Origin: Maribacter algarum (ex Zhang et al. 2020)
GTDB lineage: Bacteria; Bacteroidota; Bacteroidia; Flavobacteriales; Flavobacteriaceae
Length of the DNA stretch: 64,000 nt
NCBI RefSeq assembly: GCF_005885635.1
Contig: NZ_VATY01000003.1
Location: 62,001 to 126,000 of the forward strand
Direction: 5' to 3'
Part shown: piece by piece, positions 1 to 64,000 of the stretch
Position numbering within the stretch: position 1 is the stretch's first letter
Layout: the number at the start of each line of letters is the position of its first letter
Translations under genes and position numbers: made by a program
Notes under the pieces: generated by a model
Told to the model about the DNA's origin: nothing
The model's input: only the letters and a program-made list of their open reading frames with translations
The model's database searches: none

Positions 1-143
1 TTATCCAAATGGACTTAATTACACCCTTTGTGTACTATTGTTTATTGCTATGATTAGTCCGTTTAAATTAAAAAAATGAAATTTGAGAAAAAGGTAGTGC
101 AAATAGCATATTACCATCTAAATAGGATATTAAACAGTACTAT
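1..143. other. leader region before the uronate operon
   Basis: This AT-rich stretch holds no open frame that I can support. It presumably carries the promoter of the uronate operon starting at 144, but I could not pick out a convincing TAnnTTTG element or a clear operator. The region may continue to the left of the window. Confidence 0.4.
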
Positions 144-974
144 ATGAGTAAAAAAGTCGTTGTTCTAACAGGTGCGGGAGGTGTCCTGTGTAGTACCTTA
201 GCACAGGCATTAGCCAAAGAAGGTCACAAAATTGCTGTCTTAGATTTAAACATAGAAGCTGCCAATATGGTTGTAGATTCTATTAACTCTTACGAAGGTG
301 AAGCCATAGGCGTAAAGGCCAATGTATTGAAAAAAGAATCGTTGGATTTGGCAAAAAAGGAAGTAAACAGGCAGCTAGGGCCATGTGATATTTTGATTAA
401 TGGAGCGGGAGGCAATCATCCCTTGGGAACAACAAGCAACCCTTACTTAAAAGAAGAAGACCTCAAAAACACAGCGGAGGGTTTTAAAACTTTTTTTGAC
501 TTAGATGCTGATGGCATTCAATTCACCTTCAATCTCAATTTTATAGGAACACTTTTACCAACTCAGGTTTTTGCTAGAGACATGGTGGGCAGAGAGGGAT
601 GTAGCATTCTCAATATTTCCTCTATGAATGCATTTACTCCCTTGACCAAAATTCCTGCATATAGCGGCGCTAAAGCAGCTGTGTCTAATTTTACGCAATG
701 GTTGGCGGTTCACTTTTCAAAAGTCGGTATCAGGGTTAATGCCTTGGCTCCAGGGTTTTTCTTAACCGACCAAAATAGAGCACTGTTAACCGACAAAGAT
801 GGTTCGTTAACGTCTAGGGGGAATACCATCATAGGTCAGACACCTATGGGAAGGTTTGGGGAGCCAGAAGACCTTATCGGAACAACATTGTGGCTTTGTA
901 GCGAAGGGGCCTCGTTTGTGACCGGAGTTGTAGTACCCGTTGATGGCGGGTTTAGCGCTTTTAGTGGAGTATAA
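144..974 (+). CDS. uxuB: SDR-family D-mannonate oxidoreductase (UxuB-type)
   Basis: The 276-residue protein is a short-chain dehydrogenase. It has an N-terminal nucleotide-binding motif (TGAGGVLC near residue 10), the NGAGG segment corresponding to NNAG (about 86-90), a catalytic Tyr-x3-Lys (YSGAK) and a C-terminal PVDGGF motif. It lies 20 bases upstream of the mannonate dehydratase gene. Bacteroidota often use an SDR in place of the long-chain enterobacterial UxuB, so the likely reaction is NADH-dependent reduction of fructuronate to mannonate. Function rests on family plus context; the exact substrate is inferred. As the first gene of the operon it sets transcription of the whole uronate set. 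Confidence 0.8.
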
Positions 975-994
975 TTGAATTTAACGAACATAAA

Positions 995-2188
995 ATGAAT
1001 TTGACATTGGAACAAACTTGGCGCTGGTACGGGCCCAATGACCCAGTATCTTTAGAAGATATAAAACAGGCGGGTGCTACTGGGGTAGTCTCCGCATTAC
1101 ATCACATACCCAACGGGCAGATATGGACCGTCTCGGAAATTAATAAAAGAAAGAATGAAATAGAAGCTGCCGGACTTAGTTGGTCCGTTGTGGAAAGTGT
1201 TCCGATTCATGAGGCTATCAAAACACAGGCAGATGGATATATGGCATATATTGAAAACTACAAAAAAACACTTTCCAATTTAGGTGTTTGTGGAATTGAT
1301 ATCGTTTGCTACAATTTCATGCCCGTTTTAGATTGGACACGTACGAACCTGAATTACGAAGTTGATGATGGGTCTACCGCTTTACGATTTGAGGCTGCCG
1401 CGTTTGCTGCATTTGAGCTCTATTTATTGAAAAGACCTGGAGCCGAAGAAACGTACAACGACAAACAAAAAGAGGCTGCAAAGTCGTATTACAATAAACT
1501 TACGGCCGAAGAAAGACAACAACTCTCCAACAATATTATAGCTGGTCTGCCTGGTGCGGAAGAAGGTTATTCGTTGGATGAATTCAACAATATTCTCGCA
1601 ACCTATGGGGCCATTGGGCCAACACAGCTCAAAAAACACCTGTTCGAATTTCTAGGGCACATTATCCCTGCAGCGGAGAACGCTGGGGTCTTGATGTGCA
1701 TCCACCCCGATGACCCCCCTTATCCAATATTAGGATTGCCGAGAGTGGTCAGTACCGAAAATGATATTATTGAGCTATACAACGCAGTTGATAGCCCAAA
1801 TAACGGACTTACTTTTTGCACAGGTTCGTTTGGTGTTCGCGAGGACAATGATTTGGCCGGTATGGTAGAACGTTTGGGCTGTCGTATTCATTTTATTCAT
1901 CTTAGAAGTACAAAACGTGATGAGGAAGGTAATTTTCACGAAGCCAATCATCTAGAAGGTGATGTTGACATGTACGCTGTTATGAAAGCTTTGGTGAAAG
2001 AACAAGAAAAGAGAAGATTGGCTGGAAGAAAAGATAGACGAATGCCCATGAGACCAGACCATGGACATAAGATGCTTGATGATTTAAAGAAGAAAACCAA
2101 TCCCGGGTATTCTGGAATAGGAAGGTTAAGAGGTCTTGCTGAATTACGAGGCCTCGAACTAGGAATTAGAAAATCGATTTTAAACTAA
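995..2188 (+). CDS. uxuA: mannonate dehydratase
   Basis: The 397-residue length and sequence match UxuA, a cytoplasmic TIM-barrel enzyme that dehydrates D-mannonate to 2-keto-3-deoxygluconate (KDG). Visible family signatures are the CIHPDDPP segment (about residue 235), the FCTGSFG segment carrying the metal-binding Cys, a FIHLRS segment, and the C-terminal RPDHGH and [11 protein letters not shown] motifs. It follows the SDR gene by 20 bases and precedes kduI by 25 bases. Together with UxaC (minus strand, 7808-9208) and the SDR it completes glucuronate -> fructuronate -> mannonate -> KDG. Confidence 0.96.
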
Positions 2189-2213
2189 ACAGAAAAAACT
2201 TAAACACAATATA

Positions 2214-3053
2214 ATGTCAATATCGTACGAAACAAGATATGCTTCCCACCCAGAAGCAGTTAAGAAATATAACACTACCGAATTACGAGATGAATTTCTC
2301 ATCGATAGTCTAATGCAAAAAGGAAAAATCAATTTAACCTATACACATTATGATAGGTATATTGCTGGGTCTGCAGTTCCCCAAGGTTCTTTAAAGCTAG
2401 AGGCAATTGACCCTCTAAAAGCCGAATATTTTTTGGAACGACGTGAACTAGGCATTATCAATATAGGAGGTAGTGGCGCTGTTGAAGTTGACGGAACATC
2501 CTACAAACTAGGACATAAAGATGCATTGTATGTAGGCATGGGCGCTAAAGAAGTTATTTTCAAAAGTGATGATGCCGGAAAACCAGCTAAATTTTATTTG
2601 AATTCCGCACCTGCGCACACTACATATCCTACCAAAAAAGTGACTTTGGCAGCAGCTAATAAATTAGAATTAGGGTCCATGGAAACTGCAAACCATCGCA
2701 CGGTAAGTCAGATGATTATCGGCGGTGTGGTAACTACTTGCCAACTTCAAATGGGAATGACCGAATTGAAAACAGGCAGCGTTTGGAATACGATGCCCGC
2801 CCATGTTCATGACCGCAGAATGGAGATTTACTTTTATTTAGATGTTCCAGAAGGACAGTCTGTTTGTCATTTTATGGGACAACCTCAAGAAACACGACAT
2901 ATTTGGATGCAAAATCATGAAGCAGTGATATCGCCACCTTGGTCAATACACTGCGGCTCCGGAACCTCGAACTATACGTTCATTTGGGGTATGGCCGGAG
3001 AGAATTTGGACTATAGCGATATGGATGTTGCCAAAATAACAGATTTAAGATAG
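2214..3053 (+). CDS. kduI: 5-dehydro-4-deoxy-D-glucuronate isomerase
   Basis: The 279-residue protein is KduI, a cupin-fold zinc enzyme that isomerises 5-keto-4-deoxyuronate (DKI) to 3-deoxy-hexosulosuronate (DKII). The zinc-site motif [14 protein letters not shown] (about residues 195-208) and the later IHCGSG histidine are present, as is the terminal WGMAGEN signature. Its substrate comes from unsaturated uronates released by polysaccharide lyases, so the organism probably depolymerises pectin, glycosaminoglycan-like or related algal polymers elsewhere in the genome. The stop is only 4 bases before the kduD start, so the two are very likely co-translated. Confidence 0.96.
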
Positions 3054-3057
3054 CTAT

Positions 3058-3852
3058 ATGAGTACGGAACTTTTCAACCTTAAGGGAAAAATAGCTTTGG
3101 TTACAGGAAGTACCCACGGACTTGGAATGGCTATGGCAAATGGACTTGGCAAAGCTGGTGCTACCATCATTGTAAACGGAAACTCTTCACAACAAAAAAT
3201 CGATGACGCTGTAAAACACTATGAAAGAGAGGGTGTCAAAGCCGTAGGGTACAAATTTAATGTAGCGGATGAAGCCCAAGTGCTCGATGCTCTTAGCAAA
3301 ATTCAAAGTGAGGTCGGACCAATTGACATTCTTGTTAATAATGCGGGTATCATTAAAAGAACGCCCTTGGAGGAGATGGAGGTGGCCGATTTCAAGGAAG
3401 TTATAGATATCGATTTGGTAAGTCCGTTTATCATGTCAAAACATGTTGTCAAAACCATGATTGCCCGCAAGCAAGGAAAAATAATCAATATTTGTTCGAT
3501 GATGAGCGAACTCGGCAGAAATACCGTGGGAGCTTACGCAGCGGCAAAAGGCGGCCTTAAAATGCTAACGCAGAACATGGCTACGGAATGGGCAAAACAC
3601 AACATTCAGATTAATGGCATTGGTCCCGGTTATTTTGCCACTTTGCAAACAGCTCCAATTCGAGTTGACGGGCATCCTTTTAATGAATTTATCATAAACC
3701 GAACCCCAGCGGCCAAATGGGGTGACCCAGATGATTTAGCTGGAGCAGCTATTTTTCTTGCCTCAAGGGCAAGCGATTTTGTAAACGGTCATATACTTTA
3801 TGTCGACGGCGGAATTCTGGCGACAATTGGTAAACCCTCAAATGAGAACTAA
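3058..3852 (+). CDS. kduD: 2-dehydro-3-deoxy-D-gluconate 5-dehydrogenase
   Basis: This is a classical SDR of 264 residues with TGSTHGLG (about 16-23), NNAGI (about 92) and catalytic YAAAK motifs, ending in a YVDGG segment. Position immediately after kduI indicates the KduD reaction: DKII reduced with NAD(P)H to KDG. The related gluconate 5-dehydrogenases have the same fold, so substrate assignment relies on the kduI neighbour. It joins the unsaturated-uronate branch to the KDG pool that KdgK and the aldolase consume. Confidence 0.9.
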   Translation: MSTELFNLKGKIALVTGSTHGLGMAMANGLGKAGATIIVNGNSSQQKIDDAVKHYEREGVKAVGYKFNVADEAQVLDALSKIQSEVGPIDILVNNAGIIKRTPLEEMEVADFKEVIDIDLVSPFIMSKHVVKTMIARKQGKIINICSMMSELGRNTVGAYAAAKGGLKMLTQNMATEWAKHNIQINGIGPGYFATLQTAPIRVDGHPFNEFIINRTPAAKWGDPDDLAGAAIFLASRASDFVNGHILYVDGGILATIGKPSNEN

Positions 3853-3863
3853 TAGAATCGAGC

Positions 3864-5045
3864 ATGAAAAATCATAACCTTTATATTTCCTTATTTACAC
3901 TAATGCTGCTTTTGTCATGTGGTGAAGATGACAAAGGTGGTAAAACGATTGTAGTGAATAATTCAATGGATATCGAACGTTCCTTTGAAACGGTTTCCGT
4001 GGATATTGCTTCTCTGGAATTGGGTAATATAAATGGAAATATTATTCTTAGTGATGCCATAACCCAAAAAGAAGTAGTTACACAACAATCCGATTCCAAC
4101 GGTGATGGGCAGCTAGATGCAATTCTATTTCAGCCTGAAGTTCCCGCAAATGGTGAAAGAATCTTTAAGGTAACCGTTTCTGATAAATCATCCAAAATTG
4201 ACTATATACCAGCTTGCTATTCTCGATTCGTACCAGAGAGAACCGATGATTACGCATGGGAAAACAATCGGGTCGCGTTTAGAACTTATGGCCCTACCGC
4301 ACAAAAAATGAAAGAGGAGGGTATTAAGGGCGGCACCTTATCAAGCGGTATGGATGCATGGTTAAAACGAGTAGATTACCCCATCATAAACAAATGGTAT
4401 AAAAAAGAACTGGAAACAGATGGAAGTTACCATAAAGATGACGGCGAAGGCCTTGATAATTTTCACGTAGGAATCAGTAGAGGGATCGGTGGCATCGCCA
4501 AAAAGATTGATACTACTTATCATATTTCAAAGAATTTTACTTCATGGAAAACACTGAGCACGGGACCCGTTCGTACCAGCTTCGTATTGACCTATGCAGA
4601 TTGGGATGCCGCGGGAAACAAAATATCAGAGGAGAAAAAGATAACGCTTGACTATGGTAGTAACTTATCCAAATTTGAGATTACCCTTAAAGGAACTGAC
4701 ACTATCTCAGCCGGACTTACCCTGCATGAAAAAGATGGGGAAATCGGGGTAGATGAAAACAACAATTGGATAAGCTATTGGGAACCCCATGAAGATTCGG
4801 AATTAGGTACAGGAATAGTCGTACCGGAAAATGGTATGATAGGCCATGAACATTTTGTAACCGAGAGAAAAGATGAGAGCAACCTATTCGCCCACATCAA
4901 AACAAAAAACAACAAAGCTGTCTATTATGCCGGTTTTGGGTGGAAGAAAAGTGGTCAGTTTACCAATAAAGCCGAGTGGGATAGCTACTTGAACGACTTC
5001 TCGGAGCGATTAAAAAATCCATTGAATGTAACGATTAAAGAATAA
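3864..5045 (+). CDS. DUF4861-family lipoprotein
   Basis: The 393-residue protein starts with a lipoprotein signal (hydrophobic stretch, then LLLSCGED, Cys at about residue 20), so the mature form is probably anchored in an envelope membrane. The body matches the DUF4861 type found in Bacteroidota polysaccharide-utilisation and uronate loci; it is beta-rich with several conserved Trp/Tyr segments. No catalytic residues can be named. It sits 11 bases after kduD and 2 bases before the TRAP binding-protein gene, so a role in handling uronate oligomers at the cell surface or in the periplasm is plausible but inferred. Confidence 0.8.
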   Translation: MKNHNLYISLFTLMLLLSCGEDDKGGKTIVVNNSMDIERSFETVSVDIASLELGNINGNIILSDAITQKEVVTQQSDSNGDGQLDAILFQPEVPANGERIFKVTVSDKSSKIDYIPACYSRFVPERTDDYAWENNRVAFRTYGPTAQKMKEEGIKGGTLSSGMDAWLKRVDYPIINKWYKKELETDGSYHKDDGEGLDNFHVGISRGIGGIAKKIDTTYHISKNFTSWKTLSTGPVRTSFVLTYADWDAAGNKISEEKKITLDYGSNLSKFEITLKGTDTISAGLTLHEKDGEIGVDENNNWISYWEPHEDSELGTGIVVPENGMIGHEHFVTERKDESNLFAHIKTKNNKAVYYAGFGWKKSGQFTNKAEWDSYLNDFSERLKNPLNVTIKE

Positions 5046-5047
5046 AA

Positions 5048-6022
5048 ATGAAATTTAGGAACCTTTTAGTACTGATTCTGATTTCAGCTCTTATCAATTC
5101 TTGTTCAGAAGCGAAGGGTTCAAAAACGCTACGATTAGGGCATGGGCTAGATGTTAGCCATTCCGTTCATAAGGCCATGGTAAAAATGGGTGAAGACTTG
5201 GAGCGTATTTCAGCTGGCAAACTAAAACTCGAAATTTACCCCAGTCAACAACTAGGAACTGAACGTCAATGCTTGGAATTACTACAAATCGGGAGTTTGG
5301 ATATGACGAAGGTTTCCGTAGGAGTGTTGGAAAATTTTGCCCCTAAAATGAAAGTCTTAGGGCTCCCTTTTCTGTTTCGTGGAAGGGAACATGCTTTTAA
5401 AGTACTGGATGGGCCAATAGGACAGCAATTATTAGAAGACGGAGAAAAATATTGGCTTAAAGGCCTCGGTTATTATGACGCTGGTAGTAGAAGTTTTTAC
5501 ACAAAGAAACCCGTTCGAACCCCAGAAGATTTGGAAGGTCAAAAAATTCGGGTAATGGAAAGTGTTACGGCTATGGACATGGTTCGTGGTCTTGGAGGCT
5601 CACCTACCCCTATTTCTTGGGGTGAACTTTATACAGCCTTACAACAAGGGGTTGTAGATGGTGCGGAAAACAACCCGCCCAGTTTTTATCTTTCAAGACA
5701 TTACGAGGTTTGTAAGTACTATACCTTGAACGAACACACTGTTTTACCTGATGTTCTCTTAGCAGGGCCTCATCTTTGGGAAAAATTGTCAGCCGAAGAA
5801 CAGGGCTGGTTAAAGCAAGCTGTGGAAACTTCCGTTGTCTACCAACGTAAACTTTGGTTAGAAGCCGAAAATGAGGCCTTAAAGGCCCTAGAAGAAGCTG
5901 GTGTGCAAATCATTCGGCCCGATAAAAAATTGTTTTCCGATAAAATCAAGGATTCTTTTGATAAGTATAAGAATGAACCGGAAATGTTTGATTTAATCAA
6001 AAAAATACAGAACACTAAATAA
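5048..6022 (+). CDS. TRAP transporter substrate-binding protein (DctP family)
   Basis: This 324-residue binding protein belongs to the DctP/TAXI-like TRAP family: GHGLDVSHSVHKAM at the mature N-terminus, the LGLPFLF segment, the GQKIRVMES segment carrying the usual carboxylate-binding Arg, and the QQGVVDGAENNP signature. The N-terminus ends in ALINSC, a lipobox, so it is probably a lipoprotein rather than a free periplasmic protein. The neighbourhood says the ligand is a hexuronate or unsaturated uronate, not a C4-dicarboxylate. The permease genes follow. Confidence 0.92.
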   Translation: MKFRNLLVLILISALINSCSEAKGSKTLRLGHGLDVSHSVHKAMVKMGEDLERISAGKLKLEIYPSQQLGTERQCLELLQIGSLDMTKVSVGVLENFAPKMKVLGLPFLFRGREHAFKVLDGPIGQQLLEDGEKYWLKGLGYYDAGSRSFYTKKPVRTPEDLEGQKIRVMESVTAMDMVRGLGGSPTPISWGELYTALQQGVVDGAENNPPSFYLSRHYEVCKYYTLNEHTVLPDVLLAGPHLWEKLSAEEQGWLKQAVETSVVYQRKLWLEAENEALKALEEAGVQIIRPDKKLFSDKIKDSFDKYKNEPEMFDLIKKIQNTK

Positions 6023-6042
6023 AATGAACAAAAATTTAGCTT

Positions 6043-6504
6043 ATGGACCTGAGAAAAACCGTTGATAAGATTTTGGCTAATTTTCTGGTCATTATAATGG
6101 CTATTATGGTCATTAATGTACTATGGCAGGTTGCCAGCAGATTCATTCTAGGTTCGCCCAGTTCATTCACCGATGAATTGGCCCGCTATCTCATGATATG
6201 GATAGGTATTTTGGGAGCCGCCTATGTCGCGGGTAGAAATATGCACGTAGCGATTGATGTAATACCCAGACGTTTAAGTAAACCGGCACAAAGAAGATTA
6301 AAACTAATCGTGCGAGTATTGATTATTCTTTTTTGCTTTCTAGCAATGGTTATTGGAGGCTCAAGACTTGTGTACATAACATATGTTCTGGGTCAAAATT
6401 CCCCTGCACTTCAGGTGCCATTGGCGGTGGTATACATGGTAATTCCTCTCAGTGGTCTCCTTATCATCTACTACAAAATTTCAGATATCCAAAAAAAAGA
6501 ATAG
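6043..6504 (+). CDS. TRAP transporter small permease (DctQ family)
   Basis: The 153-residue protein has four predicted membrane segments (about 12-33, 48-65, 88-107, 128-146) and the DELARYLMIW motif typical of DctQ subunits. It is an integral inner-membrane subunit that pairs with the large permease encoded 2 bases downstream. The tight spacing implies translational coupling with that gene. Confidence 0.93.
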   Translation: MDLRKTVDKILANFLVIIMAIMVINVLWQVASRFILGSPSSFTDELARYLMIWIGILGAAYVAGRNMHVAIDVIPRRLSKPAQRRLKLIVRVLIILFCFLAMVIGGSRLVYITYVLGQNSPALQVPLAVVYMVIPLSGLLIIYYKISDIQKKE

Positions 6505-6506
6505 CC

Positions 6507-7802
6507 ATGGAATATGTCCCCATACTTGTTTTAGTGTTGAGTTTTATATGTCTCTTGGCCATTGGAACACCTGTCGCATGGAGTATTGCCATTTCATCAT
6601 TACTCACGCTTCTGGTTAGTATTCCTATTTTGCCAGCAGCTACAACGGTTTCCCAACGTTTGGGGACTGGATTAGATAGTTTCGCCCTCTTAGCGATACC
6701 CCTATTTATACTTTCAGGGGAATTAATGAACAAGGGCGGTATTGCCCATCGACTAATTGCCTTCGCCAAAACATTGGTTGGGGCCTTACCAGGTGGTTTG
6801 GCACTAATCAATATTATCTCAGCCATGCTTATGGGCGCTATTGCAGGATCTGCCATGGCAGCTGCATCGGCAATGGGAAGTATCCTAGGCCCTGAAATGG
6901 AAAAGGAAGGTTATTCGAGAGAGTTTGGAGCGGCAGTGAATATTACTGCGGCGACCACGGGCTTGATAATCCCTCCAAGTAATGTATTGATTGTCTATTC
7001 CTTGGCTAGTGGCGGTGCCTCCATTGCAGCGTTATTTCTGGCAGGTTATATCCCAGGAATTCTTACGGGGCTTTTTCTTATGATCGTAGCTTCCATTTGG
7101 GCCAGGAAAAAAGGCTACAAGGTTGGCAAAAGAAGTAGTATGAAACAGGTTTTCAAAACATTTGTTGATGCCTTGCCGAGTCTTTTTATGTTGGTAGTAG
7201 TCATCGGGGGAATTGTCACCGGTATTTTTACGGCCACCGAAGCATCGGCCATTGCTGTCTTATATAGTTTCTTATTGGGGCTTTTTTATAGTGAAATCAA
7301 TTTGCCTAAAATGCCTCAGATTTTGCTTGATTCTACAGCAACTACGGCTATTGTGATGCTATTGATAGGAGCGTCTATGAGCATGTCATGGGCATTGAGC
7401 TACGAAAACATTCCTCAGGATATAAGTTCAGGCCTATTGGCTTTAAGTGATAATCCCGTTGTAATTCTTTTGATTATTAACCTACTCTTGTTATTCGTGG
7501 GAATTTTTATGGATATGACTCCGGCTGTACTTATTTTCACCCCTATTTTCTTACCCGTAGTTACTACCTTGGGTCTAGACCCTGTTCATTTCGGAATTAT
7601 TATGGTTCTCAACCTTTGTATTGGTCTTTGTACGCCCCCTGTAGGTTCTGTGTTGTTTGTTGGCGTGGGTATTGCAAAAACATCCATAGAAAAGGTGGTA
7701 AAACCCCTATTGCCACTGTTTATCGCAATGATTATTTCTTTATTCTTGGTAACTTATTTTCCTGAATTAAGTCTTTGGCTACCAAGACAATTTGGCTTTT
7801 AA
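6507..7802 (+). CDS. TRAP transporter large permease (DctM family)
   Basis: The 431-residue protein is the ion-coupled large subunit with about 12 membrane segments. The open frame extends upstream to 6333, but that part overlaps the DctQ gene and is not membrane-like. The ATG at 6507, 2 bases after the DctQ stop, gives the normal N-terminus. Family motifs such as GSAMAAASAMGSI, PPSNVLIVYS and the late CIGLCTPPVGSVLF are visible. The gene ends only 5 bases from the end of the convergent uxaC gene, leaving no room for a private terminator. Confidence 0.93.
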   Translation: MEYVPILVLVLSFICLLAIGTPVAWSIAISSLLTLLVSIPILPAATTVSQRLGTGLDSFALLAIPLFILSGELMNKGGIAHRLIAFAKTLVGALPGGLALINIISAMLMGAIAGSAMAAASAMGSILGPEMEKEGYSREFGAAVNITAATTGLIIPPSNVLIVYSLASGGASIAALFLAGYIPGILTGLFLMIVASIWARKKGYKVGKRSSMKQVFKTFVDALPSLFMLVVVIGGIVTGIFTATEASAIAVLYSFLLGLFYSEINLPKMPQILLDSTATTAIVMLLIGASMSMSWALSYENIPQDISSGLLALSDNPVVILLIINLLLLFVGIFMDMTPAVLIFTPIFLPVVTTLGLDPVHFGIIMVLNLCIGLCTPPVGSVLFVGVGIAKTSIEKVVKPLLPLFIAMIISLFLVTYFPELSLWLPRQFGF

Positions 7803-7807
7803 GAAAA

Positions 7808-9208
7808 TTATATTCCGAAATACTCTTTGGCATTATTGTAGCATATATCACTCACAATCTTGCCTAGCCATTTTTCGTCCTGAGGTAACTCGCCATTTTC
7901 AACATCTTTCCCAATAAGATTGCAAAGAATCCTTCTAAAATATTCATGCCGAGGAAAGGAAAGAAAACTGCGAGAATCCGTTAGCATACCTACAAAGCAA
8001 CTTAGCAGGCCCATATTCGATAATGTATTTAATTGTTTTTCCATGCCGTCTTTTTGGTCTAAAAACCACCATGCCGAACCAAATTGAACTTTTCCTTTAA
8101 TAGTTCCATCATTAAAGTTCCCGGCCATAGTTGCGAAAACCTCATTATCTGACGGGTTTAAATTGTAAAGGACGGTTTTTGCAAGCTCGTTGGTACTGTC
8201 TAAATCGTTTAAAAATCCACTTAAAGCCCTCGCTTGCGAAAAATCACCCATGGAATCAAAACCTGTATCGGGTCCTAAAGACCTTAATAATCTTGTGTTA
8301 TTGTTTCGAATTGCTCCCAAATGAAACTGTTGCGTCCATCCTTGTTTGTAATATTGTCTAGCAAGAAAGAGTAAGGTTTTCGACTTAAAAAAATGTACCT
8401 CATTAGCAGAAAGTGATTTTCCATCTTTCAGCTTCACGAAAAGTTTTTTACAATTGTATTCCTCCTTTTCAAAATAATATAATTGCTCCAAACCGTGATC
8501 GGCAAGTCTCCCACCCGCTTCATGAAAATAATCGATTCTGTTTTCCAAAGCAGAAAGCAAATCATCATAACTATTGATACGATTTCCTACAGCGGTTTCA
8601 AGTTTTTCAACGAATCGCAAATAACTCTCTGTGTCTTCAACAGCAAAAGCCTTGTCTGGTCGAAAGGTTGGAAACACCTTAGGTGAAATTCCTTGTTCTT
8701 GAATGCTTTTATGATACTCCAAGCTATCAGTTGGGTCATCGGTTGTGCAAAGAAATTCCACCTTCTTTTGTTGTAACAGACCCAATGTATGATGAGTTGT
8801 TTCTTGTAATTTTTTTGAACTGATATCATAAATTAATTCCGCATTCGTAGTTGATAACAGTTCATCGATTCCAAAATATCGTTGTAATTCCAAATGGGTC
8901 CAATGGTACAAGGGGTTCCTTACAGTATATGGAACGGTTTCCGCCCATTTCAAAAACTTCTCTTTGTCGGAAGCCTTCCCAGTAATATATTCTTCATCAA
9001 TCCCCAAGGCACGCATTGCTCTCCATTTGTAATGGTCGCCTGCCAGCCAAACCTGACTAATATTTTCAAAAACCCGATTATGGGCAATTTCGTTTGGTGA
9101 AAGGTGATTATGATAATCGATTATGGGCAGCTCCTTGGCATATCCATGGTATAGCGAAATAGCAAATTGGTTTTGCAACAAAAAATCATCACTTATAAAA
9201 GTTTTCAT
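7808..9208 (-). CDS. uxaC: glucuronate isomerase (uronate isomerase)
   Basis: The 466-residue product matches UxaC, which converts D-glucuronate to fructuronate and galacturonate to tagaturonate. Motifs are PIIDYHNHLSP near the N-terminus (amidohydrolase metal His pair), LCTTDDPTD in the middle and the LTDSRSF segment near the C-terminus. I chose the ATG at 9208 (MKTFISDDFL) rather than the longer frame to 9247, because the longer frame would run into the upstream aldolase gene and homologues begin this way. It is the last gene of the minus-strand kdgK-aldolase-uxaC operon. Confidence 0.95.
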   Translation of the reverse strand: MKTFISDDFLLQNQFAISLYHGYAKELPIIDYHNHLSPNEIAHNRVFENISQVWLAGDHYKWRAMRALGIDEEYITGKASDKEKFLKWAETVPYTVRNPLYHWTHLELQRYFGIDELLSTTNAELIYDISSKKLQETTHHTLGLLQQKKVEFLCTTDDPTDSLEYHKSIQEQGISPKVFPTFRPDKAFAVEDTESYLRFVEKLETAVGNRINSYDDLLSALENRIDYFHEAGGRLADHGLEQLYYFEKEEYNCKKLFVKLKDGKSLSANEVHFFKSKTLLFLARQYYKQGWTQQFHLGAIRNNNTRLLRSLGPDTGFDSMGDFSQARALSGFLNDLDSTNELAKTVLYNLNPSDNEVFATMAGNFNDGTIKGKVQFGSAWWFLDQKDGMEKQLNTLSNMGLLSCFVGMLTDSRSFLSFPRHEYFRRILCNLIGKDVENGELPQDEKWLGKIVSDICYNNAKEYFGI

Positions 9209-9218
9209 ATGAAAATTG

Positions 9219-9887
9219 TTAGGCCTGCAATTTTTTGATAAGTGCAAGCGTATTGGATACCTTTTTTTTCAATTCACCGAAATTCTCATTAACGAGTATT
9301 TCTTTACTAATAAGTTTAGAACCCATACCGACACAGGTGACCCCTGCATCGAACCATCCCTTAAGATTGGATTCTTCGGTACTTACACCTCCTGTAGGCA
9401 TGACACTCGTCCATGGTTGTGGGCCTTTGATAGCTTTTACAAACCCAGGGCCGTAAGTTGAACCTGGAAAGAGTTTTACGATTTCACAACCTAATTCCTC
9501 GGCTTTGTTTATTTCGGTCAAGGAACCGCAACCGGGAGACCAGAGTACTTTTCTTCTGTTACAAACCATTGCAATATCTTCCCGAAGGGATGGGGTAACA
9601 ATGAAATTAGCTCCCATCTGCATGAACATACTAGCTGCTCCCGCATCGGTTATTGAACCAACTCCCATAATCATTCCGGGGAGTTCTTTAATCGCGTATT
9701 TATTCAGCGATGAAAACACTTCAAGGGCGAAATCACCGCGAGCCGTAAATTCAATAAGGCGCGCGCCTCCATCATAACAGGCCTTTAAAACCTTTTTACC
9801 CAACTCGATATCGGGATGGTAAAACAATGGAACCATTCCTGATTCCTTCATAACCGTTGCTACTTCAATTCTTGAATATTGCGCCAT
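9219..9887 (-). CDS. eda: KDPG / 4-hydroxy-2-oxoglutarate aldolase
   Basis: A 222-residue class I aldolase that cleaves 2-keto-3-deoxy-6-phosphogluconate to pyruvate and glyceraldehyde-3-phosphate. The catalytic Glu in LIEFTARG (Glu46) and the Schiff-base Lys in EIVKLFPG (Lys138) are both in place, followed by the TGGVS phosphate-binding turn. It lies between kdgK (upstream) and uxaC (10 bases downstream), which matches its place as the last pathway step. The length is slightly above the enterobacterial form (about 213) but normal for Bacteroidota. Confidence 0.95.
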   Translation of the reverse strand: MAQYSRIEVATVMKESGMVPLFYHPDIELGKKVLKACYDGGARLIEFTARGDFALEVFSSLNKYAIKELPGMIMGVGSITDAGAASMFMQMGANFIVTPSLREDIAMVCNRRKVLWSPGCGSLTEINKAEELGCEIVKLFPGSTYGPGFVKAIKGPQPWTSVMPTGGVSTEESNLKGWFDAGVTCVGMGSKLISKEILVNENFGELKKKVSNTLALIKKLQA

Positions 9888-9940
9888 TTTTATGGACTAT
9901 ATGATTTTTAGACTATTGAAATAACCACTTTTTAGAGCAC

Positions 9941-10984
9941 TTATCGCGCCACTCTACCCGAAGCGTCACCACCCATTAGCTTTTCTACCTCGGCTACGGT
10001 TACCAAATTCGCATCTCCTTTGATGGTATGTTTTAAACAGGATGCCGCCACTGCGAAATCAAGTGCATTTTGGTCGTCTTCAGGATATTTTAATAATCCG
10101 TAAATAAGACCGCCCATGAATGAATCGCCCCCTCCTACTCTATCGACGATGTCGGTAATTTGGTATTGACGTGTTTCGTACATTTTTGAGCCGTCCCATA
10201 ACACGCCAGCCCATGTATTGTGCGATGCAGAAATGGAACCTCTAAGTGTTGTGATTACCTTTTTGGCCTTTGGGAATTTTTTCATCATCTGTTTACAGAC
10301 CGATAGGAAAGCTTCCGCCTTAACGTCATGACCATCTTTATGAACGTCCAATCCCTCTGGATGAATACCAAAGTGTTTTTCGGCATCTTCTTCGTTTCCT
10401 AAAATAATATCGCAATACGAAGTTAGTTCAGTCATAATCGCTTCACGGTCACCTCCGTAGTTCCAGAGTTTTGCACGGTAGTTCAAATCTGTGGAAATAG
10501 TGATTCCCTTTTTGTCTGCAGCTTTTACTGCTTCCAGACATACATCGGCAGCTCCTTGAGAAATTGCGGGGGTAATTCCTGTCCAATGGAACCACTCAAC
10601 ATCTTTAAAAACGGCATCCCAATCGATCATTCCCGATTCAATCTCTGCAATTGCGGAATGGGCTCGGTCATATACTACTTTAGATCCCCGAGAAACAGCA
10701 CCTGTTTCCAAAAAATATATTCCTAGACGATCTCCACCAAAAACAATCTTATCAGTACCTACACCCCTTTTGCGCATTTCCATCAAAGCGCATTCGCCAA
10801 TATCGTTTTTTGGTAAACGTGTTACAAAATCTACGGGTACACCATAATTGGCGAGTGATACTGCCACATTGGATTCACCTCCACCGTATAGCACATCAAA
10901 ATTATTGGCCTGGGAAAATCTTAAAAAACCTGGAGGTGCCAAACGGAGCATAATTTCACCGAAGGTTACTACTTTTTTTATCAT
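9941..10984 (-). CDS. kdgK: 2-keto-3-deoxygluconate kinase (PfkB family)
   Basis: A 347-residue ribokinase-fold sugar kinase. The N-terminal GEIMLRLAPPGFLRF segment is typical of KDG kinases, the GGGESNVA glycine motif binds sugar, and VGGGDSFMGGL near residue 290 carries the catalytic Asp and anion hole. The frame is open to 11005, but the ATG at 10984 gives the usual N-terminus. It phosphorylates KDG made by both uronate branches. It is first in the minus-strand operon; a candidate promoter and operator lie just upstream (11008-11028). Confidence 0.94.
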   Translation of the reverse strand: MIKKVVTFGEIMLRLAPPGFLRFSQANNFDVLYGGGESNVAVSLANYGVPVDFVTRLPKNDIGECALMEMRKRGVGTDKIVFGGDRLGIYFLETGAVSRGSKVVYDRAHSAIAEIESGMIDWDAVFKDVEWFHWTGITPAISQGAADVCLEAVKAADKKGITISTDLNYRAKLWNYGGDREAIMTELTSYCDIILGNEEDAEKHFGIHPEGLDVHKDGHDVKAEAFLSVCKQMMKKFPKAKKVITTLRGSISASHNTWAGVLWDGSKMYETRQYQITDIVDRVGGGDSFMGGLIYGLLKYPEDDQNALDFAVAASCLKHTIKGDANLVTVAEVEKLMGGDASGRVAR

Positions 10985-11007
10985 AAAATATTCTACAAAC
11001 AACACTA

Positions 11008-11028
11008 CAAAACTAGTTGCATTTGCAA
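11008..11028 (-). promoter_or_regulatory. candidate kdgK promoter element with overlapping inverted repeat
   Basis: On the minus strand the sequence TAGTTTTG (11015 to 11008) fits the flavobacterial -7 consensus TAnnTTTG and lies 24 bases upstream of the kdgK ATG. Immediately upstream the inverted repeat TTGCA-TT-TGCAA spans 11017-11028. No well-spaced TTTG -33 element was found, so the promoter call is weak. The repeat could be an operator for a uronate-responsive regulator; no such regulator gene is in the window. Confidence 0.35.
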
Positions 11029-11574
11029 AATAATAAGTTCATATATGGTGAAATATAATCCACACTAGTGGTAATATTAGAATCAGGTATCCAGTAAAAA
11101 ATGTCCCTGCTAGATATTTAAACAATTTGATAATCGCAGAGTTAGCTATTTAAAAAAGATTCTTAATCTCTTTTATGGTAGTTTGCAATTTTACGAATTG
11201 TTATAGAGCTTAATAACTAGAGAATTCTTAATATTAAAGGATTAGTTTTGGCTAATTACGAAAACTGAACTTGAAGAAGTTTCACATAGAAGTTTGAATA
11301 TCAAAAAAGGTGATTGAATTTTGGTTTCTCCAAATAACGTAAAGGGTTGTTAAATGGTATCTTTTTATTGCAAAAGTTATCAATATACCTGAGTATTTAT
11401 GTTGAGGAGCTGTATAGTTCTATCTGTGATTTTATTTGTATTATACACTTACTGTATTAGGGGTTTTTATTTTTAGAAAGAGGTTTGTCCTTGGAATAGA
11501 GTCCATTTCTTTCCCATTATTGAGTAATTGGATTTTCAATGCCTCTTTATTAAGGTCATAATTTTTGGAGTTGT
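11029..11574. other. gene-poor intergenic region
   Basis: About 550 AT-rich bases between the kdgK promoter and the terminator of the next minus-strand operon. I see no supportable gene. A 25-codon hydrophobic frame at 11399-11476 exists but has no supporting evidence. No repeats of note and no tRNA were found. Confidence 0.5.
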
Positions 11575-11610
11575 TCTAAAAACACGAGCCACCTGTAATG
11601 GAGATGGCTC
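11575..11610 (-). terminator. rho-independent terminator after the DoxX/NTF2-like operon
   Basis: The arms GAGCCA (11586-11591) and TGGCTC (11605-11610) form a stem. On the minus strand it is followed by a T-rich run (11575-11582). It is placed about 30 bases after the stop of the NTF2-like gene. Confidence 0.7.
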
Positions 11611-11638
11611 TTGTTTCTTTCAAAAATGGTATCCTATC

Positions 11639-12127
11639 CTATAGCGGCTGGATTAATATATTTTCTCTAATTATTTGCCAGCGATTATCTTCCCAAACGA
11701 AATCTAGAATCACTATCAGTTCGCTTTTTTCTTCAGTAAAATTTACCCTTCTTTTTACGACGATATGGCCTCTATCTTCATTGACTTCTAAATGAATAAA
11801 TTTTGCCCAAGAATTCTTTGTGCGTTCTTCACCTTCCAATTTAGATGCGATCAGTTCTTTAAATGCATCCTTTTTAAAAGTAGTTTTATTGTCATTTGGG
11901 TCTATCATAATAACCATCATATCATCATGGTAGATAGCATCAAGTTGAGCCACACCAAAGTTCTCATCTGGTTCTATTAATCTATTTATAGCCCTTTTTA
12001 ATCCTAATTCTGTTTTTTCATCTTGTTTTTTCATCTTGGAATTTTCATTATTAGTTTCATTACAGGAAAACATAACGATAGCTAGAAATACCACATTTAG
12101 CATCCGACTAACTATCGTGAGCGTCAT
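11639..12127 (-). CDS. NTF2-like (DUF4440/SnoaL-type) lipoprotein
   Basis: About 162 residues with a short signal ending in VMFSCNE, a lipobox, so the product is probably membrane anchored. The rest resembles the nuclear-transport-factor-2 fold: an early helical segment with INRLIEPDEN, then strands ending in FVWEDNRWQIIRE. The frame is open to 12184, but that overlaps the upstream DoxX gene by 77 bases. ATGs at 12127 and 12103 both give a signal peptide, and I prefer 12127 because it keeps a basic residue before the hydrophobic core. Ligand or activity unknown. It is the last gene of the DoxX-containing cluster. Confidence 0.65.
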   Translation of the reverse strand: MTLTIVSRMLNVVFLAIVMFSCNETNNENSKMKKQDEKTELGLKRAINRLIEPDENFGVAQLDAIYHDDMMVIMIDPNDNKTTFKKDAFKELIASKLEGEERTKNSWAKFIHLEVNEDRGHIVVKRRVNFTEEKSELIVILDFVWEDNRWQIIRENILIQPL

Positions 12128-12518
12128 GATGCTTGTATTTAGTGCTTGCTTTTTGTACATATGCCCCAAATAACTTCCTATCATACCTCCATGAAACTAT
12201 AGTCAAGATGATAGCAGCAAGTCCATGGTATATAAATCCGTCACCCACCATAATATGAGCGGCAACTGCAAGAATTGCGTCAAAAAGAAAACCTGCATAG
12301 GCTAATTCTTTTAAGAACAACGAATTTCTGGTCAATATCACAATAGGCCCCAGAATTTTTAGCACTGCTAATGGATATATAATCCAAGTAGGAAATCCCA
12401 GACTTATGAAAAATTGATGCGCATAATCGTAATTAAAAAGGTACATTAGAGCACCCGAAGCAAACAAAAAACTTATAATCGCTGTTGCTGTCCAGTAAAT
12501 AATCTTATCTCTTTTCAT
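12108..12518 (-). CDS. DoxX-like membrane protein, copy 2
   Basis: 136 residues from MKRDKIIYW, with four predicted membrane helices (about 7-27, 46-66, 72-92, 95-115) in the DoxX-like family. It is clearly a paralogue of the gene directly upstream (12523-12912): both start MKR-KIIYW, share GFPxWIIYPLAVLK, LLKELAYAGFLxDAILA and the terminal SWxYDRK motif. The longer frame to 12530 would overlap the upstream gene. DoxX proteins are linked to quinone or thiosulfate metabolism in some organisms; the role here is unknown. Confidence 0.85.
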   Translation of the reverse strand: MKRDKIIYWTATAIISFLFASGALMYLFNYDYAHQFFISLGFPTWIIYPLAVLKILGPIVILTRNSLFLKELAYAGFLFDAILAVAAHIMVGDGFIYHGLAAIILTIVSWRYDRKLFGAYVQKASTKYKHHDAHDS

Positions 12519-12522
12519 AATT

Positions 12523-12912
12523 TTATACATTTATTTTTTTTAAATCTTGCTCATAATTTCCGAATACTTTTCTGTCATAAACCCATGAAACTGCAGTAGC
12601 AACTATGGCAATTACAGCAGGCATAAACTCACCATCATCGACTATTATGTGCGCACTTAAAGCAAGTATTGCGTCATATAAAAACCCTGCGTAAGCTAGT
12701 TCTTTTAATAAGTTCACTTTTTTAGTAAGTATGGCTATAACTCCAAAAACTTTCAGTACTGCCAATGGATAAATAATCCAAACGGGAAACCCTAGGTTTA
12801 TAAAAAAGCCTTCGATCCTTGGATAGTTAAAAAAATACATCATTGCACTAAACATGAATAACGCACAAAGTAATCCAGTTGAAATCCAATAAATGATTTT
12901 GTTTCTTTTCAT
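12523..12912 (-). CDS. DoxX-like membrane protein, copy 1
   Basis: 129 residues with four predicted membrane segments and the DoxX-like motifs PVWIIYPLAVLKVFG and ELAYAGFLYDAILALSAH. It lies 4 bases after the peroxiredoxin gene and 4 bases before its tandem paralogue, so all are probably one transcript. The pair looks like a recent-to-moderate local duplication. Function is not known; the peroxiredoxin neighbour suggests redox protection. Confidence 0.87.
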   Translation of the reverse strand: MKRNKIIYWISTGLLCALFMFSAMMYFFNYPRIEGFFINLGFPVWIIYPLAVLKVFGVIAILTKKVNLLKELAYAGFLYDAILALSAHIIVDDGEFMPAVIAIVATAVSWVYDRKVFGNYEQDLKKINV

Positions 12913-12916
12913 AATA

Positions 12917-13579
12917 TTAAATCTTTTCGGTTATTAAGTTGTTTTTCAAAATGTTCAAAAGTTCTGTGGGTTCGAGTCGTGTCATGTAATCTTCCTCGAA
13001 ATGGACGAACACGACTTCCATTTTCCTATTGATAACATATACTGCAGGAACAGGCAATTCAAAATTATTGTTCCCATGAACTCTAGTGAAATCCATCCCG
13101 AAATTTTCGAATTCCTTTTTAGAGGCTTCGTCAAGTTGAAATACTATGCCTATGGCTTTCATTAATTCGGCATCAAAATCTGTCAATACAGGAAAAGAAA
13201 GTGCATTTTTATCGCTTGTTTTAACCGCCAGTTCTGGTATTTCGGCACTTATTCCAACAATATCCGCATCCAACTCGTTGAAGGCTTTACGTAGTCTTTC
13301 ATATTCTCGTAATTCCATATTACAGTATGGGCACCAACCCCCTCTATAAAAGTTTAGGATCAGGAATTCCTGTTCTATCAAATCGCTTAACAATGAATTA
13401 TGTCCATTGATGGTTTGAAGATTCATATCTGGAACATGGTCCCCTACCTTCAGTGCATTTTCCTTTAACTGATTTTTTCTGATTTCAGCGATACTATCAG
13501 TAAACACTTTGATTATTGAACGCGGCATTCTTTCCATAGTGGCGTTGCGCATCTGTTCCAGTTGTTCTTGCAATGTCAT
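12917..13579 (-). CDS. AhpC/TSA-type peroxiredoxin
   Basis: The 220-residue protein has a thioredoxin-fold peroxiredoxin domain (about 40-190) with the active-site segment FYRGGWCPYCNMEL near residue 80. The CPYC pair is like that of the peroxiredoxin-like redoxin family rather than the PxxxTxxC of classical 2-Cys AhpC. An N-terminal helical extension of about 40 residues precedes it. There is no signal peptide, so it is cytoplasmic. A short inverted repeat (13584-13601) sits directly before its ATG, and an AraC-type regulator gene lies upstream on the same strand. Confidence 0.88.
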   Translation of the reverse strand: MTLQEQLEQMRNATMERMPRSIIKVFTDSIAEIRKNQLKENALKVGDHVPDMNLQTINGHNSLLSDLIEQEFLILNFYRGGWCPYCNMELREYERLRKAFNELDADIVGISAEIPELAVKTSDKNALSFPVLTDFDAELMKAIGIVFQLDEASKKEFENFGMDFTRVHGNNNFELPVPAVYVINRKMEVVFVHFEEDYMTRLEPTELLNILKNNLITEKI

Positions 13580-13583
13580 TTTA

Positions 13584-13601
13584 TACCAATTTTGTTTGGT
13601 A
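13584..13601 (-). promoter_or_regulatory. inverted repeat just upstream of the peroxiredoxin gene
   Basis: The arms TACCAA (13584-13589) and TTGGTA (13596-13601) are perfect and separated by six bases. They end four bases before the peroxiredoxin start codon on the minus strand. This could be an operator, for instance for the AraC-family protein encoded next door; the claim rests only on symmetry and position. Confidence 0.35.
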
Positions 13602-13662
13602 CAAATGTCTTGTCAAACAACTGGAATTAGATTATCTATGCTTGCAAACTGATAGTCAATCT

Positions 13663-14544
13663 CTAACCGGAAGTGGATTTTTTCAATTTCTGCTGAAATT
13701 GATTCGGGGTAACACTAGTGAATTTCTTAAAAAACCGAATAAAATTCGAAGGTTCGTTAAACCCCATTTTATAGGCAATCTCTTGGGAAGTATATTTGTC
13801 CTCTGAAATGTTGCGCTTGGCCTCTAACAGTAACCAGCTATCTAAAAAAGCCTTGGCTGTTTTATTACCGATCTGCTTGCAGATGTCATTTAGATATTTG
13901 TAGGACACGGATAGTTTTTGAGCATAATCCTTTGCATTATGACTCTCATGGTAGCATTCGGTAATCAACTGTTTGAAGCTAATAAAGTCTTTAAACCGTT
14001 GACTTTCAAAAGTTTTGTGCTGATAAATGGAGCATCGCTTAATTTGTAATAATAAAGACATAAAAACCGCGTTGATGATTTCAGATTTCATAACAAGATT
14101 GGAATCTTCATGCAAGTTTTGAAGAAGCTGTAAAGTCGGATTTAAAGCTGATATATTTTCTTTTCCGATCAGTATGCTTGGAGTATGGTAGATATGCAGG
14201 AAATGAAATAGGTTTTTCTCACTTATGTTCTGAGTAATGAAGATTTCTTCAAAAGAAATTACAAATCCTTTGACCCGAAGCTCTTTGTCAAAGGCGTGGA
14301 CCTGATCTTTTGTCAAGGGTAAGATTACCCCAGGTGACAAAATCTCTTCCCTGAAATCAATAGTATGGATACCTTCACCTTCGGTAACTAATATCATGGC
14401 GTTAAATTCAATCCTATGCGGATTTGATAGATCATACGCACTTTCCTTGCACCGTTTATAAAGTTCTTTAATGGAGATAAATTCAAAGGGAATAGGTTGA
14501 TTAACGAACCGCGAAAAAATAATGTTTTCTATGTCTTTCTTCAT
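13663..14544 (-). CDS. AraC-family transcriptional regulator
   Basis: 293 residues. The N-terminal half (about 1-150) is a cupin-like ligand domain with LVTEGEGIHTIDF and PGVILPLTKDQVHAF; the C-terminal 100 residues carry the double helix-turn-helix, including SVSYKYLNDICKQIGNK and the signature IAYKMGFNEPSNFIRFFKKF. It lies 83 bases upstream of the peroxiredoxin/DoxX genes on the same strand and probably controls them. The ligand is unknown. Confidence 0.9.
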   Translation of the reverse strand: MKKDIENIIFSRFVNQPIPFEFISIKELYKRCKESAYDLSNPHRIEFNAMILVTEGEGIHTIDFREEILSPGVILPLTKDQVHAFDKELRVKGFVISFEEIFITQNISEKNLFHFLHIYHTPSILIGKENISALNPTLQLLQNLHEDSNLVMKSEIINAVFMSLLLQIKRCSIYQHKTFESQRFKDFISFKQLITECYHESHNAKDYAQKLSVSYKYLNDICKQIGNKTAKAFLDSWLLLEAKRNISEDKYTSQEIAYKMGFNEPSNFIRFFKKFTSVTPNQFQQKLKKSTSG

Positions 14545-14953
14545 TGATTAATAGTGTCCTTTTTAATAGGCTATAACTTACGGTTAGAATTACTGGTGAA
14601 AATATTGGTATTCTACGGACACCTCTAATTTCAAAAATTATCGTCCTATGCAATTCATATTCAATTATTGAGCGTAATTTATGGTAATATAAAATAGCGG
14701 ATTTATCGCAGTATTTTCAACTAACTTAACGAATATAAAATGAAAGGCATATTGCCTTGCTCCGTTTGCTCAAAGGAAGTCATCAAAAAATGAAGACCGT
14801 AAAATAATTCCACAAAGAAATATATTAATCAACTTTACATCTACCTAATTGGTTGATTATCTGATTGGAACACTTTTGAAGACTCCAATAAAATGAGGAA
14901 CGTATATAAAAGGAATAAAAAAATGAGTGTTTTAGTCTCTTTGACCTTACCAT
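14545..14953. other. intergenic region upstream of the AraC gene
   Basis: About 410 AT-rich bases that must contain the AraC gene promoter (minus strand). A 17-codon frame at 14741-14794 encodes a peptide with a CSVC pair, which looks like the front of a zinc-ribbon gene that breaks off; I do not call it a gene. No strong hairpin or repeat was seen. Confidence 0.4.
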
Positions 14954-15202
14954 TTATTTGCTCTCTTTGTAGGAAACCTTCTTAACATCAACTTGTTTCT
15001 CCATTTGTAAAACAATCCTATTAAAGTCGTCATTTGAAACATTTAGAATAATTTCGAACAAAGAAGAATGTTCTTCGATTTTTTCAAATTGAAAATGTAG
15101 AATATCCAAATTCGGTCTAAGTAAAACATTGGAAATTCGGCTTATAAGCCGTTGCCCTGCATCGGCCTCTATAGTGAGTTTAATTTTTTGATTGATTTGC
15201 AT
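14954..15202 (-). CDS. small ACT-domain protein (IlvM/IlvN-like)
   Basis: 82 residues that cover one ACT domain. The order of strands and helices and the ending QVDVKKVSYKES resemble the small regulatory subunit of acetolactate synthase (IlvM/IlvN), where the equivalent segment reads like LVDVxxV. No ilvB, ilvC or other branched-chain gene is near; flanking genes are a CtlX-like hydrolase and an AraC regulator. It may bind an amino acid and act in trans. Assignment by fold pattern only. Confidence 0.6.
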   Translation of the reverse strand: MQINQKIKLTIEADAGQRLISRISNVLLRPNLDILHFQFEKIEEHSSLFEIILNVSNDDFNRIVLQMEKQVDVKKVSYKESK

Positions 15203-15403
15203 TTAAAAAAGGAAATTATTTACTGTTACTTTCTAATTCCAAAGACTGAGATCCCCGGGGATTTAGGAATTTATTGCATTTCTGAACCTTTTAACCCGTT
15301 TTAAAAATTCCATTGATGACACCTATAATAGACGAAAGCTCAACCATTATTTACTGCTAAATGTTGTTATTAATTTGATATTATGTTTGGTTTTTTCTGT
15401 ACG
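15203..15403. other. intergenic region with a GC-rich 12-bp palindrome
   Basis: The perfect palindrome ATCCCCGGGGAT lies at 15251-15262 in an otherwise AT-rich spacer between ctlX (ending at 15404) and the ACT gene promoter. No T-run follows, so it is not a typical terminator; a protein-binding site is possible. Confidence 0.4.
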
Positions 15404-16369
15404 CTACAATCCGCTTCTTTTAGGCAAAAATACTTCCGCCATCATACACCTTGCACTACCACCACCGCAGATTTCAATTGTACTGAGATCAGTATGAACT
15501 ATATCACAATACTTTTGGATATTTATGATTTGATGCGGCAAAAGACTATTTGCGGCAGCACTGCTCATTATCAAATATTCGTAACCTTGGTTATTTCTTA
15601 CTTGAAGCATATTCCCAGCAAAATTGGACATCTGCTTTTCTGAAATATGGATGATATGTTTACTGGATTGTTTAAGGTGTTCTATGACATTTTTTCTTTC
15701 CAAATCATCATCAATACACTCTGAACAAATGATAACGAATCTATTTGCGATACATATCATCACGTTGGTATGATAAATGAGTTTTCGTTGGCCGCCAACA
15801 TCCTGAAACGCCGAAAATGAAATTGGCGTATACCCCATATCGAAGCAAAATTTTTCAAGCAGATCTGGGTGGGCCTTATCCGATAGCGCACAATAAGCAA
15901 GTCTTTTTTCACGGTCCAAGACCATGCTACCGGTACCTTCCAGAAATTGACCAAATTGTTCCGAATTAGAATAATCCTTTACTTTTGTAGAATCAAAACC
16001 AGATAAGTTAAGAACTTTCCATATATCGAGCTGGCGTTCCTTTCTTCGATTCTCCGCGAACATGGGATAGAGAACAACGGTTCCGTCTTCATGAAAAGAA
16101 ATCCAATTATTGGGAAATATGGAGTCAGGGGTGTCCGAGCTGTTACTGTCCTCGACTATTAAGACATTTATACCATGGTCTTTGAGAATTTTCGCAAATG
16201 TATCAAACTCTTTCTTTGCCCTATCGTTGATATCTTTTTCATCCCCAGCCTGGTTTTCCTGAAAATAATTGTTCACGGCCGTTTCCTCGTTCATTCGAAA
16301 CTTGGTTGGTCTGACCATAAGAATCGTATCGGTCACTTGGCTCTGCCTTCTCGATTTTGTAGCTATCAT
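15404..16369 (-). CDS. ctlX: citrulline-utilisation hydrolase CtlX-like (amidinotransferase fold)
   Basis: 321 residues of the guanidino-group-modifying superfamily. MVRPTKFRMN at the N-terminus, DSIFPNNWIS, EGTGSMVLDR, the YHTNVMICI segment with the catalytic His, and the C-terminal CGGGSARCMMAEVF with the nucleophilic Cys are all as in CtlX / arginine-deiminase-related proteins. It probably acts on arginine, citrulline or a related compound in the cytoplasm. It starts 2 bases after the aminotransferase stop and is the last gene of a three-gene operon with the aminotransferase and the DsbD-like gene. Confidence 0.85.
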   Translation of the reverse strand: MIATKSRRQSQVTDTILMVRPTKFRMNEETAVNNYFQENQAGDEKDINDRAKKEFDTFAKILKDHGINVLIVEDSNSSDTPDSIFPNNWISFHEDGTVVLYPMFAENRRKERQLDIWKVLNLSGFDSTKVKDYSNSEQFGQFLEGTGSMVLDREKRLAYCALSDKAHPDLLEKFCFDMGYTPISFSAFQDVGGQRKLIYHTNVMICIANRFVIICSECIDDDLERKNVIEHLKQSSKHIIHISEKQMSNFAGNMLQVRNNQGYEYLIMSSAAANSLLPHQIINIQKYCDIVHTDLSTIEICGGGSARCMMAEVFLPKRSGL

Positions 16370-16371
16370 AT

Positions 16372-17868
16372 TTACCTATTGCTCAAAGTTTTCCCTTGAT
16401 CTTTTTCGTCGAACCATTGTTCGAGCGATACCAAGAAATCATTCTCCTGATTTTTCGGCCGATATCCGAAAGGTGTAAAGCGATACTCTTTTTTCCATCC
16501 CATTCCCTTTTTTGCTACGCGTTCAACCGCATCGCATACCTTTTCGATTTCGCTGTCGGTCATCGTGGGATGGAACGAAATGCGCACCCAACCAGGTTTG
16601 TTTATGACGCACCCGAGCTCACTTCCCGCCATGATCTGCTTCGACCGCTCTTCATCGATATTCATCAAATAATGACCATAGGTGCCCGCACAGGAACAAC
16701 CGCCCCTGGCCTGTATTCCAAATTTATCGTTCAGAAGTTTGACAACGAGATCATAGTTCAATCCCTCCAAGGAAAAAGAGAAGATGGAAAGCCTTTTTCT
16801 ATGTTGAGAGGCCAAAATGGTAAGGCCTTCCACTTTTTCAAGTCTTTCGAATACCATTGCATTTATCTGTTCTTCACGTCGGGCGATATGTTGCGTTCCC
16901 ATTTTTTCTTTCAACCGAATCGCCATTGCCGTTCGTATGGTCTGCAAAAAACCTGGAGTACCACCGTCCTCACGTTCCTCAATATCCTTTTTGTACCTGT
17001 GGTTGCCCCACGGGTCGGTAAAGACGACCGTACCGCCACCAGGATTTTCAGGAGCTGATAATTCGTAAAGCTTCTTCTTGAATATCAGCACGCCACTGCT
17101 ACCGGGACCTCCCAAAAATTTATGGGGTGAAAAGGTAATGGCATCGATATATTCGGTCTCATTGGGATTCATGTCGATATCGACATAGGGTGCATTACAG
17201 GCAAAATCCACAAAACAAAGTGCATCGTTTTCGTGGGCCAGTCTGGAAATCTTGCGATAGGGTAGCTCAATACCCGTTACGTTCGAGCATGCCGTCACCG
17301 ATACGATTTTATCTCTGTTCCGATAGGATTTGAGTAATCGTTCCAGAGCTTCCAAGTCTACAAGTCCGTCTTCGGTATGTGGAATCAATTTCACTTCGGC
17401 CAACGTCTCCAACCATGGTGTATGGTTACTATGATGTTCCATATGGGATATGAAAACTATCGGGAATTTCTTTTCCGCAATATCCAAATAGGGCTTTAAC
17501 TGTTCAGGTACACGCAGACCAAGAATGCGCAAAAGCCTGTTCATAGCGCCTGTCATACCCGTACCGCAGCATATCAATACATCGTCCTCCGATGCGTTCA
17601 CGTGTTTCTTTATGACCTGTCGCGCCTTATGATAGGCCCTCGTCATGGTCGCCCCCGTGAGCGAAGTCTCCGTATGGGTATTGGCCACCCACGGGCCGAC
17701 CCTGTGCGCCATGGTTTCCTCTATGGGCCAGTACAATCGGCCACTAGCCGTCCAATCGGCATATAACAATCGGTGTTCGCCATTATTATTTTTAAAGGTC
17801 TCGTTCCTTCCGATTATCCCTTCCCTGAAGGTTTCGAAATGTCTTTCCAAGTTGGTCTCCATGTTCAT
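16372..17868 (-). CDS. class V aminotransferase (cysteine desulfurase-like)
   Basis: 498 residues with a fold type I PLP domain. CGTGMTGAMNRLLRIL binds PLP phosphate, SHMEHHSNHTPW and FVDFACNAP are class V motifs, and SPHKFLGG contains the PLP lysine. A Cys in ARGGCSCAGTYGHY sits where the sulfur-accepting Cys lies in desulfurases, so cysteine desulfurase or related PLP chemistry is likely. It is about 90 residues longer than SufS. It is 9 bases from the DsbD-like gene and 2 from ctlX. G+C is intermediate (27 of 60 in 17101-17160). Confidence 0.82.
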   Translation of the reverse strand: MNMETNLERHFETFREGIIGRNETFKNNNGEHRLLYADWTASGRLYWPIEETMAHRVGPWVANTHTETSLTGATMTRAYHKARQVIKKHVNASEDDVLICCGTGMTGAMNRLLRILGLRVPEQLKPYLDIAEKKFPIVFISHMEHHSNHTPWLETLAEVKLIPHTEDGLVDLEALERLLKSYRNRDKIVSVTACSNVTGIELPYRKISRLAHENDALCFVDFACNAPYVDIDMNPNETEYIDAITFSPHKFLGGPGSSGVLIFKKKLYELSAPENPGGGTVVFTDPWGNHRYKKDIEEREDGGTPGFLQTIRTAMAIRLKEKMGTQHIARREEQINAMVFERLEKVEGLTILASQHRKRLSIFSFSLEGLNYDLVVKLLNDKFGIQARGGCSCAGTYGHYLMNIDEERSKQIMAGSELGCVINKPGWVRISFHPTMTDSEIEKVCDAVERVAKKGMGWKKEYRFTPFGYRPKNQENDFLVSLEQWFDEKDQGKTLSNR

Positions 17869-17877
17869 ATCCTTTGG

Positions 17878-19863
17878 TTATTTCCTAAAATTCTCGATAC
17901 CCTTTTTCAGCCAGCCATGGTATTGGTCCATATCGGGGGTATAGGCCACCGGTTCGACAAGGTTTTCCTCGTCATGGCCCATCATCACATAGAAGGGCTG
18001 CGAATTGGCCCGGTAACGAAGGGCCTGCAGTTCGCTCCATTTCTGTCCGATGTATCTCAGTTTCTTGCCCGGGCGAAGCTTGGAGTCCGTGATCTCGTCC
18101 TCGGGCAGGGGCCTTTTGTCATCCACATAAAGGGAAACCAGTACGACATCGTTCTTCAGAATACCGAGTACCCTCGGTTTCGGCCAGACGTTCTGCTCCA
18201 TTTTACGGCAGTTCACACAGGCCCAGCCCGTAAAGTCCAACAGCACGGGTTTGCCCACCTGCTTGGCGTAGGCAAGGCCCTTATCGTAATCGTTGAAGGC
18301 GATAATGTCGTGGGGGGGCAACAGGTGCGCCCCTTCCGGTAGGTCTTCGTGACCGGCGCCCGAAACGGTGCCGCCCGTTTTGGCGAACCCCACGCCGTAG
18401 GGGGATTCGCTGTATTCCTGCGGAGGCAACCAGGCACTGATCAGGTTCAAGGGCGCCCCCCACATGCCCGGCAGCATATACACAACGAAGGTCAGGGTCA
18501 GCAGCCCAAGGCCCAATCGCCCTACCGAGATATGCGCCAGCGGCGGATCGTGCGGCAGTCGGACCTTTCCGAAGAGGTACAGGGCAAGGCCAAGGAAGAT
18601 CGCTATCCAAATGGCAAGGAAGACCTCACGCTCCAACCAGTGCAACTGCAGGACAAGATCGGCCTGGGACAGGAACTTAAAGGCCAACGCCAGCTCCAAA
18701 AAGCCCAGAACGACCTTTACCGTGTTGAGCCAGCCCCCCGACCTGGGCAAGGTGTTCATCCAGCCCGGGAAAGCCGCGAACAGTGCGAAGGGCAACGCTA
18801 TGGCCAATGAAAAACCCAGCATCCCGATAATCGGTGCAAGACCGCCCTTTGAGGCCGCCTCTACCAACAATGTGCCCACGATGGGGCCCGTACAGGAAAA
18901 GGAGACTATCGCCAGGGCAAGGGCCATGAAAAAGATGCCGATGATACCCCCCTTTTTGTAGGACTGCTCGTCCACCTTGTTCGCCCATGAACCGGGCAGG
19001 GCGATCTCGAAGGCCCCGAGAAAGGAAACCGCAAAGACCACCAGCAGTAAAAAGAAGATAAGGTTGAACCAGACATTGGTCGCAAGCGCATTGAGGGAGT
19101 CTGCACCGAAAATGGCCGTCACCGCCGTACCCAAAAGCACATAGATGGCTACTATGCTCATTCCGTACAGAACGGCGTTACGAATGCCCGAGGCCCTGCT
19201 CTTGCTCTGTTTGGTGAAAAAGCTCACCGTAAGCGGGATCATCGGGAAGACACAGGGGGTCAACAACGCGGCAAAGCCAGAGATGAAGGCGATGAAAAAA
19301 ATGGACCAAAGCCCCCTTAGTGTTCCGGGCGCCGGGCTTTTGTCGGCAATAACCGCGGTATCGTTCGTTTTTGGCCGCAACTCTTCCGCACTTTCCCCCA
19401 TGAAGGTATCCGGACCGTTCCCCAAAGCGAACCTTAGGTCCACCTCCGTCGGCGGGAGACATCTGCTATCGTCGCAGACCATGAACTCGACGACCGCACC
19501 AACGGTACCCACATCGCCCAAGACCTTGATACGCTGCACGAATTCGGCGCTATCGCCAAAGTACTTTATGCGCATACCGAATACTGGGTCGTTGACCGTA
19601 TGGCCCTCCCCTTCCGACGTACCGCCCAAAAGTTCGAAACTGCCGTCCGAATCGTCGAAAACGAAACTGGTCGGTATCGGGCCGTCCTCGGGAACCGTCT
19701 GGGAATACAAATGCCAGCCCGGATCGATAACGGCCCTTGAGATCAAACTGTACTCGGTATCCGAAATTTTCTCCGTCCTGGTTGACCATTTAACAGGCTC
19801 CAAAATTTGGGAAAATACCTGAGTTGTTGAAATTAGAAATAATAAAATCAAATATCTAATCAT
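17878..19863 (-). CDS. DsbD-like thiol:disulfide interchange protein
   Basis: 661 residues in the DsbD layout. A signal peptide is followed by an N-terminal domain with VCDDSRCLPP (the Cys pair of DsbD-alpha), then about eight membrane helices with LLTPCVFPMIPL and SCTGPIVGTL, and a C-terminal thioredoxin domain with GWACVNCRKME. It would pass electrons from cytoplasmic thioredoxin to periplasmic thiol proteins. Base composition is strikingly GC-rich (37 of 60 in 18541-18600; 34 of 60 in 19381-19440) against about one third in the neighbouring M16 gene. First gene of the operon. Confidence 0.92.
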   Translation of the reverse strand: MIRYLILLFLISTTQVFSQILEPVKWSTRTEKISDTEYSLISRAVIDPGWHLYSQTVPEDGPIPTSFVFDDSDGSFELLGGTSEGEGHTVNDPVFGMRIKYFGDSAEFVQRIKVLGDVGTVGAVVEFMVCDDSRCLPPTEVDLRFALGNGPDTFMGESAEELRPKTNDTAVIADKSPAPGTLRGLWSIFFIAFISGFAALLTPCVFPMIPLTVSFFTKQSKSRASGIRNAVLYGMSIVAIYVLLGTAVTAIFGADSLNALATNVWFNLIFFLLLVVFAVSFLGAFEIALPGSWANKVDEQSYKKGGIIGIFFMALALAIVSFSCTGPIVGTLLVEAASKGGLAPIIGMLGFSLAIALPFALFAAFPGWMNTLPRSGGWLNTVKVVLGFLELALAFKFLSQADLVLQLHWLEREVFLAIWIAIFLGLALYLFGKVRLPHDPPLAHISVGRLGLGLLTLTFVVYMLPGMWGAPLNLISAWLPPQEYSESPYGVGFAKTGGTVSGAGHEDLPEGAHLLPPHDIIAFNDYDKGLAYAKQVGKPVLLDFTGWACVNCRKMEQNVWPKPRVLGILKNDVVLVSLYVDDKRPLPEDEITDSKLRPGKKLRYIGQKWSELQALRYRANSQPFYVMMGHDEENLVEPVAYTPDMDQYHGWLKKGIENFRK

Positions 19864-19922
19864 AATAAATTTCCTTGTTGTTCAGAAATATAGTCGCCAT
19901 GCCATGGCTAAACTTCAAAACG

Positions 19923-19960
19923 AAAAAGGGTGATTGAATACTCTTCAATCTGCCCTTTTT
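19923..19960 (-). terminator. strong, probably bidirectional terminator after the M16 peptidase gene
   Basis: Arms AAAAAGGG (19923-19930) and CCCTTTTT (19953-19960) enclose a further ATTGAA/TTCAAT stem with a five-base loop. The A and T runs make it work in either direction. It ends transcription of the M16 gene (minus strand) upstream of the DsbD-like operon. Confidence 0.8.
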
Positions 19961-20056
19961 CTAACTAACTCTAATCTAAGTAAAAAGTCGTTTTAAGTTT
20001 AGACACTATATAGCCTTTCAATTTTACAGTTGCTATATTTCATCGAAAAACATCAT

Positions 20057-22864
20057 CTATTTTTCTTTTTTAGGATTCATAATCACCTCAATCACACTGG
20101 CTTCATCAACATATTTTTGCATGAAGTTTTGAATCATTTCCGGGCTAATCTTTTCCACCGCTTTTTGGTAATCATCTAATGAGACATGTTGTGATTCATA
20201 CATCATGGCATTCAAGATTTCTTTTTCCCGGAAACCATCTTCACGCACTTGCTCTTCGCGATTTTTAATCAAATTTTTCTTTGTTTTCTCAACATAGGAA
20301 ACGTTAGGGCCATTTTTAGCGATCGTAGATATTTCTTCCTTTACGATTTTCAAGAGTTCCTCCTGTTTTTCGGGATTACAATTAAAAACGACCAACAGAT
20401 TCATTCGTTCGCTTGGTATGCGCTCAACTTCGCCTAAAACACGAACACCATAGCTGCCGCCTTCTTCCTCTCGTATGGTATCCACATATCTGGTATCCAA
20501 AACAGATTTGACAATCGAAAGCAACAACTCGTTTTCCAATGTATAGGGCAATTCTACAGATAGACCGTAGAAAATACTCGTCTGTGGGTTGGGCATAGCT
20601 CTTTCAAACCTTGATGAGAAAAAACCGTTCTTCGGTCTCATACCATTGTCCCTCCACTTTTCTTCACGAGGTAAAGTTGTAATATTACCCAAGTATTTTT
20701 GGGCACTTTTTAAAACTTCCTCTTGATTAAAGTTACCCGTAAATACAAAAACGAAGTCGTCTGCATCTGTAAAGCGCTCTTGATAAATAGATTTGCTTTT
20801 TTCAAAATTGACCTTGTCGATATCTTCAGGTGTTACGGGCAGACCTCTTACATGACGGTTGGTCATTGCAATATTCAGGGAATCGTAAAAAATCTTCTGT
20901 TCATTGTCGTTAAGTTGGGCCAACTGTTCTTTGAATACTGGAAGTTTGGCCTCAAAAACAGCTTGGTCAAAAAATGGATCTTCAAAATATAGGTATGTCA
21001 ATTGCATCAATAGTTCTATATCTTTCAAATTTGACTCCCCCTCAAGCTCTTCAGTATATTCTTTAAGGCTTGTATATATTTCTGCTGTACGTCCTGCAAG
21101 CTTTTTGCTCAATTGAACTTTGTCAAAAGCGCCTAGACCAGAGACTTCGATAAGATCATCGACGCCATTCGCAGATGGCAGGTCTTGCTCGTCGATCAAA
21201 GAAAGGCCTCCAAAACTTATTGCTTTCATAGCCACTTTTTCCCCCTTCTTTTTGGAAGGATTAAACACTATTTTGGCCCCATTGTCGAGTATATACCCTT
21301 TCGCGTCATCGACATTATGAATTGAAAAAGCACCTTTTAACGGTTTACCAGTAAGCTGTTTTGCGATTAAAGGGCTGTCCGCCACATTGTCTTGGTAACT
21401 ATCCAACTTACTGTTCTTAACATCATCAATGATTTTTAAAAAATCTTCCTTTGATGGATAGTTCGCCTTTTCGTCATCCGGACCGGTAACCACAATGATA
21501 CTCTGAGCCATATCATTGAATTTTTCCGCTACGGCCTGAACTTCGTTAATTGTAATGCTCGTTAGCGTATTTTGAACAAATTCAAGTTCATGATCCGCTC
21601 TTTTAACCGGTTCTCCACTAAAGAAATGCTCACTTAGCTGCGCTGCCCACTCATAATTCGTTTTCCTAGGTTCTTCGCTTACGGCATTTTGGTATTCCGT
21701 GATAATATTCAGCTTTTCTCGCTCAAATTCGCTTTTAAGAAAGCCAAAACGCTTAGCACGCTCAATTTCAGAATACCCTTCACGAACAGCTTGCTTCTCC
21801 ATTCCCAACTTAGGGTTTACTTCCAAGTAGTAGGCTCCTTTATATAGTGCCATGTCGTACCGACCCGCATCGATTAAAGAACTTGCCGCCGATGGCTTTT
21901 GAACTATCTCGTCATAACGTCCATTGATGATTCCCTTGAAAAGGGTATATATCATTTGTTGCCTCAAATAAATACTATCTTTTTGTCTTCGGTTATCTTC
22001 TTTAAAAAGCAATTGTATGCTTGCTCGAGAAGCACCTTTTTCCACGGCCTTGACATAACTTGTTTCCCGGTTATCGGGAATTTCATAGTAAGGTCGTTTT
22101 AGGGCGTCTTTGGGTAAGGGAATCTTTGAAAAAACTTTCTTTACCTTGTCCTCCATGTCATCTATGTCAATATCCCCTACGATAATGACCGCTTGTAAAT
22201 CAGGACGATACCATTTTTTATAATAGTTTCGAAGTGATTCATGTTCAAATGTTTGAATGAATTTTTGGTCGCCTATGACATCCCTGTCCGCATACTTGCT
22301 TCCGGCGAACATGATAGGGAGTACCTTCTCACGTATCCTCATATCGGGGCTACGGCTCGAACGCCACTCTTCTTCGATTACGCCGCGCTCCTCGTCAATA
22401 TCCTTTCCTACAAGGGATAACGAACCGGACCAATCGTGCATGATAAGCAAAGATTTATCGATGAGTTCCGTATCATTGACAGGTACATTATCAATATTGT
22501 AAAGCGTTTCATCGGTACTGGTGTACGCATTGAAGTCACGACCAAATTTTAACCCCCTTGATTCAAGGTATTCGTCCATCGACCGACCTGGAAAATTCTT
22601 AGATCCGTTAAAGGCCATATGTTCAAGAAAATGCGCTAGGCCATCTTCATCGTCCTCTTCCAAAATGGCACCCACATTCTGTGCGAAATAGAAGCTTACC
22701 CGCTCTTTAGGTTCGCTGTTATGCATAATGTAGTAAGTCATCCCATTTTGAAGCTTACCATGTCGTACCGAATCGGGCAGCGGTATGTCTGTGATGACCT
22801 GGGCATGCCCGAACGTTGAAAAAGAAATTATTAAAAAGAGTAAAACTTTGAATTTAGTAAACAT
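20057..22864 (-). CDS. M16-family zinc metallopeptidase (PqqL/insulinase type)
   Basis: 935 residues with a signal peptide ending near GHAQ, so it is exported. The first M16 domain has the inverted zinc motif HFLEH (about residue 80) and a downstream EEEW Glu; the second, inactive-type M16 half completes the clam-shell. Such enzymes degrade peptides in the periplasm. The frame begins with TTG at 22870, but ATG 22864 gives the better signal peptide. A promoter identical in layout to that of fecR lies upstream (22898-22928), so it is probably in the same ECF sigma regulon. Confidence 0.92.
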   Translation of the reverse strand: MFTKFKVLLFLIISFSTFGHAQVITDIPLPDSVRHGKLQNGMTYYIMHNSEPKERVSFYFAQNVGAILEEDDEDGLAHFLEHMAFNGSKNFPGRSMDEYLESRGLKFGRDFNAYTSTDETLYNIDNVPVNDTELIDKSLLIMHDWSGSLSLVGKDIDEERGVIEEEWRSSRSPDMRIREKVLPIMFAGSKYADRDVIGDQKFIQTFEHESLRNYYKKWYRPDLQAVIIVGDIDIDDMEDKVKKVFSKIPLPKDALKRPYYEIPDNRETSYVKAVEKGASRASIQLLFKEDNRRQKDSIYLRQQMIYTLFKGIINGRYDEIVQKPSAASSLIDAGRYDMALYKGAYYLEVNPKLGMEKQAVREGYSEIERAKRFGFLKSEFEREKLNIITEYQNAVSEEPRKTNYEWAAQLSEHFFSGEPVKRADHELEFVQNTLTSITINEVQAVAEKFNDMAQSIIVVTGPDDEKANYPSKEDFLKIIDDVKNSKLDSYQDNVADSPLIAKQLTGKPLKGAFSIHNVDDAKGYILDNGAKIVFNPSKKKGEKVAMKAISFGGLSLIDEQDLPSANGVDDLIEVSGLGAFDKVQLSKKLAGRTAEIYTSLKEYTEELEGESNLKDIELLMQLTYLYFEDPFFDQAVFEAKLPVFKEQLAQLNDNEQKIFYDSLNIAMTNRHVRGLPVTPEDIDKVNFEKSKSIYQERFTDADDFVFVFTGNFNQEEVLKSAQKYLGNITTLPREEKWRDNGMRPKNGFFSSRFERAMPNPQTSIFYGLSVELPYTLENELLLSIVKSVLDTRYVDTIREEEGGSYGVRVLGEVERIPSERMNLLVVFNCNPEKQEELLKIVKEEISTIAKNGPNVSYVEKTKKNLIKNREEQVREDGFREKEILNAMMYESQHVSLDDYQKAVEKISPEMIQNFMQKYVDEASVIEVIMNPKKEK

Positions 22865-22897
22865 AAACAATGCGCTTGTTAAGGATTCTTATTATAA

Positions 22898-22928
22898 GTA
22901 AGACCTCCTCCGCACAAAATACCCTTAC
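22898..22928 (-). promoter_or_regulatory. candidate ECF sigma promoter of the M16 peptidase gene
   Basis: Reading the minus strand, GTAAGGGTA (22928 to 22920) is followed by exactly 16 bases and TCTTAC (22903 to 22898). The same arrangement occurs before fecR on the plus strand. The start codon is 33 bases further on. Identical nonamer, spacing and TCYTAY hexamer suggest -35/-10 elements of one ECF sigma factor. Confidence 0.65.
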
Positions 22929-23026
22929 CCAAAAAAGATAAATATTTTGAAATCTAGTTCGTTATAGCCAATAGAGCCTTTAAAATATGGATGTTGGGCC
23001 GTGTTGGAATAAAATTATTTTGATGT

Positions 23027-23620
23027 TCAGTGAAGAAAGAAGAACAATAAAGTGGAAAGCAGTCCTTTTAATTCAATTCGCTTGAGTTCTTCCCTGATGG
23101 TGATGAGTGCTTTTCGGATTTGGCTCTCAACCGTTCTTTCCGAAATATTTTGCATTTCAGCAATCTCGCGGTATTTGTAATTCTGAAATTTATTGAGAAT
23201 AAAAATTTCTTTTCGTTTTGGTGGTAGTGTCTCGATAAGTCCTTCGATTGCCGATATTCTTTTTTCTTTGATATCCCGATCCAATTCCTCTATTTCAACG
23301 ACCGCCTGTAACCGAAGTTCTTCAATCAGAGATGTTTGCCTATCCACTTTCTTGATGTGCTTGAGGTATTTATTTTTTACACACCTATATAAATAGGCAT
23401 TGAGAGAAGTATGGATTTTTAACGAATCCCTCTTTTCCCATAGGTCTATGAAAGTTTGCTGTACGATGTCTTCAGCAAGCGCCTTATCCATTGAAAAAGA
23501 ATACACAAAACGACAGAGTTGGTTGTGATAAGCATGGTAAATCATAGAAAATGACAATTTATTGCCCTTTATGAGGGCCTTAATCATGTCATCGTCATTA
23601 TGTAAAAGTTTGAAGTTCAT
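23027..23620 (-). CDS. ECF RNA polymerase sigma factor (FecI-like)
   Basis: 197 residues from ATG 23620. Region 2 includes MIYHAYHNQLCRFVYSF and the VQQTFIDLWEKRDSL segment; region 4 includes KFQNYKYREIAEMQNISERT with its helix-turn-helix. It belongs to the Bacteroidota sigma-70 family-1 type that is held by FecR anti-sigma factors. It is divergent from fecR-susC-susD (23726 onward) instead of preceding it on the same strand. The C-terminus has an extra hydrophobic tail (LLSTLLFFFLH). Likely targets are the paired promoters at 22898-22928 and 23674-23704. Confidence 0.93.
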   Translation of the reverse strand: MNFKLLHNDDDMIKALIKGNKLSFSMIYHAYHNQLCRFVYSFSMDKALAEDIVQQTFIDLWEKRDSLKIHTSLNAYLYRCVKNKYLKHIKKVDRQTSLIEELRLQAVVEIEELDRDIKEKRISAIEGLIETLPPKRKEIFILNKFQNYKYREIAEMQNISERTVESQIRKALITIREELKRIELKGLLSTLLFFFLH

Positions 23621-23673
23621 CAGCACTTATTGAAGGCAAGTTTAAGAAAAAAATAATAATTCGATAAAACGCA

Positions 23674-23704
23674 GTAAGGGTAAAAAGGTTTTTTGAACTC
23701 CTAT
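23674..23704 (+). promoter_or_regulatory. candidate ECF sigma promoter of fecR-susC-susD
   Basis: GTAAGGGTA (23674-23682), 16 bases, then TCCTAT (23699-23704), 21 bases before the fecR ATG at 23726. The nonamer and spacing are identical to those upstream of the M16 gene on the other strand. This supports control of both operons by the ECF sigma factor encoded between them. Confidence 0.65.
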
Positions 23705-23725
23705 CAACAAACAGATGAACCAATT

Positions 23726-24841
23726 ATGACCGATTCTGAACTACAAAAATTAATCGTACTGTATTTAAAGGATGAGATATCCGATGTTGACTATCGGCTT
23801 TTGGAAGTCTTATTGGAAGACGAAAAAAATGCGGCTATTTTCAAGCAATATGTTCAGGATGACTATGTTCTGAAAAACGCAAATCGGCAGTTTGATGCCA
23901 ATTTGGCAAAAGAAAAATTGCTTTCACAAATTTCTGGTAGCAAAAAACCCAAAATATTCATTACCCATAGCATTTTAAAGTATGCCGCTGTGGTTATAAT
24001 TTTATTTGGTCTAGGTCTTTTTTTAAAATCATTACTGTTTACAACAAATTCAGTGGGTCATAGTGCCAAACAGGTTGAGGTAGTATTTGAGAATGGTCAG
24101 AGAAGTTTTATAGGTGAAGTAAACTCTATAGGCGAGGAGAAATTGACGTACGGTGAAGTTTCAGCACAAACGCTTACGTATTTCAAAAATGAATCCTTGC
24201 CAAAATCCTACAATACTTTGAAAGTACCCTATGGCAAAAGGTTTAATCTGGTCTTGTCCGACGGTACAAAGGTACATATGAACGCTGGCAGCTCACTGCG
24301 ATATCCAATAAATTTTCCAAAAACAGGACAGCGAAACGTACACCTCGAAGGCGAGGCATTTTTTGATGTGGCCAAAGATAGCTCAAGACCCTACATCGTC
24401 CATACAGATGGGCTTGACATAGAAGTGTTGGGCACAGAATTCAATGTGCAGGCTTACAGTGATGACATCGAGATCAAGACGACCCTTAGGGAAGGTTCCG
24501 TTAAGGTTTATAATTCAGATGAAGAGCTCATATTGGCCCCAAATGAACAGTCCTCTTGGATTAAAGGAAAAAAAGAACTCAATAAGCAAGATGTGGAATC
24601 ATCACGGTTCACAGGTTGGATGAACGGCCAATTGTCGTTCAGAAGTGTTCCTTTCAAAGAAATCATAAAAAAAATGGAGCGACACTATGATGTGCAAATT
24701 GTAAACAATGACGAGCAACTTGATGATGAGCTGTTCACTGCCATCTTTGAGGAAGAGACTTTTGAAGAAGCGATATTGTATTTCAGTAAGGGCTATGGTT
24801 TTGAGTATACCATAGAAAATAACAAGATACTTATCGAATAA
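23726..24841 (+). CDS. FecR-family anti-sigma factor
   Basis: 371 residues from ATG 23726 (a TTG extends the frame to 23693, but that would overlap the -10 element). A cytoplasmic N-terminal sigma-binding domain (about 1-80) is followed by one membrane helix (AAVVIILFGLGLFLKSL, about 92-110), a periplasmic FecR domain (VPYGKRFNLVLSDGTKV to REGSVKVY) and a C-terminal DUF4974 domain that contacts the STN domain of the SusC-like receptor. It transmits substrate binding by the receptor to the sigma factor. Confidence 0.94.
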   Translation: MTDSELQKLIVLYLKDEISDVDYRLLEVLLEDEKNAAIFKQYVQDDYVLKNANRQFDANLAKEKLLSQISGSKKPKIFITHSILKYAAVVIILFGLGLFLKSLLFTTNSVGHSAKQVEVVFENGQRSFIGEVNSIGEEKLTYGEVSAQTLTYFKNESLPKSYNTLKVPYGKRFNLVLSDGTKVHMNAGSSLRYPINFPKTGQRNVHLEGEAFFDVAKDSSRPYIVHTDGLDIEVLGTEFNVQAYSDDIEIKTTLREGSVKVYNSDEELILAPNEQSSWIKGKKELNKQDVESSRFTGWMNGQLSFRSVPFKEIIKKMERHYDVQIVNNDEQLDDELFTAIFEEETFEEAILYFSKGYGFEYTIENNKILIE

Positions 24842-24925
24842 AAATAGAAACCGAAGAATGCGCCAACATCCTCCGGTTTAGGTAATCAATCAAATAACTG
24901 ACCAATTACGTTGCACTACAAAAAT

Positions 24926-27900
24926 ATGAAAATAGCTGATACGCTAGGTACTGGGAAATCCGTACACCATTATCTGTATTTAAAAATGAAATTTTCGTTT
25001 CTGCTCTTATTGATTTCCCTTTTGCAAGTGCATGCAAAATCATATGCCCAAAAAGAATCGTTCGATTTGAACATGGAGTCCGCTACCATCGACGAAGTTT
25101 TCAGCGCCATTCAAAATCAAACAGGCTATCGATTCTTATATAATGACAGAACGGTCAATCTTGATAGAAAAATCTCCATCATTATGGAAGGTAGAAGAAT
25201 CGAGCGTTTATTAAATCGAATCTTCAAAGGAACCAATATCACATACACCATTATCGAAAAACAGATTATTCTCAATATTTCCGAAAAAAATCCAACAAAC
25301 GGTAAAATCGATGAAAAGCCCATTGAGCGGACAAAAGAACCAGAAGAACCGCAGCGTATCGTATCCGGACGTGTTGTGGATACTGACGGTATTCCGTTGT
25401 TCGGGGTTTCCGTTTTGATAAAAGGTACCCAAAAGGGCGTAGCTACGGACGAAGATGGTAAATATGCAGTAACGGTAAATTCTGGTGAAATTTTGATTTT
25501 CTCGTACTTGGGATTTCTGGATATAGAAATTCCCATCGGGAACGAACTGATCTACGATGTGGTCATGACCGAGACCAGTTTCAAACTTGACGGGGTGGAA
25601 CTAGTTTCTACAGGCTACCAAAAAATCGAGAAAGAAAGGGCGACAGGTTCTTTTGAAAGAGTAAAGGAACAAACCTTGGAGCGTAAAATAAATCAAGATA
25701 TCGTTTCAAAAATAAGGGGCGAGGTCAGCGGTGTACTCTTTGACCCCAACGTGAACAGCAGAGACAACAACAATAGCCTGGGCATTACCATTCGAGGAAC
25801 ATCGTCTTTGCGCGCAAATACCGAACCACTGGTGGTAGTCGATGGTTTCCCGATTCGGGGTGGTTTCAATACCATCAACCCCAATGATGTCGAAAGTATT
25901 TCCATACTCAAAGATGCGGCGGCCGCATCTATTTGGGGTATTAGAGCTACAAACGGGGTAATTGTCATCGTTACCAAAAAAGGGAGCCGTAAGAACAAGC
26001 TAGCGATTGAGGCATCTGTTAACTCCTCTTTTACCCTAAAGACCGATATCTTTAAATCGGCTTATGCCGACCCGCAGACCCAGACCGATTATCAGATAGC
26101 CCTATTCGAATCGAGTGGGTATTTCGATACCGACCAGCTTTTTGATGGTGCGCTAGAACCTGGCCGCCTCAGTCAGGTCAATAGGGTTTATGAGGCATTG
26201 GGTCTAGCAGAACGCGGCGATATTTCCCAAGAAGATGCGAGTTCACGTATCGAGGCCATACGGAAAACGGATGGCCGTAAGCAATATGCATCCCTTTTTC
26301 TAAAGCCACAGCTATGGAATCAATATAACCTTGCGGCATCCGTCGGAGGTGAAAAATATAGTGCTAGGGGTTCCGTGACCTATAATCGCAATACCGACGA
26401 ACTTATGGGTGATGAATCTGACCAGTTCATCGTTAATTTTTCAAATTCCTTTGACCTATCCTCAAGATTAAGGGTCAATGCCTCAGTTAATTTTTCACAG
26501 AACAGGATTGAAAATTCAGCAGGTATCGGACCGGGGAACTACTTTGACCAGTATGCATTGAACGAGGCTATTTTAGACTCAGATGGTAACCAAATACCGG
26601 CTTCCACCCTAGGTTTTAGTCAAGCAAGCTCTGATTTGGCCCAACAAAGGGGGTATGCTTATCCATGGATCTATAATCTGCAACAAGAGTTCGATAATGC
26701 GGATAATACCAGTGTGAATACCGAAATCAGGATTCAGACAGGTCTTACCTATGAGCTTATTGATGGATTGGATTTGGGCCTTAGCTATCAATACGAATAT
26801 GGGCAATTGAATGCCCGTAACCTGCAAAATGAAGCTACTTTCTCAACAAGGTCTACGGTCAACGAGTTTACACAAATCGATAATACAGGAAATGTATCCG
26901 GTTTTCCTGTGCCCAAGGGAAGCATTTTAGACCAGTCTTTTGCTACCCTAAATACGAACACATTTCGGGCACAACTAAACTATGATAAAGATTATAAGGA
27001 GGGTGACCATAGGCTCACGGCAATTGCGGGTTATGAGGCACGAAAAGTAATAAGTGAAACCAACAACGATAGAAAATACGGTTTTAATGAACAATCGCTC
27101 TTAAATATTTTACCAGACTACAGTACCCTTTTCCCATTACCACTGGAACAATTCTCTCAACCATCGTTGATTCCTAGAAATGCCGACCTTTTATTTGTTG
27201 AGAACAGGTTTATATCCTATTATGCCAATGCTTCTTACTCCTATTTGAACAAATACACGATTTCAGGCAGTACGAGATTAGATGACACAAACCTCTTCGG
27301 ATCCTCAAAAAAATTCAGGAACGTTCCTCTTTTTTCGGTCGGTCTTAAATGGAACCTTTTTCAAGAATTCTTCAACGAAGGTGATACCATCGACCAACTA
27401 AGTTTAAGGGCTACCTATGGTACCAATGGCAATGTCGATAGAAGTACAAGTCCGTTTTTACAGACCAAACAGGGTATAGACTTTATCACTTTCGGGAATA
27501 TCTTTTCGTTCATATCAACGGTACCCAATCCATTTCTTAGGTTAGAGAAGACCCAAACTTTGAATTTGGGACTTGATTTTGGTCTTTTTAAAAATGGCTT
27601 GAGTGGAAGTATAGAGTATTATAGAAAAAATAGTATCGACTTGCTCGCCGATCGCCAACTCAATCCGACGGTTGGTGTCAACAGTACGTTGCTCAATACC
27701 GGTGAGCTCTTTAACAACGGGGTCGATATCAGTCTCAATTTCACTTTAGTCAATGGTGATCAATTTGGATGGGACACTGCGGCCAATTTCAGTTTGAACG
27801 AAAATGAGCTAACCAAGGTAGATGTGGCGCAAGAAGACGTGTTCAGTTTTGTTCGCGGTCTATCACAAGTAGAGGGCACTCCTTTGAATACCATATATAG

Positions 27901-28501
27901 CTTTAGATATGCAGGTCTAGATGGAAGCGGAGCACCACAGTACATTAATGGGAGCAATGAATTGGCACGGGTATCGGAAGATATCACCGATACCAATGCC
28001 CTTATTAACGAGGGTACGACCACACCGCGGTATTATGGTTCACTCATCAATGATTTTAGGTATAAAAACCTCTCCCTGCGCATTTTGACCACCTATGTGG
28101 CGGGCCATGTTTTTAGAAATACCAATTCATTCGATCCGTCAAATATTGGTTTTAACGCATTTCAAGATTTCAACAATCGCTGGCAGAATATAGGCGATGA
28201 AAATATGACCGATATACCCGCCTTGCCCAGCAATTTTCAGATAGGCCTGCCAGGCTATCAAAATTACCGTTTTGCGGATAAATTTGTTGACAACGCCGCA
28301 AACATTCGCTTGAGTGAGATCATTTTTGGATATCAATTTCCACGGCCCTTGGTAGAACGACTATCCATGGAATCTTTCCAATTAAGTCTTCAAGCCCAGA
28401 ATCTGAAGGTTTGGAACTTCAATAAGTGGAATGTTGACCCGTTGAATGTGCTGTTTCCCATCAGACCAACCTTTAGTATAAACCTATCCGCATCATTTTA
28501 A
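24926..28501 (+). CDS. SusC/RagA TonB-linked outer-membrane transporter with STN domain
   Basis: 1191 residues from ATG 24926. It has a signal peptide (FSFLLLLISLLQVHA), an STN/secretin-N domain (about 50-110) that is the signalling domain paired with FecR, a carboxypeptidase-like beta-sandwich (about 135-215), a TonB plug with VVVDGFPIRGG and DAAAASIWGIRATNGV, and a 22-strand barrel to the C-terminal SF. It imports a substrate over the outer membrane with the SusD partner encoded 2 bases downstream. The substrate is unknown; the neighbouring peptidase suggests peptides. Confidence 0.95.
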   Translation: MKIADTLGTGKSVHHYLYLKMKFSFLLLLISLLQVHAKSYAQKESFDLNMESATIDEVFSAIQNQTGYRFLYNDRTVNLDRKISIIMEGRRIERLLNRIFKGTNITYTIIEKQIILNISEKNPTNGKIDEKPIERTKEPEEPQRIVSGRVVDTDGIPLFGVSVLIKGTQKGVATDEDGKYAVTVNSGEILIFSYLGFLDIEIPIGNELIYDVVMTETSFKLDGVELVSTGYQKIEKERATGSFERVKEQTLERKINQDIVSKIRGEVSGVLFDPNVNSRDNNNSLGITIRGTSSLRANTEPLVVVDGFPIRGGFNTINPNDVESISILKDAAAASIWGIRATNGVIVIVTKKGSRKNKLAIEASVNSSFTLKTDIFKSAYADPQTQTDYQIALFESSGYFDTDQLFDGALEPGRLSQVNRVYEALGLAERGDISQEDASSRIEAIRKTDGRKQYASLFLKPQLWNQYNLAASVGGEKYSARGSVTYNRNTDELMGDESDQFIVNFSNSFDLSSRLRVNASVNFSQNRIENSAGIGPGNYFDQYALNEAILDSDGNQIPASTLGFSQASSDLAQQRGYAYPWIYNLQQEFDNADNTSVNTEIRIQTGLTYELIDGLDLGLSYQYEYGQLNARNLQNEATFSTRSTVNEFTQIDNTGNVSGFPVPKGSILDQSFATLNTNTFRAQLNYDKDYKEGDHRLTAIAGYEARKVISETNNDRKYGFNEQSLLNILPDYSTLFPLPLEQFSQPSLIPRNADLLFVENRFISYYANASYSYLNKYTISGSTRLDDTNLFGSSKKFRNVPLFSVGLKWNLFQEFFNEGDTIDQLSLRATYGTNGNVDRSTSPFLQTKQGIDFITFGNIFSFISTVPNPFLRLEKTQTLNLGLDFGLFKNGLSGSIEYYRKNSIDLLADRQLNPTVGVNSTLLNTGELFNNGVDISLNFTLVNGDQFGWDTAANFSLNENELTKVDVAQEDVFSFVRGLSQVEGTPLNTIYSFRYAGLDGSGAPQYINGSNELARVSEDITDTNALINEGTTTPRYYGSLINDFRYKNLSLRILTTYVAGHVFRNTNSFDPSNIGFNAFQDFNNRWQNIGDENMTDIPALPSNFQIGLPGYQNYRFADKFVDNAANIRLSEIIFGYQFPRPLVERLSMESFQLSLQAQNLKVWNFNKWNVDPLNVLFPIRPTFSINLSASF

Positions 28502-28503
28502 TC

Positions 28504-29937
28504 ATGAAAAGTATGACAAAATATTTCGGTGCTATACTCGGAGTCATCCTTATGCTGTGCTACGGGTGTACCCGTGAGAATTATCTTGATTTTCAACCTA
28601 GGGGAATCGTAATACCCAGTAAGATAGAAGACTTTAGGTCGTTGCTGGATCAAGTGGACGTAAACTTGAATTCTCGTGATTTTTCTTTGTCCACGGGATT
28701 TGGAAGGCATCATGGTCAAACCGTGTACATGTCAGATAATCAATTTATCGATGATGATATTTTTGTCGCTTTCGGTACCGACGCTTTCATTACCCGAATC
28801 TATCTTTTTGAAGAAACAGTCTTCAATTCACAGGAAGACGATGCCGATTGGAGCCTTTATTATAGTCAAATCTATGCTGCCAACGTTGTTCTAGAAGGTC
28901 TCGAGTCAGTGGTAGACGGTACAGCGGAAGAAATAGCCGAACTTCGAGCAGAGGCACGATTGCATAGGGCATTTGCCTATTTCAATCTGGTCAATATTTA
29001 TGGCCTGCATTACAATCCGGCCACTGCCGACCAAGATTTGGGAGTACCGATAAGACAGGGTACCCTATTGGAAGGTGTTGACCTGACCAGGGCATCGGTT
29101 CAAGAAGTCTATGATTATCTACTGAATGATATCTTGGAGAGTATTGACGATTTGCGCGATGTGCAAGAGGCGAATTTGACCTTTAGGCCATCCAAAGCGG
29201 GAGCTTATGGGCTGCTGGCCAAAGTATATTTGTTTCAAGGGCAGTACGAAGGGGCGCTTGAAGCTTGTAATCAGGGCCTTGCCCTGAAAAATAATATTAG
29301 GGACTCGAATGATGACCGAGAAAGCAGTTTCGTGCCAGGATTGATATCCTTCCCTAATATTCCAGATGATGAACAGCTTGTTTGGTTCAAACAGGTCAGG
29401 TTCCAAGATATTTTCCCAACCGACGAGCTTCTTGACCTCTACGAACCCAATGATCTGCGATTAAAATGGTTTACCCAAGCTACTGAGTTCTTTGGCTCTT
29501 TGGATTCCGACCAGTTGTATTATGGAGCTGCGGATGACACTGGCAATTATTATATGGGTATCAACACTACCGATCTATATCTCATAAGAGCCGAATGCCA
29601 TGCCCGCCTGGGTAATACTACGCTATCCAATACCGATTTGAATACGTTGCGCATCAATAGATTCCCAACAGGAGCATATAACCCTATTAGCATTTCGAAT
29701 GATGATGATTTGCTGCAATTTGTCAAAGATGAACGCAGAAGGGAAATGGTAGGGAGTGTTGAGCGCACTTTTGACATCAAGAGGTACAACCTTTTTGACG
29801 ACGACAATATCGATGTCACCCATACGCTGAACGGGCGAACCGAAACCCTTAGGGCCAACAGTCTGAATTGGGCATTTCCTATCGCTACAAGATATATACA
29901 ACAGAATCCGGAACTAGAACAAAACCCAAGAGATTAA
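28504..29937 (+). CDS. SusD/RagB-family outer-membrane lipoprotein
   Basis: 477 residues with lipobox LCYGC near residue 22 and SusD features: NYLDFQPRG at the mature end, helical TPR-like repeats (ARLHRAFAYFNLVNIYG), LYLIRAECHARLG near 365, and a C-terminal ERRREMVGS-type motif (DERRREMVGSVERTFDIKRY). It forms the lid of the SusC-like transporter. The stop codon of susC is 2 bases upstream. Confidence 0.94.
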   Translation: MKSMTKYFGAILGVILMLCYGCTRENYLDFQPRGIVIPSKIEDFRSLLDQVDVNLNSRDFSLSTGFGRHHGQTVYMSDNQFIDDDIFVAFGTDAFITRIYLFEETVFNSQEDDADWSLYYSQIYAANVVLEGLESVVDGTAEEIAELRAEARLHRAFAYFNLVNIYGLHYNPATADQDLGVPIRQGTLLEGVDLTRASVQEVYDYLLNDILESIDDLRDVQEANLTFRPSKAGAYGLLAKVYLFQGQYEGALEACNQGLALKNNIRDSNDDRESSFVPGLISFPNIPDDEQLVWFKQVRFQDIFPTDELLDLYEPNDLRLKWFTQATEFFGSLDSDQLYYGAADDTGNYYMGINTTDLYLIRAECHARLGNTTLSNTDLNTLRINRFPTGAYNPISISNDDDLLQFVKDERRREMVGSVERTFDIKRYNLFDDDNIDVTHTLNGRTETLRANSLNWAFPIATRYIQQNPELEQNPRD

Positions 29938-29954
29938 TTTTAAATAACGCAAAT

Positions 29955-31334
29955 ATGAAAAGAGTAATTATCTGCCTTATGGCATTCACAGTTTTATTGT
30001 CAACATCTTGCAACAAAGATGATGATGAACCGAAAAAAGAAATAATCGTTAGTGCGGAAGACCTGCAGGCAACTATCAAAAGTGACCTGGCCCAAGGTGA
30101 AACCGTTGGCACTGTTGTTGGCTCAAGTAATGACGGTTCCGTAAATTTCAACATTCAATCCCAAACACCTCAGGGGGTTTTGGCCATCGGGACAACCGAT
30201 GGGGTCCTTACTGTGGCAGATGCCAACCTTTTGAGCACTTTGGGAGACACTGATATTGTTTTAGTGGTAAACGTGACCAAAGGAGAGGTTTCCAAAACAG
30301 CCAATGTTACGATTACAGTAGAAGAAGCGGCTGTGTGTACCACAGCCAATGCAGCCGCTTTTAGCGGCGATATTTTTACCGATGCCTCTAGTGAAGATGC
30401 AAGAACAATAAGCGCCATGGGAGATGATTGTGGTCTTCTTTCCGTTACTGGTGTTGATCCTTTTTATTTTCTTACAGGTGACCCTACGGATCCTAATACG
30501 ATACTTTGTGATACTCAAATAAGTATTACAGCGCAATTGACTCCAGATGCCAGTAATGATGCTGGAACCGTAACGATCACTGAACAAGATTATGGTTGTG
30601 CAGCTGATATTATGGCCAAAATAAACGGTACAGGAACGTATGATGTAACCAGTGGCATTATAAATTTGACCCTGACCTTTACCGATGACCTAGGTACCTT
30701 TGAATCTGATGTAATCATCAACCTTGAAAACCCAGACACAAATGACTCTATGGATACCGATGGCGATGGTGTCTTAGACCCTGATGATGAAGATGCCAAC
30801 GACCCTTGCTTGCCGGTACAGTCACAAGGGTACGTAGGCTATGATGAAACTAATACTACTTGGGCCACTGCAGACTGTGACGGTGACGGTACTAGCAATC
30901 AGGATGAGGTGGCGAATTTTACAGATCCTTATGTAGATGATTCCGTCAGCTGTACTTCTACTGTTGACACTTCGGTTTGGGCTGGCAACCTTGAATCAGA
31001 AGAAGACCTGGGAGGTTTTATAAACGAAGGCTCCGGTACAGGTATCACAGGATGTGGCACACTGACATTTGCAGGTGACATACTAGGTATTTTCTGTGAT
31101 GATAGTCCTTCGGTTACCTTTGCTTTTACGCCTGAATCAGACGGTGCGACCAATGGCACCGTAGAAGTTGTGTCACAGTCGTTCGCATGTTTTGATGGAA
31201 TTGATGCAGATACGATTGAAGGAACGGGTACTTATGATGAAACTACAGGTGTTATTGTTTTTGACTACAGCTTCTATGACTCTGACTTTGATGAGACCAT
31301 AACAGGAACGGTGACAATCACCAAAGCTGATTAA
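29955..31334 (+). CDS. surface lipoprotein with duplicated four-Cys modules
   Basis: 459 residues from ATG 29955 with lipobox LLSTSCNKDDD. After a cadherin-like segment (about 25-125) come two related modules of about 130 residues (bases 30336-30730 and 30951-31331). Each has four Cys at matching places and a GTGTYDxTxGxI signature. They are joined by a calcium-type linker (DTDGDGVLDPDDEDANDPC and DCDGDGTSNQDE) like thrombospondin type-3 repeats. I do not recognise the module family. Position after susCD suggests an extra surface substrate-binding protein (SusE/F-like role). Confidence 0.75.
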   Translation: MKRVIICLMAFTVLLSTSCNKDDDEPKKEIIVSAEDLQATIKSDLAQGETVGTVVGSSNDGSVNFNIQSQTPQGVLAIGTTDGVLTVADANLLSTLGDTDIVLVVNVTKGEVSKTANVTITVEEAAVCTTANAAAFSGDIFTDASSEDARTISAMGDDCGLLSVTGVDPFYFLTGDPTDPNTILCDTQISITAQLTPDASNDAGTVTITEQDYGCAADIMAKINGTGTYDVTSGIINLTLTFTDDLGTFESDVIINLENPDTNDSMDTDGDGVLDPDDEDANDPCLPVQSQGYVGYDETNTTWATADCDGDGTSNQDEVANFTDPYVDDSVSCTSTVDTSVWAGNLESEEDLGGFINEGSGTGITGCGTLTFAGDILGIFCDDSPSVTFAFTPESDGATNGTVEVVSQSFACFDGIDADTIEGTGTYDETTGVIVFDYSFYDSDFDETITGTVTITKAD

Positions 31335-31352
31335 TAAAACAACAGAAAGAGA

Positions 31353-31388
31353 AAGGCTTTTGGTTACACAATACCAAAAGCCTTTTTT
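31353..31388 (+). terminator. rho-independent terminator after the susCD-lipoprotein operon
   Basis: Twelve-base arms AAGGCTTTTGGT (31353-31364) and ACCAAAAGCCTT (31373-31384) with an eight-base loop, followed by a T-run to 31388. Confidence 0.9.
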
Positions 31389-31429
31389 CAACATAGTTTG
31401 CCCTTTAAAATACTAAAACGAAGAGGAAA

Positions 31430-32659
31430 ATGAAAAAAGCAATATCCTATTTTATTGGCATGCTACTTTTGTCAAGTTGTGCCGATGATTCCAAAAAGAA
31501 AGGGAACACGAGCACGGCCCTGAAAGAAAATGCATTTACTTTAATTGGCAAAGTTTCGGGGATGGAGGATGGAAACCTTTATTTAAAGAATACGGAGAAA
31601 GATAGTACGGCCATTATTAAGGTAAAAGATGGAAATTTCGAGTTTACGGGAAAAATCGATGATCTCGTGGAGAAGCGATTTCTGTATATCGACAATCCAA
31701 ACGGAAATAGCAATCCATTGGAAACTTTGTATTTAGAGAGGGGTGAACAAATTTTATCGGTCGATGTTGAAAATGTGACATCATTAGAGCTTCAAGGTTC
31801 AAAAACCCAGCAGGATTACTACGACTTCCATAAAGGCAAGGATAGCCTTAAAGCACCTTACTTAAATATTTTCAGACAAGCCGATAGCCTATATGATCGT
31901 ATTGATAGTCTTATGGTCCTGAAGAATAGAGATGCAGACCAAATAGCCACCCTTAACTCACAATTGGATGAAGTAGACTCAAAGTTGGATGATTATTATG
32001 ACTCTTTGGATAACTACGAGCTGATATGGGTCAAAAATAATACATCCTCATACTTTGGTCTAGAAAAACTAGATGATGAATTAGCCCTCTCACCGGATTA
32101 TAATCAAATTTTTGGCAAATTTGAAATGTTCTCTGAACAACTCAAGAACACGAAACTTGGTAAGAGTATCAAAGAACGTTTAGAGCGGTTCAAAAGTAGC
32201 TCTATAGGAACTTTAGCACCAGACTTCAGCACGGAAGATATATATGGCGATAAAATGACGTTATCTGATTTTAAGGGTAAATACGTATTGCTCGATTTTT
32301 GGGCAACATGGTGCAAACCTTGTAGGGAAGGAAATCCTCATCTTATTAAGTTATATAAGAAATACCAATCAAAAGGTTTTGAGATAATCGGTATTGCCGA
32401 TGATGAGAAAAGACAGAAGTTATGGCGTGAAGCTATTGAAAAAGATGGAATTGGAATGTGGAAACATGTTTTGAGAGGTAACGGTAAGAATGATACCGTT
32501 GACCAAACTGATTTAGCCGAGCTTTATGCTGTTGGTGCTTTACCCACCAAGGTATTGGTAGACCGAAATGGTATAATTATTCATCGATCTTTGGGTTCGG
32601 GAGCGGATGAGGAAGCTGAAATGGACGCTTTATTTTCAGAGATTTTTAATGGGAATTGA
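31430..32659 (+). CDS. TlpA-like thioredoxin lipoprotein with DUF4369
   Basis: 409 residues: lipobox LLLSSCADDS, an N-terminal DUF4369 beta domain (FTLIGKVSGMEDGNLYL, about 38-130), a helical linker, and a C-terminal AhpC/TSA-thioredoxin domain (about 270-409) with FWATWCKPCREGNP as the CxxC site and GALPTKVLVD carrying the cis-Pro. It is a periplasm-facing disulfide reductase or isomerase of the TlpA/ResA type. It follows the susCD group after a terminator and may depend on read-through or an unseen promoter. Its presence beside an M16 peptidase fits handling of disulfide-bonded peptides. Confidence 0.92.
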   Translation: MKKAISYFIGMLLLSSCADDSKKKGNTSTALKENAFTLIGKVSGMEDGNLYLKNTEKDSTAIIKVKDGNFEFTGKIDDLVEKRFLYIDNPNGNSNPLETLYLERGEQILSVDVENVTSLELQGSKTQQDYYDFHKGKDSLKAPYLNIFRQADSLYDRIDSLMVLKNRDADQIATLNSQLDEVDSKLDDYYDSLDNYELIWVKNNTSSYFGLEKLDDELALSPDYNQIFGKFEMFSEQLKNTKLGKSIKERLERFKSSSIGTLAPDFSTEDIYGDKMTLSDFKGKYVLLDFWATWCKPCREGNPHLIKLYKKYQSKGFEIIGIADDEKRQKLWREAIEKDGIGMWKHVLRGNGKNDTVDQTDLAELYAVGALPTKVLVDRNGIIIHRSLGSGADEEAEMDALFSEIFNGN

Positions 32660-32846
32660 GAACACTTTCTATCTTTTGGTTCAAAAATAAGCTTCACCAT
32701 CTTGTGAGGTGGGATATTTAAATTCTGTAGGAGGCCGATTCTTTACATCCCAGTATACTATAAGGCTTGTAAAGTATAGCTAATGACCACTTTAAATAGT
32801 CGATTAAGGAAAGTAACTAAGAATTGGAAATTCATTAGAAAACTTA

Positions 32847-33422
32847 TCACTCAAGAAATCCTTTAAACAAAAAGCTTACGATTTGTCTTTCCAATTCTAT
32901 AGGGTTTATATTAGGATTATTAGTGGCATACGAATCATAAAACCATCTTAAAGATGATAAAATAACGGACTTCGCTATGGTAATATCAAAGGCTTTGAAC
33001 ACTCCCATTTCAATTCCTTCTAAAAGCAGACTACCCAATTTTTCCTCGTAACTATCACGAAGTTTTATATACTCTGTATACTTTGGTTCTTTTAGATTAC
33101 GCCATTCATTAACCATCAAAGCAACTTCAAAAGGTTTGGTCGAGGCTATTGTAATATGCGAGGAAATAATTTGTTTTAACTTTTCGTCAGGCGAATAACT
33201 TGATGATAAAACATTATCCATAGCGGAATGGAATTCTGCCGAAGTACCAAATAAAAAACCTTCAAGTATCTCATGTTTTGACTTTATATAGTTATAGCTA
33301 TTAGACACATCGAAATTCATTCGTTCAGCAATATCCCTCATAGTAGTTGCTTTAAAACCCTTTTCGTGAATCAGTTTTAATGATTCTTGCAAAAAATCTT
33401 CCTTCTTATTGCTAACCTTCAT
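32847..33422 (-). CDS. TetR-family transcriptional regulator
   Basis: 191 residues from ATG 33422 (the frame is open to 33458). The N-terminal helix-turn-helix reads KGFKATTMRDIAERMNFDVSNSYNYIKSK, followed by an all-helical ligand domain. The gene is divergent from the homogentisate dioxygenase gene with 141 bases between the two starts, where a palindrome overlaps the hmgA promoter. It probably represses the aromatic cluster and responds to a pathway compound or CoA thioester; the ligand is inferred. Confidence 0.9.
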   Translation of the reverse strand: MKVSNKKEDFLQESLKLIHEKGFKATTMRDIAERMNFDVSNSYNYIKSKHEILEGFLFGTSAEFHSAMDNVLSSSYSPDEKLKQIISSHITIASTKPFEVALMVNEWRNLKEPKYTEYIKLRDSYEEKLGSLLLEGIEMGVFKAFDITIAKSVILSSLRWFYDSYATNNPNINPIELERQIVSFLFKGFLE

Positions 33423-33507
33423 ACTATATGGCTTTATGGGGTTTTCCCTGTTGTGCAACTTTTTTTGAGCATTACAAATAAACAGAAAAATTATGGTTTA
33501 ATAAAAT

Positions 33508-33542
33508 TTTGTTGTTTTTATATCAACAATTGTTTATGTTTG
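33508..33542 (+). promoter_or_regulatory. hmgA promoter with overlapping palindromic operator
   Basis: TATGTTTG (33535-33542) fits TAnnTTTG and lies 21 bases before the hmgA ATG; a TTTG (33508-33511) stands upstream at a slightly long spacing of 23. The palindrome AACAATTGTT (33525-33534) abuts the -7 element and the arms TTGTTG (33509-33514) and CAACAA (33524-33529) form a second inverted repeat. This is a good place for the divergent TetR protein to bind. Confidence 0.55.
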
Positions 33543-33563
33543 AATCAACAAAATGTTAGTATT

Positions 33564-34730
33564 ATGCCTTTTTATCACAAACTTGGAAATATTCCGCACA
33601 AGAGACATACTATATTCAGAAAGCCAAATGGCGATTTATACTATGAGCAATTGTTCGGAACCATAGGCTTTGATGGCATGTCATCAAATCTATACCACGA
33701 ACACAGGCCCACTCAGGTCAGGGAAATTCGAAAACAATATAGTGTCGCTCCTAAAATCACAAAGAAAAATAATATTACTTCCTATAAACTAAGAGGCTTT
33801 CAGATTGCTCCTCAAAAAGATTATTTGGAAAGCAGAAAGGTGGTCTTGACCAATAGTGATTGTAATATCATTTTAGCTGCTCCCCAAACTTCACAGAAAG
33901 AATATTTCTACAAAAATACCGATGCCGACGAGGTCATATTCATCCATAAAGGAAGCGGATTACTGAGAACCCATTTGGGCAATCTTAAATTCAGTTATGG
34001 TGATTATCTAGTTATTCCACGTGGTATGATTTACAAGATTGAATTTGATACAGAAGACAATCGACTATTCATAGTAGAGTCTTACCACCCGATATACACG
34101 CCAAAAAGATACCGCAACTGGTTTGGTCAATTATTGGAGCATTCCCCATTTTGTGAGCGTGATATAAGAAGGCCCGAGGAATTGGAGACGCATGATGAGA
34201 AAGGAGAATTTCTGATTAAGATAAAAAAGCAAGAAGACATCTTTGATGTGGTGTATGCTACCCATCCTTTTGACGTGGTGGGTTACGATGGTTTTAATTA
34301 TCCCTATGCATTTTCAATCCACGATTTTGAACCCATAACAGGGCGTATTCATCAACCACCTCCTGTACATCAGACTTTTGAAACGAGTGCTTTTGTGATT
34401 TGCAGTTTCGTACCACGTATATATGACTACCATCCAGAAAGTATTCCCGCTCCTTATAATCACAGTAATATCGATAGCGATGAAGTATTGTATTATGTAG
34501 ATGGGGATTTCATGAGTAGAAATGATGTTGAAGCCGGGCACATTTCATTGCATCCCGCCGGTATTCCGCATGGCCCACATCCGGGAGCGGTCGAACGAAG
34601 CATAGGAAAAACAAAAACAGAGGAGTTAGCCGTTATGGTCGACACCTTTAAACCTTTACAACTAACAGAAGAAGCACTAAACATTGGCGATGAATCATAT
34701 CATCTATCATGGTTAGAAGAAAATCACTAA
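33564..34730 (+). CDS. hmgA: homogentisate 1,2-dioxygenase
   Basis: 388 residues from ATG 33564. The open frame reaches 33387, but the extra part runs over the promoter and the TetR gene. The cupin fold and HGD motifs are present: MPFYHKLGNIPHKRHT at the N-terminus, YQLF-like YEQLFGTIGFDGMSS, and the iron-binding region DEVLYYVDGDF with HPAGIPHGPHPGA. It opens the homogentisate ring to maleylacetoacetate. The length is that of the short Bacteroidota form, not the 440-residue proteobacterial or animal form. First gene of the aromatic cluster. Confidence 0.93.
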   Translation: MPFYHKLGNIPHKRHTIFRKPNGDLYYEQLFGTIGFDGMSSNLYHEHRPTQVREIRKQYSVAPKITKKNNITSYKLRGFQIAPQKDYLESRKVVLTNSDCNIILAAPQTSQKEYFYKNTDADEVIFIHKGSGLLRTHLGNLKFSYGDYLVIPRGMIYKIEFDTEDNRLFIVESYHPIYTPKRYRNWFGQLLEHSPFCERDIRRPEELETHDEKGEFLIKIKKQEDIFDVVYATHPFDVVGYDGFNYPYAFSIHDFEPITGRIHQPPPVHQTFETSAFVICSFVPRIYDYHPESIPAPYNHSNIDSDEVLYYVDGDFMSRNDVEAGHISLHPAGIPHGPHPGAVERSIGKTKTEELAVMVDTFKPLQLTEEALNIGDESYHLSWLEENH

Positions 34731-34742
34731 TTCAATTCAATA

Positions 34743-35993
34743 ATGACCAATTCAGATTGCTGGATACCGATTCCCGAAAACTCCGATTTTTCAATTCACA
34801 ATATTCCCTTCGGAATTTTCAGTGATTCCAATAGTACAAAACGCATCGCGATTGCTATAGGAGACCATATTTTAGATTTGTCCATAGCGGCCAAAACCGG
34901 AATTTTCGATGAGCTCAATATAGATATTAGAATTTTCACCAACGAGTTTCTAAATCCGTTCATTGATTTAGGCAAATCCGTTACTAGCAAAGTTCGAAAA
35001 ATCATTCAAAAGGAATTGACGAACGAATCTTCGGTTTTGAAGGGTGAAGCTGCTTTTCTAACGGCACATAAGTCTAGTATTATGATGCACATGCCCGTTT
35101 TTATCCGTGATTACACGGATTTTTATTCGAGCATAGAACACGCGACCAATGTTGGCAAAATGTTCAGAGATCCTGAAAATGCTTTGCTTCCGAACTGGAA
35201 ACATATTCCTGTGGGGTATCATGGTAGAGCTTCCTCTATAGTACTTAGTGGTGTCGATGTTCGACGACCGATAGGGCAAACACTTCCGGCAGGCGAATCA
35301 CAACCGGTTTATGGTCCTTCACAACGTGTGGACTTTGAGCTGGAAATGGCCTATATCATCGGAAAGAAAACAGAACTGGGTGAAACAGTACAAACGGTAG
35401 ACGCTGAAAAATATATATTCGGAAAAGTACTTTTCAATGACTGGTCGGCCCGGGATATTCAAAAATGGGAGTATGTGCCTTTGGGGCCGTTTTTGGCAAA
35501 AAACTTTGCTTCTTCCATTTCTCCATGGGTTGTTACCATGGAAGCCTTACAACCTTTTCGTTATGAAAGTCCGAAGCAAGAACCACAGGTACTCCCCTAT
35601 CTACGATTTTCAGGTGCACGCAATTTTGACATCGCTTTGGAAGTAGCATTACAACCAGATAACGGAGTAGAAACCGTTATCAGCCGCTCAAATTTTAAAT
35701 ACATGTACTGGAATATGGCACAACAAATTGCACATCACACTGTGAATGGCTGCAATCTCAATGTCGGTGATATGATGGGTTCAGGTACGATTAGCGGAAA
35801 ATCCGAAGATTCGTATGGTTCCATGCTAGAACTTGCGTGGGCAGGTCAAAAACCCGTTAAGCTTGAAGGCGGAGAAGAACGGAAATTCATCAACGATCTA
35901 GATACCGTAATCATGCGAGGCTTCTGTGAGAAAGGAGATGTTCGAGTTGGTTTCGGTGAAGTACGGACAAAAATACTACCTGCAAAAAGATAA
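34743..35993 (+). CDS. fahA: fumarylacetoacetase
   Basis: 416 residues matching FAH: VRDYTDFYSS-type IRDYTDFYSSIEHA, YHGRASSIVLSG, EMAYIIG, DWSARDIQKWEYVPLGPF and the late GDMMGSGTISG. These include the catalytic His and the metal-binding Asp/Glu set. It hydrolyses fumarylacetoacetate to fumarate and acetoacetate, which the CoA-transferase downstream can activate. It follows hmgA by 12 bases. No maleylacetoacetate isomerase gene is in the window. Confidence 0.95.
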   Translation: MTNSDCWIPIPENSDFSIHNIPFGIFSDSNSTKRIAIAIGDHILDLSIAAKTGIFDELNIDIRIFTNEFLNPFIDLGKSVTSKVRKIIQKELTNESSVLKGEAAFLTAHKSSIMMHMPVFIRDYTDFYSSIEHATNVGKMFRDPENALLPNWKHIPVGYHGRASSIVLSGVDVRRPIGQTLPAGESQPVYGPSQRVDFELEMAYIIGKKTELGETVQTVDAEKYIFGKVLFNDWSARDIQKWEYVPLGPFLAKNFASSISPWVVTMEALQPFRYESPKQEPQVLPYLRFSGARNFDIALEVALQPDNGVETVISRSNFKYMYWNMAQQIAHHTVNGCNLNVGDMMGSGTISGKSEDSYGSMLELAWAGQKPVKLEGGEERKFINDLDTVIMRGFCEKGDVRVGFGEVRTKILPAKR

Positions 35994-35995
35994 GT

Positions 35996-36892
35996 ATGGA
36001 TACCATTAAAAGTATAGACCCAAACACCCTAGCGGTGCCCAATTTGCACAAGTTGCTGCTTTCAGCGGTTGCCCCTCGGCCAATAGCCTTGGCAAGCACT
36101 ATGGATGCCAGGGGTCGGGTGAATTTGAGTCCGTTTAGTTTTTTCAATGTCTTCAGTGCCAATCCACCGATTTTGATTTTTTCACCGGCGAGAAGGGGGC
36201 GAAACAATACCACCAAGCATACCTACGAGAATGCAAAATACAACCCTGAAGTGGTGGTCAATATCGTAAACCATGATATCGTAGAGCAAATGTCACTTTC
36301 GAGCACGGAATATGACGCGGGTGTCAATGAGTTTGTAAAAGCTGGTTTTACGCAAGTACCCAGCGAGGTTATCAAACCACCTCGGGTTGGTGAAGCACCG
36401 GTTTCCTTTGAATGTACTATTGATAATATTGTTGAATTAGGCAGTCAGGGCGGAGCAGGTAATTTGATAATATCGCGAATCGAACGCATTCATTTGCACA
36501 CCAAATATTTGAAAGATAATGGGGAATTGGATACCCAAAAGCTCGACTTGGTGGCACGTATGGGTGAGAGTTGGTATTGCCGTGCAAGTGGCGATGCGCT
36601 TTTTGAAATTCCCAAACCGATTTTCAACAAAGGTATTGGTGTTGACCAACTTCCTGCCCATGTTTTATCAAGTACTGTTTTAAATGGAAATCATCTGGGA
36701 CGATTGGGCAATATGGAACATCTTCCTTCCGAAGATGAAATCAGCAAACAGCAAAGTTCCCATGAAATTCAGGGAATACTGGCAATCGAAGACCCAAAAC
36801 AACAGCAGGATGAACTGCACAAATATGTAGTGGCATCCATAGAAAATAATGATTTGGAAAACGCATTAAGCATCCTTTTTTGCTTGAATTGA
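35996..36892 (+). CDS. flavin reductase-like FMN-binding protein
   Basis: 298 residues. The N-terminal 200 form the split-barrel flavin-reductase domain, with the motif [24 protein letters not shown] and a [12 protein letters not shown] segment. The C-terminal about 90 residues are helical. Such genes recur beside hmgA/fahA in flavobacteria. It could supply reduced flavin or act on a pathway compound; the real substrate is not known. Two bases separate it from fahA. Confidence 0.85.
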
Positions 36893-36899
36893 TAACAGT

Positions 36900-37616
36900 A
36901 TGATACAAAAGAAAGTTTCAGACGCTAGGGAGGCCCTACAAGGGGTATCAAACGGAATGACCTTAATGCTTGGAGGTTTCGGACTATCGGGTATTCCCGA
37001 AAATGCAATTTCAGAACTGATGCACCAAGGTTTCAATAACCTGACCTGCATTTCGAATAACGCTGGCGTAGATGATTTCGGATTGGGATTGTTACTCCAG
37101 AAAAAACAAATCAAAAAAATGGTCTCCTCCTATGTGGGAGAAAACGATGAGTTTGAACGACAAATGCTCAGTGGCGAGTTAGATGTAGAACTGATTCCAC
37201 AAGGTACCTTGGCAGAAAGATGCCGAGCAGCGCAAGCTGGTTTTCCGGCTATTTATACACCCGCCGGTTACGGTACGGAGGTAGCTGAAGGAAAGGAGAC
37301 CCGTGAATTCAATGGTAAAATGTATGTGTTGGAACATGCCTTTAGAGCTGATTTCTCTTTTGTAAAAGCATGGAAAGGTGATGTTGCCGGAAACTTGATT
37401 TTCAAAGGTACCGCTAGAAACTTTAATCCGAATATGTGCGGTGCGGCAAAAATTACGGTTGCCGAAGTAGAGGAATTCGTACCCGCAGGAAGTTTAGACC
37501 CGAACCAAATTCATATTCCCGGAATATTCGTGCAACGCATTTTTCAGGGCGTAAACTACGAAAAGAGAATCGAGCAACGAACGGTAAGACAAAAAGCACA
37601 ATATGGCATTGGATAA
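36900..37616 (+). CDS. 3-oxoacid CoA-transferase subunit A
   Basis: 238 residues of the SCOT/PcaI type: [15 protein letters not shown] near the N-terminus, [15 protein letters not shown], and [17 protein letters not shown]. With subunit B it transfers CoA from succinyl-CoA to a 3-oxoacid. The neighbouring fumarylacetoacetase makes acetoacetate, so acetoacetate is the likely acceptor. The last codons overlap the start of subunit B by 14 bases, showing translational coupling. Confidence 0.93.
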
Positions 37617-38259
37617 ACAAGGTATTGCAAAACGCATCGCCAAAGAGGTAAAAGACGGCTACTATGTAAATCTTGGTATTGGTATACCTACCCTAGTGGC
37701 AAACTATGTGCGGGAAGATATTGATGTGGAATTTCAAAGTGAAAACGGCGTATTGGGCATGGGGCCTTTCCCTTTTGAAGGAGAGGAAGATGCGGATATC
37801 ATCAACGCCGGAAAACAAACCATAACCACCCTGCCCGGGGCTTCTTTTTTTGACTCGGCCCTCAGCTTTTCAATGATACGCGGACAACATGTGCAGCTCA
37901 CCATTCTTGGTGCGATGGAAGTTTCAGAAAATGGTGATATCGCCAACTGGAAAATACCCGGAAAAATGGTAAAAGGAATGGGCGGTGCCATGGATTTGGT
38001 GGCTAGTGCGGACAATATTATCGTTGCGATGATGCATACCAATCGTGCCGGTGCATCTAAATTATTAAAGCAATGTTCGCTGCCCTTGACCGGAGTTGCC
38101 TGCGTAAAAAAAATAGTGACCAATCTCGCTGTACTCGAGGTGACCAGCAAAGGTTTCAACCTTTTAGAAAGAGCCCCTGGGGTAAATGTAGAAGAAATCA
38201 AAGCTGCTACGGAAGGAAATTTAATTATCACAGGAGAAATTCCTGAAATGAACATTTAA
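37603..38259 (+). CDS. 3-oxoacid CoA-transferase subunit B
   Basis: 218 residues with the [15 protein letters not shown] motif and the [10 protein letters not shown] motif whose Glu forms the enzyme-CoA thioester. It overlaps the end of subunit A. Together they yield acetoacetyl-CoA for thiolysis, joining homogentisate breakdown to central metabolism. Confidence 0.94.
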
Positions 38260-38280
38260 TACAACTAAAAGACAAATACA

Positions 38281-39231
38281 ATGGCAAAAGAATTTGCATC
38301 AAAAGCAGACCTCGGAGAAAAAGAAATCTCTTTTGTGGAACTAGGAAAAGGATGCTACGGCTACACCGCAGAGGGCGACCCCAATAGCGGTGTAATCATA
38401 GGTGATGATTACGTAATGGTCATAGAAGCGCAGGCAACGCCCCGTATGGCAAAAGATGTTATTGCCAAAATAAGAAGCGTAACCGATAAGCCCATTAAAT
38501 ATTTGGTGCTTACACACTACCATGCGGTACGTGTACTTGGGGCAAGCGAATATGGTGTGGATGAAATCATCATGTCTCAAAAGACCAATGAAATGGTTGA
38601 AGAACGTGGCGCACAAGATTGGAAAAGCGAATTCGAGCGTTTTCCAAGATTGTTCAGAGGGCATGAAAGTATTCCTGGTCTTACGCACCCTACTATGATT
38701 TTTGAGGATAAACTTACCATAGAACTCGGAAACAAAAAGGTTGAAATCATGCATGTGGGCGAGGGTCATACCAAAGGGGATTCTATCGTTTGGGTGCCGG
38801 ATGAAAAAGTGATGTTTGCCGGTGACTTGGTAGAATATGGTGCAACTCCCTATTGTGGTGACGCGCAGTTAAAAAACTGGCCTGCCACACTTCAAAAATT
38901 GAGCGATTTTAAACCAAAAGCTTTGGTTCCCGGTCGTGGGGAAGCTTTAAAAAATGAAGTAGAATGCCAAGAGGCGATTTTGATGACTTCTGAATATGTA
39001 ACCATGCTATATCAGGAAGCTTTGCTTAGCGTCACAAGGGGCGAAACATTGAAGCAGTGCTATGATGCCTTGATGAAAAATATGTCACCGCGTTTTGGGG
39101 AGTGGGTAATTTTCGAACATTGTATGCCTTTTAATGTAACTCGGGCTTACGATGAAGCGAGCGGAATTGACCATCCAAGAATTTGGACAGATGAGCGCGA
39201 TGTGGCCATGTGGAACGAACTGAATTCTTAA
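38281..39231 (+). CDS. MBL-fold protein with altered metal motif
   Basis: 316 residues of the metallo-beta-lactamase fold. The first metal motif reads THYHAVRVLGAS instead of HxHxDH: the first two His remain but the Asp and third His are replaced. The later ligands are kept (VGEGHTKGD and FAGDLVEYG). It may bind one metal or be a hydrolase of a special subfamily that travels with aromatic pathways. The substrate is unknown; a CoA thioester or ring-cleavage lactone would fit the context. It is placed between the CoA-transferase and the flavin hydroxylase genes. Confidence 0.85.
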   Translation: MAKEFASKADLGEKEISFVELGKGCYGYTAEGDPNSGVIIGDDYVMVIEAQATPRMAKDVIAKIRSVTDKPIKYLVLTHYHAVRVLGASEYGVDEIIMSQKTNEMVEERGAQDWKSEFERFPRLFRGHESIPGLTHPTMIFEDKLTIELGNKKVEIMHVGEGHTKGDSIVWVPDEKVMFAGDLVEYGATPYCGDAQLKNWPATLQKLSDFKPKALVPGRGEALKNEVECQEAILMTSEYVTMLYQEALLSVTRGETLKQCYDALMKNMSPRFGEWVIFEHCMPFNVTRAYDEASGIDHPRIWTDERDVAMWNELNS

Positions 39232-39261
39232 GAAGTAAATTAATAATAAAACCGTAGCACT

Positions 39262-41139
39262 ATGAAATGGGTTTTGCCAAAAACATATGAGAATCCTACC
39301 TATCCTTTAAAAAAAGTTGCGGATATGGAGTCTGATACCGTTACTAATTATCAGGTCGCAATTATCGGTGCCGGACCTGCTGGTCTTACTGCCGCTCTTG
39401 ATTTGGCAAATCGCGGCATCTCTAGTGTAGTTTTTAGCAAAGAAAATACGGTAAGTATTGGTAGTAGGGCGCTATGTTTTTCAAAAAAATCTTTAGAGGT
39501 TATCAATCGAATTGCACCAAAAGCTGTTGAAAAAATGTTGGCTAAAGGGGTAACCTGGAATCTAGGAAAGGTTTTTTATCAAGAAGATGAAGTATACAAG
39601 TTCAACCTGTTGCCTGAAGACGGTCATAAGATTCCCGCCTTCATCAACCTTCAGCAGTATTATTTTGAGGAGTATCTCGTAGATGAAATCGCCAACCAAC
39701 CGCTAATCGATTTAAGATGGCAAAGTGCAGCACATTTTGTAAGTCAAGATGAAGATAAGGTTACGTTAGAAATAGAAACCGAACTTGGAAATTATAACAT
39801 CGAGGCAGAATACCTTTTGGCCTGTGGAGGCGTGCGCAGTAAAACAAGGGAAACGATGAATATTCCTTTTGAGGGGGAACTCTTCGAGGAGAATTTTCTC
39901 ATTGCCGATGTGACCATGGAAAATGATTTTCCTACAGAACGTTGGTTCTGGTTCGACCCGCCATTCAACAAAGGGTATTCCGCCCTTTTGCATAAAGAGC
40001 CCGATGGGGTGTATCGTATTGATTTGCAATTAGGCATAGATGGTGTTGATAAAGATAAAGAGTTAGACCCTGAACGGATTAAAGGCAGGCTACGAAGAAT
40101 GCTGGGCGACGATTGCAAATTTGAACTGGAGTGGACGAGTATCTATAATTTCAGATGTATGCGCATCAAAAACATGGTTCACGATAGGGTGATTTTTGCA
40201 GGAGATAGCGCCCATCAAGTTTCTCCTTTCGGAGCTCGTGGCGCAAACGGAAGCATTCAAGACATCGACAATCTTGCTTGGAAATTGGCCTATGTACTAC
40301 AGGGCAAAGCACCAAAAAGTCTGCTGGATAGTTATCAGGAAGAAAGGAGTCCGGCTGCCGATGAGAATATCTACCATTCTTCTAATGCGACCGATTTTAT
40401 TTCCCCAAAATCGGAAATCAGCACACTGTTTAGAAATCAATTATTGAGCCTTGCAAAAGACCATGTTTTCGCTCAAAAAATGGTGAACAGTGGTCGCTTA
40501 TCACATGCATTCAAATATTTAAATTCCACCCTAACGTCAAGCGAAAAAGAGGAATGGAACTGTAAGCTGCAAAACGGATATCCTTTGAACGATGTGGCAC
40601 TGAAACATAATGGGGAAACTTCGTATTTGTTAGATGCTTTGAGCGATGATTTCAATCTAGTGCTTTATGGTGATGTTCTTGTTGATGTCTCGAAAATCAC
40701 GGCTCATTTTCCTGTGAATGTAATTTCTATTTCGGAAGGGAATACCAACAAAGGTTTGGTAGATAGTAATGGTTATTTCAAAAAACGGTATGATGCTACC
40801 CCAGGTAGTTGGTACCTCATCCGCCCTGACCACTATATTGCAAACCGAGGTAGAACGCTAGACTATGAAGCCATAAATATGGGTATTTGTAAAGCTACAC
40901 AGGCCACCTCGGCCATAGAAAAAAGCAATATCACGGATGCCAATCCCGCATATGCCAAAGACGATATGTACAAAGCGTTGATCGAGGCACATGAAGGTTT
41001 ATCCAAAGAAGAAAGTGACGCACTGAATGCAAATCTAGTTTTGTTGTTAATGGATACGGTCCAGGGCAAAGAAAAATGGAATACGATTTTGAACACTGCA
41101 AATAATACTACACTCTCAAATAAAGAAATAACTGTTTAA
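39262..41139 (+). CDS. FAD-dependent aromatic hydroxylase (class A monooxygenase)
   Basis: 625 residues of the phenol hydroxylase / MhpA type. The Rossmann motif AIIGAGPAGLTAALDLANRG is near residue 34, and the second FAD motif is FAGDSAHQVSPFGARGANG near 312, followed by a C-terminal thioredoxin-like domain (about 460-560) typical of this group. It would hydroxylate a phenolic substrate with NAD(P)H and O2. In this cluster the likely reaction is conversion of a hydroxyphenylacetate to homogentisate, but this is inference. The N-terminus has a 30-residue extension before the FAD fold. Confidence 0.88.
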   Translation: MKWVLPKTYENPTYPLKKVADMESDTVTNYQVAIIGAGPAGLTAALDLANRGISSVVFSKENTVSIGSRALCFSKKSLEVINRIAPKAVEKMLAKGVTWNLGKVFYQEDEVYKFNLLPEDGHKIPAFINLQQYYFEEYLVDEIANQPLIDLRWQSAAHFVSQDEDKVTLEIETELGNYNIEAEYLLACGGVRSKTRETMNIPFEGELFEENFLIADVTMENDFPTERWFWFDPPFNKGYSALLHKEPDGVYRIDLQLGIDGVDKDKELDPERIKGRLRRMLGDDCKFELEWTSIYNFRCMRIKNMVHDRVIFAGDSAHQVSPFGARGANGSIQDIDNLAWKLAYVLQGKAPKSLLDSYQEERSPAADENIYHSSNATDFISPKSEISTLFRNQLLSLAKDHVFAQKMVNSGRLSHAFKYLNSTLTSSEKEEWNCKLQNGYPLNDVALKHNGETSYLLDALSDDFNLVLYGDVLVDVSKITAHFPVNVISISEGNTNKGLVDSNGYFKKRYDATPGSWYLIRPDHYIANRGRTLDYEAINMGICKATQATSAIEKSNITDANPAYAKDDMYKALIEAHEGLSKEESDALNANLVLLLMDTVQGKEKWNTILNTANNTTLSNKEITV

Positions 41140-41148
41140 TTAGCAATC

Positions 41149-41736
41149 ATGGCACATCTAAAACCGCTTCCTAAAAATCTTCATTCAGATTTAGAGCCCC
41201 AATTTGACCACTATCAAAAAACAAGAGGATTTATTCCCAACAGTATTCTAACAATGCAAAGAAGGCCAAAAATATCAAAGGCTTTTATGGACTTGAATCA
41301 AGCCATTTTGTATGAAGGAACCGTATCCGAAGAACTGAAAATGTTGGTAAGCCTTATCGCAAGTCAAGCGGCAGGGTGCAGATATTGCCAAGCACACATG
41401 GCCAACTTGTCAAAAATATACCATGCGTCAAAAGAGAAAATAGAAGCTGTTTGGGAGTATAAGACTTCTCCCCTATTTACAGATGCCGAAAGAGCTGTCC
41501 TACAACTGGCATATCATGGTGCCATAATTCCGAATGCAGCCTCTTCAAAAGATTTCGGTGAAGTGAAAAAATACTTTAACGAAGATGAAATCGTAGAAAT
41601 CGTGGCATCGATTGCTTTGTTTGGATATCTAAACCGATGGAATGATACCATGGCGACCGATTTGGAAGAATATCCGAAAGAAGTGGCACAGGAATTAATA
41701 GCATCTAAAGGCTGGAATGCAGGCAAACACGAATAA
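41149..41736 (+). CDS. carboxymuconolactone decarboxylase/AhpD-like protein
   Basis: 195 residues, all helical, with the AhpD-type redox motif AAGCRYCQAHMANL (CxxCxxxH pattern) near residue 80. Proteins of this kind are peroxidase-like or gamma-carboxymuconolactone decarboxylase-like. It lies 9 bases after the hydroxylase gene, so protection from peroxide released by uncoupled hydroxylation is plausible. The precise activity cannot be read from the sequence. Confidence 0.85.
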   Translation: MAHLKPLPKNLHSDLEPQFDHYQKTRGFIPNSILTMQRRPKISKAFMDLNQAILYEGTVSEELKMLVSLIASQAAGCRYCQAHMANLSKIYHASKEKIEAVWEYKTSPLFTDAERAVLQLAYHGAIIPNAASSKDFGEVKKYFNEDEIVEIVASIALFGYLNRWNDTMATDLEEYPKEVAQELIASKGWNAGKHE

Positions 41737-41800
41737 TTCAAAAAATAAAATGAGAACAGATAATAAAAAAATAAATTAAGTATCTTTAAAACAGGAACTT

Positions 41801-42778
41801 ATGGTACATACAACCGATTTCGAAATTAGTACTGCAAAAGTAAATCCGAAAGAATCGCTTTCTTTTTGGAATGATTATGTGTGCGATACCTTAATCGGTT
41901 TGGACATTTCGCATAGCAGCCCAAAAACCAATTTTTATGGTTCGCTAATAGGCCATCAATTAGATGAAATGCATGTTTGTAGAATTAATTCACAATCAAG
42001 TGGGGTGCATCGTACCAAAGGCCAAATAGCAAAATCGACTGAAGGTTATTTCATGATTAATTTCCAAGTCTCGGGAGAATGCTTTTTATCGCAAGACGGT
42101 CGTCATGTACATTTAAAACCGAACGACTGGGCCTTTACGGATAGTACCCGCCCATACCAGTTGAATTTTCTAAATGATTTCGAACAACTCGTTCTTAAAA
42201 TTCCAAGAAAACTGATTACCTATGGTACATCATATGTTACTTCAAATACCGCCAAACTATTGGATGATGAAGGTCTCGGTAAAATTTTGAAAAATTTTGT
42301 TTACTCGCTAAGTGCAGAATTAAAAATCGTAGACCAATACACCAGAAAATATTTAGCCGCTAGCCTATTACAATTGCTCAACGATTATTTAAACTTAAAG
42401 TTTATCACAGAAAAGAGTAGTACTCCGTCAAAAGAGACCATGCTTTTTCAAATAAAATGTTTTGTTGAGGAGCATATTTCAAGTTCTCAGTTGACTATTC
42501 AACAAATTGCCGACACCTTCAAATGTTCAAAAAGACAATTGCATAATATTTTTTCAAAGGAAGATTGCACCATAAATTCCTATATCAAAGAATCACGTTT
42601 ACAAAAGTGTAGGGCCGATATCGAAAACCGAAATCTCTTCCAATTGACCATCGCAGAAATCGGATATAGAAACGGTTTTAACGATGTAAGCAATTTTGCA
42701 AAATCCTTCAAACACAAATTCGGTATTCCACCCGGTGAATACAGAACCTTCCACATGAAATCCGTGCAACTCATTTAA
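41801..42778 (+). CDS. AraC-family regulator with AraC-binding-like N-domain
   Basis: 325 residues. The N-terminal domain (about 10-190) is of the AraC_binding_2 type (SFWNDYVCDTLIGLDIS; FMINFQVSGECFLSQDGR). The C-terminal domain has both helix-turn-helix units, including CSKRQLHNIFSKEDC and IAEIGYRNGFNDVSNFAKSF. AraC-type activators of this kind are known beside bacterial nitrilase and aldoxime dehydratase genes, and it lies directly upstream of such genes here. It probably activates the nitrilase/dehydratase/TonB genes in response to an aldoxime, nitrile or acid. Confidence 0.9.
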   Translation: MVHTTDFEISTAKVNPKESLSFWNDYVCDTLIGLDISHSSPKTNFYGSLIGHQLDEMHVCRINSQSSGVHRTKGQIAKSTEGYFMINFQVSGECFLSQDGRHVHLKPNDWAFTDSTRPYQLNFLNDFEQLVLKIPRKLITYGTSYVTSNTAKLLDDEGLGKILKNFVYSLSAELKIVDQYTRKYLAASLLQLLNDYLNLKFITEKSSTPSKETMLFQIKCFVEEHISSSQLTIQQIADTFKCSKRQLHNIFSKEDCTINSYIKESRLQKCRADIENRNLFQLTIAEIGYRNGFNDVSNFAKSFKHKFGIPPGEYRTFHMKSVQLI

Positions 42779-42894
42779 ATTCGGTTTTTGGTCTTCGTCG
42801 GGTGTTAAAATTCGACTAAAAAAGAGCGTTTCCCTATTGACCAATACTTTGTGCACTATTCGCCAATCCGTTTCAATTAGATTGTAGTTACTTG

Positions 42895-42925
42895 ATATCC
42901 ATAACGTTAAAACCTTTATGGATAT
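42895..42925 (+). promoter_or_regulatory. perfect inverted repeat that includes the nitrilase start codon
   Basis: Ten-base arms ATATCCATAA (42895-42904) and TTATGGATAT (42916-42925) enclose 11 bases. The right arm contains the ATG at 42918. In RNA the stem would bury the start site; in DNA it could be an operator for the AraC protein. A second in-frame ATG at 42924 lies partly in the same arm. Confidence 0.55.
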
Positions 42926-43937
42926 GAAAAATACGCAATATAAAGTGGCAGCGGTACAAGCCGCCCCCATTTTTTTAGACCTTCAAGCATCCCTTAAAAA
43001 AGCAATTGGTTTAATAGAGGAAGCAGCCAAAAATGGTGCAAAAGTCGTCTCCTTTGGCGAAACTTGGCTTTCCGGTTATCCTTGGTGGATATGGCTCGAT
43101 GCTCCTGCAATGGGCATGCAATTTGTACAGCCCTATTTTGAAAGTGCCATGGAAGTGGGTGGACCTGAGCATCAGCAACTTTGCGATGCGGCCAAGCGAA
43201 ACAACATCTTTGTTTGTATGGGCTTTTCTGAACGTGCGGGAGGTTCTTTATATATCGCCCAGTTGATGATCGATGATCAAGGAGAGACTATTGCAGCACG
43301 AAGAAAATTAAAGCCGACCCATGTAGAACGTACTGTATTCGGTAATGGTGATGGTAGTGATCTCAAAGTGCATGATACCTCTATAGGCAGACTTGGGGCC
43401 TTGGCCTGCTGGGAGCATATACAGCCTTTGAGTAAATATGCCATGTATTCGCAGGACGAGCAATTACATTTTGCCGCATGGCCGGGCTTTTCTTTATATG
43501 AAGGAAAAGCACATGCCCTTGGGTGGGAAGTAAATACTGCTGCCAGCTTAATATATGCCGTTGAAGGGTCTTGTTATGTGATAGCCCCGTCTTGTATGGT
43601 ATCGCAACAAATGCACGATGTGCTCTGTGATACGGACTTAAAGAAAGACTTTTTACCGCTAGGCGGAGGGTACGCCAGAATTTACGGCCCTGATGGTTCT
43701 GAACTTGCCGAGCCACTACCGCACGATCAAGAAGGTATTATTTATGCGGATATCGACCTGGGTGCTATTGCTGTGGCAAAGGCTGCGGCCGATCCTGCCG
43801 GACACTACTCCAGACCGGATGTAACACAACTACTCTTCAATCCAAAACCGCAGCGCCCAGTGGTAATGCGCGACGAATACAATGCTGGCAAAGAACCTGT
43901 TGCAGAGCAAGCACCTGCCGAAGAAACAGCCGATTAA
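42918..43937 (+). CDS. nitrilase
   Basis: 339 residues of the carbon-nitrogen hydrolase superfamily, nitrilase branch. The catalytic triad is visible: Glu48 in SFGETWLSGYPWWIW, Lys130 in RRKLKPTHVERTVFG, and Cys164 in ALACWEHIQPL. It hydrolyses a nitrile to the carboxylic acid and ammonia. The aldoxime dehydratase gene follows after 2 bases, so the nitrile is probably made in the same cell. The homogentisate genes nearby suggest an arylacetonitrile. The last 20 residues are Glu/Ala/Pro-rich and probably disordered. Confidence 0.94.
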   Translation: MDMKNTQYKVAAVQAAPIFLDLQASLKKAIGLIEEAAKNGAKVVSFGETWLSGYPWWIWLDAPAMGMQFVQPYFESAMEVGGPEHQQLCDAAKRNNIFVCMGFSERAGGSLYIAQLMIDDQGETIAARRKLKPTHVERTVFGNGDGSDLKVHDTSIGRLGALACWEHIQPLSKYAMYSQDEQLHFAAWPGFSLYEGKAHALGWEVNTAASLIYAVEGSCYVIAPSCMVSQQMHDVLCDTDLKKDFLPLGGGYARIYGPDGSELAEPLPHDQEGIIYADIDLGAIAVAKAAADPAGHYSRPDVTQLLFNPKPQRPVVMRDEYNAGKEPVAEQAPAEETAD

Positions 43938-43939
43938 TT

Positions 43940-44956
43940 ATGGAAAAATATAAAAAGAATATGCCCCCCGATTGGGAACCACCGGTTCCCGCTTGGAGTG
44001 CTCAAATAGAAAAAGACTGTACCGAAGTAGTCATTGAATACATCGGTGTTCAGACCCTTACGGATAATAGTCAAAAACCAACTGCTTTTCACAACTGGTA
44101 TGCCGGTATGATGAAAACAGAACACGCGCCGATTCACACTGAAAGAGGCCGAATGCTGGATAGCGAAAACTACGTCAACGACTTCTATATTTCCTATTGG
44201 AATTCGAAAGAGGATTATGAAAACTACCGTTCCTCGAGCGAATTTATGGACTGGTGGGGTACTGAAGAGCGCACGCGAGAAACATCGGGCTATTGGCTAG
44301 AACCCATGATAGTTCCGACGGAACGTTTTGAGACTCTTTTTTCCAGTGAAGACAAAGCAGGTGCAGCCACTATTTTCAATGATTTCAAAGGGCCTATCAA
44401 AGAACATAATTATTTTGGGGGAATGCGGGATAGGTTGGAAATCTCGGAGGTAAACCTTTTGGAAGGTAATGGCAGCGAACTAACAAAACGGTCCAAGATT
44501 GAATCTTTAGGAAAAAGGGTTCACTTAAAAACCCCTGAGAATCTCGCTATTATCCGTTCCGCACAAAATTTAGGGCATTGTAAACAAGAGGAACTGGACT
44601 ACTACTATAAAGATGTTCATCCGCATCTCTTGAAAGGAATGGATTTCATAGCAACCAATCCCAAAGAAACAGGTTGTGCCTGTTCTCGGTTTTCAGATGA
44701 ATTGACACTAGATGGAAATTCCACACAGAAAACATTCGGATTCGCATATTTCCTGACCCTTGAGCATTTAGAAAAATGGTCTAAGACCCATCCAACGCAT
44801 TTGGCCATTTTTCACAGTTTTTTAGAGATGGTTCAATCACTTGAAGGACAGGTAGCTATTAAACTATGGCACGAAGTATCCGTGCTCCCCAAAGGGCAAA
44901 CCTTTGAATATATCAACTGTCATCCAAAAACAGGATTACTACCCTGGTTCAATTAA
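43940..44956 (+). CDS. oxd: aldoxime dehydratase (haem-containing)
   Basis: 338 residues matching the phenylacetaldoxime dehydratase family. Diagnostic segments are GYWLEPMIVPTERFETL, FGGMRDRLEIS, IRSAQNLGHC, SHPTHLAIFHSFLEM-like THPTHLAIFHSF, KLWHEVSVL and YINCHPKTGLLPWF. The conserved His residues of the last two motifs are probably the haem ligand and the distal catalytic His known in this family. It dehydrates an aldoxime to a nitrile with ferrous haem. It is co-transcribed with the nitrilase. This family is uncommon in Bacteroidota as far as I know. Confidence 0.92.
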   Translation: MEKYKKNMPPDWEPPVPAWSAQIEKDCTEVVIEYIGVQTLTDNSQKPTAFHNWYAGMMKTEHAPIHTERGRMLDSENYVNDFYISYWNSKEDYENYRSSSEFMDWWGTEERTRETSGYWLEPMIVPTERFETLFSSEDKAGAATIFNDFKGPIKEHNYFGGMRDRLEISEVNLLEGNGSELTKRSKIESLGKRVHLKTPENLAIIRSAQNLGHCKQEELDYYYKDVHPHLLKGMDFIATNPKETGCACSRFSDELTLDGNSTQKTFGFAYFLTLEHLEKWSKTHPTHLAIFHSFLEMVQSLEGQVAIKLWHEVSVLPKGQTFEYINCHPKTGLLPWFN

Positions 44957-44983
44957 AATAACAACTCAACTTAAAACTAAAAA

Positions 44984-47593
44984 ATGAAAAATTCAATTCA
45001 AAAACAAGATTACTTTAAGGTATTGCTGCTCTCAGCAGTTCTGCTACTTACAAGCTTTTCCGTGTTTGCACAAGAAGGCATTGTTAGCGGTACAGTAAAC
45101 GATGCGAGCGGAGCAACCCTACCGGGCGTTAATGTCGTAGTGAAAAATACGTCAACAGGAGCCATTACCGACTTTGATGGAAACTATAGTATTACCATTC
45201 CAGAAGGCGGAGAAACTTTGGTTTTCTCCTATGTGGGTTATAAAACACAGGAAATTGCCATTAACGGACAAAGTACCATAAATGCAGTTTTGGCAGAAGG
45301 AAGCTTTGGATTGGAAGAAGTGGTCGTAACCTCAAGAAAACAATCAGAGAATGTTCAGGAAGTTCCGATTTCGGTATCCGCTTTTTCAGCGAAAACCTTG
45401 GAGGCTAGGGGTATTGAAAATGTTTCGGGCATTGCAGATTTTATTCCCAATGTAGAAATTGATGTTACCGCTCCTTTTAGTGGTAGCCAATCAGTATTAT
45501 CGCCATATATTAGAGGAATTGGACAAATTGACTTTGCGATAACCTACGAACCAGCAGTTGGGCTCTATGTTGACGGAGTTTATTTTGGTCGTACGGTAGG
45601 ATCAATAATCGATTTATTAGATGTAGAAAGAGTTGAGGCATTAAAAGGACCACAGGGAACCTTGTTCGGAAGAAACACTATAGCTGGTGCTTTAAATATC
45701 ACAACAAAAGACCCATCGCGAACTTTCTCAGCAACAGGCCAACTAACGACTGGTAACTTCAATAGATTAGACACAAAAGTGTCCGTTGACATACCCTTGG
45801 TAGAAGATAAATTACTCTCAAGTTTTTCAGTTTCTTCAATCAATAGAGACGGTCATATGAAGCGAGTACCTTATACAGGTCCTGCCAATGCAGATTTAGC
45901 GAGCCCAAGAGGCGGTGTGTTTTCAGATGTAAACCTCGACGGGGAACAAGGCAATCAAAATAACGATACATGGCGTGCTAAATTAAAATGGTTGGCCTCA
46001 GAAAAATTCCAGGCCACTTTTAGCGGGGATTATGAACGCGTTCGTGAAAACCAGAATGCCTCTAAGATTTTGGCCATGTTCAATGATGTGGGTGGTGCAC
46101 CGACTATAGTAGGTGCCTATAACGCCTGTGCGGCCGGCCTTTTACCTCCGGAATTATGTGATAATATCGCCAATGCACCTGGGTTGACCCTTACTGGTAG
46201 CACACCATATGACGAACGCTTTATAACTGACGACCCCTTTACCAACTATGGTACGGCTGATGCCGGAACTAAAATTGATACTTGGGGTGCTTCTATGACG
46301 TTGGATTGGGAATTAAGTGATAAGTTAGCCTTTAAATCGATTTCAGGCTATCGCAACCTACAATCTAGATTCGCAGAAGACCAAGACTTTTCACCCTTGG
46401 ATTTTGGTACAGCAGGTTTCATTATGCCTCAAAAACAGTTTACCCAAGAATTTCAACTGGTTGGTAATAGCGATAAATTAAAGTGGATTGGTGGCCTGTA
46501 TTACTTTACCGAAAAGGGCTCTGTAACCGACCAAGTTATTCTTGGTAATGGTCTTGTGCAGATATACGGACAAAATTTTGTCAAAAACAAAAGTTATGCT
46601 GCCTTTGCGCAAGCTACCTATAACCTTTCCGAAAAATGGAGTGTAACTGCTGGAGCACGACTTACGAATGAACGTAAAGAACTCGATGGCAGACAACGTG
46701 ATTTAAATAGCTTTGCCCTAAAGACGGGGGTTGTAAGTCCAGCTGATTTTCCCACAACGGATCTTACGCTTTACTATCCACCTGGCGTCAATGAACAGAC
46801 ATTTAGTGAACCTACTTTTAGATTAGGAACGGAATATAAATTCTCTGAAAATGTATTCGCCTATGGTTTCTTTGCCCAAGGTTTTAAATCTGGGGGTTGG
46901 ACAACTAGGGTAACTAGCCCAGTTTTAGAAGCGCCCACCTTCGAACCCGAAAAAGCAAATACGTATGAGCTAGGTCTTAAAACCGATTTGGCGGATAATA
47001 CATTCCGTTTTAACATTGCAGCTTTTTACACCGATTACCAAAATCTGCAAATTACCGTACAACGTGGCATTACCCCTTTTGTGGAAAATGCAGCACAAGC
47101 CACCATTAAAGGTTTGGAAGTAGATGCGCAGTGGAGAGCTTCAGAAAATCTAACCTTTTCAGGAAATCTAGGTTTTATTGATGCCTCGTACAACGAAATC
47201 ACGGATCCCAATGCTGTAATACAAGAAGATTTCAGTTTTGTAAATACACCAGACTTCTCTAGTTCACTCGCCATGGACTGGATAATTCCGTTTGGTGAGA
47301 ACAAGGGTAGGCTCATATTCCACACAGATTTATCCAGTAAAAGTGAGATATACAACGATGTAGAGAACACCCCTTTGTTATTACAAGACGGAATTACTTT
47401 GCTGAACGCCTCTTTATCTTTAGAAAGTGCAAGTCGCGCATGGAAAATAAGTATGGGAGGCACCAATATTACCGACCAGACCTATTTGGTTGGTGGTTAT
47501 AATAACCCAGGAGTGGGAATCATTTATGGCACCTATGCAAGACCTGCAGAGTTCAATTTGGGAATCACGTATAAATTATTTAGCAACAATTAA
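44984..47593 (+). CDS. TonB-dependent receptor without SusD partner
   Basis: 869 residues: signal peptide (VLLLTSFSVFA), carboxypeptidase-like domain (about 30-115; GIVSGTVNDASGATLPGVNV), plug with YIRGIGQIDFAI, VGLYVDGVYFGR and KGPQGTLFGRNTIAGALN, and a long barrel ending LGITYKLFSNN. The plug and barrel look like the receptors that proteobacteria such as sphingomonads use for small organic molecules, not the SusC type. It is 27 bases after the aldoxime dehydratase and is the last gene of the cluster, so it probably imports the aromatic substrate. Confidence 0.92.
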   Translation: MKNSIQKQDYFKVLLLSAVLLLTSFSVFAQEGIVSGTVNDASGATLPGVNVVVKNTSTGAITDFDGNYSITIPEGGETLVFSYVGYKTQEIAINGQSTINAVLAEGSFGLEEVVVTSRKQSENVQEVPISVSAFSAKTLEARGIENVSGIADFIPNVEIDVTAPFSGSQSVLSPYIRGIGQIDFAITYEPAVGLYVDGVYFGRTVGSIIDLLDVERVEALKGPQGTLFGRNTIAGALNITTKDPSRTFSATGQLTTGNFNRLDTKVSVDIPLVEDKLLSSFSVSSINRDGHMKRVPYTGPANADLASPRGGVFSDVNLDGEQGNQNNDTWRAKLKWLASEKFQATFSGDYERVRENQNASKILAMFNDVGGAPTIVGAYNACAAGLLPPELCDNIANAPGLTLTGSTPYDERFITDDPFTNYGTADAGTKIDTWGASMTLDWELSDKLAFKSISGYRNLQSRFAEDQDFSPLDFGTAGFIMPQKQFTQEFQLVGNSDKLKWIGGLYYFTEKGSVTDQVILGNGLVQIYGQNFVKNKSYAAFAQATYNLSEKWSVTAGARLTNERKELDGRQRDLNSFALKTGVVSPADFPTTDLTLYYPPGVNEQTFSEPTFRLGTEYKFSENVFAYGFFAQGFKSGGWTTRVTSPVLEAPTFEPEKANTYELGLKTDLADNTFRFNIAAFYTDYQNLQITVQRGITPFVENAAQATIKGLEVDAQWRASENLTFSGNLGFIDASYNEITDPNAVIQEDFSFVNTPDFSSSLAMDWIIPFGENKGRLIFHTDLSSKSEIYNDVENTPLLLQDGITLLNASLSLESASRAWKISMGGTNITDQTYLVGGYNNPGVGIIYGTYARPAEFNLGITYKLFSNN

Positions 47594-47625
47594 AAAGAAG
47601 TTTGAGTTAGTTTAAGTTTATTTTT

Positions 47626-47666
47626 ATAAGCCTTCCTTGTGAAACATAGGGAAGGCTTATCCTTTT
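47626..47666 (+). terminator. terminator at the end of the aromatic cluster
   Basis: Eleven-base arms ATAAGCCTTCC (47626-47636) and GGAAGGCTTAT (47650-47660) followed by CCTTTT. It ends the run of plus-strand genes that begins at hmgA. Confidence 0.85.
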
Positions 47667-48097
47667 ATGGAAAATAAGGGGATTTCAATATTTGCAAACT
47701 ACTTCCGGGCTAGCCCACAACGAATTTGTAAGGAAAAATACTTTGATTTCCAGACAAGCCTTGTAGGGTTCAAATCTCGATTATCGAGTAAAAACAACAT
47801 TTATCCGTAATTTATTTGAATCTTTTAATGAATATGTAGCCTTCAAAAAAAGGGATGATTTGAGGGCTGTGGAATATCTTGACAGTTTGGTATTTATATC
47901 TAAATGTTTTATAAATCGGCCTTAAAATACAATCCTGAAATAAAAGCCTATAATGAGCGAAGGCTTGAATTAGGCAAAAGCAAAATGAGTACGTTGAACA
48001 CTATCCGAAACAAATTGGTCGCACGGGCCTTTGCAGTAGTCGCACTCGGGACACCCTAAATGAATACGATGGGTTACATATCTTGACCGAACCACAA
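47667..48097. other. gene-free stretch with a possible coding remnant
   Basis: No intact gene. In one plus frame about 50 codons from 47767 to about 47924 read without a stop and with protein-like composition (for example NLFESFNEYVAFKKRDDL), but no start codon precedes them and a stop interrupts upstream. This may be the tail of a decayed gene lost when the flanking mobile region arrived. Confidence 0.35.
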
Positions 48098-48898
48098 CTA
48101 TTTTCCTAGTTTGAGAATCCGTATCGCACCCTGGACCACTAAGGCGAAAACGATAGTTCCTATTATCAGGTCCGGTTTGTTGGAACTGAACCAATTTACA
48201 AGCAGTCCCGCTATGATTACACCTAGATTGATTATGACATCGTTCGATGTGAAAATCATACTGGCTTGCATATGGGCTTCCTTGCTCTTGGATTTTTGCA
48301 GTAGGTATAGGCATATTCCGTTTGCGATCAGCGCAAAGATAGAAACGGTTATCATTGTCGAAAAGTCTGGAAGTTTCTCCGCTCCGAAAAAACGACCCAT
48401 TACTTCGGCGAACCCGATAACAGCCAAGATAATCTGAAAGTATCCCGCCAGTTTGGCTATCCGTTTTTTCTTTGTCAATGTTCCCCCGACTGCAAAAAGA
48501 CTGATTCCATAGACAAAGGAATCGGCCAACATATCAAGGCTATCGGCGACAAGGCCCATCGAACTTGAAAAAACCCCTGTTGCCATCTCGATGAGGAAGA
48601 ATGCAAAGTTAATGGCTAGCACCATCCAAAGTGATTTTCTTTGACCTTGGCCTTCATTGAATTCCTTAACCTCCGCCTCTTCGGTCGATATTCTCTCTCC
48701 TCTCAATTTTAGTTCAAGTATCGATTGCTCGATTTGTTTGAGTTCGCCATCATGATAGACCGATAGTCTTCTGTTCGGAATGTCGAAATCCAAGTGTTCT
48801 ATACATGGAATCCCGTCCAGTTTCATCCGTATCAGATTCTCCTCCGAAGGACAGTCCATTTTGGAAATTTCGAATACCGTTTTCTGCATAGATGACAT
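48098..48898 (-). CDS. cation diffusion facilitator-type cation transporter
   Basis: 266 residues from ATG 48898. An N-terminal cytosolic HMA-like segment (about 5-75; FEISKMDCPSEENLIRMKL, with a Cys-Pro-Ser-Glu-Glu pattern) is followed by about six membrane helices with CDF motifs: GLVADSLDMLADSFVYG has the metal-binding Asp pair and FTSNDVIINLGVI replaces the usual HxxxD. It would export Zn, Co or a similar divalent ion; the HMA-like N-terminus and Asn at the second site may change metal choice. No metal-responsive regulator lies beside it. Confidence 0.85.
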   Translation of the reverse strand: MSSMQKTVFEISKMDCPSEENLIRMKLDGIPCIEHLDFDIPNRRLSVYHDGELKQIEQSILELKLRGERISTEEAEVKEFNEGQGQRKSLWMVLAINFAFFLIEMATGVFSSSMGLVADSLDMLADSFVYGISLFAVGGTLTKKKRIAKLAGYFQIILAVIGFAEVMGRFFGAEKLPDFSTMITVSIFALIANGICLYLLQKSKSKEAHMQASMIFTSNDVIINLGVIIAGLLVNWFSSNKPDLIIGTIVFALVVQGAIRILKLGK

Positions 48899-49167
48899 AT
48901 TTGGTCCGATATTACAAAAATACCCATTAAGCAAGCTATGGACAACAAGGGCCCCTTATTGCATTTTGTGCCGTTCTATAGTTATTGGATTCTTTCATAA
49001 ATGTGTCTTGCCCCACATTTAGTACCTCCACAATTACATTTTTTGATAGCAAAATAACAACATCCGTTCTTGGACAGCGGCATAAACCGCTGCGCTATTT
49101 ATACGCCTTACCAAGCCCGGATATTGTAGAGAAGTACAGCATCAAAAAAGGTAACGGCGAAGGCCCT

Positions 49168-49542
49168 ATGGGAAGTAAATCAAGACTAGAAATCATGAAA
49201 GCGAATCGAATCCTCAAAAACGGAACGGCACAAAAAAAATCAAAAAAGGAAAACGCTCAGGATATAATAAGTAAATCGATTCAAAGGGTTTGCGCGGAAA
49301 AAATCAAAATGATAGAAAAAATTTATGATCGGAAATTTGGATTTACCATAGGATACACTATGGGAAGTAAATCAAAACTGGAAATCATGAAATCATATCA
49401 AATCCTCAAAAATGAATCGGAACAAAAGTTAAAAAACAACAAAAAGGAAAACGCTCTAGGTGTAATAAGTAAATCGCTATTAAATGCTGTTCGAAAAGTT
49501 CGGGCAGGTCTATTAATTCATTCCAAATATTTTCAATTATGA
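49168..49542 (+). CDS. two-repeat basic protein translationally coupled to ssb
   Basis: 124 residues from the first ATG of the frame (the frame is open from a TTG at 48985, but no ATG occurs earlier). It consists of two copies of a unit with a 64-residue period: MGSKSRLEIMKANRILKN and MGSKSKLEIMKSYQILKN, each followed by a lysine-rich segment and KKENAxxxISKS. The stop overlaps the ssb ATG as ATGA. I do not recognise the family. Strong basic charge and coupling to single-stranded DNA-binding protein suggest a nucleic-acid role in the mobile module. Confidence 0.6.
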   Translation: MGSKSRLEIMKANRILKNGTAQKKSKKENAQDIISKSIQRVCAEKIKMIEKIYDRKFGFTIGYTMGSKSKLEIMKSYQILKNESEQKLKNNKKENALGVISKSLLNAVRKVRAGLLIHSKYFQL

Positions 49543-49892
49543 GTAATCTTAGAAACAAAGTCCAATTGATTGGCAACGTGGGTAATAATCCCGAAATGAC
49601 CGTTTTGGAAAGTGGTAAAAAAGTAATCCGCTTTTCTTTGGCGACCAATGAAAACTACAAGAACGCCAAAGGCGAGAAAGTACAATGTACGGACTGGCAC
49701 AATATGGTGGCTTGGGGAAAGACTGCCGAGATCGTAGAAAAGTATGCCGTCAAAGGCAAGCAAATCGCCATCGAAGGAAAATTGACCTCACGAAGCTATG
49801 AGACCAAAGAAGGTGAAAAACGCTACATCACGGAAGTGATCGTTAGCGAGGTTTTACTCTTGGGCACCAAGAACGAAAACAAGGCAGCCTAA
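49539..49892 (+). CDS. ssb: single-stranded DNA-binding protein
   Basis: 117 residues covering one OB fold: NKVQLIGNVGNNPEMTVLESGKK, FSLATNENYKN, WHNMVAWGKTAEIVEKY and YVTEVIV-like YITEVIVSEVLLL. The acidic C-terminal tip with which SSB normally recruits partner proteins is absent; the chain ends NENKAA. This short form is common on plasmids and integrative elements. The start overlaps the upstream stop by the sequence ATGA. Confidence 0.93.
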   Translation: MSNLRNKVQLIGNVGNNPEMTVLESGKKVIRFSLATNENYKNAKGEKVQCTDWHNMVAWGKTAEIVEKYAVKGKQIAIEGKLTSRSYETKEGEKRYITEVIVSEVLLLGTKNENKAA

Positions 49893-49916
49893 TGCTTTGA
49901 GATTAAAAAAGAAAGA

Positions 49917-49948
49917 GGGCGTTCCAGCTAAAGTATCGCCCCCTTTTT
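49917..49948 (+). terminator. terminator after ssb
   Basis: GGGCG (49917-49921) pairs with CGCCC (49937-49941) around a 15-base loop, followed by a C/T run ending in five Ts. Confidence 0.65.
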
Positions 49949-49976
49949 CATTACCACTAACATAAATTAATACGCA

Positions 49977-50426
49977 ATGAAATTACAAGTTAATGAAATA
50001 AAAGTGAGCTACAAAGAACGGATAACTTCCCCCTTTTGGCATAAGATAAAATCTTCAAAAGATGCTGCCGATATGCTCTTTGAACATTGGGACAAACAGA
50101 CCATACAAGTACATGAATCCTTTAAGGTCGTCCTATTGAACAACAACAATAAAGTAAAAGGTATCTACCAACTTTCAAAAGGTGGAATAACAGGAACTTT
50201 GGTTGATTTAAGAATCTTATTTGCGGTAGTCTTAAAGACCCTTTCAGTGGCAATAATCTTGACCCACAACCATCCGAGTGGAACACTAAAAGCAAGTGCG
50301 GCGGACAAAGAAATCACCTATAAAATCAAAAAGGCCGCCGAGCTTCTTGATATTCGATTGTTAGATCATATTCTGATCGTACCCAATGGCGACTACTACA
50401 GTTTTGCGGATAACGGACTGATGTAA
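49977..50426 (+). CDS. RadC-like JAB-domain protein
   Basis: 149 residues with the RadC/MPN+ domain: the JAMM metal site reads LTHNHPSGTLKASAADKEIT with two His and the Asp. The chromosomal RadC N-terminal helix-hairpin region is missing, as in the short versions carried by mobile elements. The biochemical role of RadC is unsettled; the metal site suggests hydrolase activity. It lies between ssb and a small gene of the same module. Confidence 0.9.
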   Translation: MKLQVNEIKVSYKERITSPFWHKIKSSKDAADMLFEHWDKQTIQVHESFKVVLLNNNNKVKGIYQLSKGGITGTLVDLRILFAVVLKTLSVAIILTHNHPSGTLKASAADKEITYKIKKAAELLDIRLLDHILIVPNGDYYSFADNGLM

Positions 50427-50437
50427 AATTGAACGCT

Positions 50438-50656
50438 ATGGACATCAATATAGATATACCGTTTCGTCTGAACTTTAATAATCTAGACGGAGACACACAG
50501 AAAAAATTGATGGAGCAATCCAAGAAAGAAGTAGCACTGAAATTCGGTTCTGAAATGAAAGCCTATGCCCAAGAAAATCATTTGGACTATCAAGAAATTT
50601 TGGAAGAGGAGGCTATCAAGAATCTTTACAATTACAAATTCATGTTCACTATCTAA
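50438..50656 (+). CDS. small hypothetical protein of the mobile module
   Basis: 72 residues from ATG 50438 (a TTG at 50429 is also possible). It is acidic-to-neutral and helical in the second half (LMEQSKKEVALKFGSEMKAY; LDYQEILEEEAIKNLYNYKF). I do not recognise it. It follows the RadC-like gene closely and a strong terminator comes 24 bases after its stop, which supports it as a real last gene of that transcript. Confidence 0.65.
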   Translation: MDINIDIPFRLNFNNLDGDTQKKLMEQSKKEVALKFGSEMKAYAQENHLDYQEILEEEAIKNLYNYKFMFTI

Positions 50657-51036
50657 AGAAAGGAGGTTTTAGGAGAATGGGGCGACTTTAAAAAAGTTGC
50701 CCTTTTCCGTTTCGGGAAATGCAACGCTTTTCCATATTCAATACAGATTCCTTAAAAAAGAGTCTATTTCCCTCTTAAAAAATGGTATTTCAATCCTTGT
50801 AGCTATAAGAGCCTTTACCTTGAGGGAAAGGTATTTTTTTTGACCCCTGCGGGGAAAAAGGAATAGCAAGAGGATAACACGCTAAAGCGGTGTTATGCTA
50901 TTTGATTTCCTTTTCAATGCCTTGAAAATGAATTGATTATAGCTGATTTAGGCCTGAATTCGGCCTAGGAATAGGTCAAAAGTTTGTTGCAAAACATTCG
51001 GTAGACCCCTAAAACATTGAAAAAATTTGTTGCAAA
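50657..51036 (+). other. structured noncoding region, candidate oriT
   Basis: 380 bases without a gene just before the mobilization genes. It holds a terminator (50680-50706), a terminator-like hairpin with T-run (CCTTTACC 50812-50819 / GGGAAAGG 50824-50831), a stem ATAACACGC-TAAA-GC plus GTGTTAT (50874-50896) nested in further partial symmetry, the inverted repeat TAGGCC/GGCCTA (50949-50967), and two copies of TTTGTTGCAAAA (50983-50994, 51026-51037). Such a mix of hairpins upstream of relaxase genes is where the transfer origin usually lies. Confidence 0.5.
50680..50706 (+). terminator. terminator after the small mobile-module gene
   Basis: Arms GGGCGACTT (50680-50688) and AAGTTGCCC (50694-50702), one G-T pair, five-base loop, followed by four Ts. 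Confidence 0.75.
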
Positions 51037-51037
51037 A
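50983..51037 (+). repeat. 12-bp direct repeat before the mobilization operon
   Basis: TTTGTTGCAAAA occurs at 50983-50994 and at 51026-51037, 43 bases apart. The second copy overlaps the ATG of the BtgA-like gene by one base. Placement suggests a site for autoregulation by that DNA-binding protein or part of the transfer origin. Confidence 0.55.
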
Positions 51038-51606
51038 TGAAGGTAAAAAACAAATACAAGTATGACTATCTGGCCTTGAACTTACGGGCAAAGGTCGTTA
51101 TCCGCTTTCGTGCCTTCTCTAAAAAAACAGCCCGTTCCCATGCGGATACCTTAACGGCTATGATGGACTTTTTCGAATGGCACAACTATTCGCCCCACCA
51201 ACGTTTCGGTAAAGATGTAATCGCCGGACAGAAGAAAAACCGCAAGCGAATCGATGCCGTAATCGCCATTATCAAGTCCGTTGAGAAGTCTCAGAATATT
51301 CCGATCATGAATATCGAGGCCATGCTGAAATCACTCTTTAAAGAGGAAATCAAAAAGTACGCTCCCAAATTATTGGAACCGAAAAAGGTTACTAAATCCG
51401 AACAAAAATCCAAAGCGGAAAAGAACACCATTTCAAGAATCGACTATGACCGAACACAGGAAAAACTATCCGAAACTCGGGACCGATTGAAGTATGTTTT
51501 GGAGCGGGTCGAACTGGTCAGCAACCGTTTCGGTAAGGACTTTTTAAAATTGGAAATCACTCGAGAAGAACTCGCCCGTTTCAAAAGAGGCTTAAAAGAT
51601 TCATAA
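51037..51606 (+). CDS. BfmA/BtgA-like mobilization protein
   Basis: 189 residues. The N-terminal part has the pattern of a DNA-binding accessory protein (VVIRFRAFSKKTARSHADTLTAMMDFFEW), as in the Bacteroides BfmA/BtgA mobilization family; the C-terminal half is a lysine-rich helical coiled coil (YDRTQEKLSETRDRLKYVLERVEL). It would bind the transfer origin and help load the relaxase encoded 1 base downstream. Family assignment is by overall resemblance and context. Confidence 0.75.
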   Translation: MKVKNKYKYDYLALNLRAKVVIRFRAFSKKTARSHADTLTAMMDFFEWHNYSPHQRFGKDVIAGQKKNRKRIDAVIAIIKSVEKSQNIPIMNIEAMLKSLFKEEIKKYAPKLLEPKKVTKSEQKSKAEKNTISRIDYDRTQEKLSETRDRLKYVLERVELVSNRFGKDFLKLEITREELARFKRGLKDS

Positions 51607-51607
51607 G

Positions 51608-52627
51608 ATGTACATAGCGATCACAGCACAGAAATTAGGTCAAAGTTATTCGAATAGCGCAGCGGATTATGTCGCCTATCTCGAAAAGGAAAACGAGGGT
51701 TTGGAACAAGAAAATCAGGAACACTTTTTCAACCAGACGGAGGACCGAATTACTCCTGATAAAGTCATTTCGGAAATCGATGCCAATACCGCAAAACTCA
51801 AAAAAACCGAACCCAAATTTTATTCGATCGTGGTCAGTCCAAGTCAACGTGAACTCAAAAAAATAGCGGACAATCCAGAGGCTTTAAAAACCTATACAAG
51901 GGAGTTAATGAAAGATTACGCCAAGTCCTTTTACCGGGAGAAACCGGTAACGGTAGATCAGATAAAATACTTCGCCAAAATAGAGCATGAACGTACCTAT
52001 CGCGGATTTGAAAAAGAGGTCTTGGAGAATGCGCCATATCGAAAACGCATCGCCAAGTTGGAGAACGATATCCGAAAAGTAGCGCGAGGTGAACTGAAGG
52101 GAACTATCAAAAAATTGGAGCAAGAAATCGCAGCTTTAAAAGAAGCCGCACCACATCAAATCAACGGCCAGATGATTGTGGCCGGAATGAAAAAAGAGGG
52201 CAATCAATCCCACATACATATCATCGTTAGCCGCAAGGATGTGACCAATACCTTTAGCCTTTCCCCTGGATCGAACTACAAGGCTTCGGAAGTTGAAATG
52301 CATGGTAAAAAGGTACAACGGGGTTTCCATCGGGATCAGTTTTTTGAAAAAGCCGAACAGACCTTTGATAGAGTTTTTGGCTATGACCGCAACTTTGTGG
52401 AAACCTATACCGCCAAGAAAACCTTGGTCAAGAATCCCGCTATGTTTCGGATGCTCTTGGGAAACCTACCAACCAACGAAAAAGCCCTTGCCTTGAAACT
52501 ACTTTCAAAATCGGGAATGCGCATTCCATCCATACCCACCAACAAAGTGCAATTGGCCTTAAAAGTGTTTCACAGATTGAGACGGGGAATGCAACGGGCA
52601 ATCGAATCGGGATCAATCGGAATTTAA
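51608..52627 (+). CDS. DUF5712-family mobilization protein (relaxase-like)
   Basis: 339 residues. N-terminus MYIAITAQKLGQSYSNSAADY and the segment FYSIVVSPSQREL match the DUF5712 / MobB group; a His-x-His motif lies in NQSHIHIIVSRKDVTN, as in HUH relaxases, followed by FDRVFGYDRNFVETY. It probably nicks the origin at a catalytic Tyr and leads DNA transfer. It sits between the BtgA-like protein and the coupling protein genes. Which Tyr is catalytic cannot be decided by eye. Confidence 0.82.
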   Translation: MYIAITAQKLGQSYSNSAADYVAYLEKENEGLEQENQEHFFNQTEDRITPDKVISEIDANTAKLKKTEPKFYSIVVSPSQRELKKIADNPEALKTYTRELMKDYAKSFYREKPVTVDQIKYFAKIEHERTYRGFEKEVLENAPYRKRIAKLENDIRKVARGELKGTIKKLEQEIAALKEAAPHQINGQMIVAGMKKEGNQSHIHIIVSRKDVTNTFSLSPGSNYKASEVEMHGKKVQRGFHRDQFFEKAEQTFDRVFGYDRNFVETYTAKKTLVKNPAMFRMLLGNLPTNEKALALKLLSKSGMRIPSIPTNKVQLALKVFHRLRRGMQRAIESGSIGI

Positions 52628-52636
52628 ATCAAAACC

Positions 52637-54226
52637 ATGGAAGAACTGAATTTTAGTAGTGTGATGTTTACCCTTCTCTTTGGAAGCAGCCTTTGCTTTC
52701 TTTTGGTGCGTTTTGTCAAAGAAGGGTTCTTTATCAATATCCTTTGGATTGGACTCGGCCTTTTTTGGGCTTGGTCAAATGCTCCTCATACAAATCGATT
52801 TCTGTTGATTTTGTTGTTGATTGGATTGCCCCTATTGTTTGTCAATATCCTTTTCTATGTTTTCTTTCCCAAGGAGAGCGAATCGAATACCAATAGTAGG
52901 TATAAAGTGAAATTGCAAGTCTCAAAAGGGAATCTGCTTTTGGAAAACATCCGTAGGGGAATCGCCATTATCGGTGCCGCTGGAAGTGGTAAAACGGAAA
53001 GTGTGGTCTATCCCCTTTTAAATCATTTTAGCCAGTGGAACTTTAGTGGGGTCATCTATGATTACAAAGACTTTGAAATTACCGAAATGGCCTACCCCCT
53101 ATTCAGCCAATGCGATATTCCCTTCTTTATCATTTCCTTCGACACCATTCATTCAAGGGTCAATCCCATTGCCCCGCGATACCTGCCCGATGAAGAAAGT
53201 GTCAACGAGCTTTCACGGGTACTGGTGGAAAACCTATTGGAACAGAAGGACAACAACATGAACGCCACTACCCGATTCTTTAACGATGTGGTGGAGGGTT
53301 TGGTTGGCGGTATGATATGGCGTTTGAAGACCGATTTTGAAAAATTCTGTACCCTGCCCCATTTGATCGCCCTATATCAACATCTAAATACGGCACAACT
53401 GATTGAGTTCCTATCCGACAATGTCACCTCAAAAGCTATGGCGGATGCCTTCATTAGCGGAGTGGATTCTGAACGGCAGACAGCTGGGGTTAAAAGTACC
53501 TTGGCCAATGCCTTTAAAAAAATCAGTACCCAACGGATTTTTATGGCGCTCTCAGCGGATGAAGTGGATTTGAACATCAATCACAAGGATAATTTGGCGG
53601 TTGTTTCGGTAGTTAATAACCCGAAAATCGAAACTTCCCTCTCCCCCGTTATTGCGACCATCATCCATACCATGACCAAACAAATGAGTGTACGTAATCA
53701 AAACCCTTCTTTTTTGTTGATGGAAGAAGCCGCAACCCTAAGGCTGTTGAACATGCACCGTATTCCTGCTACTTTACGTAGCTATGATATTGCCACAGTT
53801 TACGTATTGCAGGACAAGATTCAAAATGACATGATTTACGGGCCGATGGCAAGCAAGGCGATTTTGGCCAATCTGTCCTATCAGTTTTTTGGCAAGGCCA
53901 ATGACCCGGACACGGCCAAATACTATGAGCGCTTTTTTGAAATCGTAAAGAAGGAGACCAAGAGCGTCAACAAGGGCTATAACCTCAACTTTGACACTCG
54001 TGTGACCAAAGGGGAGCGGGAAGTAGCGAAGACCCGTGCCGATGTATTCTATGGCTTGCAACAAGGGGCTTTCGTGGTGCTGGCGGATGGAAAGGATAAG
54101 AAGGTGCAATTCAAAACACCCAAAATTGTTAGGCAGTTGCCTTCGCCGGGGCGGAATTTAAAGGAAAAACTTCAGGAGAATTTTGAAAAGATTCATAGGG
54201 AAGTGAAAGAGATTCTAAAAAAATAG
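52637..54226 (+). CDS. type IV coupling protein (VirD4/TraG-like ATPase)
   Basis: 529 residues. Two to three N-terminal membrane helices (about 5-75) are followed by a RecA-like ATPase: Walker A GAAGSGKTES (about residue 115) and Walker B-type FLLMEEAATLRL, with the TraG-type segment RSYDIATVYVLQDKIQ. It brings the relaxase-DNA complex to a secretion channel. No channel genes are in the window, so transfer would need a helper element. Followed by a long perfect inverted repeat at 54248-54279. Confidence 0.92.
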   Translation: MEELNFSSVMFTLLFGSSLCFLLVRFVKEGFFINILWIGLGLFWAWSNAPHTNRFLLILLLIGLPLLFVNILFYVFFPKESESNTNSRYKVKLQVSKGNLLLENIRRGIAIIGAAGSGKTESVVYPLLNHFSQWNFSGVIYDYKDFEITEMAYPLFSQCDIPFFIISFDTIHSRVNPIAPRYLPDEESVNELSRVLVENLLEQKDNNMNATTRFFNDVVEGLVGGMIWRLKTDFEKFCTLPHLIALYQHLNTAQLIEFLSDNVTSKAMADAFISGVDSERQTAGVKSTLANAFKKISTQRIFMALSADEVDLNINHKDNLAVVSVVNNPKIETSLSPVIATIIHTMTKQMSVRNQNPSFLLMEEAATLRLLNMHRIPATLRSYDIATVYVLQDKIQNDMIYGPMASKAILANLSYQFFGKANDPDTAKYYERFFEIVKKETKSVNKGYNLNFDTRVTKGEREVAKTRADVFYGLQQGAFVVLADGKDKKVQFKTPKIVRQLPSPGRNLKEKLQENFEKIHREVKEILKK

Positions 54227-54247
54227 TATCAAAAATTCAAATTGTAC

Positions 54248-54279
54248 ACTCTTTACAAAAGGTGCAATTTGTAAAGAGT
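54248..54279. repeat. perfect 12-bp inverted repeat after the coupling-protein gene
   Basis: ACTCTTTACAAA (54248-54259) and TTTGTAAAGAGT (54268-54279) with eight bases between. No T-run follows, so it may not be a simple terminator. It marks the border between the mobilization genes and the oppositely oriented ATPase/nuclease operon. Confidence 0.6.
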
Positions 54280-54488
54280 ATTCGGCTAATACTTTGAAAC
54301 AAGAAATAAAGTTAATGGATGATTTTTGAAAAAATGTACGGCTCAGTCCCTATATTCTAAAAAGTAGTTTGGCTTTTAAGAACGCTTTGAACTTCTTGAA
54401 ACACTATAATGGTTAACAAACTATCTTGTGGCTCCTCTAGCAGATGACCACATGTTTTCCCAAAATTCTGATAGGTCGATACAAGCTT

Positions 54489-56915
54489 TTATTTTTTCCA
54501 ATCGTATTTAGTTTTTCCACACCCTCCACATCTTATTTTTTTCCCTACAGTATCTAAGTTTTTCCAGGATACTTTTGGATTTGTGCAACCTTCTTCTTGA
54601 CAATAGAATATTTTTTCCATTTCTTGAATATCTGCCCAGAAAGCTTTCAAATCACCGATTTTAGGATTAATTGGATTGTCATGAGATAGTAGGTTGCCTA
54701 ATGTTGAAGAACTTCCAACTCTTTCAATAGTTGGAAAGTGGTCTAGTAAATCATTACTCTTAGACTTAATTCTTGATTTTAACTCACTAATCAATTCGTC
54801 AGGCATTCTCTTCTCATTAACTTCGTTGGGTCGAAAACTGACCTTCACATCTAGATTAGTACAAATCTCTTTTAATGTTGACTCTAGATATTGTCTAATG
54901 AGATTACCTAAACCCTCAACCTCAGATTCTGTTAGCTTTTTCTCTATTTTTGATTTGATACCCTCTTGTGATTCTTCAAAGTGAGTTCCTTTATCCTCTG
55001 TCCATTTTATTTCATTTACAAGCCAACCCTTTTTCTTAGCAAGTGGTTTGACAAAATTTCTAAACCATTCTTCTTCATGTGTAAGTAAAATGATTTGTCT
55101 TTCAGAAAATCTTTCAAATAACAGCTCTGCAAATCGCTTTCTATGATTAGAGTCGAAACTTGATATTACATCATCCAAAACAATGAACTCATTGATGTCA
55201 TTAAAAGCGTCTACTGAGGCAAGAAAGAATGATATGCCGAAACAGTTAAGATGTGATTCACTAAAGTACTTTTGAGGAGGGGAAACCCAACTTCCATTAT
55301 ATTTATACTCTATAGTTATACCATTCAGTTCGTCTTCTTCTCCTATTGTGACAATCTTAATTTCCTGAAATGGTTCATAAGGATTCATATATTGATAGTA
55401 CTGGTTTATCTTGGTAGAAAAAGAGTGAATAAAATTTTCTAATCCTTCTTTTTGTACTTTAATAAACTCATTATACATTATAAATAATGCAGAGCTCTGT
55501 TTCTCAAGTATCTTCCTCTCTTTTTCAAAAGTTTTTATTTTAAGAAAAGCATCCTTGGAAGCGTCTATGTTTGAATAAATCTCTGTTACATTATCTTTCT
55601 TAATAGTTTCTTTTAATTTCTTAATCCGCGTGGCTAAATCATCAAGAAAAAGATAGTCAGAACTGTTTAAGCCTATATTTTTGGAATGCTGAATTTTATC
55701 ACCAGAAGCAGCTTTTACTAAGCTTGCTGTCTCCATAATCTTTAGCTTTCTGTTTATAGATTCCAAGTCTTTTTTTAGCTGCTCATTTTCTGGTGCTTTA
55801 AAAAGTGGCTCAGATAATAGGAGGTCCATCCTTTTTATTCGTTCAACACTTATACTTTCAACTAAATTTTGGGCTTTTAGAAAAGCCCCTAATTTCTTTG
55901 AAGCTTCTTCAATTTCTTTTAAGCGTTCTGCAATCTCTGTTCTTAATTTATTCTTGTTTTTAGGCTGTAAACATAACGGGCAACTCTCCTCTTTATGAAA
56001 CTTTTGAATTACTTTGTCTCCAGATTTTAAAAGTTCCCCAATATAAATTTTCATTATACTTTCAACATCGGCTACAATTTTTTGGAATTCATCATAATAC
56101 TCATCGTAACTAGTATTTATTGCAATTATCTCTCCTTGTAGACCAAGTAAACTAGTTTGAACTTTTTCTAAAAACGAATTTTCTTTTAATAGCTTATCAT
56201 TAGTTCTTGATTTTAAATGTTTTAAAAGCGCATCGATATCTTCGATGCTTTCAATTTTCATCTTAGTATTTAGTGAAGCAATTTTTGTGTTTATTATTTC
56301 AAATAAATCCTTATCCTGACTAATTGCTGCTCCAATCTTATCTATTAGGATGCCTTTTTGTCCAGTAATTTGACCTTCGAAATTTTGATTCTTGATTTCA
56401 ATTTTAATAGAAGAATAGGCCTTCCTAAGTACTTCTTTTTTCTTGGTAACTTCAGAAAAGCCAATAATATCTGAAAGATACTTTAGCTTATCTCCTTTAG
56501 TGATATCTACAAAATCATTTAAACTCTTATATCGCAGCAGTAAATTCTCTTCTTTAGACTTTACTATATAATCACGTATGTCATCCGTTTTTACGGTATA
56601 ATCTTGGTCTAACTTTCCTCTCTTATAAAAAAGAGTTTTTCCTGTATCGAAATCGCTTTTTTTAAGAAATTTCATAGCTGCTTCTGACACGAAACCTTCT
56701 TCTACCGATGCATTTCTCAAAGCTTCTTTTAAGTCAATTTCATTACTAGCTAGATGGGCAACTTTATTTGTATAGAACCATTCTATAGCATCTGAGATGC
56801 TACTTTTTCCCGTACCATTATCTCCATAAATAACAATAGATTTGCCATTCAGGTCTAGAGGGAATGACTCCTTAATACCACGCAAACCTTTTATCTCAAT
56901 TTGCTTAAGCTTCAT
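54489..56915 (-). CDS. SMC/Rad50-like ATPase with zinc hook and C-terminal zinc ribbon
   Basis: 808 residues. ABC-type ATPase halves flank a coiled coil: Walker A GDNGTGKSS (31-39), a hook-like CPLC (about residue 310) between coiled coils, a signature-like SESHLNCFGISFFLASV, Walker B FIVLDDVISSFDSN (about 580) and a switch His in LLTHEEEW. After the ATPase comes a helical domain (about 640-760) and a terminal zinc ribbon (CQEEGC ... CGGCGK, 770-808). Such ATPases act on DNA ends or foreign DNA in several defence systems. The start overlaps the 64-aa gene by 11 bases, showing coupling. Confidence 0.85.
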   Translation of the reverse strand: MKLKQIEIKGLRGIKESFPLDLNGKSIVIYGDNGTGKSSISDAIEWFYTNKVAHLASNEIDLKEALRNASVEEGFVSEAAMKFLKKSDFDTGKTLFYKRGKLDQDYTVKTDDIRDYIVKSKEENLLLRYKSLNDFVDITKGDKLKYLSDIIGFSEVTKKKEVLRKAYSSIKIEIKNQNFEGQITGQKGILIDKIGAAISQDKDLFEIINTKIASLNTKMKIESIEDIDALLKHLKSRTNDKLLKENSFLEKVQTSLLGLQGEIIAINTSYDEYYDEFQKIVADVESIMKIYIGELLKSGDKVIQKFHKEESCPLCLQPKNKNKLRTEIAERLKEIEEASKKLGAFLKAQNLVESISVERIKRMDLLLSEPLFKAPENEQLKKDLESINRKLKIMETASLVKAASGDKIQHSKNIGLNSSDYLFLDDLATRIKKLKETIKKDNVTEIYSNIDASKDAFLKIKTFEKERKILEKQSSALFIMYNEFIKVQKEGLENFIHSFSTKINQYYQYMNPYEPFQEIKIVTIGEEDELNGITIEYKYNGSWVSPPQKYFSESHLNCFGISFFLASVDAFNDINEFIVLDDVISSFDSNHRKRFAELLFERFSERQIILLTHEEEWFRNFVKPLAKKKGWLVNEIKWTEDKGTHFEESQEGIKSKIEKKLTESEVEGLGNLIRQYLESTLKEICTNLDVKVSFRPNEVNEKRMPDELISELKSRIKSKSNDLLDHFPTIERVGSSSTLGNLLSHDNPINPKIGDLKAFWADIQEMEKIFYCQEEGCTNPKVSWKNLDTVGKKIRCGGCGKTKYDWKK

Positions 56916-57099
56916 TTTTATCCTTTTCTTGAATTCGTAGTTGTTGCAATTCGTTTTTTATTCTAGCCTCGGTAAGTGTACCTTCTTTATAAAGCTCGGA
57001 TATCATTTTTGATATTTTAGGGTCCACACCTTCTATAGACTCTATAGTCTCAAAGAAGTTATCCAATATTTCCTGACCTGATTTCACTTCGCTGTTCAT
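56905..57099 (-). CDS. small helical protein of the ATPase/nuclease operon
   Basis: 64 residues, highly charged and helical (FFETIESIEGVDPKISKMIS; LTEARIKNELQQLRIQEKD). It lies 5 bases after the GIY-YIG-like gene and overlaps the ATPase gene by 11 bases, so all three are probably made together. I recognise no family. A linker between nuclease and ATPase, or an inhibitor, would fit. Confidence 0.75.
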   Translation of the reverse strand: MNSEVKSGQEILDNFFETIESIEGVDPKISKMISELYKEGTLTEARIKNELQQLRIQEKDKNEA

Positions 57100-57104
57100 T
57101 TTTT

Positions 57105-57560
57105 CTATTTAAAATACTCCCAGTTAATTCGGAAACTAGTGATTAACTCATTATTCAAAATCTCTGAACTAGTCTTATTGTTACAAATAGGGTAGACACC
57201 ATATTTATCAACAAAATCGAGAAGGAAGTAACTTTCTAAATCTTCAATTCTAAACTCCCAAACACTTCTTAACATCTCGAAATTTATATAGGTAAAAAGT
57301 AATGGCTCTGTCTTTCTATAATTAGATAGTCCTAGGTTCTTTGATTTACCATCAAAATGTCCTAATAACCGACTACCAATACTATTAGTTTTCTTTTCAC
57401 TCATACCTATGTATAATAGTTTCGATTTATCAAATGGATAATTGATATCTATTGACTGGGTGAAAATAAAATACAAACCTGCAATACCGTTTAACGGCCT
57501 TATATTTTTTGGAATAAAATCTTTAGGACTGTCAAAATATATTGTTACTTCTTTTACCAT
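57105..57560 (-). CDS. GIY-YIG-like nuclease
   Basis: 151 residues that follow the GIY-YIG layout: GIAGLYFIF as the GIY strand, KLLYIGMSEK as the YIG strand, an Arg in SRLLGHF, a late Glu in IEDLESYFLLDF and an Asn in YPICNNK. The fold therefore probably cuts nucleic acid with one metal ion. It is the first gene of the three-gene operon with the 64-aa protein and the SMC-like ATPase. There is no extra DNA-binding domain, so target choice may come from the ATPase. Confidence 0.72.
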   Translation of the reverse strand: MVKEVTIYFDSPKDFIPKNIRPLNGIAGLYFIFTQSIDINYPFDKSKLLYIGMSEKKTNSIGSRLLGHFDGKSKNLGLSNYRKTEPLLFTYINFEMLRSVWEFRIEDLESYFLLDFVDKYGVYPICNNKTSSEILNNELITSFRINWEYFK

Positions 57561-57654
57561 TTATACAATTATTGTCTCTCAAATATACAGAGTTTAAACA
57601 AGTAATTGTTTACGCAAAATTGTATGGAATTTAGGTCGATTTCGCCGTTAATAG

Positions 57655-57804
57655 TTAATCATTTGGTTTATGCTTATGAGGTTTTAATTTTGGATGCTTT
57701 GGTTTGTTTTCAGGATTTACTCTTCTCCTTTTATCTGGAGAACCATCTTCTTTTTTTGGTTTAGGACCAGGTTTAATAGCTTCAACTTTTGTCATAACTT
57801 TCAT
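57655..57804 (-). CDS. small Lys/Pro-rich basic protein
   Basis: 49 residues, too short for most gene callers. Composition is extreme: many Lys, Pro, His and Arg, with segments such as KPGPKPKKEDG and KPKHPKLKPHKHK, and no hydrophobic core. It lies between the GIY-YIG operon and the HTH-like membrane gene on the same strand. It may be an unstructured nucleic-acid-binding peptide; the frame could also be chance, though its composition is unlike random AT-rich sequence. Confidence 0.45.
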   Translation of the reverse strand: MKVMTKVEAIKPGPKPKKEDGSPDKRRRVNPENKPKHPKLKPHKHKPND

Positions 57805-57909
57805 TTAAAAAATTCAAAAATAAAAGTACCGAACTGATAGAGTAATTTTCTGTGGATATCCGCAGTAGCTTCAAAATTTTAATAAAACCATCCCATTAAC
57901 CGGAAATTT

Positions 57910-58584
57910 TTATAAGCTATCACATGGTTGTACGTGATTATCTATAATAGTTTGAGTTATTGGCCTTAAAGTTCTTCCATTAATGGGATTCCTACCGTAA
58001 AAGGTGAAATATTCCATCTTGTTATTGTACTTGTCATACCAGATTATCGCATCATACTTTTCAAAGAATTTAGTAGTATCACAAACCGAAACTTTTCTGA
58101 AATTTTCCAATTCAGTTTCATTTAACTCAAATTCCAAGGCTTGTCCCGTGCACTCGCATTTCTCGTAATGGTCATTTACCCAAACCATACATTTCTCATC
58201 ATTAATTAAGCCTATATAAGCGAGGTTACCAATAATCAAGGCAACAAAAGCCATCCAAGTATTTCTAGCTTTCCATCTTATACCATCTTTAATTAGCTTT
58301 GAGCCTCCCTTTAAATTTTTCTTAGGAGTTTTATCACCCCCTGAATTTTTACTTACATAGTCTTCATAATTCTCATAATCTAAAAATTCAGCAAGTTTGT
58401 TTAATAACTCAGTTTTTGGAGCGGACTCTTCCTTAAGGTATCTCACTAAAGATTTTGCAGATACTGATATTTTATAATTTTCTCGAAGTTCATGTTCGAG
58501 ATGGGCAGCCCTACCATTATCACTTTTATTGCTTGTTTGTCTTTCTATTTTTTCAAAAGCCGCTTTAAGTAATTTCAAAATCAT
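57910..58584 (-). CDS. membrane protein with N-terminal HTH-like domain
   Basis: 224 residues. The first 75 look like a small helical, HTH-like domain found in Bacteroidota (ISVSAKSLVRYLKEE; ELLNKLAEFLDYENYEDYV). A basic linker and one membrane helix (WMAFVALIIGNLAYIGLI, about 110-127) follow, then an extracytoplasmic domain with a CECTG Cys pair and aromatic strands. It could sense an envelope signal and act on DNA at the membrane. A tandem repeat upstream of its start (58625-58665) may be its own target. Confidence 0.65.
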   Translation of the reverse strand: MILKLLKAAFEKIERQTSNKSDNGRAAHLEHELRENYKISVSAKSLVRYLKEESAPKTELLNKLAEFLDYENYEDYVSKNSGGDKTPKKNLKGGSKLIKDGIRWKARNTWMAFVALIIGNLAYIGLINDEKCMVWVNDHYEKCECTGQALEFELNETELENFRKVSVCDTTKFFEKYDAIIWYDKYNNKMEYFTFYGRNPINGRTLRPITQTIIDNHVQPCDSL

Positions 58585-58624
58585 AAACTCCTCTTTTTTA
58601 GCATTTTAAATATATTCAAACTTA

Positions 58625-58665
58625 GACATTATTTGGACAAAATTGTCTGACATAATCTGGACAAA
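58625..58665 (-). repeat. tandem 17-bp repeat upstream of the HTH-like membrane gene
   Basis: Two copies related as GACATwATyTGGACAAA at 58625-58641 and 58649-58665, a period of 24 bases, lie 40-81 bases upstream of the start at 58584. Two direct copies on nearly the same helix face suggest binding of a dimeric regulator. Confidence 0.55.
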
Positions 58666-58716
58666 CCTTTCCAAACTCTGACTACTACTGTCCATCACTT
58701 CATGATTTAATTTGCC

Positions 58717-58868
58717 CAATGATTGATGAGCGCTTTACCCTGCAAGTAAAGCAACGTACAACATCAATCATTGCGGGAATCCACATTGCGGCTTGTCAAT
58801 AGCCGTTGAGAAGTAGCTGAAAACTACCGCAATTGGATTTCTACTTCTCAATTAGCGTCTAGAACGCT
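58717..58868 (+). ncRNA. highly structured leader or noncoding RNA candidate
   Basis: Three stems follow each other. Stem 1 has perfect 12-base arms CAATGATTGATG (58717-58728) and CATCAATCATTG (58762-58773) enclosing CTTTAC/GTAAAG (58733-58738, 58746-58751). Stem 2 has perfect 11-base arms TTGAGAAGTAG (58806-58816) and CTACTTCTCAA (58841-58851). Stem 3 is AGCGT/ACGCT (58854-58868). ATTGCGG occurs twice (58770-58776, 58785-58791) and its complement CCGCAAT lies in the loop of stem 2 (58827-58833), allowing a pseudoknot or switch. It precedes the 50-aa lipoprotein gene by 91 bases. Confidence 0.55.
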
Positions 58869-58959
58869 TCAATTTTCAATGGGTAGCTGTACCTAAAAAC
58901 ACTTTCTGCCGAAAGCGCGGACAGCCACCCTTTTGTTTAACAATTAAATTTTTAGAATC

Positions 58960-59112
58960 ATGAAAAAAGTAATGTTGGCCATTATGGCCTTAGTATTGAA
59001 TATGTCTTTATTTTCTTGTACAACCGATTCCATTGCGGAAACTGATACTCTTTATGAGACTCAATCCACTGAAGGAGATGATGGGGATGTAGATCCCGAT
59101 CCGGACGCATAA
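58960..59112 (+). CDS. small acidic lipoprotein
   Basis: 50 residues. A lipoprotein signal ends in MSLFSCTTD, and the mature part is short and acidic (TEGDDGDVDPDPDA). The gene lies between the structured leader and the TPR histidine kinase gene, 38 bases before the latter. Such small peptides may be sensed or exported in association with the kinase; the role is unknown. It is too short for many annotation cut-offs. Confidence 0.7.
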   Translation: MKKVMLAIMALVLNMSLFSCTTDSIAETDTLYETQSTEGDDGDVDPDPDA

Positions 59113-59150
59113 CTGTAAGAAAATTAGGAGTTATTTTCTAACTTAGAGGG

Positions 59151-61016
59151 ATGAAGCAATTTCTTGCATTGTCCCTCTTTATTATTTTTTTAAAATCATT
59201 GAGCATATTCAATTCCCTAAGTTATACTGTTGTTGATTTACCTTATGAATTCACACAAGATAGCCTTCAAATAGCACTGATAAAAGATAAAATTAAACTT
59301 CTCGCTAGACAGAAGAATTACGATAGTGCAATTCATTACTCCAAAACACTACTCAGTTTTTCTAAGAAAATTCCCGACAGCTCTCTTTTAGCCGAGGCGC
59401 ATTTCAGACTAGGCTTTTATCAAAAAAAACTTGACCAGTATTCCACCTCCTTTCTCAATTATAACCACTCATATCGAATTCACTTGGCATTAGGAGATAG
59501 CTTGAATGCTTCTAATCGGCTTATTTCCATGGCAAATATTCAAAAAGGAATAGGTGATTTTACCGCAAGTCAGGAGACGGCTATTGAGGCATTAAAATAT
59601 CTAATCAAAACTGACCATTATAGAAATGTTTCCGGACTTTATCATATCATCTCTGTATCATTAAAAGAACAGAAAAACTATTCCGAAAGCCTAAAATGGA
59701 ATGAAAAAGCAATTTCCCTGCTTATTAGTGTCAAGAAAAAATCAAATTTAGAGACAGCGAATATGTTGTTATATAAAAATACAAAAGCCAATATTTTAGC
59801 AGAGGAACAACACTACGATGAAAGCATTTCCATTTTCAAAAGCCTACTCGAAGAGAAAATAGTTAAGGAAAATAAAATCGAATACGCTCGGCTGCTTACC
59901 AATTTAGGTCGTGTCAAATGGTTAGAAAACCCCACCAATAATGAAAGTGAGAAGTTGCTTTTAAAGTCACTTCAAATAAGAAAAGAAAGGAATTCAATTT
60001 CTGGATTAATTTCAAGTAACGTTCATCTTTCCAAGTATTATAAAAACGTTGACCTAAACAAATCTTTGCAACATGCAACCGCTGCTCTAAAAAATGCACA
60101 AACCCTTAAAAACCCAGTATCAATATTAGAAGCTCTTGATTTGGTAATTCCCCTTAAAACGGAGCTTGGATTAGAATTGCATCAAGAAGCGGTCCTTTAT
60201 TCCAAAACAAGGAACGAATTAACTGAAATTCAACAAAAAGTAAGAAGTATCTACGCAACAACAAAGTACGACAATAACAAACTCACAAACGATAATCTTG
60301 TCTTAAAGGCTGAAAAAGCTCAAAAGGAGAAACAGAATCTGTTATATCTTTCCGCATTTCTCGCTTCCCTTCTGGCTATAGGTTTAATTGTGTATTTCAA
60401 AAACCAACAACGAAAACGTGCCAAGATAGAAGCGGCTTACAGAACTGAGATAAGATTCGCAAAAAAAATACACGATGAAGTAGGAAACGATATCTTCTAC
60501 CTAATGACCCAAATCAAAAAAAATCCACAGCTCACAGAGAACGGAGAGGCTCTTATGATTTTAGAAGGATTGGATACGGTTTACCAAAAAGCTAGGGATA
60601 TCACTAGAGAATATACCCCAATCAAAACTGACGAAACTTATGGCGATGAACTGATGGCTCTTATGAATTCTTACAGTAGTGATAGCATCAAAATTGCAAC
60701 CACTAAATTAGATTCCAGTTTTTGGGATGTTCTGTCACATGACAAAAAAATTCAATTTTTCTGGATCGTACGAGAATTGTTCACGAACATGCGCAAGCAT
60801 AGTATGGCTACTTTTATTGGAATCACTTTTACAAAAAAAGATGGGTCGCTTAAAATAAATTACACCGACAACGGTATCGGGTTTGAAAAAAGTAAACAAG
60901 ATTTCGGAAATGGTCTAAAGAATGTGGAAAACCGCATGCACGACCTCAAGGGAAGTATTAATTTCGATTCAAAACCGAATGAAGGTTTGACCATAAAAAT
61001 GAAGTTTCCCATTTAA
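59151..61016 (+). CDS. TPR-containing sensor histidine kinase
   Basis: 621 residues. A signal or N-terminal helix (about 1-25) leads to periplasmic TPR repeats (about 45-340; e.g. EAHFRLGFYQKKLDQYSTSF), a coiled coil, one membrane helix (YLSAFLASLLAIGLIVYF, about 395-413), a HisKA_3-like dimerisation segment with KKIHDEVGND and a HATPase domain (RELFTNMRKHS; DNGIGFEK; GNGLKNVENRM). It would phosphorylate the response regulator encoded 9 bases downstream. Confidence 0.92.
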   Translation: MKQFLALSLFIIFLKSLSIFNSLSYTVVDLPYEFTQDSLQIALIKDKIKLLARQKNYDSAIHYSKTLLSFSKKIPDSSLLAEAHFRLGFYQKKLDQYSTSFLNYNHSYRIHLALGDSLNASNRLISMANIQKGIGDFTASQETAIEALKYLIKTDHYRNVSGLYHIISVSLKEQKNYSESLKWNEKAISLLISVKKKSNLETANMLLYKNTKANILAEEQHYDESISIFKSLLEEKIVKENKIEYARLLTNLGRVKWLENPTNNESEKLLLKSLQIRKERNSISGLISSNVHLSKYYKNVDLNKSLQHATAALKNAQTLKNPVSILEALDLVIPLKTELGLELHQEAVLYSKTRNELTEIQQKVRSIYATTKYDNNKLTNDNLVLKAEKAQKEKQNLLYLSAFLASLLAIGLIVYFKNQQRKRAKIEAAYRTEIRFAKKIHDEVGNDIFYLMTQIKKNPQLTENGEALMILEGLDTVYQKARDITREYTPIKTDETYGDELMALMNSYSSDSIKIATTKLDSSFWDVLSHDKKIQFFWIVRELFTNMRKHSMATFIGITFTKKDGSLKINYTDNGIGFEKSKQDFGNGLKNVENRMHDLKGSINFDSKPNEGLTIKMKFPI

Positions 61017-61025
61017 TAGCACTTA

Positions 61026-61694
61026 ATGAATTTTAAAAAGGTTTTTGTTGCGGAAGATACTGATAGTAACAATTTTGGAATAGTTGCGAAACTTGGCACA
61101 CTAAATATTAAAGAAGTTAATCAAGCACAATACTGCGATGATGCGCTTTTGAAAATTAAGAAAGCAATATTCGACAAAAACCCCTACCAACTTCTAATTA
61201 GCGACCTTTCTTATGACAATACCTATCGAAAAAACAAGATAACGACTGGGGAAACTCTTATCTCAGAAGTAAAAAAGATTCAGCCTTCCATAAAGGTCAT
61301 TGTATTCAGTGTTATCGATAAACAAACCACTATTCAATCCTTATTTACCCATCAGCAAATTGATGGGTATGTCTGCAAAGGCACTAATGGCTTAAAAGAA
61401 CTTGAGCGAGCCATTGAAGCTCTAAATAATAGCCAAAAATATACTTGCCCAATTGCAACCGCTTCGCTACAACAGAAAAATCTTCTTCAGCTCAATACCT
61501 ACGAACAACAATTACTACAGCTTTTGGCAAATGGGTACAAGCAAAGCGAAATAAGCATTCATTTTAAGAAACACTCAATTACTCCCAATAGCGTTCGCTC
61601 TATCGAATCATGCCTAAGTAAGCTTAAAGATGATTTCAACGCATCTACCCCTGCTCAATTAGTTCATTTAGTTACCAGTCTCGGTCTCATTTAA
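61026..61694 (+). CDS. LuxR/NarL-type response regulator
   Basis: 222 residues. The receiver domain has AEDTDSNN at the acidic pocket, the phospho-acceptor Asp60 in LLISDLSYD and Lys in YVCKG. The C-terminal LuxR-type HTH (about 150-215) reads LNTYEQQLLQLLANGYKQSEIS, with some divergence from the usual signature (KHSITPNSVRSIESCLSKL). It forms a two-component pair with the TPR kinase. Confidence 0.92.
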   Translation: MNFKKVFVAEDTDSNNFGIVAKLGTLNIKEVNQAQYCDDALLKIKKAIFDKNPYQLLISDLSYDNTYRKNKITTGETLISEVKKIQPSIKVIVFSVIDKQTTIQSLFTHQQIDGYVCKGTNGLKELERAIEALNNSQKYTCPIATASLQQKNLLQLNTYEQQLLQLLANGYKQSEISIHFKKHSITPNSVRSIESCLSKLKDDFNASTPAQLVHLVTSLGLI

Positions 61695-61721
61695 CCTGTT
61701 TTTTAAAAAGTAAGATGCTCT

Positions 61722-61748
61722 GCGGTTTTCCGCAAGGCTTTGCCTTTT
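61722..61748 (+). terminator. double hairpin terminator after the two-component operon
   Basis: GCGG-TTTT-CCGC (61722-61733) is followed at once by AAGGC-TTT-GCCTT (61734-61746) and more Ts. The second stem with its T-run can end transcription. Confidence 0.6.
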
Positions 61749-61790
61749 GATAGGGTTAGGTTTGAGGAATTAATCTTTAAATATAAGAAA

Positions 61791-61979
61791 ATGGGATTTC
61801 CAAAATTTGTTATCAAAGACACCAGTGATGGTCAATTTATGTTCAACCTCCACTCTAAGGGTAATGGAGAAATTATTGCAACCAGCGAAAGATACACAAC
61901 CAAAATAGCTTGCTTAAATGGTGTAGCCGCTGTAAAACGAGATGCAGCAGATGCCGAAATTGATGATCAAACCAACTAA
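61791..61979 (+). CDS. YegP-like DUF1508 protein
   Basis: 62 residues from ATG 61791; the frame is open to 61740, but that part overlaps the terminator. It matches one DUF1508 repeat: FVIKDTSDGQFMFNLHSKGN followed by ATSERYTTKIACLNGVAAVKRDA. These small alpha-beta proteins have no settled function. The stop is directly followed by the start of the next gene with no spacer. Confidence 0.85.
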   Translation: MGFPKFVIKDTSDGQFMFNLHSKGNGEIIATSERYTTKIACLNGVAAVKRDAADAEIDDQTN

Positions 61980-62489
61980 ATGAGCTTTAGACTTCAAAAA
62001 CGAATAAAGCTAGGTAAGGGATTCGGACTTAACATTAGTAAGTTCGGAATCTCACCGAGTTTAAGAACTAAGAGAGGTTCTATTAGTTCAAAAGGATATT
62101 CAATAAGAACAGGTATATCAGGTTTCACCTATCGTAAGAACTTTAAAAAATCGAAAAATAGTGGGTGTCTTCTAGTAATGTGTATACCGTTCTTTCTTGT
62201 ATTATTCGTGTTTTCTTGTTCTTCTGAAAGTGGTTCAACTCCCTGTCGTGATACCAATTGTGCCAATTACACTTCACAAGCAGCAGCACAAGCTGATTTT
62301 AATGCAGATCCTGATTGCCGAAATGACTTGGATGCCGATAATGACGGTATTGCATGCGAAGAGCCAGGCAATAGTGTAAAGGACTGTGCAAGCACATCCA
62401 ATTGTGGCTGTTCTGGCAAGAACAAATCACCTTGCGAGGCGGATCCATGCTGTCAATGGATTGTGGGGGAAGGCTGTAACTGCGGGTAA
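61980..62489 (+). CDS. DUF4236 - membrane - excalibur - Cys-rich fusion protein
   Basis: 169 residues. The first 55 match DUF4236 (SFRLQKRIKLGKGFGLNISK; RTGISGFTYRK). A hydrophobic helix with a Cys (LLVMCIPFFLVLFVFSC) follows, then an excalibur-like calcium-binding segment (CRDTNCANYTSQAAAQADF; DLDADNDGIACEEP), and a final Cys-rich stretch with about ten Cys (CASTSNCGCSGKNKSPC; CCQWIVGEGCNCG). The architecture suggests a membrane-anchored extracytoplasmic sensor or binding protein. I know of no characterised protein with this order of parts. Confidence 0.7.
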   Translation: MSFRLQKRIKLGKGFGLNISKFGISPSLRTKRGSISSKGYSIRTGISGFTYRKNFKKSKNSGCLLVMCIPFFLVLFVFSCSSESGSTPCRDTNCANYTSQAAAQADFNADPDCRNDLDADNDGIACEEPGNSVKDCASTSNCGCSGKNKSPCEADPCCQWIVGEGCNCG

Positions 62490-62507
62490 ACCTGATTTCA
62501 TCTTATT

Positions 62508-63272
62508 TTGAAAAAACAATTTTATAACATATTACATTCGGTTCTGGTAACAAAGTTTATTTACGGGCTTATTCTGATAAACGTTGTTGCTCTAGTTCTC
62601 GAAACAAATCAAGAATTGAGAGTTGATTATAACTCCTCATTTGAGTTTATAGAATACTTCTCTATTGGGATTTTTACCATGGAATATTTATTACGAATTT
62701 GGACAGCGGACTCACATAATGATATTAAAGGAATATTCAATTCCAAAAGAGCAGGATATATCTTCTCGTTCTATGGGCTTGTCGATATGATTGCCATTCT
62801 TCCTTTTTTCTTACCGCTTATTATTCCCTTTGACCTAAGAATTATGAGAATACTTAGGCTTTTTAGACTTTTTAGAATACTTAAACTAGGTAGATATTCT
62901 AGTTCGTTTAACGGTATAAAAAATGTTCTAAAAGAAACTAAACCACAATTAGTAATTACCATTTTTATAGCAAGCATTCTTCTTCTTTTGTCTTCAACTT
63001 TGATGTTTTATGCAGAAAATGAAGCACAGCCAGAAAAATTCTCCAGTATTTCAGATTCACTTTGGTGGGCAGTTGCTACCCTAACTACAGTTGGGTACGG
63101 TGATGTCTATCCTGTTACCTCTCTTGGTAAATTCTTAAGTGCTTTTATTGCATTAATAGGAATTGGGTTTATTGCCCTACCTACAGGTATACTTAGTTCC
63201 GCATTTATTGACAATTTAAAACCCATGGACGACTCGATTAAAAGAGCATGCCCTCATTGTGGAAAAAGATAA
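62508..63272 (+). CDS. voltage-gated-type potassium channel
   Basis: 254 residues with six membrane segments. S4 is arginine-rich (LRIMRILRLFRLFRILKLGR, about 110-129) and the pore has the K+ selectivity filter TTVGYGD (about 193-199). The only good start is TTG at 62508, as no ATG lies before the first helix. It ends in CPHCGKR, an unusual small CxxC tail. Probably a tetrameric inner-membrane K+ channel. Confidence 0.93.
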   Translation: MKKQFYNILHSVLVTKFIYGLILINVVALVLETNQELRVDYNSSFEFIEYFSIGIFTMEYLLRIWTADSHNDIKGIFNSKRAGYIFSFYGLVDMIAILPFFLPLIIPFDLRIMRILRLFRLFRILKLGRYSSSFNGIKNVLKETKPQLVITIFIASILLLLSSTLMFYAENEAQPEKFSSISDSLWWAVATLTTVGYGDVYPVTSLGKFLSAFIALIGIGFIALPTGILSSAFIDNLKPMDDSIKRACPHCGKR

Positions 63273-63283
63273 ATTCTAAGAAA

Positions 63284-63910
63284 ATGAAAAAATCAAAATT
63301 CCATCAGCATCTATCTACCCTAAATATTCTAAAAGCAACCCCTAAAATTACGCTACGGTTTTTAAATTTTCTTTTACAAAGAAAGAAAATGACCTGTAAA
63401 GACTTTCGTCCCAACAGCTCTTATTGCATTGAAGGAACCCTCAATCAATTAATCTGGGAAGTTAAAAATGCTTTGTTCATAACAGTTAGTAATTCCTCAA
63501 AAATCTTCTTCGATTCTGATGAGCTTTTATTTCAAGCGAACAGTACACAAACTCAATTTGAATTGTGTGCATATGGAATAGGTTATAAAGAAAAGCTTAG
63601 AACACAAATTAAAGTTGTAGTTCTTGAGAAGATTGATTTAACCAATGTTGTTCTAAACTCGAATAATATAGCTGTTGAATTCAATAAGATTCTACATAAT
63701 CACAATATTCGTTTGCAGCACATCCAAAATCACTCTATTTCCTTCCAAAAGTCTTTAATGCCGAAATCACCAGAGAAAAGAAGAGTACAATTTCAGCGAC
63801 CTCAATTTCTAGACCAATATTCAGTTGCTCTTTTCAATACGCATTCAATAAAAGAAGTACAGAAACTAAGAGAACTAATCGAGGAGAATCAAGAGGTAGC
63901 CCAATCATAA
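63284..63910 (+). CDS. hypothetical protein
   Basis: 208 residues from ATG 63284 (a longer frame would overlap the channel gene). It starts with a basic region and continues with beta-rich sequence (NQLIWEVKNALFITVSNSSKI; ELCAYGIGYKEKLRTQIKVVV) suggestive of an immunoglobulin-like sandwich, then a C-terminal helical tail (KEVQKLRELIEENQEVAQS). I recognise no family. It is 11 bases after the channel gene, so probably one transcript. Confidence 0.65.
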   Translation: MKKSKFHQHLSTLNILKATPKITLRFLNFLLQRKKMTCKDFRPNSSYCIEGTLNQLIWEVKNALFITVSNSSKIFFDSDELLFQANSTQTQFELCAYGIGYKEKLRTQIKVVVLEKIDLTNVVLNSNNIAVEFNKILHNHNIRLQHIQNHSISFQKSLMPKSPEKRRVQFQRPQFLDQYSVALFNTHSIKEVQKLRELIEENQEVAQS

Positions 63911-63929
63911 TCACCAAAAATAACCAATC

Positions 63930-64000
63930 ATGAAAAGAGAATATTACGAGAGCCCTAAACCAGGTAGAGTCATGCGTCTTTTATGGAAAGCTGCTGGTTC
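63930..64000 (+). CDS. partial gene running off the window
   Basis: The ATG at 63930 opens a frame that is still open at the window edge (23 codons). It begins with a charged segment (MKREYYESPKPGRVMRL) and then LLWKAAG. It lies 19 bases after the previous stop, consistent with an operon. Too little is visible to name it. Confidence 0.5.
   Translation, partial: MKREYYESPKPGRVMRLLWKAAG

Follow-up and report, generated by a model that had tools for sequence, protein, structure and literature searches.

Gene content of the cluster

The window is a 64,000-nt stretch of the Maribacter algarum genome (NCBI assembly GCF_005885635.1, contig NZ_VATY01000003.1, positions 62,001–126,000 of the forward strand), and all coordinates given here are positions within it. 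Twelve plus-strand genes occupy positions 33564–47593, with a divergent TetR-family gene at their left. An earlier note, made from the sequence alone, had named genes for homogentisate dioxygenase (HGD), fumarylacetoacetase (FAH), 3-oxoacid CoA-transferase subunits A and B (ScoA and ScoB), a flavin hydroxylase, an AraC regulator, a nitrilase, a haem aldoxime dehydratase (Oxd) and a TonB receptor; all are present in the places and on the strand that it assigned to them. Their tight spacing was likewise borne out (−14 to 30 bp), with exceptions between the AhpD and AraC genes (64 bp) and between the AraC and nitrilase genes (139 bp). Four further genes encode a flavin-reductase-like protein (FlavRed; 35996–36892), an MBL-fold protein (38281–39231), an AhpD/CMD-family protein (41149–41736) and the TetR-family regulator (32847–33458, minus strand). 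No break in G+C content was seen between the cluster (0.406–0.414) and the sequence to its left (0.407). The genes look like a set encoding most of the enzymes for uptake of an aromatic aldoxime, its conversion to homogentisate and the breakdown of the latter.

The first plus-strand gene (33564–34730) encodes a divergent HGD-like protein of 388 aa. It scores 52.4 bits against the HgmA_N profile (cut-off 20.2) and 19.4 against HgmA_C, below the cut-off of 21. Because it falls short of the TIGR01015 equivalog cut-off (72.7 versus 510.75 bits), we filed it as an HGD-like enzyme with a putative activity. Residues H300, E307 and H336 align with the three iron-ligand positions of human HGD, which we take to be H335, E341 and H371. 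The reading that this gene is no HGD was set aside, given the retained iron ligands and the neighbouring FAH and ScoAB genes. It is followed on the same strand by genes for an FAH of 416 aa (34743–35993; TIGR01266, 569.6 versus 375.3 bits; PDB 5ti1), the split-barrel FlavRed of 298 aa (PF01613), ScoA (36900–37616; TIGR02429) and ScoB (37603–38259; TIGR02428). HPPD is absent from the cluster, and the genome's own HPPD gene lies on contig C1. A second HGD (72% identical) and a second FAH (60%) are encoded outside the cluster, which leaves the cluster copies free for a dedicated role. The only HGD of two congeneric genomes is 85–89% identical to the cluster HGD, closer than the second HGD of the same genome, and the homogentisate operon stands alone there; the cluster HGD may therefore serve tyrosine as well.

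The hydroxylase gene (39262–41139, plus strand) encodes a class A flavin monooxygenase (PF01494) that exceeds the NF006002 cut-off (694.2 versus 416 bits; PRK08132/NF006002 kind) and carries a C-terminal DUF2783 domain (PF10932; 47.7 bits, cut-off 25) fused at residues 555–600. An extract of PMC3053370 describes the 3-hydroxyphenylacetate (3-HPA) 6-hydroxylase of P. putida U as consisting of MhaA (566 aa) and a 60-aa coupling protein, MhaB, and as highly specific for 3-HPA; it also places mhaAB homologues next to the hmg genes of B. xenovorans LB400. The fused protein agrees in size and order with MhaA plus MhaB. We infer that MhaA is a member of the PRK08132/NF006002 kind and, from size and place, that MhaB corresponds to DUF2783. 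On the basis of family, fusion partner and neighbourhood, the protein reads as an MhaA-MhaB fusion, a predicted 3-HPA 6-hydroxylase yielding homogentisate. The "(hydroxy)phenylacetate" intermediate of the earlier note can be narrowed on this reading to 3-hydroxyphenylacetate as the expected substrate, while phenylacetate is not expected. Of the class A FAD/NAD(P)H fingerprints, which we take to be GxGxxG, DG and GD, the first and last are present. The DG motif reads GG: its Asp, found in 12 of 12 aligned relatives, is Gly189 here, which makes the activity of this copy uncertain. A structure prediction from a two-row alignment (mean pLDDT 30.8) was discarded.

Preceding the hydroxylase gene, the MBL-fold gene (plus strand; profile search) encodes HYHAVR in place of HxHxDH. 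An MBL gene stands directly before MhaA in 13 of 13 loci, among the genes searched. We examined ten plasmid MhaA loci (of 25 matches listed, from 840 matching records): all ten have the order MBL, MhaA, MhaB, and nine have hmgA within the fetched flanks. In one of the plasmid loci (L023), the MBL, FAH and MhaA genes are each broken over two frames. A role for the MBL protein as a substitute for MaiA was considered and set aside, as the two co-occur in six of the ten plasmid loci. The plus-strand AhpD/CMD-family gene that follows the hydroxylase (PF02627; TIGR01926, 70.8 bits, below the cut-off of 81.8) belongs to the cluster in all three genomes that have it; in the two others it lies downstream of the TonB gene.

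The nitrilase (42918–43937, plus strand; 339 aa; PF00795, CN_hydrolase, 173.8 bits) has PDB 6zby (NitA) as its closest solved relative and is 58% identical to an Acinetobacter plasmid nitrilase. It has the Glu-Lys-Cys residues expected of a nitrilase (E48, the lysines K130 and K132 of an RRKLKPT motif, and C164), and it misses the Nit6803 equivalog TIGR04048 (242.5 versus 502.6 bits). The Oxd (43940–44956, plus strand; 338 aa) matches PF13816 at 281.7 bits (cut-off 25) and solved structures 7f2y, 3a15 and 3w08. Counterparts of the haem and catalytic residues of OxdRE, which we take to be H299, H320, S219 and R178, are H287, H311, S207 and R165, the last counted by hand from the alignment. The protein misses the aliphatic-Oxd (OxdA) equivalog NF050090 of NCBIfam (262 versus 600 bits). 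The last gene (44984–47593, plus strand; profile search) encodes a TonB-dependent receptor with a carboxypeptidase-regulatory-like N-domain, 76–80% identical to those of the other two clusters.

Regulators and candidate control sites

The TetR-family regulator (TetR_N, TetR_C_24) is encoded beside HGD also in G050, G270, G072 and the Maribacter L002/G773 cluster. Between the two genes lies a candidate TetR operator and promoter (33509–33551). A palindrome, TTGTTG-N7-ATCAACAA, at 33509–33529 has its pattern repeated in G270, not in G050, G072 or G773; with up to three mismatches it matches 23 times in the window against 14.5 expected, and the exact match alone was used. An adjoining inverted repeat, TTGTTTATGTTTGAATCAACAA, at 33530–33551 holds a −7-like string (TAnnTTTG) and has similar counterparts in G050, G072 and G773, in a comparison for which the G270 sequence was truncated; no −33 element matching this string was found. 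The Bacteroidota promoter consensus, which we take to be TTTG-N17–21-TAnnTTTG, has one match in the window against 3.14 expected, outside the cluster, and sigma-70-type sites in 32600–48200 are no more frequent than chance would give (34 found, 36.8 expected).

The AraC-family regulator (41801–42778, plus strand; profile search) has an AraC_binding_2 domain. A candidate AraC operator, CAATANTTNGTGCNCTATTNNNCAAT, at 42842–42867 (plus strand) lies upstream of the nitrilase gene in all three clusters, and elsewhere in the window no site comes closer than 4 mismatches in 20. Directly after the TonB gene, a candidate hairpin terminator (47626–47660, plus strand) has 16 pairs and a T-rich tail; its stem is the longest among the 17 such hairpins of the region (13.5 expected). 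The two regulators thus seem to have separate sites, and two transcription units are likely, their limits being predicted.

Occurrence in other genomes

The whole joined cluster, TonB receptor included, was found in three genomes: that of the window, Maribacter L002/G773 and G072. Its recurrence in two other genomes argues for more than chance adjacency. Gene shuffling is visible among the three: AhpD has moved, a membrane gene is present or absent, and a DUF7482 gene occurs in one. FlavRed is missing from the Maribacter cluster and has a split reading frame in G072. All three full-length Bacteroidota Oxds found in our searches lie in the joined cluster, a count that leaves out the four Oxds of a Chitinophagaceae bacterium mentioned in an extract of PMC8955678. 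Among 397 family genomes, Oxd occurs in two, both with DUF2783, and DUF2783 in three overall. In genome G300, DUF2783 lies outside the cluster. The only other PF13816 match in the phylum sample, in G473, is partial (26.9 bits, profile positions 49–120), and its 3.2-kb locus (L033) gave no match to the proteins searched. Homogentisate genes are absent from all 16 non-Bacteroidota Oxd loci examined.

In the congeneric genomes G050 and G270 the operon TetR//HGD-FAH-FlavRed-ScoA-ScoB stands with no aldoxime part attached, and HGD-FAH-FlavRed adjoins HPPD on contig C6 of Maribacter G773. Trees of HGD, FAH, FlavRed, ScoA, ScoB, TetR and MBL did not tell insertion of the aldoxime half from transfer of the whole cluster. 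In the ScoB tree the window copy groups with those of the congeners (95/94), in the TetR tree with that of G072 (94/93, below star level); the FAH tree groups the two congeners without the window copy (98/99), and the HGD tree leaves the relation of cluster and congener copies open.

MaiA was not found in the cluster or in the genome (TIGR01262 profile search), so that "complete-looking", as the cluster had been called, was an overstatement. Across the 397 family genomes TIGR01262 never exceeds its cut-off, with two weak matches below it. A PaaA/PaaC family match was not found in the genome either; no phenylacetyl-CoA route is therefore visible as another sink.

Predicted route and comparison with known systems

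We consider it probable (about 60%) that the cluster degrades a ring-hydroxylated arylacetaldoxime, most likely 3-hydroxyphenylacetaldoxime, via the nitrile and 3-hydroxyphenylacetate to homogentisate. The substrates and direction of flow are predictions from the genes. The substrate, free or as a conjugate, would enter the periplasm through the TonB receptor; Oxd would dehydrate the aldoxime to the nitrile, and the nitrilase would release hydroxyphenylacetate and ammonia. Hydroxylation at C-6 by the MhaA-MhaB fusion would give homogentisate, and ring opening by HGD would yield maleylacetoacetate. Fumarylacetoacetate would then be formed by some isomerase that is not the glutathione-dependent MaiA, FAH would split this into fumarate and acetoacetate, and ScoAB would yield acetoacetyl-CoA. 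TetR would control the HGD-to-MhaAB block, and AraC the nitrilase-Oxd-TonB genes. A natural source of 3-hydroxyphenylacetaldoxime is not known to us. More tentatively, at somewhat less than even odds, alga-associated flavobacteria may possess here a transferable pathway, with an MhaA-MhaB fusion and no MaiA, that is dedicated to the uptake and mineralisation of an arylacetaldoxime, either meta-hydroxylated or halogenated and derived from tyrosine, as a source of carbon and nitrogen. This would imply that such aldoximes or nitriles have a marine source not recognised so far.

The "one route" of the earlier note gains from linkage kept in three genomes and loses from the homogentisate operon alone in two congeners and the two regulators with their separate sites, so that it is something we infer. 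These sites, the 139-bp gap and the solitary HGD operons of G050 and G270 would also fit two independent neighbours: a TetR-controlled operon for 3-HPA or tyrosine-derived homogentisate, and an AraC-controlled aldoxime-nitrile unit for detoxification or nitrogen gain from phenyl- or indole-acetaldoxime, with the acid excreted. AraC-nitrilase-Oxd-transporter units do stand alone on Acinetobacter and Pantoea plasmids. However, linkage in 3 of 3 clusters despite gene shuffling, set against homogentisate genes in 0 of 16 non-Bacteroidota Oxd loci, makes such independence unlikely.

The same flow with another substrate, a reading that overlaps the preferred one, appears doubtful. It might begin from 4-hydroxyphenylacetaldoxime, with 1-hydroxylation and a side-chain shift, or from a halogenated tyrosine-derived oxime, with oxidative dehalogenation. 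Extracts of the literature describe the formation of p-hydroxyphenylacetaldoxime from tyrosine as a step towards cyanogenic glucosides in plants (PMC3617294) and, in two species, conversion of 4-HPA to homogentisate via hydroxylation of carbon 1 (cited in PMC3053370), and the solved relatives of the hydroxylase listed include phenol 2-monooxygenase and 2,4-dichlorophenol 6-monooxygenase. Against these, the MhaA-MhaB type, its neighbourhood and the specificity described for P. putida U MhaAB (PMC3053370, in extract) point to 3-HPA. That this is a plain operon for tyrosine catabolism which happens to lie next to unrelated genes is highly improbable: HPPD adjoins the homogentisate genes on C6 of Maribacter G773 and the congeners' only HGD is a close relative of the cluster copy, but the HPPD of this genome is on C1, away from the cluster, and the whole set stands together in three genomes.

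The preferred reading, a single route from aldoxime to homogentisate, would join two known catabolic modules, with a testable guess at the substrate. The fused hydroxylase would be a one-chain form of a two-protein system, and the route poses the question by what means maleylacetoacetate is isomerised in flavobacteria that have no MaiA.

Each half is known on its own from other bacteria; what looks new is the combination. As the earlier note supposed, no description of a Bacteroidota system joining the two was found in the literature searched. The left half has the same order as the flavobacterial TetR//HGD-FAH-FlavRed(-ScoAB or -HPPD) operon of G050, G270 and Maribacter C6, the retrieved stretches of which lack genes for the hydroxylase, the MBL protein and the aldoxime part. 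Extracts describe aldoxime-nitrile clusters in Bacillus sp. OxB-1 and Bradyrhizobium (PMC8955678). The cluster described here shares with them an AraC regulator, nitrilase and Oxd side by side, and differs in its TonB receptor and its link to a ring-cleavage route; its Oxd is 31–37% identical to plasmid-borne Oxds among the matches listed. Clusters of the mha-hmg kind are described, again in extract, for P. putida U (mhaAB with hmgABC) and B. xenovorans LB400 (mhaAB-hmgA1B1C1; PMC3053370), and proteobacterial plasmids carry hmgA/fahA-MBL-FAD-DUF2783 clusters. HGD, FAH, MBL, MhaA and MhaB are common to these and the cluster described here, as are CoA-transferase A and B in one plasmid. The present cluster differs in having MhaA and MhaB as one protein, an HGD of a divergent type and an attached aldoxime module. 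It has no MaiA, which six of the ten plasmid loci encode; a TonB receptor stands in place of the ABC or TRAP transporters of several plasmids, and the regulator is a TetR, against MarR in 6 of 7 annotated plasmid loci.

Gene content and conservation of the cluster

Twelve plus-strand genes at 33564-47593 of the window (C14:62001-126000 in a genome of 5.11 Mb and 20 contigs) encode, in order, a homogentisate dioxygenase (HGD)-like protein, fumarylacetoacetase (FAH), a flavin-reductase-like protein, the 3-oxoacid CoA-transferase subunits ScoA and ScoB, an MBL-fold protein, a class A flavin hydroxylase, an AhpD-like protein, an AraC regulator, a nitrilase, a haem aldoxime dehydratase (Oxd) and a TonB receptor. 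A TetR gene (32847-33458) diverges from the cluster. Intergenic gaps measure -14 to 30 bp, except for 64 bp before the AraC gene and 139 bp before the nitrilase gene, and the TonB gene is followed by a hairpin of 16 pairs whose tail is rich in T. No inner-membrane transporter was found in the window cluster. The catalytic residues of HGD, Oxd and the nitrilase are in place. The HGD-like protein scores 72.7 bits, below the HGD equivalog cut-off of 510.75, and is also below that of HgmA_C; the nearest solved structure to the nitrilase is NitA (6zby; 441.8 bits). Elsewhere in the window are a hexuronate-use-like cluster (144-11005) with UxuA, UxaC and a KduI-family protein (Pfam) and a TRAP transporter, aldolase and kinase recognised by eye, and, on the minus strand, a DDAH-family protein (Pfam) adjoining a protein that by eye resembles a class V aminotransferase (15404-16369 and 16372-17868).

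A search for the same gene order, proposed in the earlier note as a check, located the set in Maribacter (genome G773, locus L002) and in genome G072 (locus L027). Identities to the window proteins, for Maribacter and G072 respectively, are 88 and 85% (HGD), 73 and 77% (FAH), 85 and 86% (ScoA), 83 and 88% (ScoB), 69 and 73% (hydroxylase), 62 and 65% (AraC), 77 and 80% (nitrilase), 70 and 71% (Oxd), 76 and 80% (TonB) and 77 and 79% (AhpD), with the MBL-fold protein the most conserved of the flavobacterial clusters (93 and 97%). As references outside the cluster, HPPD of the window genome is 71% identical to that of either Maribacter or G072, and UvrC is 74% identical to that of G072. Unlike in the window, AhpD follows TonB in both other clusters, and a 355-362-aa membrane protein, which in Maribacter has no Pfam match, precedes AraC in both and is missing from the window. 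In G072, AraC and nitrilase are separated by a DUF7482 gene (L027:16378-17739, minus strand), while the flavin-reductase-like gene is absent from the Maribacter cluster and split in frame in G072. As the set has stayed together through this shuffling, its linkage has survived rearrangement. The flavin-reductase-like gene of the window (35996-36892), of the split-barrel type, also occurs in the homogentisate operons of the congeneric genomes G050 and G270 and of G773 (C6).

The fused hydroxylase and the proposed route

The hydroxylase, named as a class A flavin hydroxylase in the earlier note, scores 694.2 bits against model NF006002 (cut-off 416; second-best model, 212.1 bits), and the C-terminus of the protein is DUF2783 (PF10932; 47.7 bits, cut-off 25). 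PMC3053370 describes the MhaAB system of P. putida U as a 3-hydroxyphenylacetate (3-HPA) 6-hydroxylase, highly specific for 3-HPA and made up of a 566-aa flavoprotein (MhaA) and a 60-aa coupling protein (MhaB), whose homologues adjoin hmg genes in B. xenovorans LB400, their role there still needing proof. MhaA matched 840 plasmid records in all; the 10 loci opened among the 25 matches listed invariably have the order MBL, MhaA, DUF2783 protein, although in one (L023) MBL, FAH and MhaA are each split across two frames. Their fetched flanks of 8-10 kb contain hmgA in 9/10, maiA in 6/10 and Oxd in 0/10. Because the NF006002 and DUF2783 matches correspond to the make-up of MhaAB, and given this plasmid gene order, we read the window hydroxylase as a putative single chain of MhaA and MhaB (hereafter MhaAB), and the hydroxylases of the Maribacter and G072 clusters likewise. 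MhaB is here tentatively equated with DUF2783 from size and position. At the DG motif the window MhaAB reads Gly189, where the other 12 rows of the alignment all have Asp; it may be weak or differently active, or the residue may be a sequence error.

The MBL-fold protein (38281-39231) adjoining MhaA contains HYHAVRVLGAS in 13/13 copies (window, L002, L023, L024, L049-L056 and G072). These copies thus lack the Asp and His that the usual HxHxDH motif provides for the second metal site.

In the proposed route, Oxd would convert an aldoxime to a nitrile, from which the nitrilase would release hydroxyphenylacetate and ammonia. MhaAB would then convert 3-HPA to homogentisate, HGD would open the ring, some enzyme other than the glutathione-dependent maleylacetoacetate isomerase MaiA would perform the isomerisation, FAH would split fumarylacetoacetate into fumarate and acetoacetate, and ScoAB would lead to acetoacetyl-CoA. 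The PaaA/PaaC family has no match in the window genome, so phenylacetate itself would lack a visible aerobic CoA route. MaiA is likewise absent from this genome, although HGD, FAH and HPPD are present, and it scores above the cut-off in 0/397 family genomes, counted with or without HGD (two weak matches fall below it); its absence seems general in the family. The flavin-reductase-like protein (35996-36892) may be the isomerase that is missing here or have an accessory role. Besides the missing MaiA, points that weigh against the proposed route are Gly189 of MhaAB, the HGD-like protein's scores below both cut-offs and the lack of an inner-membrane transporter in the window cluster; adjacency, moreover, is no proof of one flow.

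Regulation, origin and mobility

The motif CAATANTTNGTGCNCTATTNNNCAAT lies 5′ of the nitrilase gene in all three clusters and is kept even in G072, whose nitrilase has another upstream neighbour. Its consensus was built from the same three sequences, so the exact match there is by construction; the second-best window site has 4 mismatches over 20 fixed positions, and 20 kb of G050, which is without the aldoxime module, contain no site below 5 mismatches. The motif is supported because it is conserved within otherwise poorly aligned spacers and is single per locus. Two elements lie between TetR and HGD. One is a palindrome (33509-33529), whose pattern recurs in G270 but in none of G050, G072 and G773; the other is an inverted repeat (33530-33551) with a TAnnTTTG string, similar in G050, G072 and G773, the three genomes compared at this site. 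We infer a putative TetR unit from HGD to MhaAB or AhpD and a putative AraC unit of nitrilase, Oxd and TonB.

Both G050 and G270 have TetR//HGD-FAH-FlavRed-ScoA-ScoB (FlavRed, flavin-reductase-like protein), with no MBL-MhaAB-nitrilase-Oxd genes in the stretches fetched and neither PF13816 (Oxd) nor PF10932 matched. Their sole HGDs are 89 and 85% identical, respectively, to the window copy. Maribacter carries a second TetR//HGD-FAH-FlavRed-HPPD elsewhere in its genome. Given the operon alone in G050 and G270 and this second copy, the left (homogentisate) half exists in flavobacteria as an operon in its own right, which may serve tyrosine as well. In the window genome, C1 carries HPPD and a further HGD (72%), the latter beside putative histidine-use genes, and C12 carries a further FAH (60%). 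Trees did not decide between insertion of the right (aldoxime) half in place and movement of the whole cluster. Directly after the cluster, SSB, RadC, DUF5712/relaxase-like and TraG/VirD4-like coupling-protein genes (49539-54226) suggest a conjugative or mobilisable element, which makes transfer of the cluster possible, though not demonstrated.

Rarity of the linkage and comparison with known systems

PF13816 was matched in 2/397 family genomes (the window genome and G072) and PF10932 in 3/397 (these two and G300), the G300 match being a lone 77-aa ORF with no MhaA match in the 19-kb stretch fetched. That small DUF2783 ORF (L029, G300:C3:336000-355000) lies beside genes that by eye resemble a hydroxyphenylacetate meta-cleavage set. 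Among 395 phylum genomes, PF13816 was matched in two, the window genome and G473 (partial, 26.9 bits), and PF10932 in the window genome alone. The window genome was selected for having the cluster and is not independent support for linkage, and the Maribacter cluster came from a search reaching close relatives only. Sixteen non-Bacteroidota Oxd loci (10 of 11 from the close-relative search and 6 of 34 plasmid records) had no HGD, FAH, MhaA or MhaB match within 8-10 kb on each side, or less at contig ends.

No paper was found on phenylacetaldoxime and homogentisate together, and PMC8955678 was the sole pertinent match for Maribacter with aldoxime, in searches that left subscription journals mostly outside. 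A single paper mentions aldoxime dehydratase as well as homogentisate, each in its own statement about a Pseudomonas genome. PMC8955678, where the word homogentisate is absent, counts one Oxd in Maribacter and says that Bacteroidetes contain few. All three full-length Bacteroidota Oxds that we found sit in this cluster, a count that excludes the four mentioned there in Chitinophagaceae. PMC11568032 mentions neither Maribacter nor hydroxyphenylacetaldoxime; it reports that hypothetical Oxds of Bacteroides and Parabacteroides showed no activity when expressed, and its table gives one Bacteroides protein as active with another vector. The earlier note knew of no described Bacteroidota system joining both parts, and the literature searches, as far as they reach, agree. 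Undescribed within that reach, the cluster is a real, conserved joining of two known modules.
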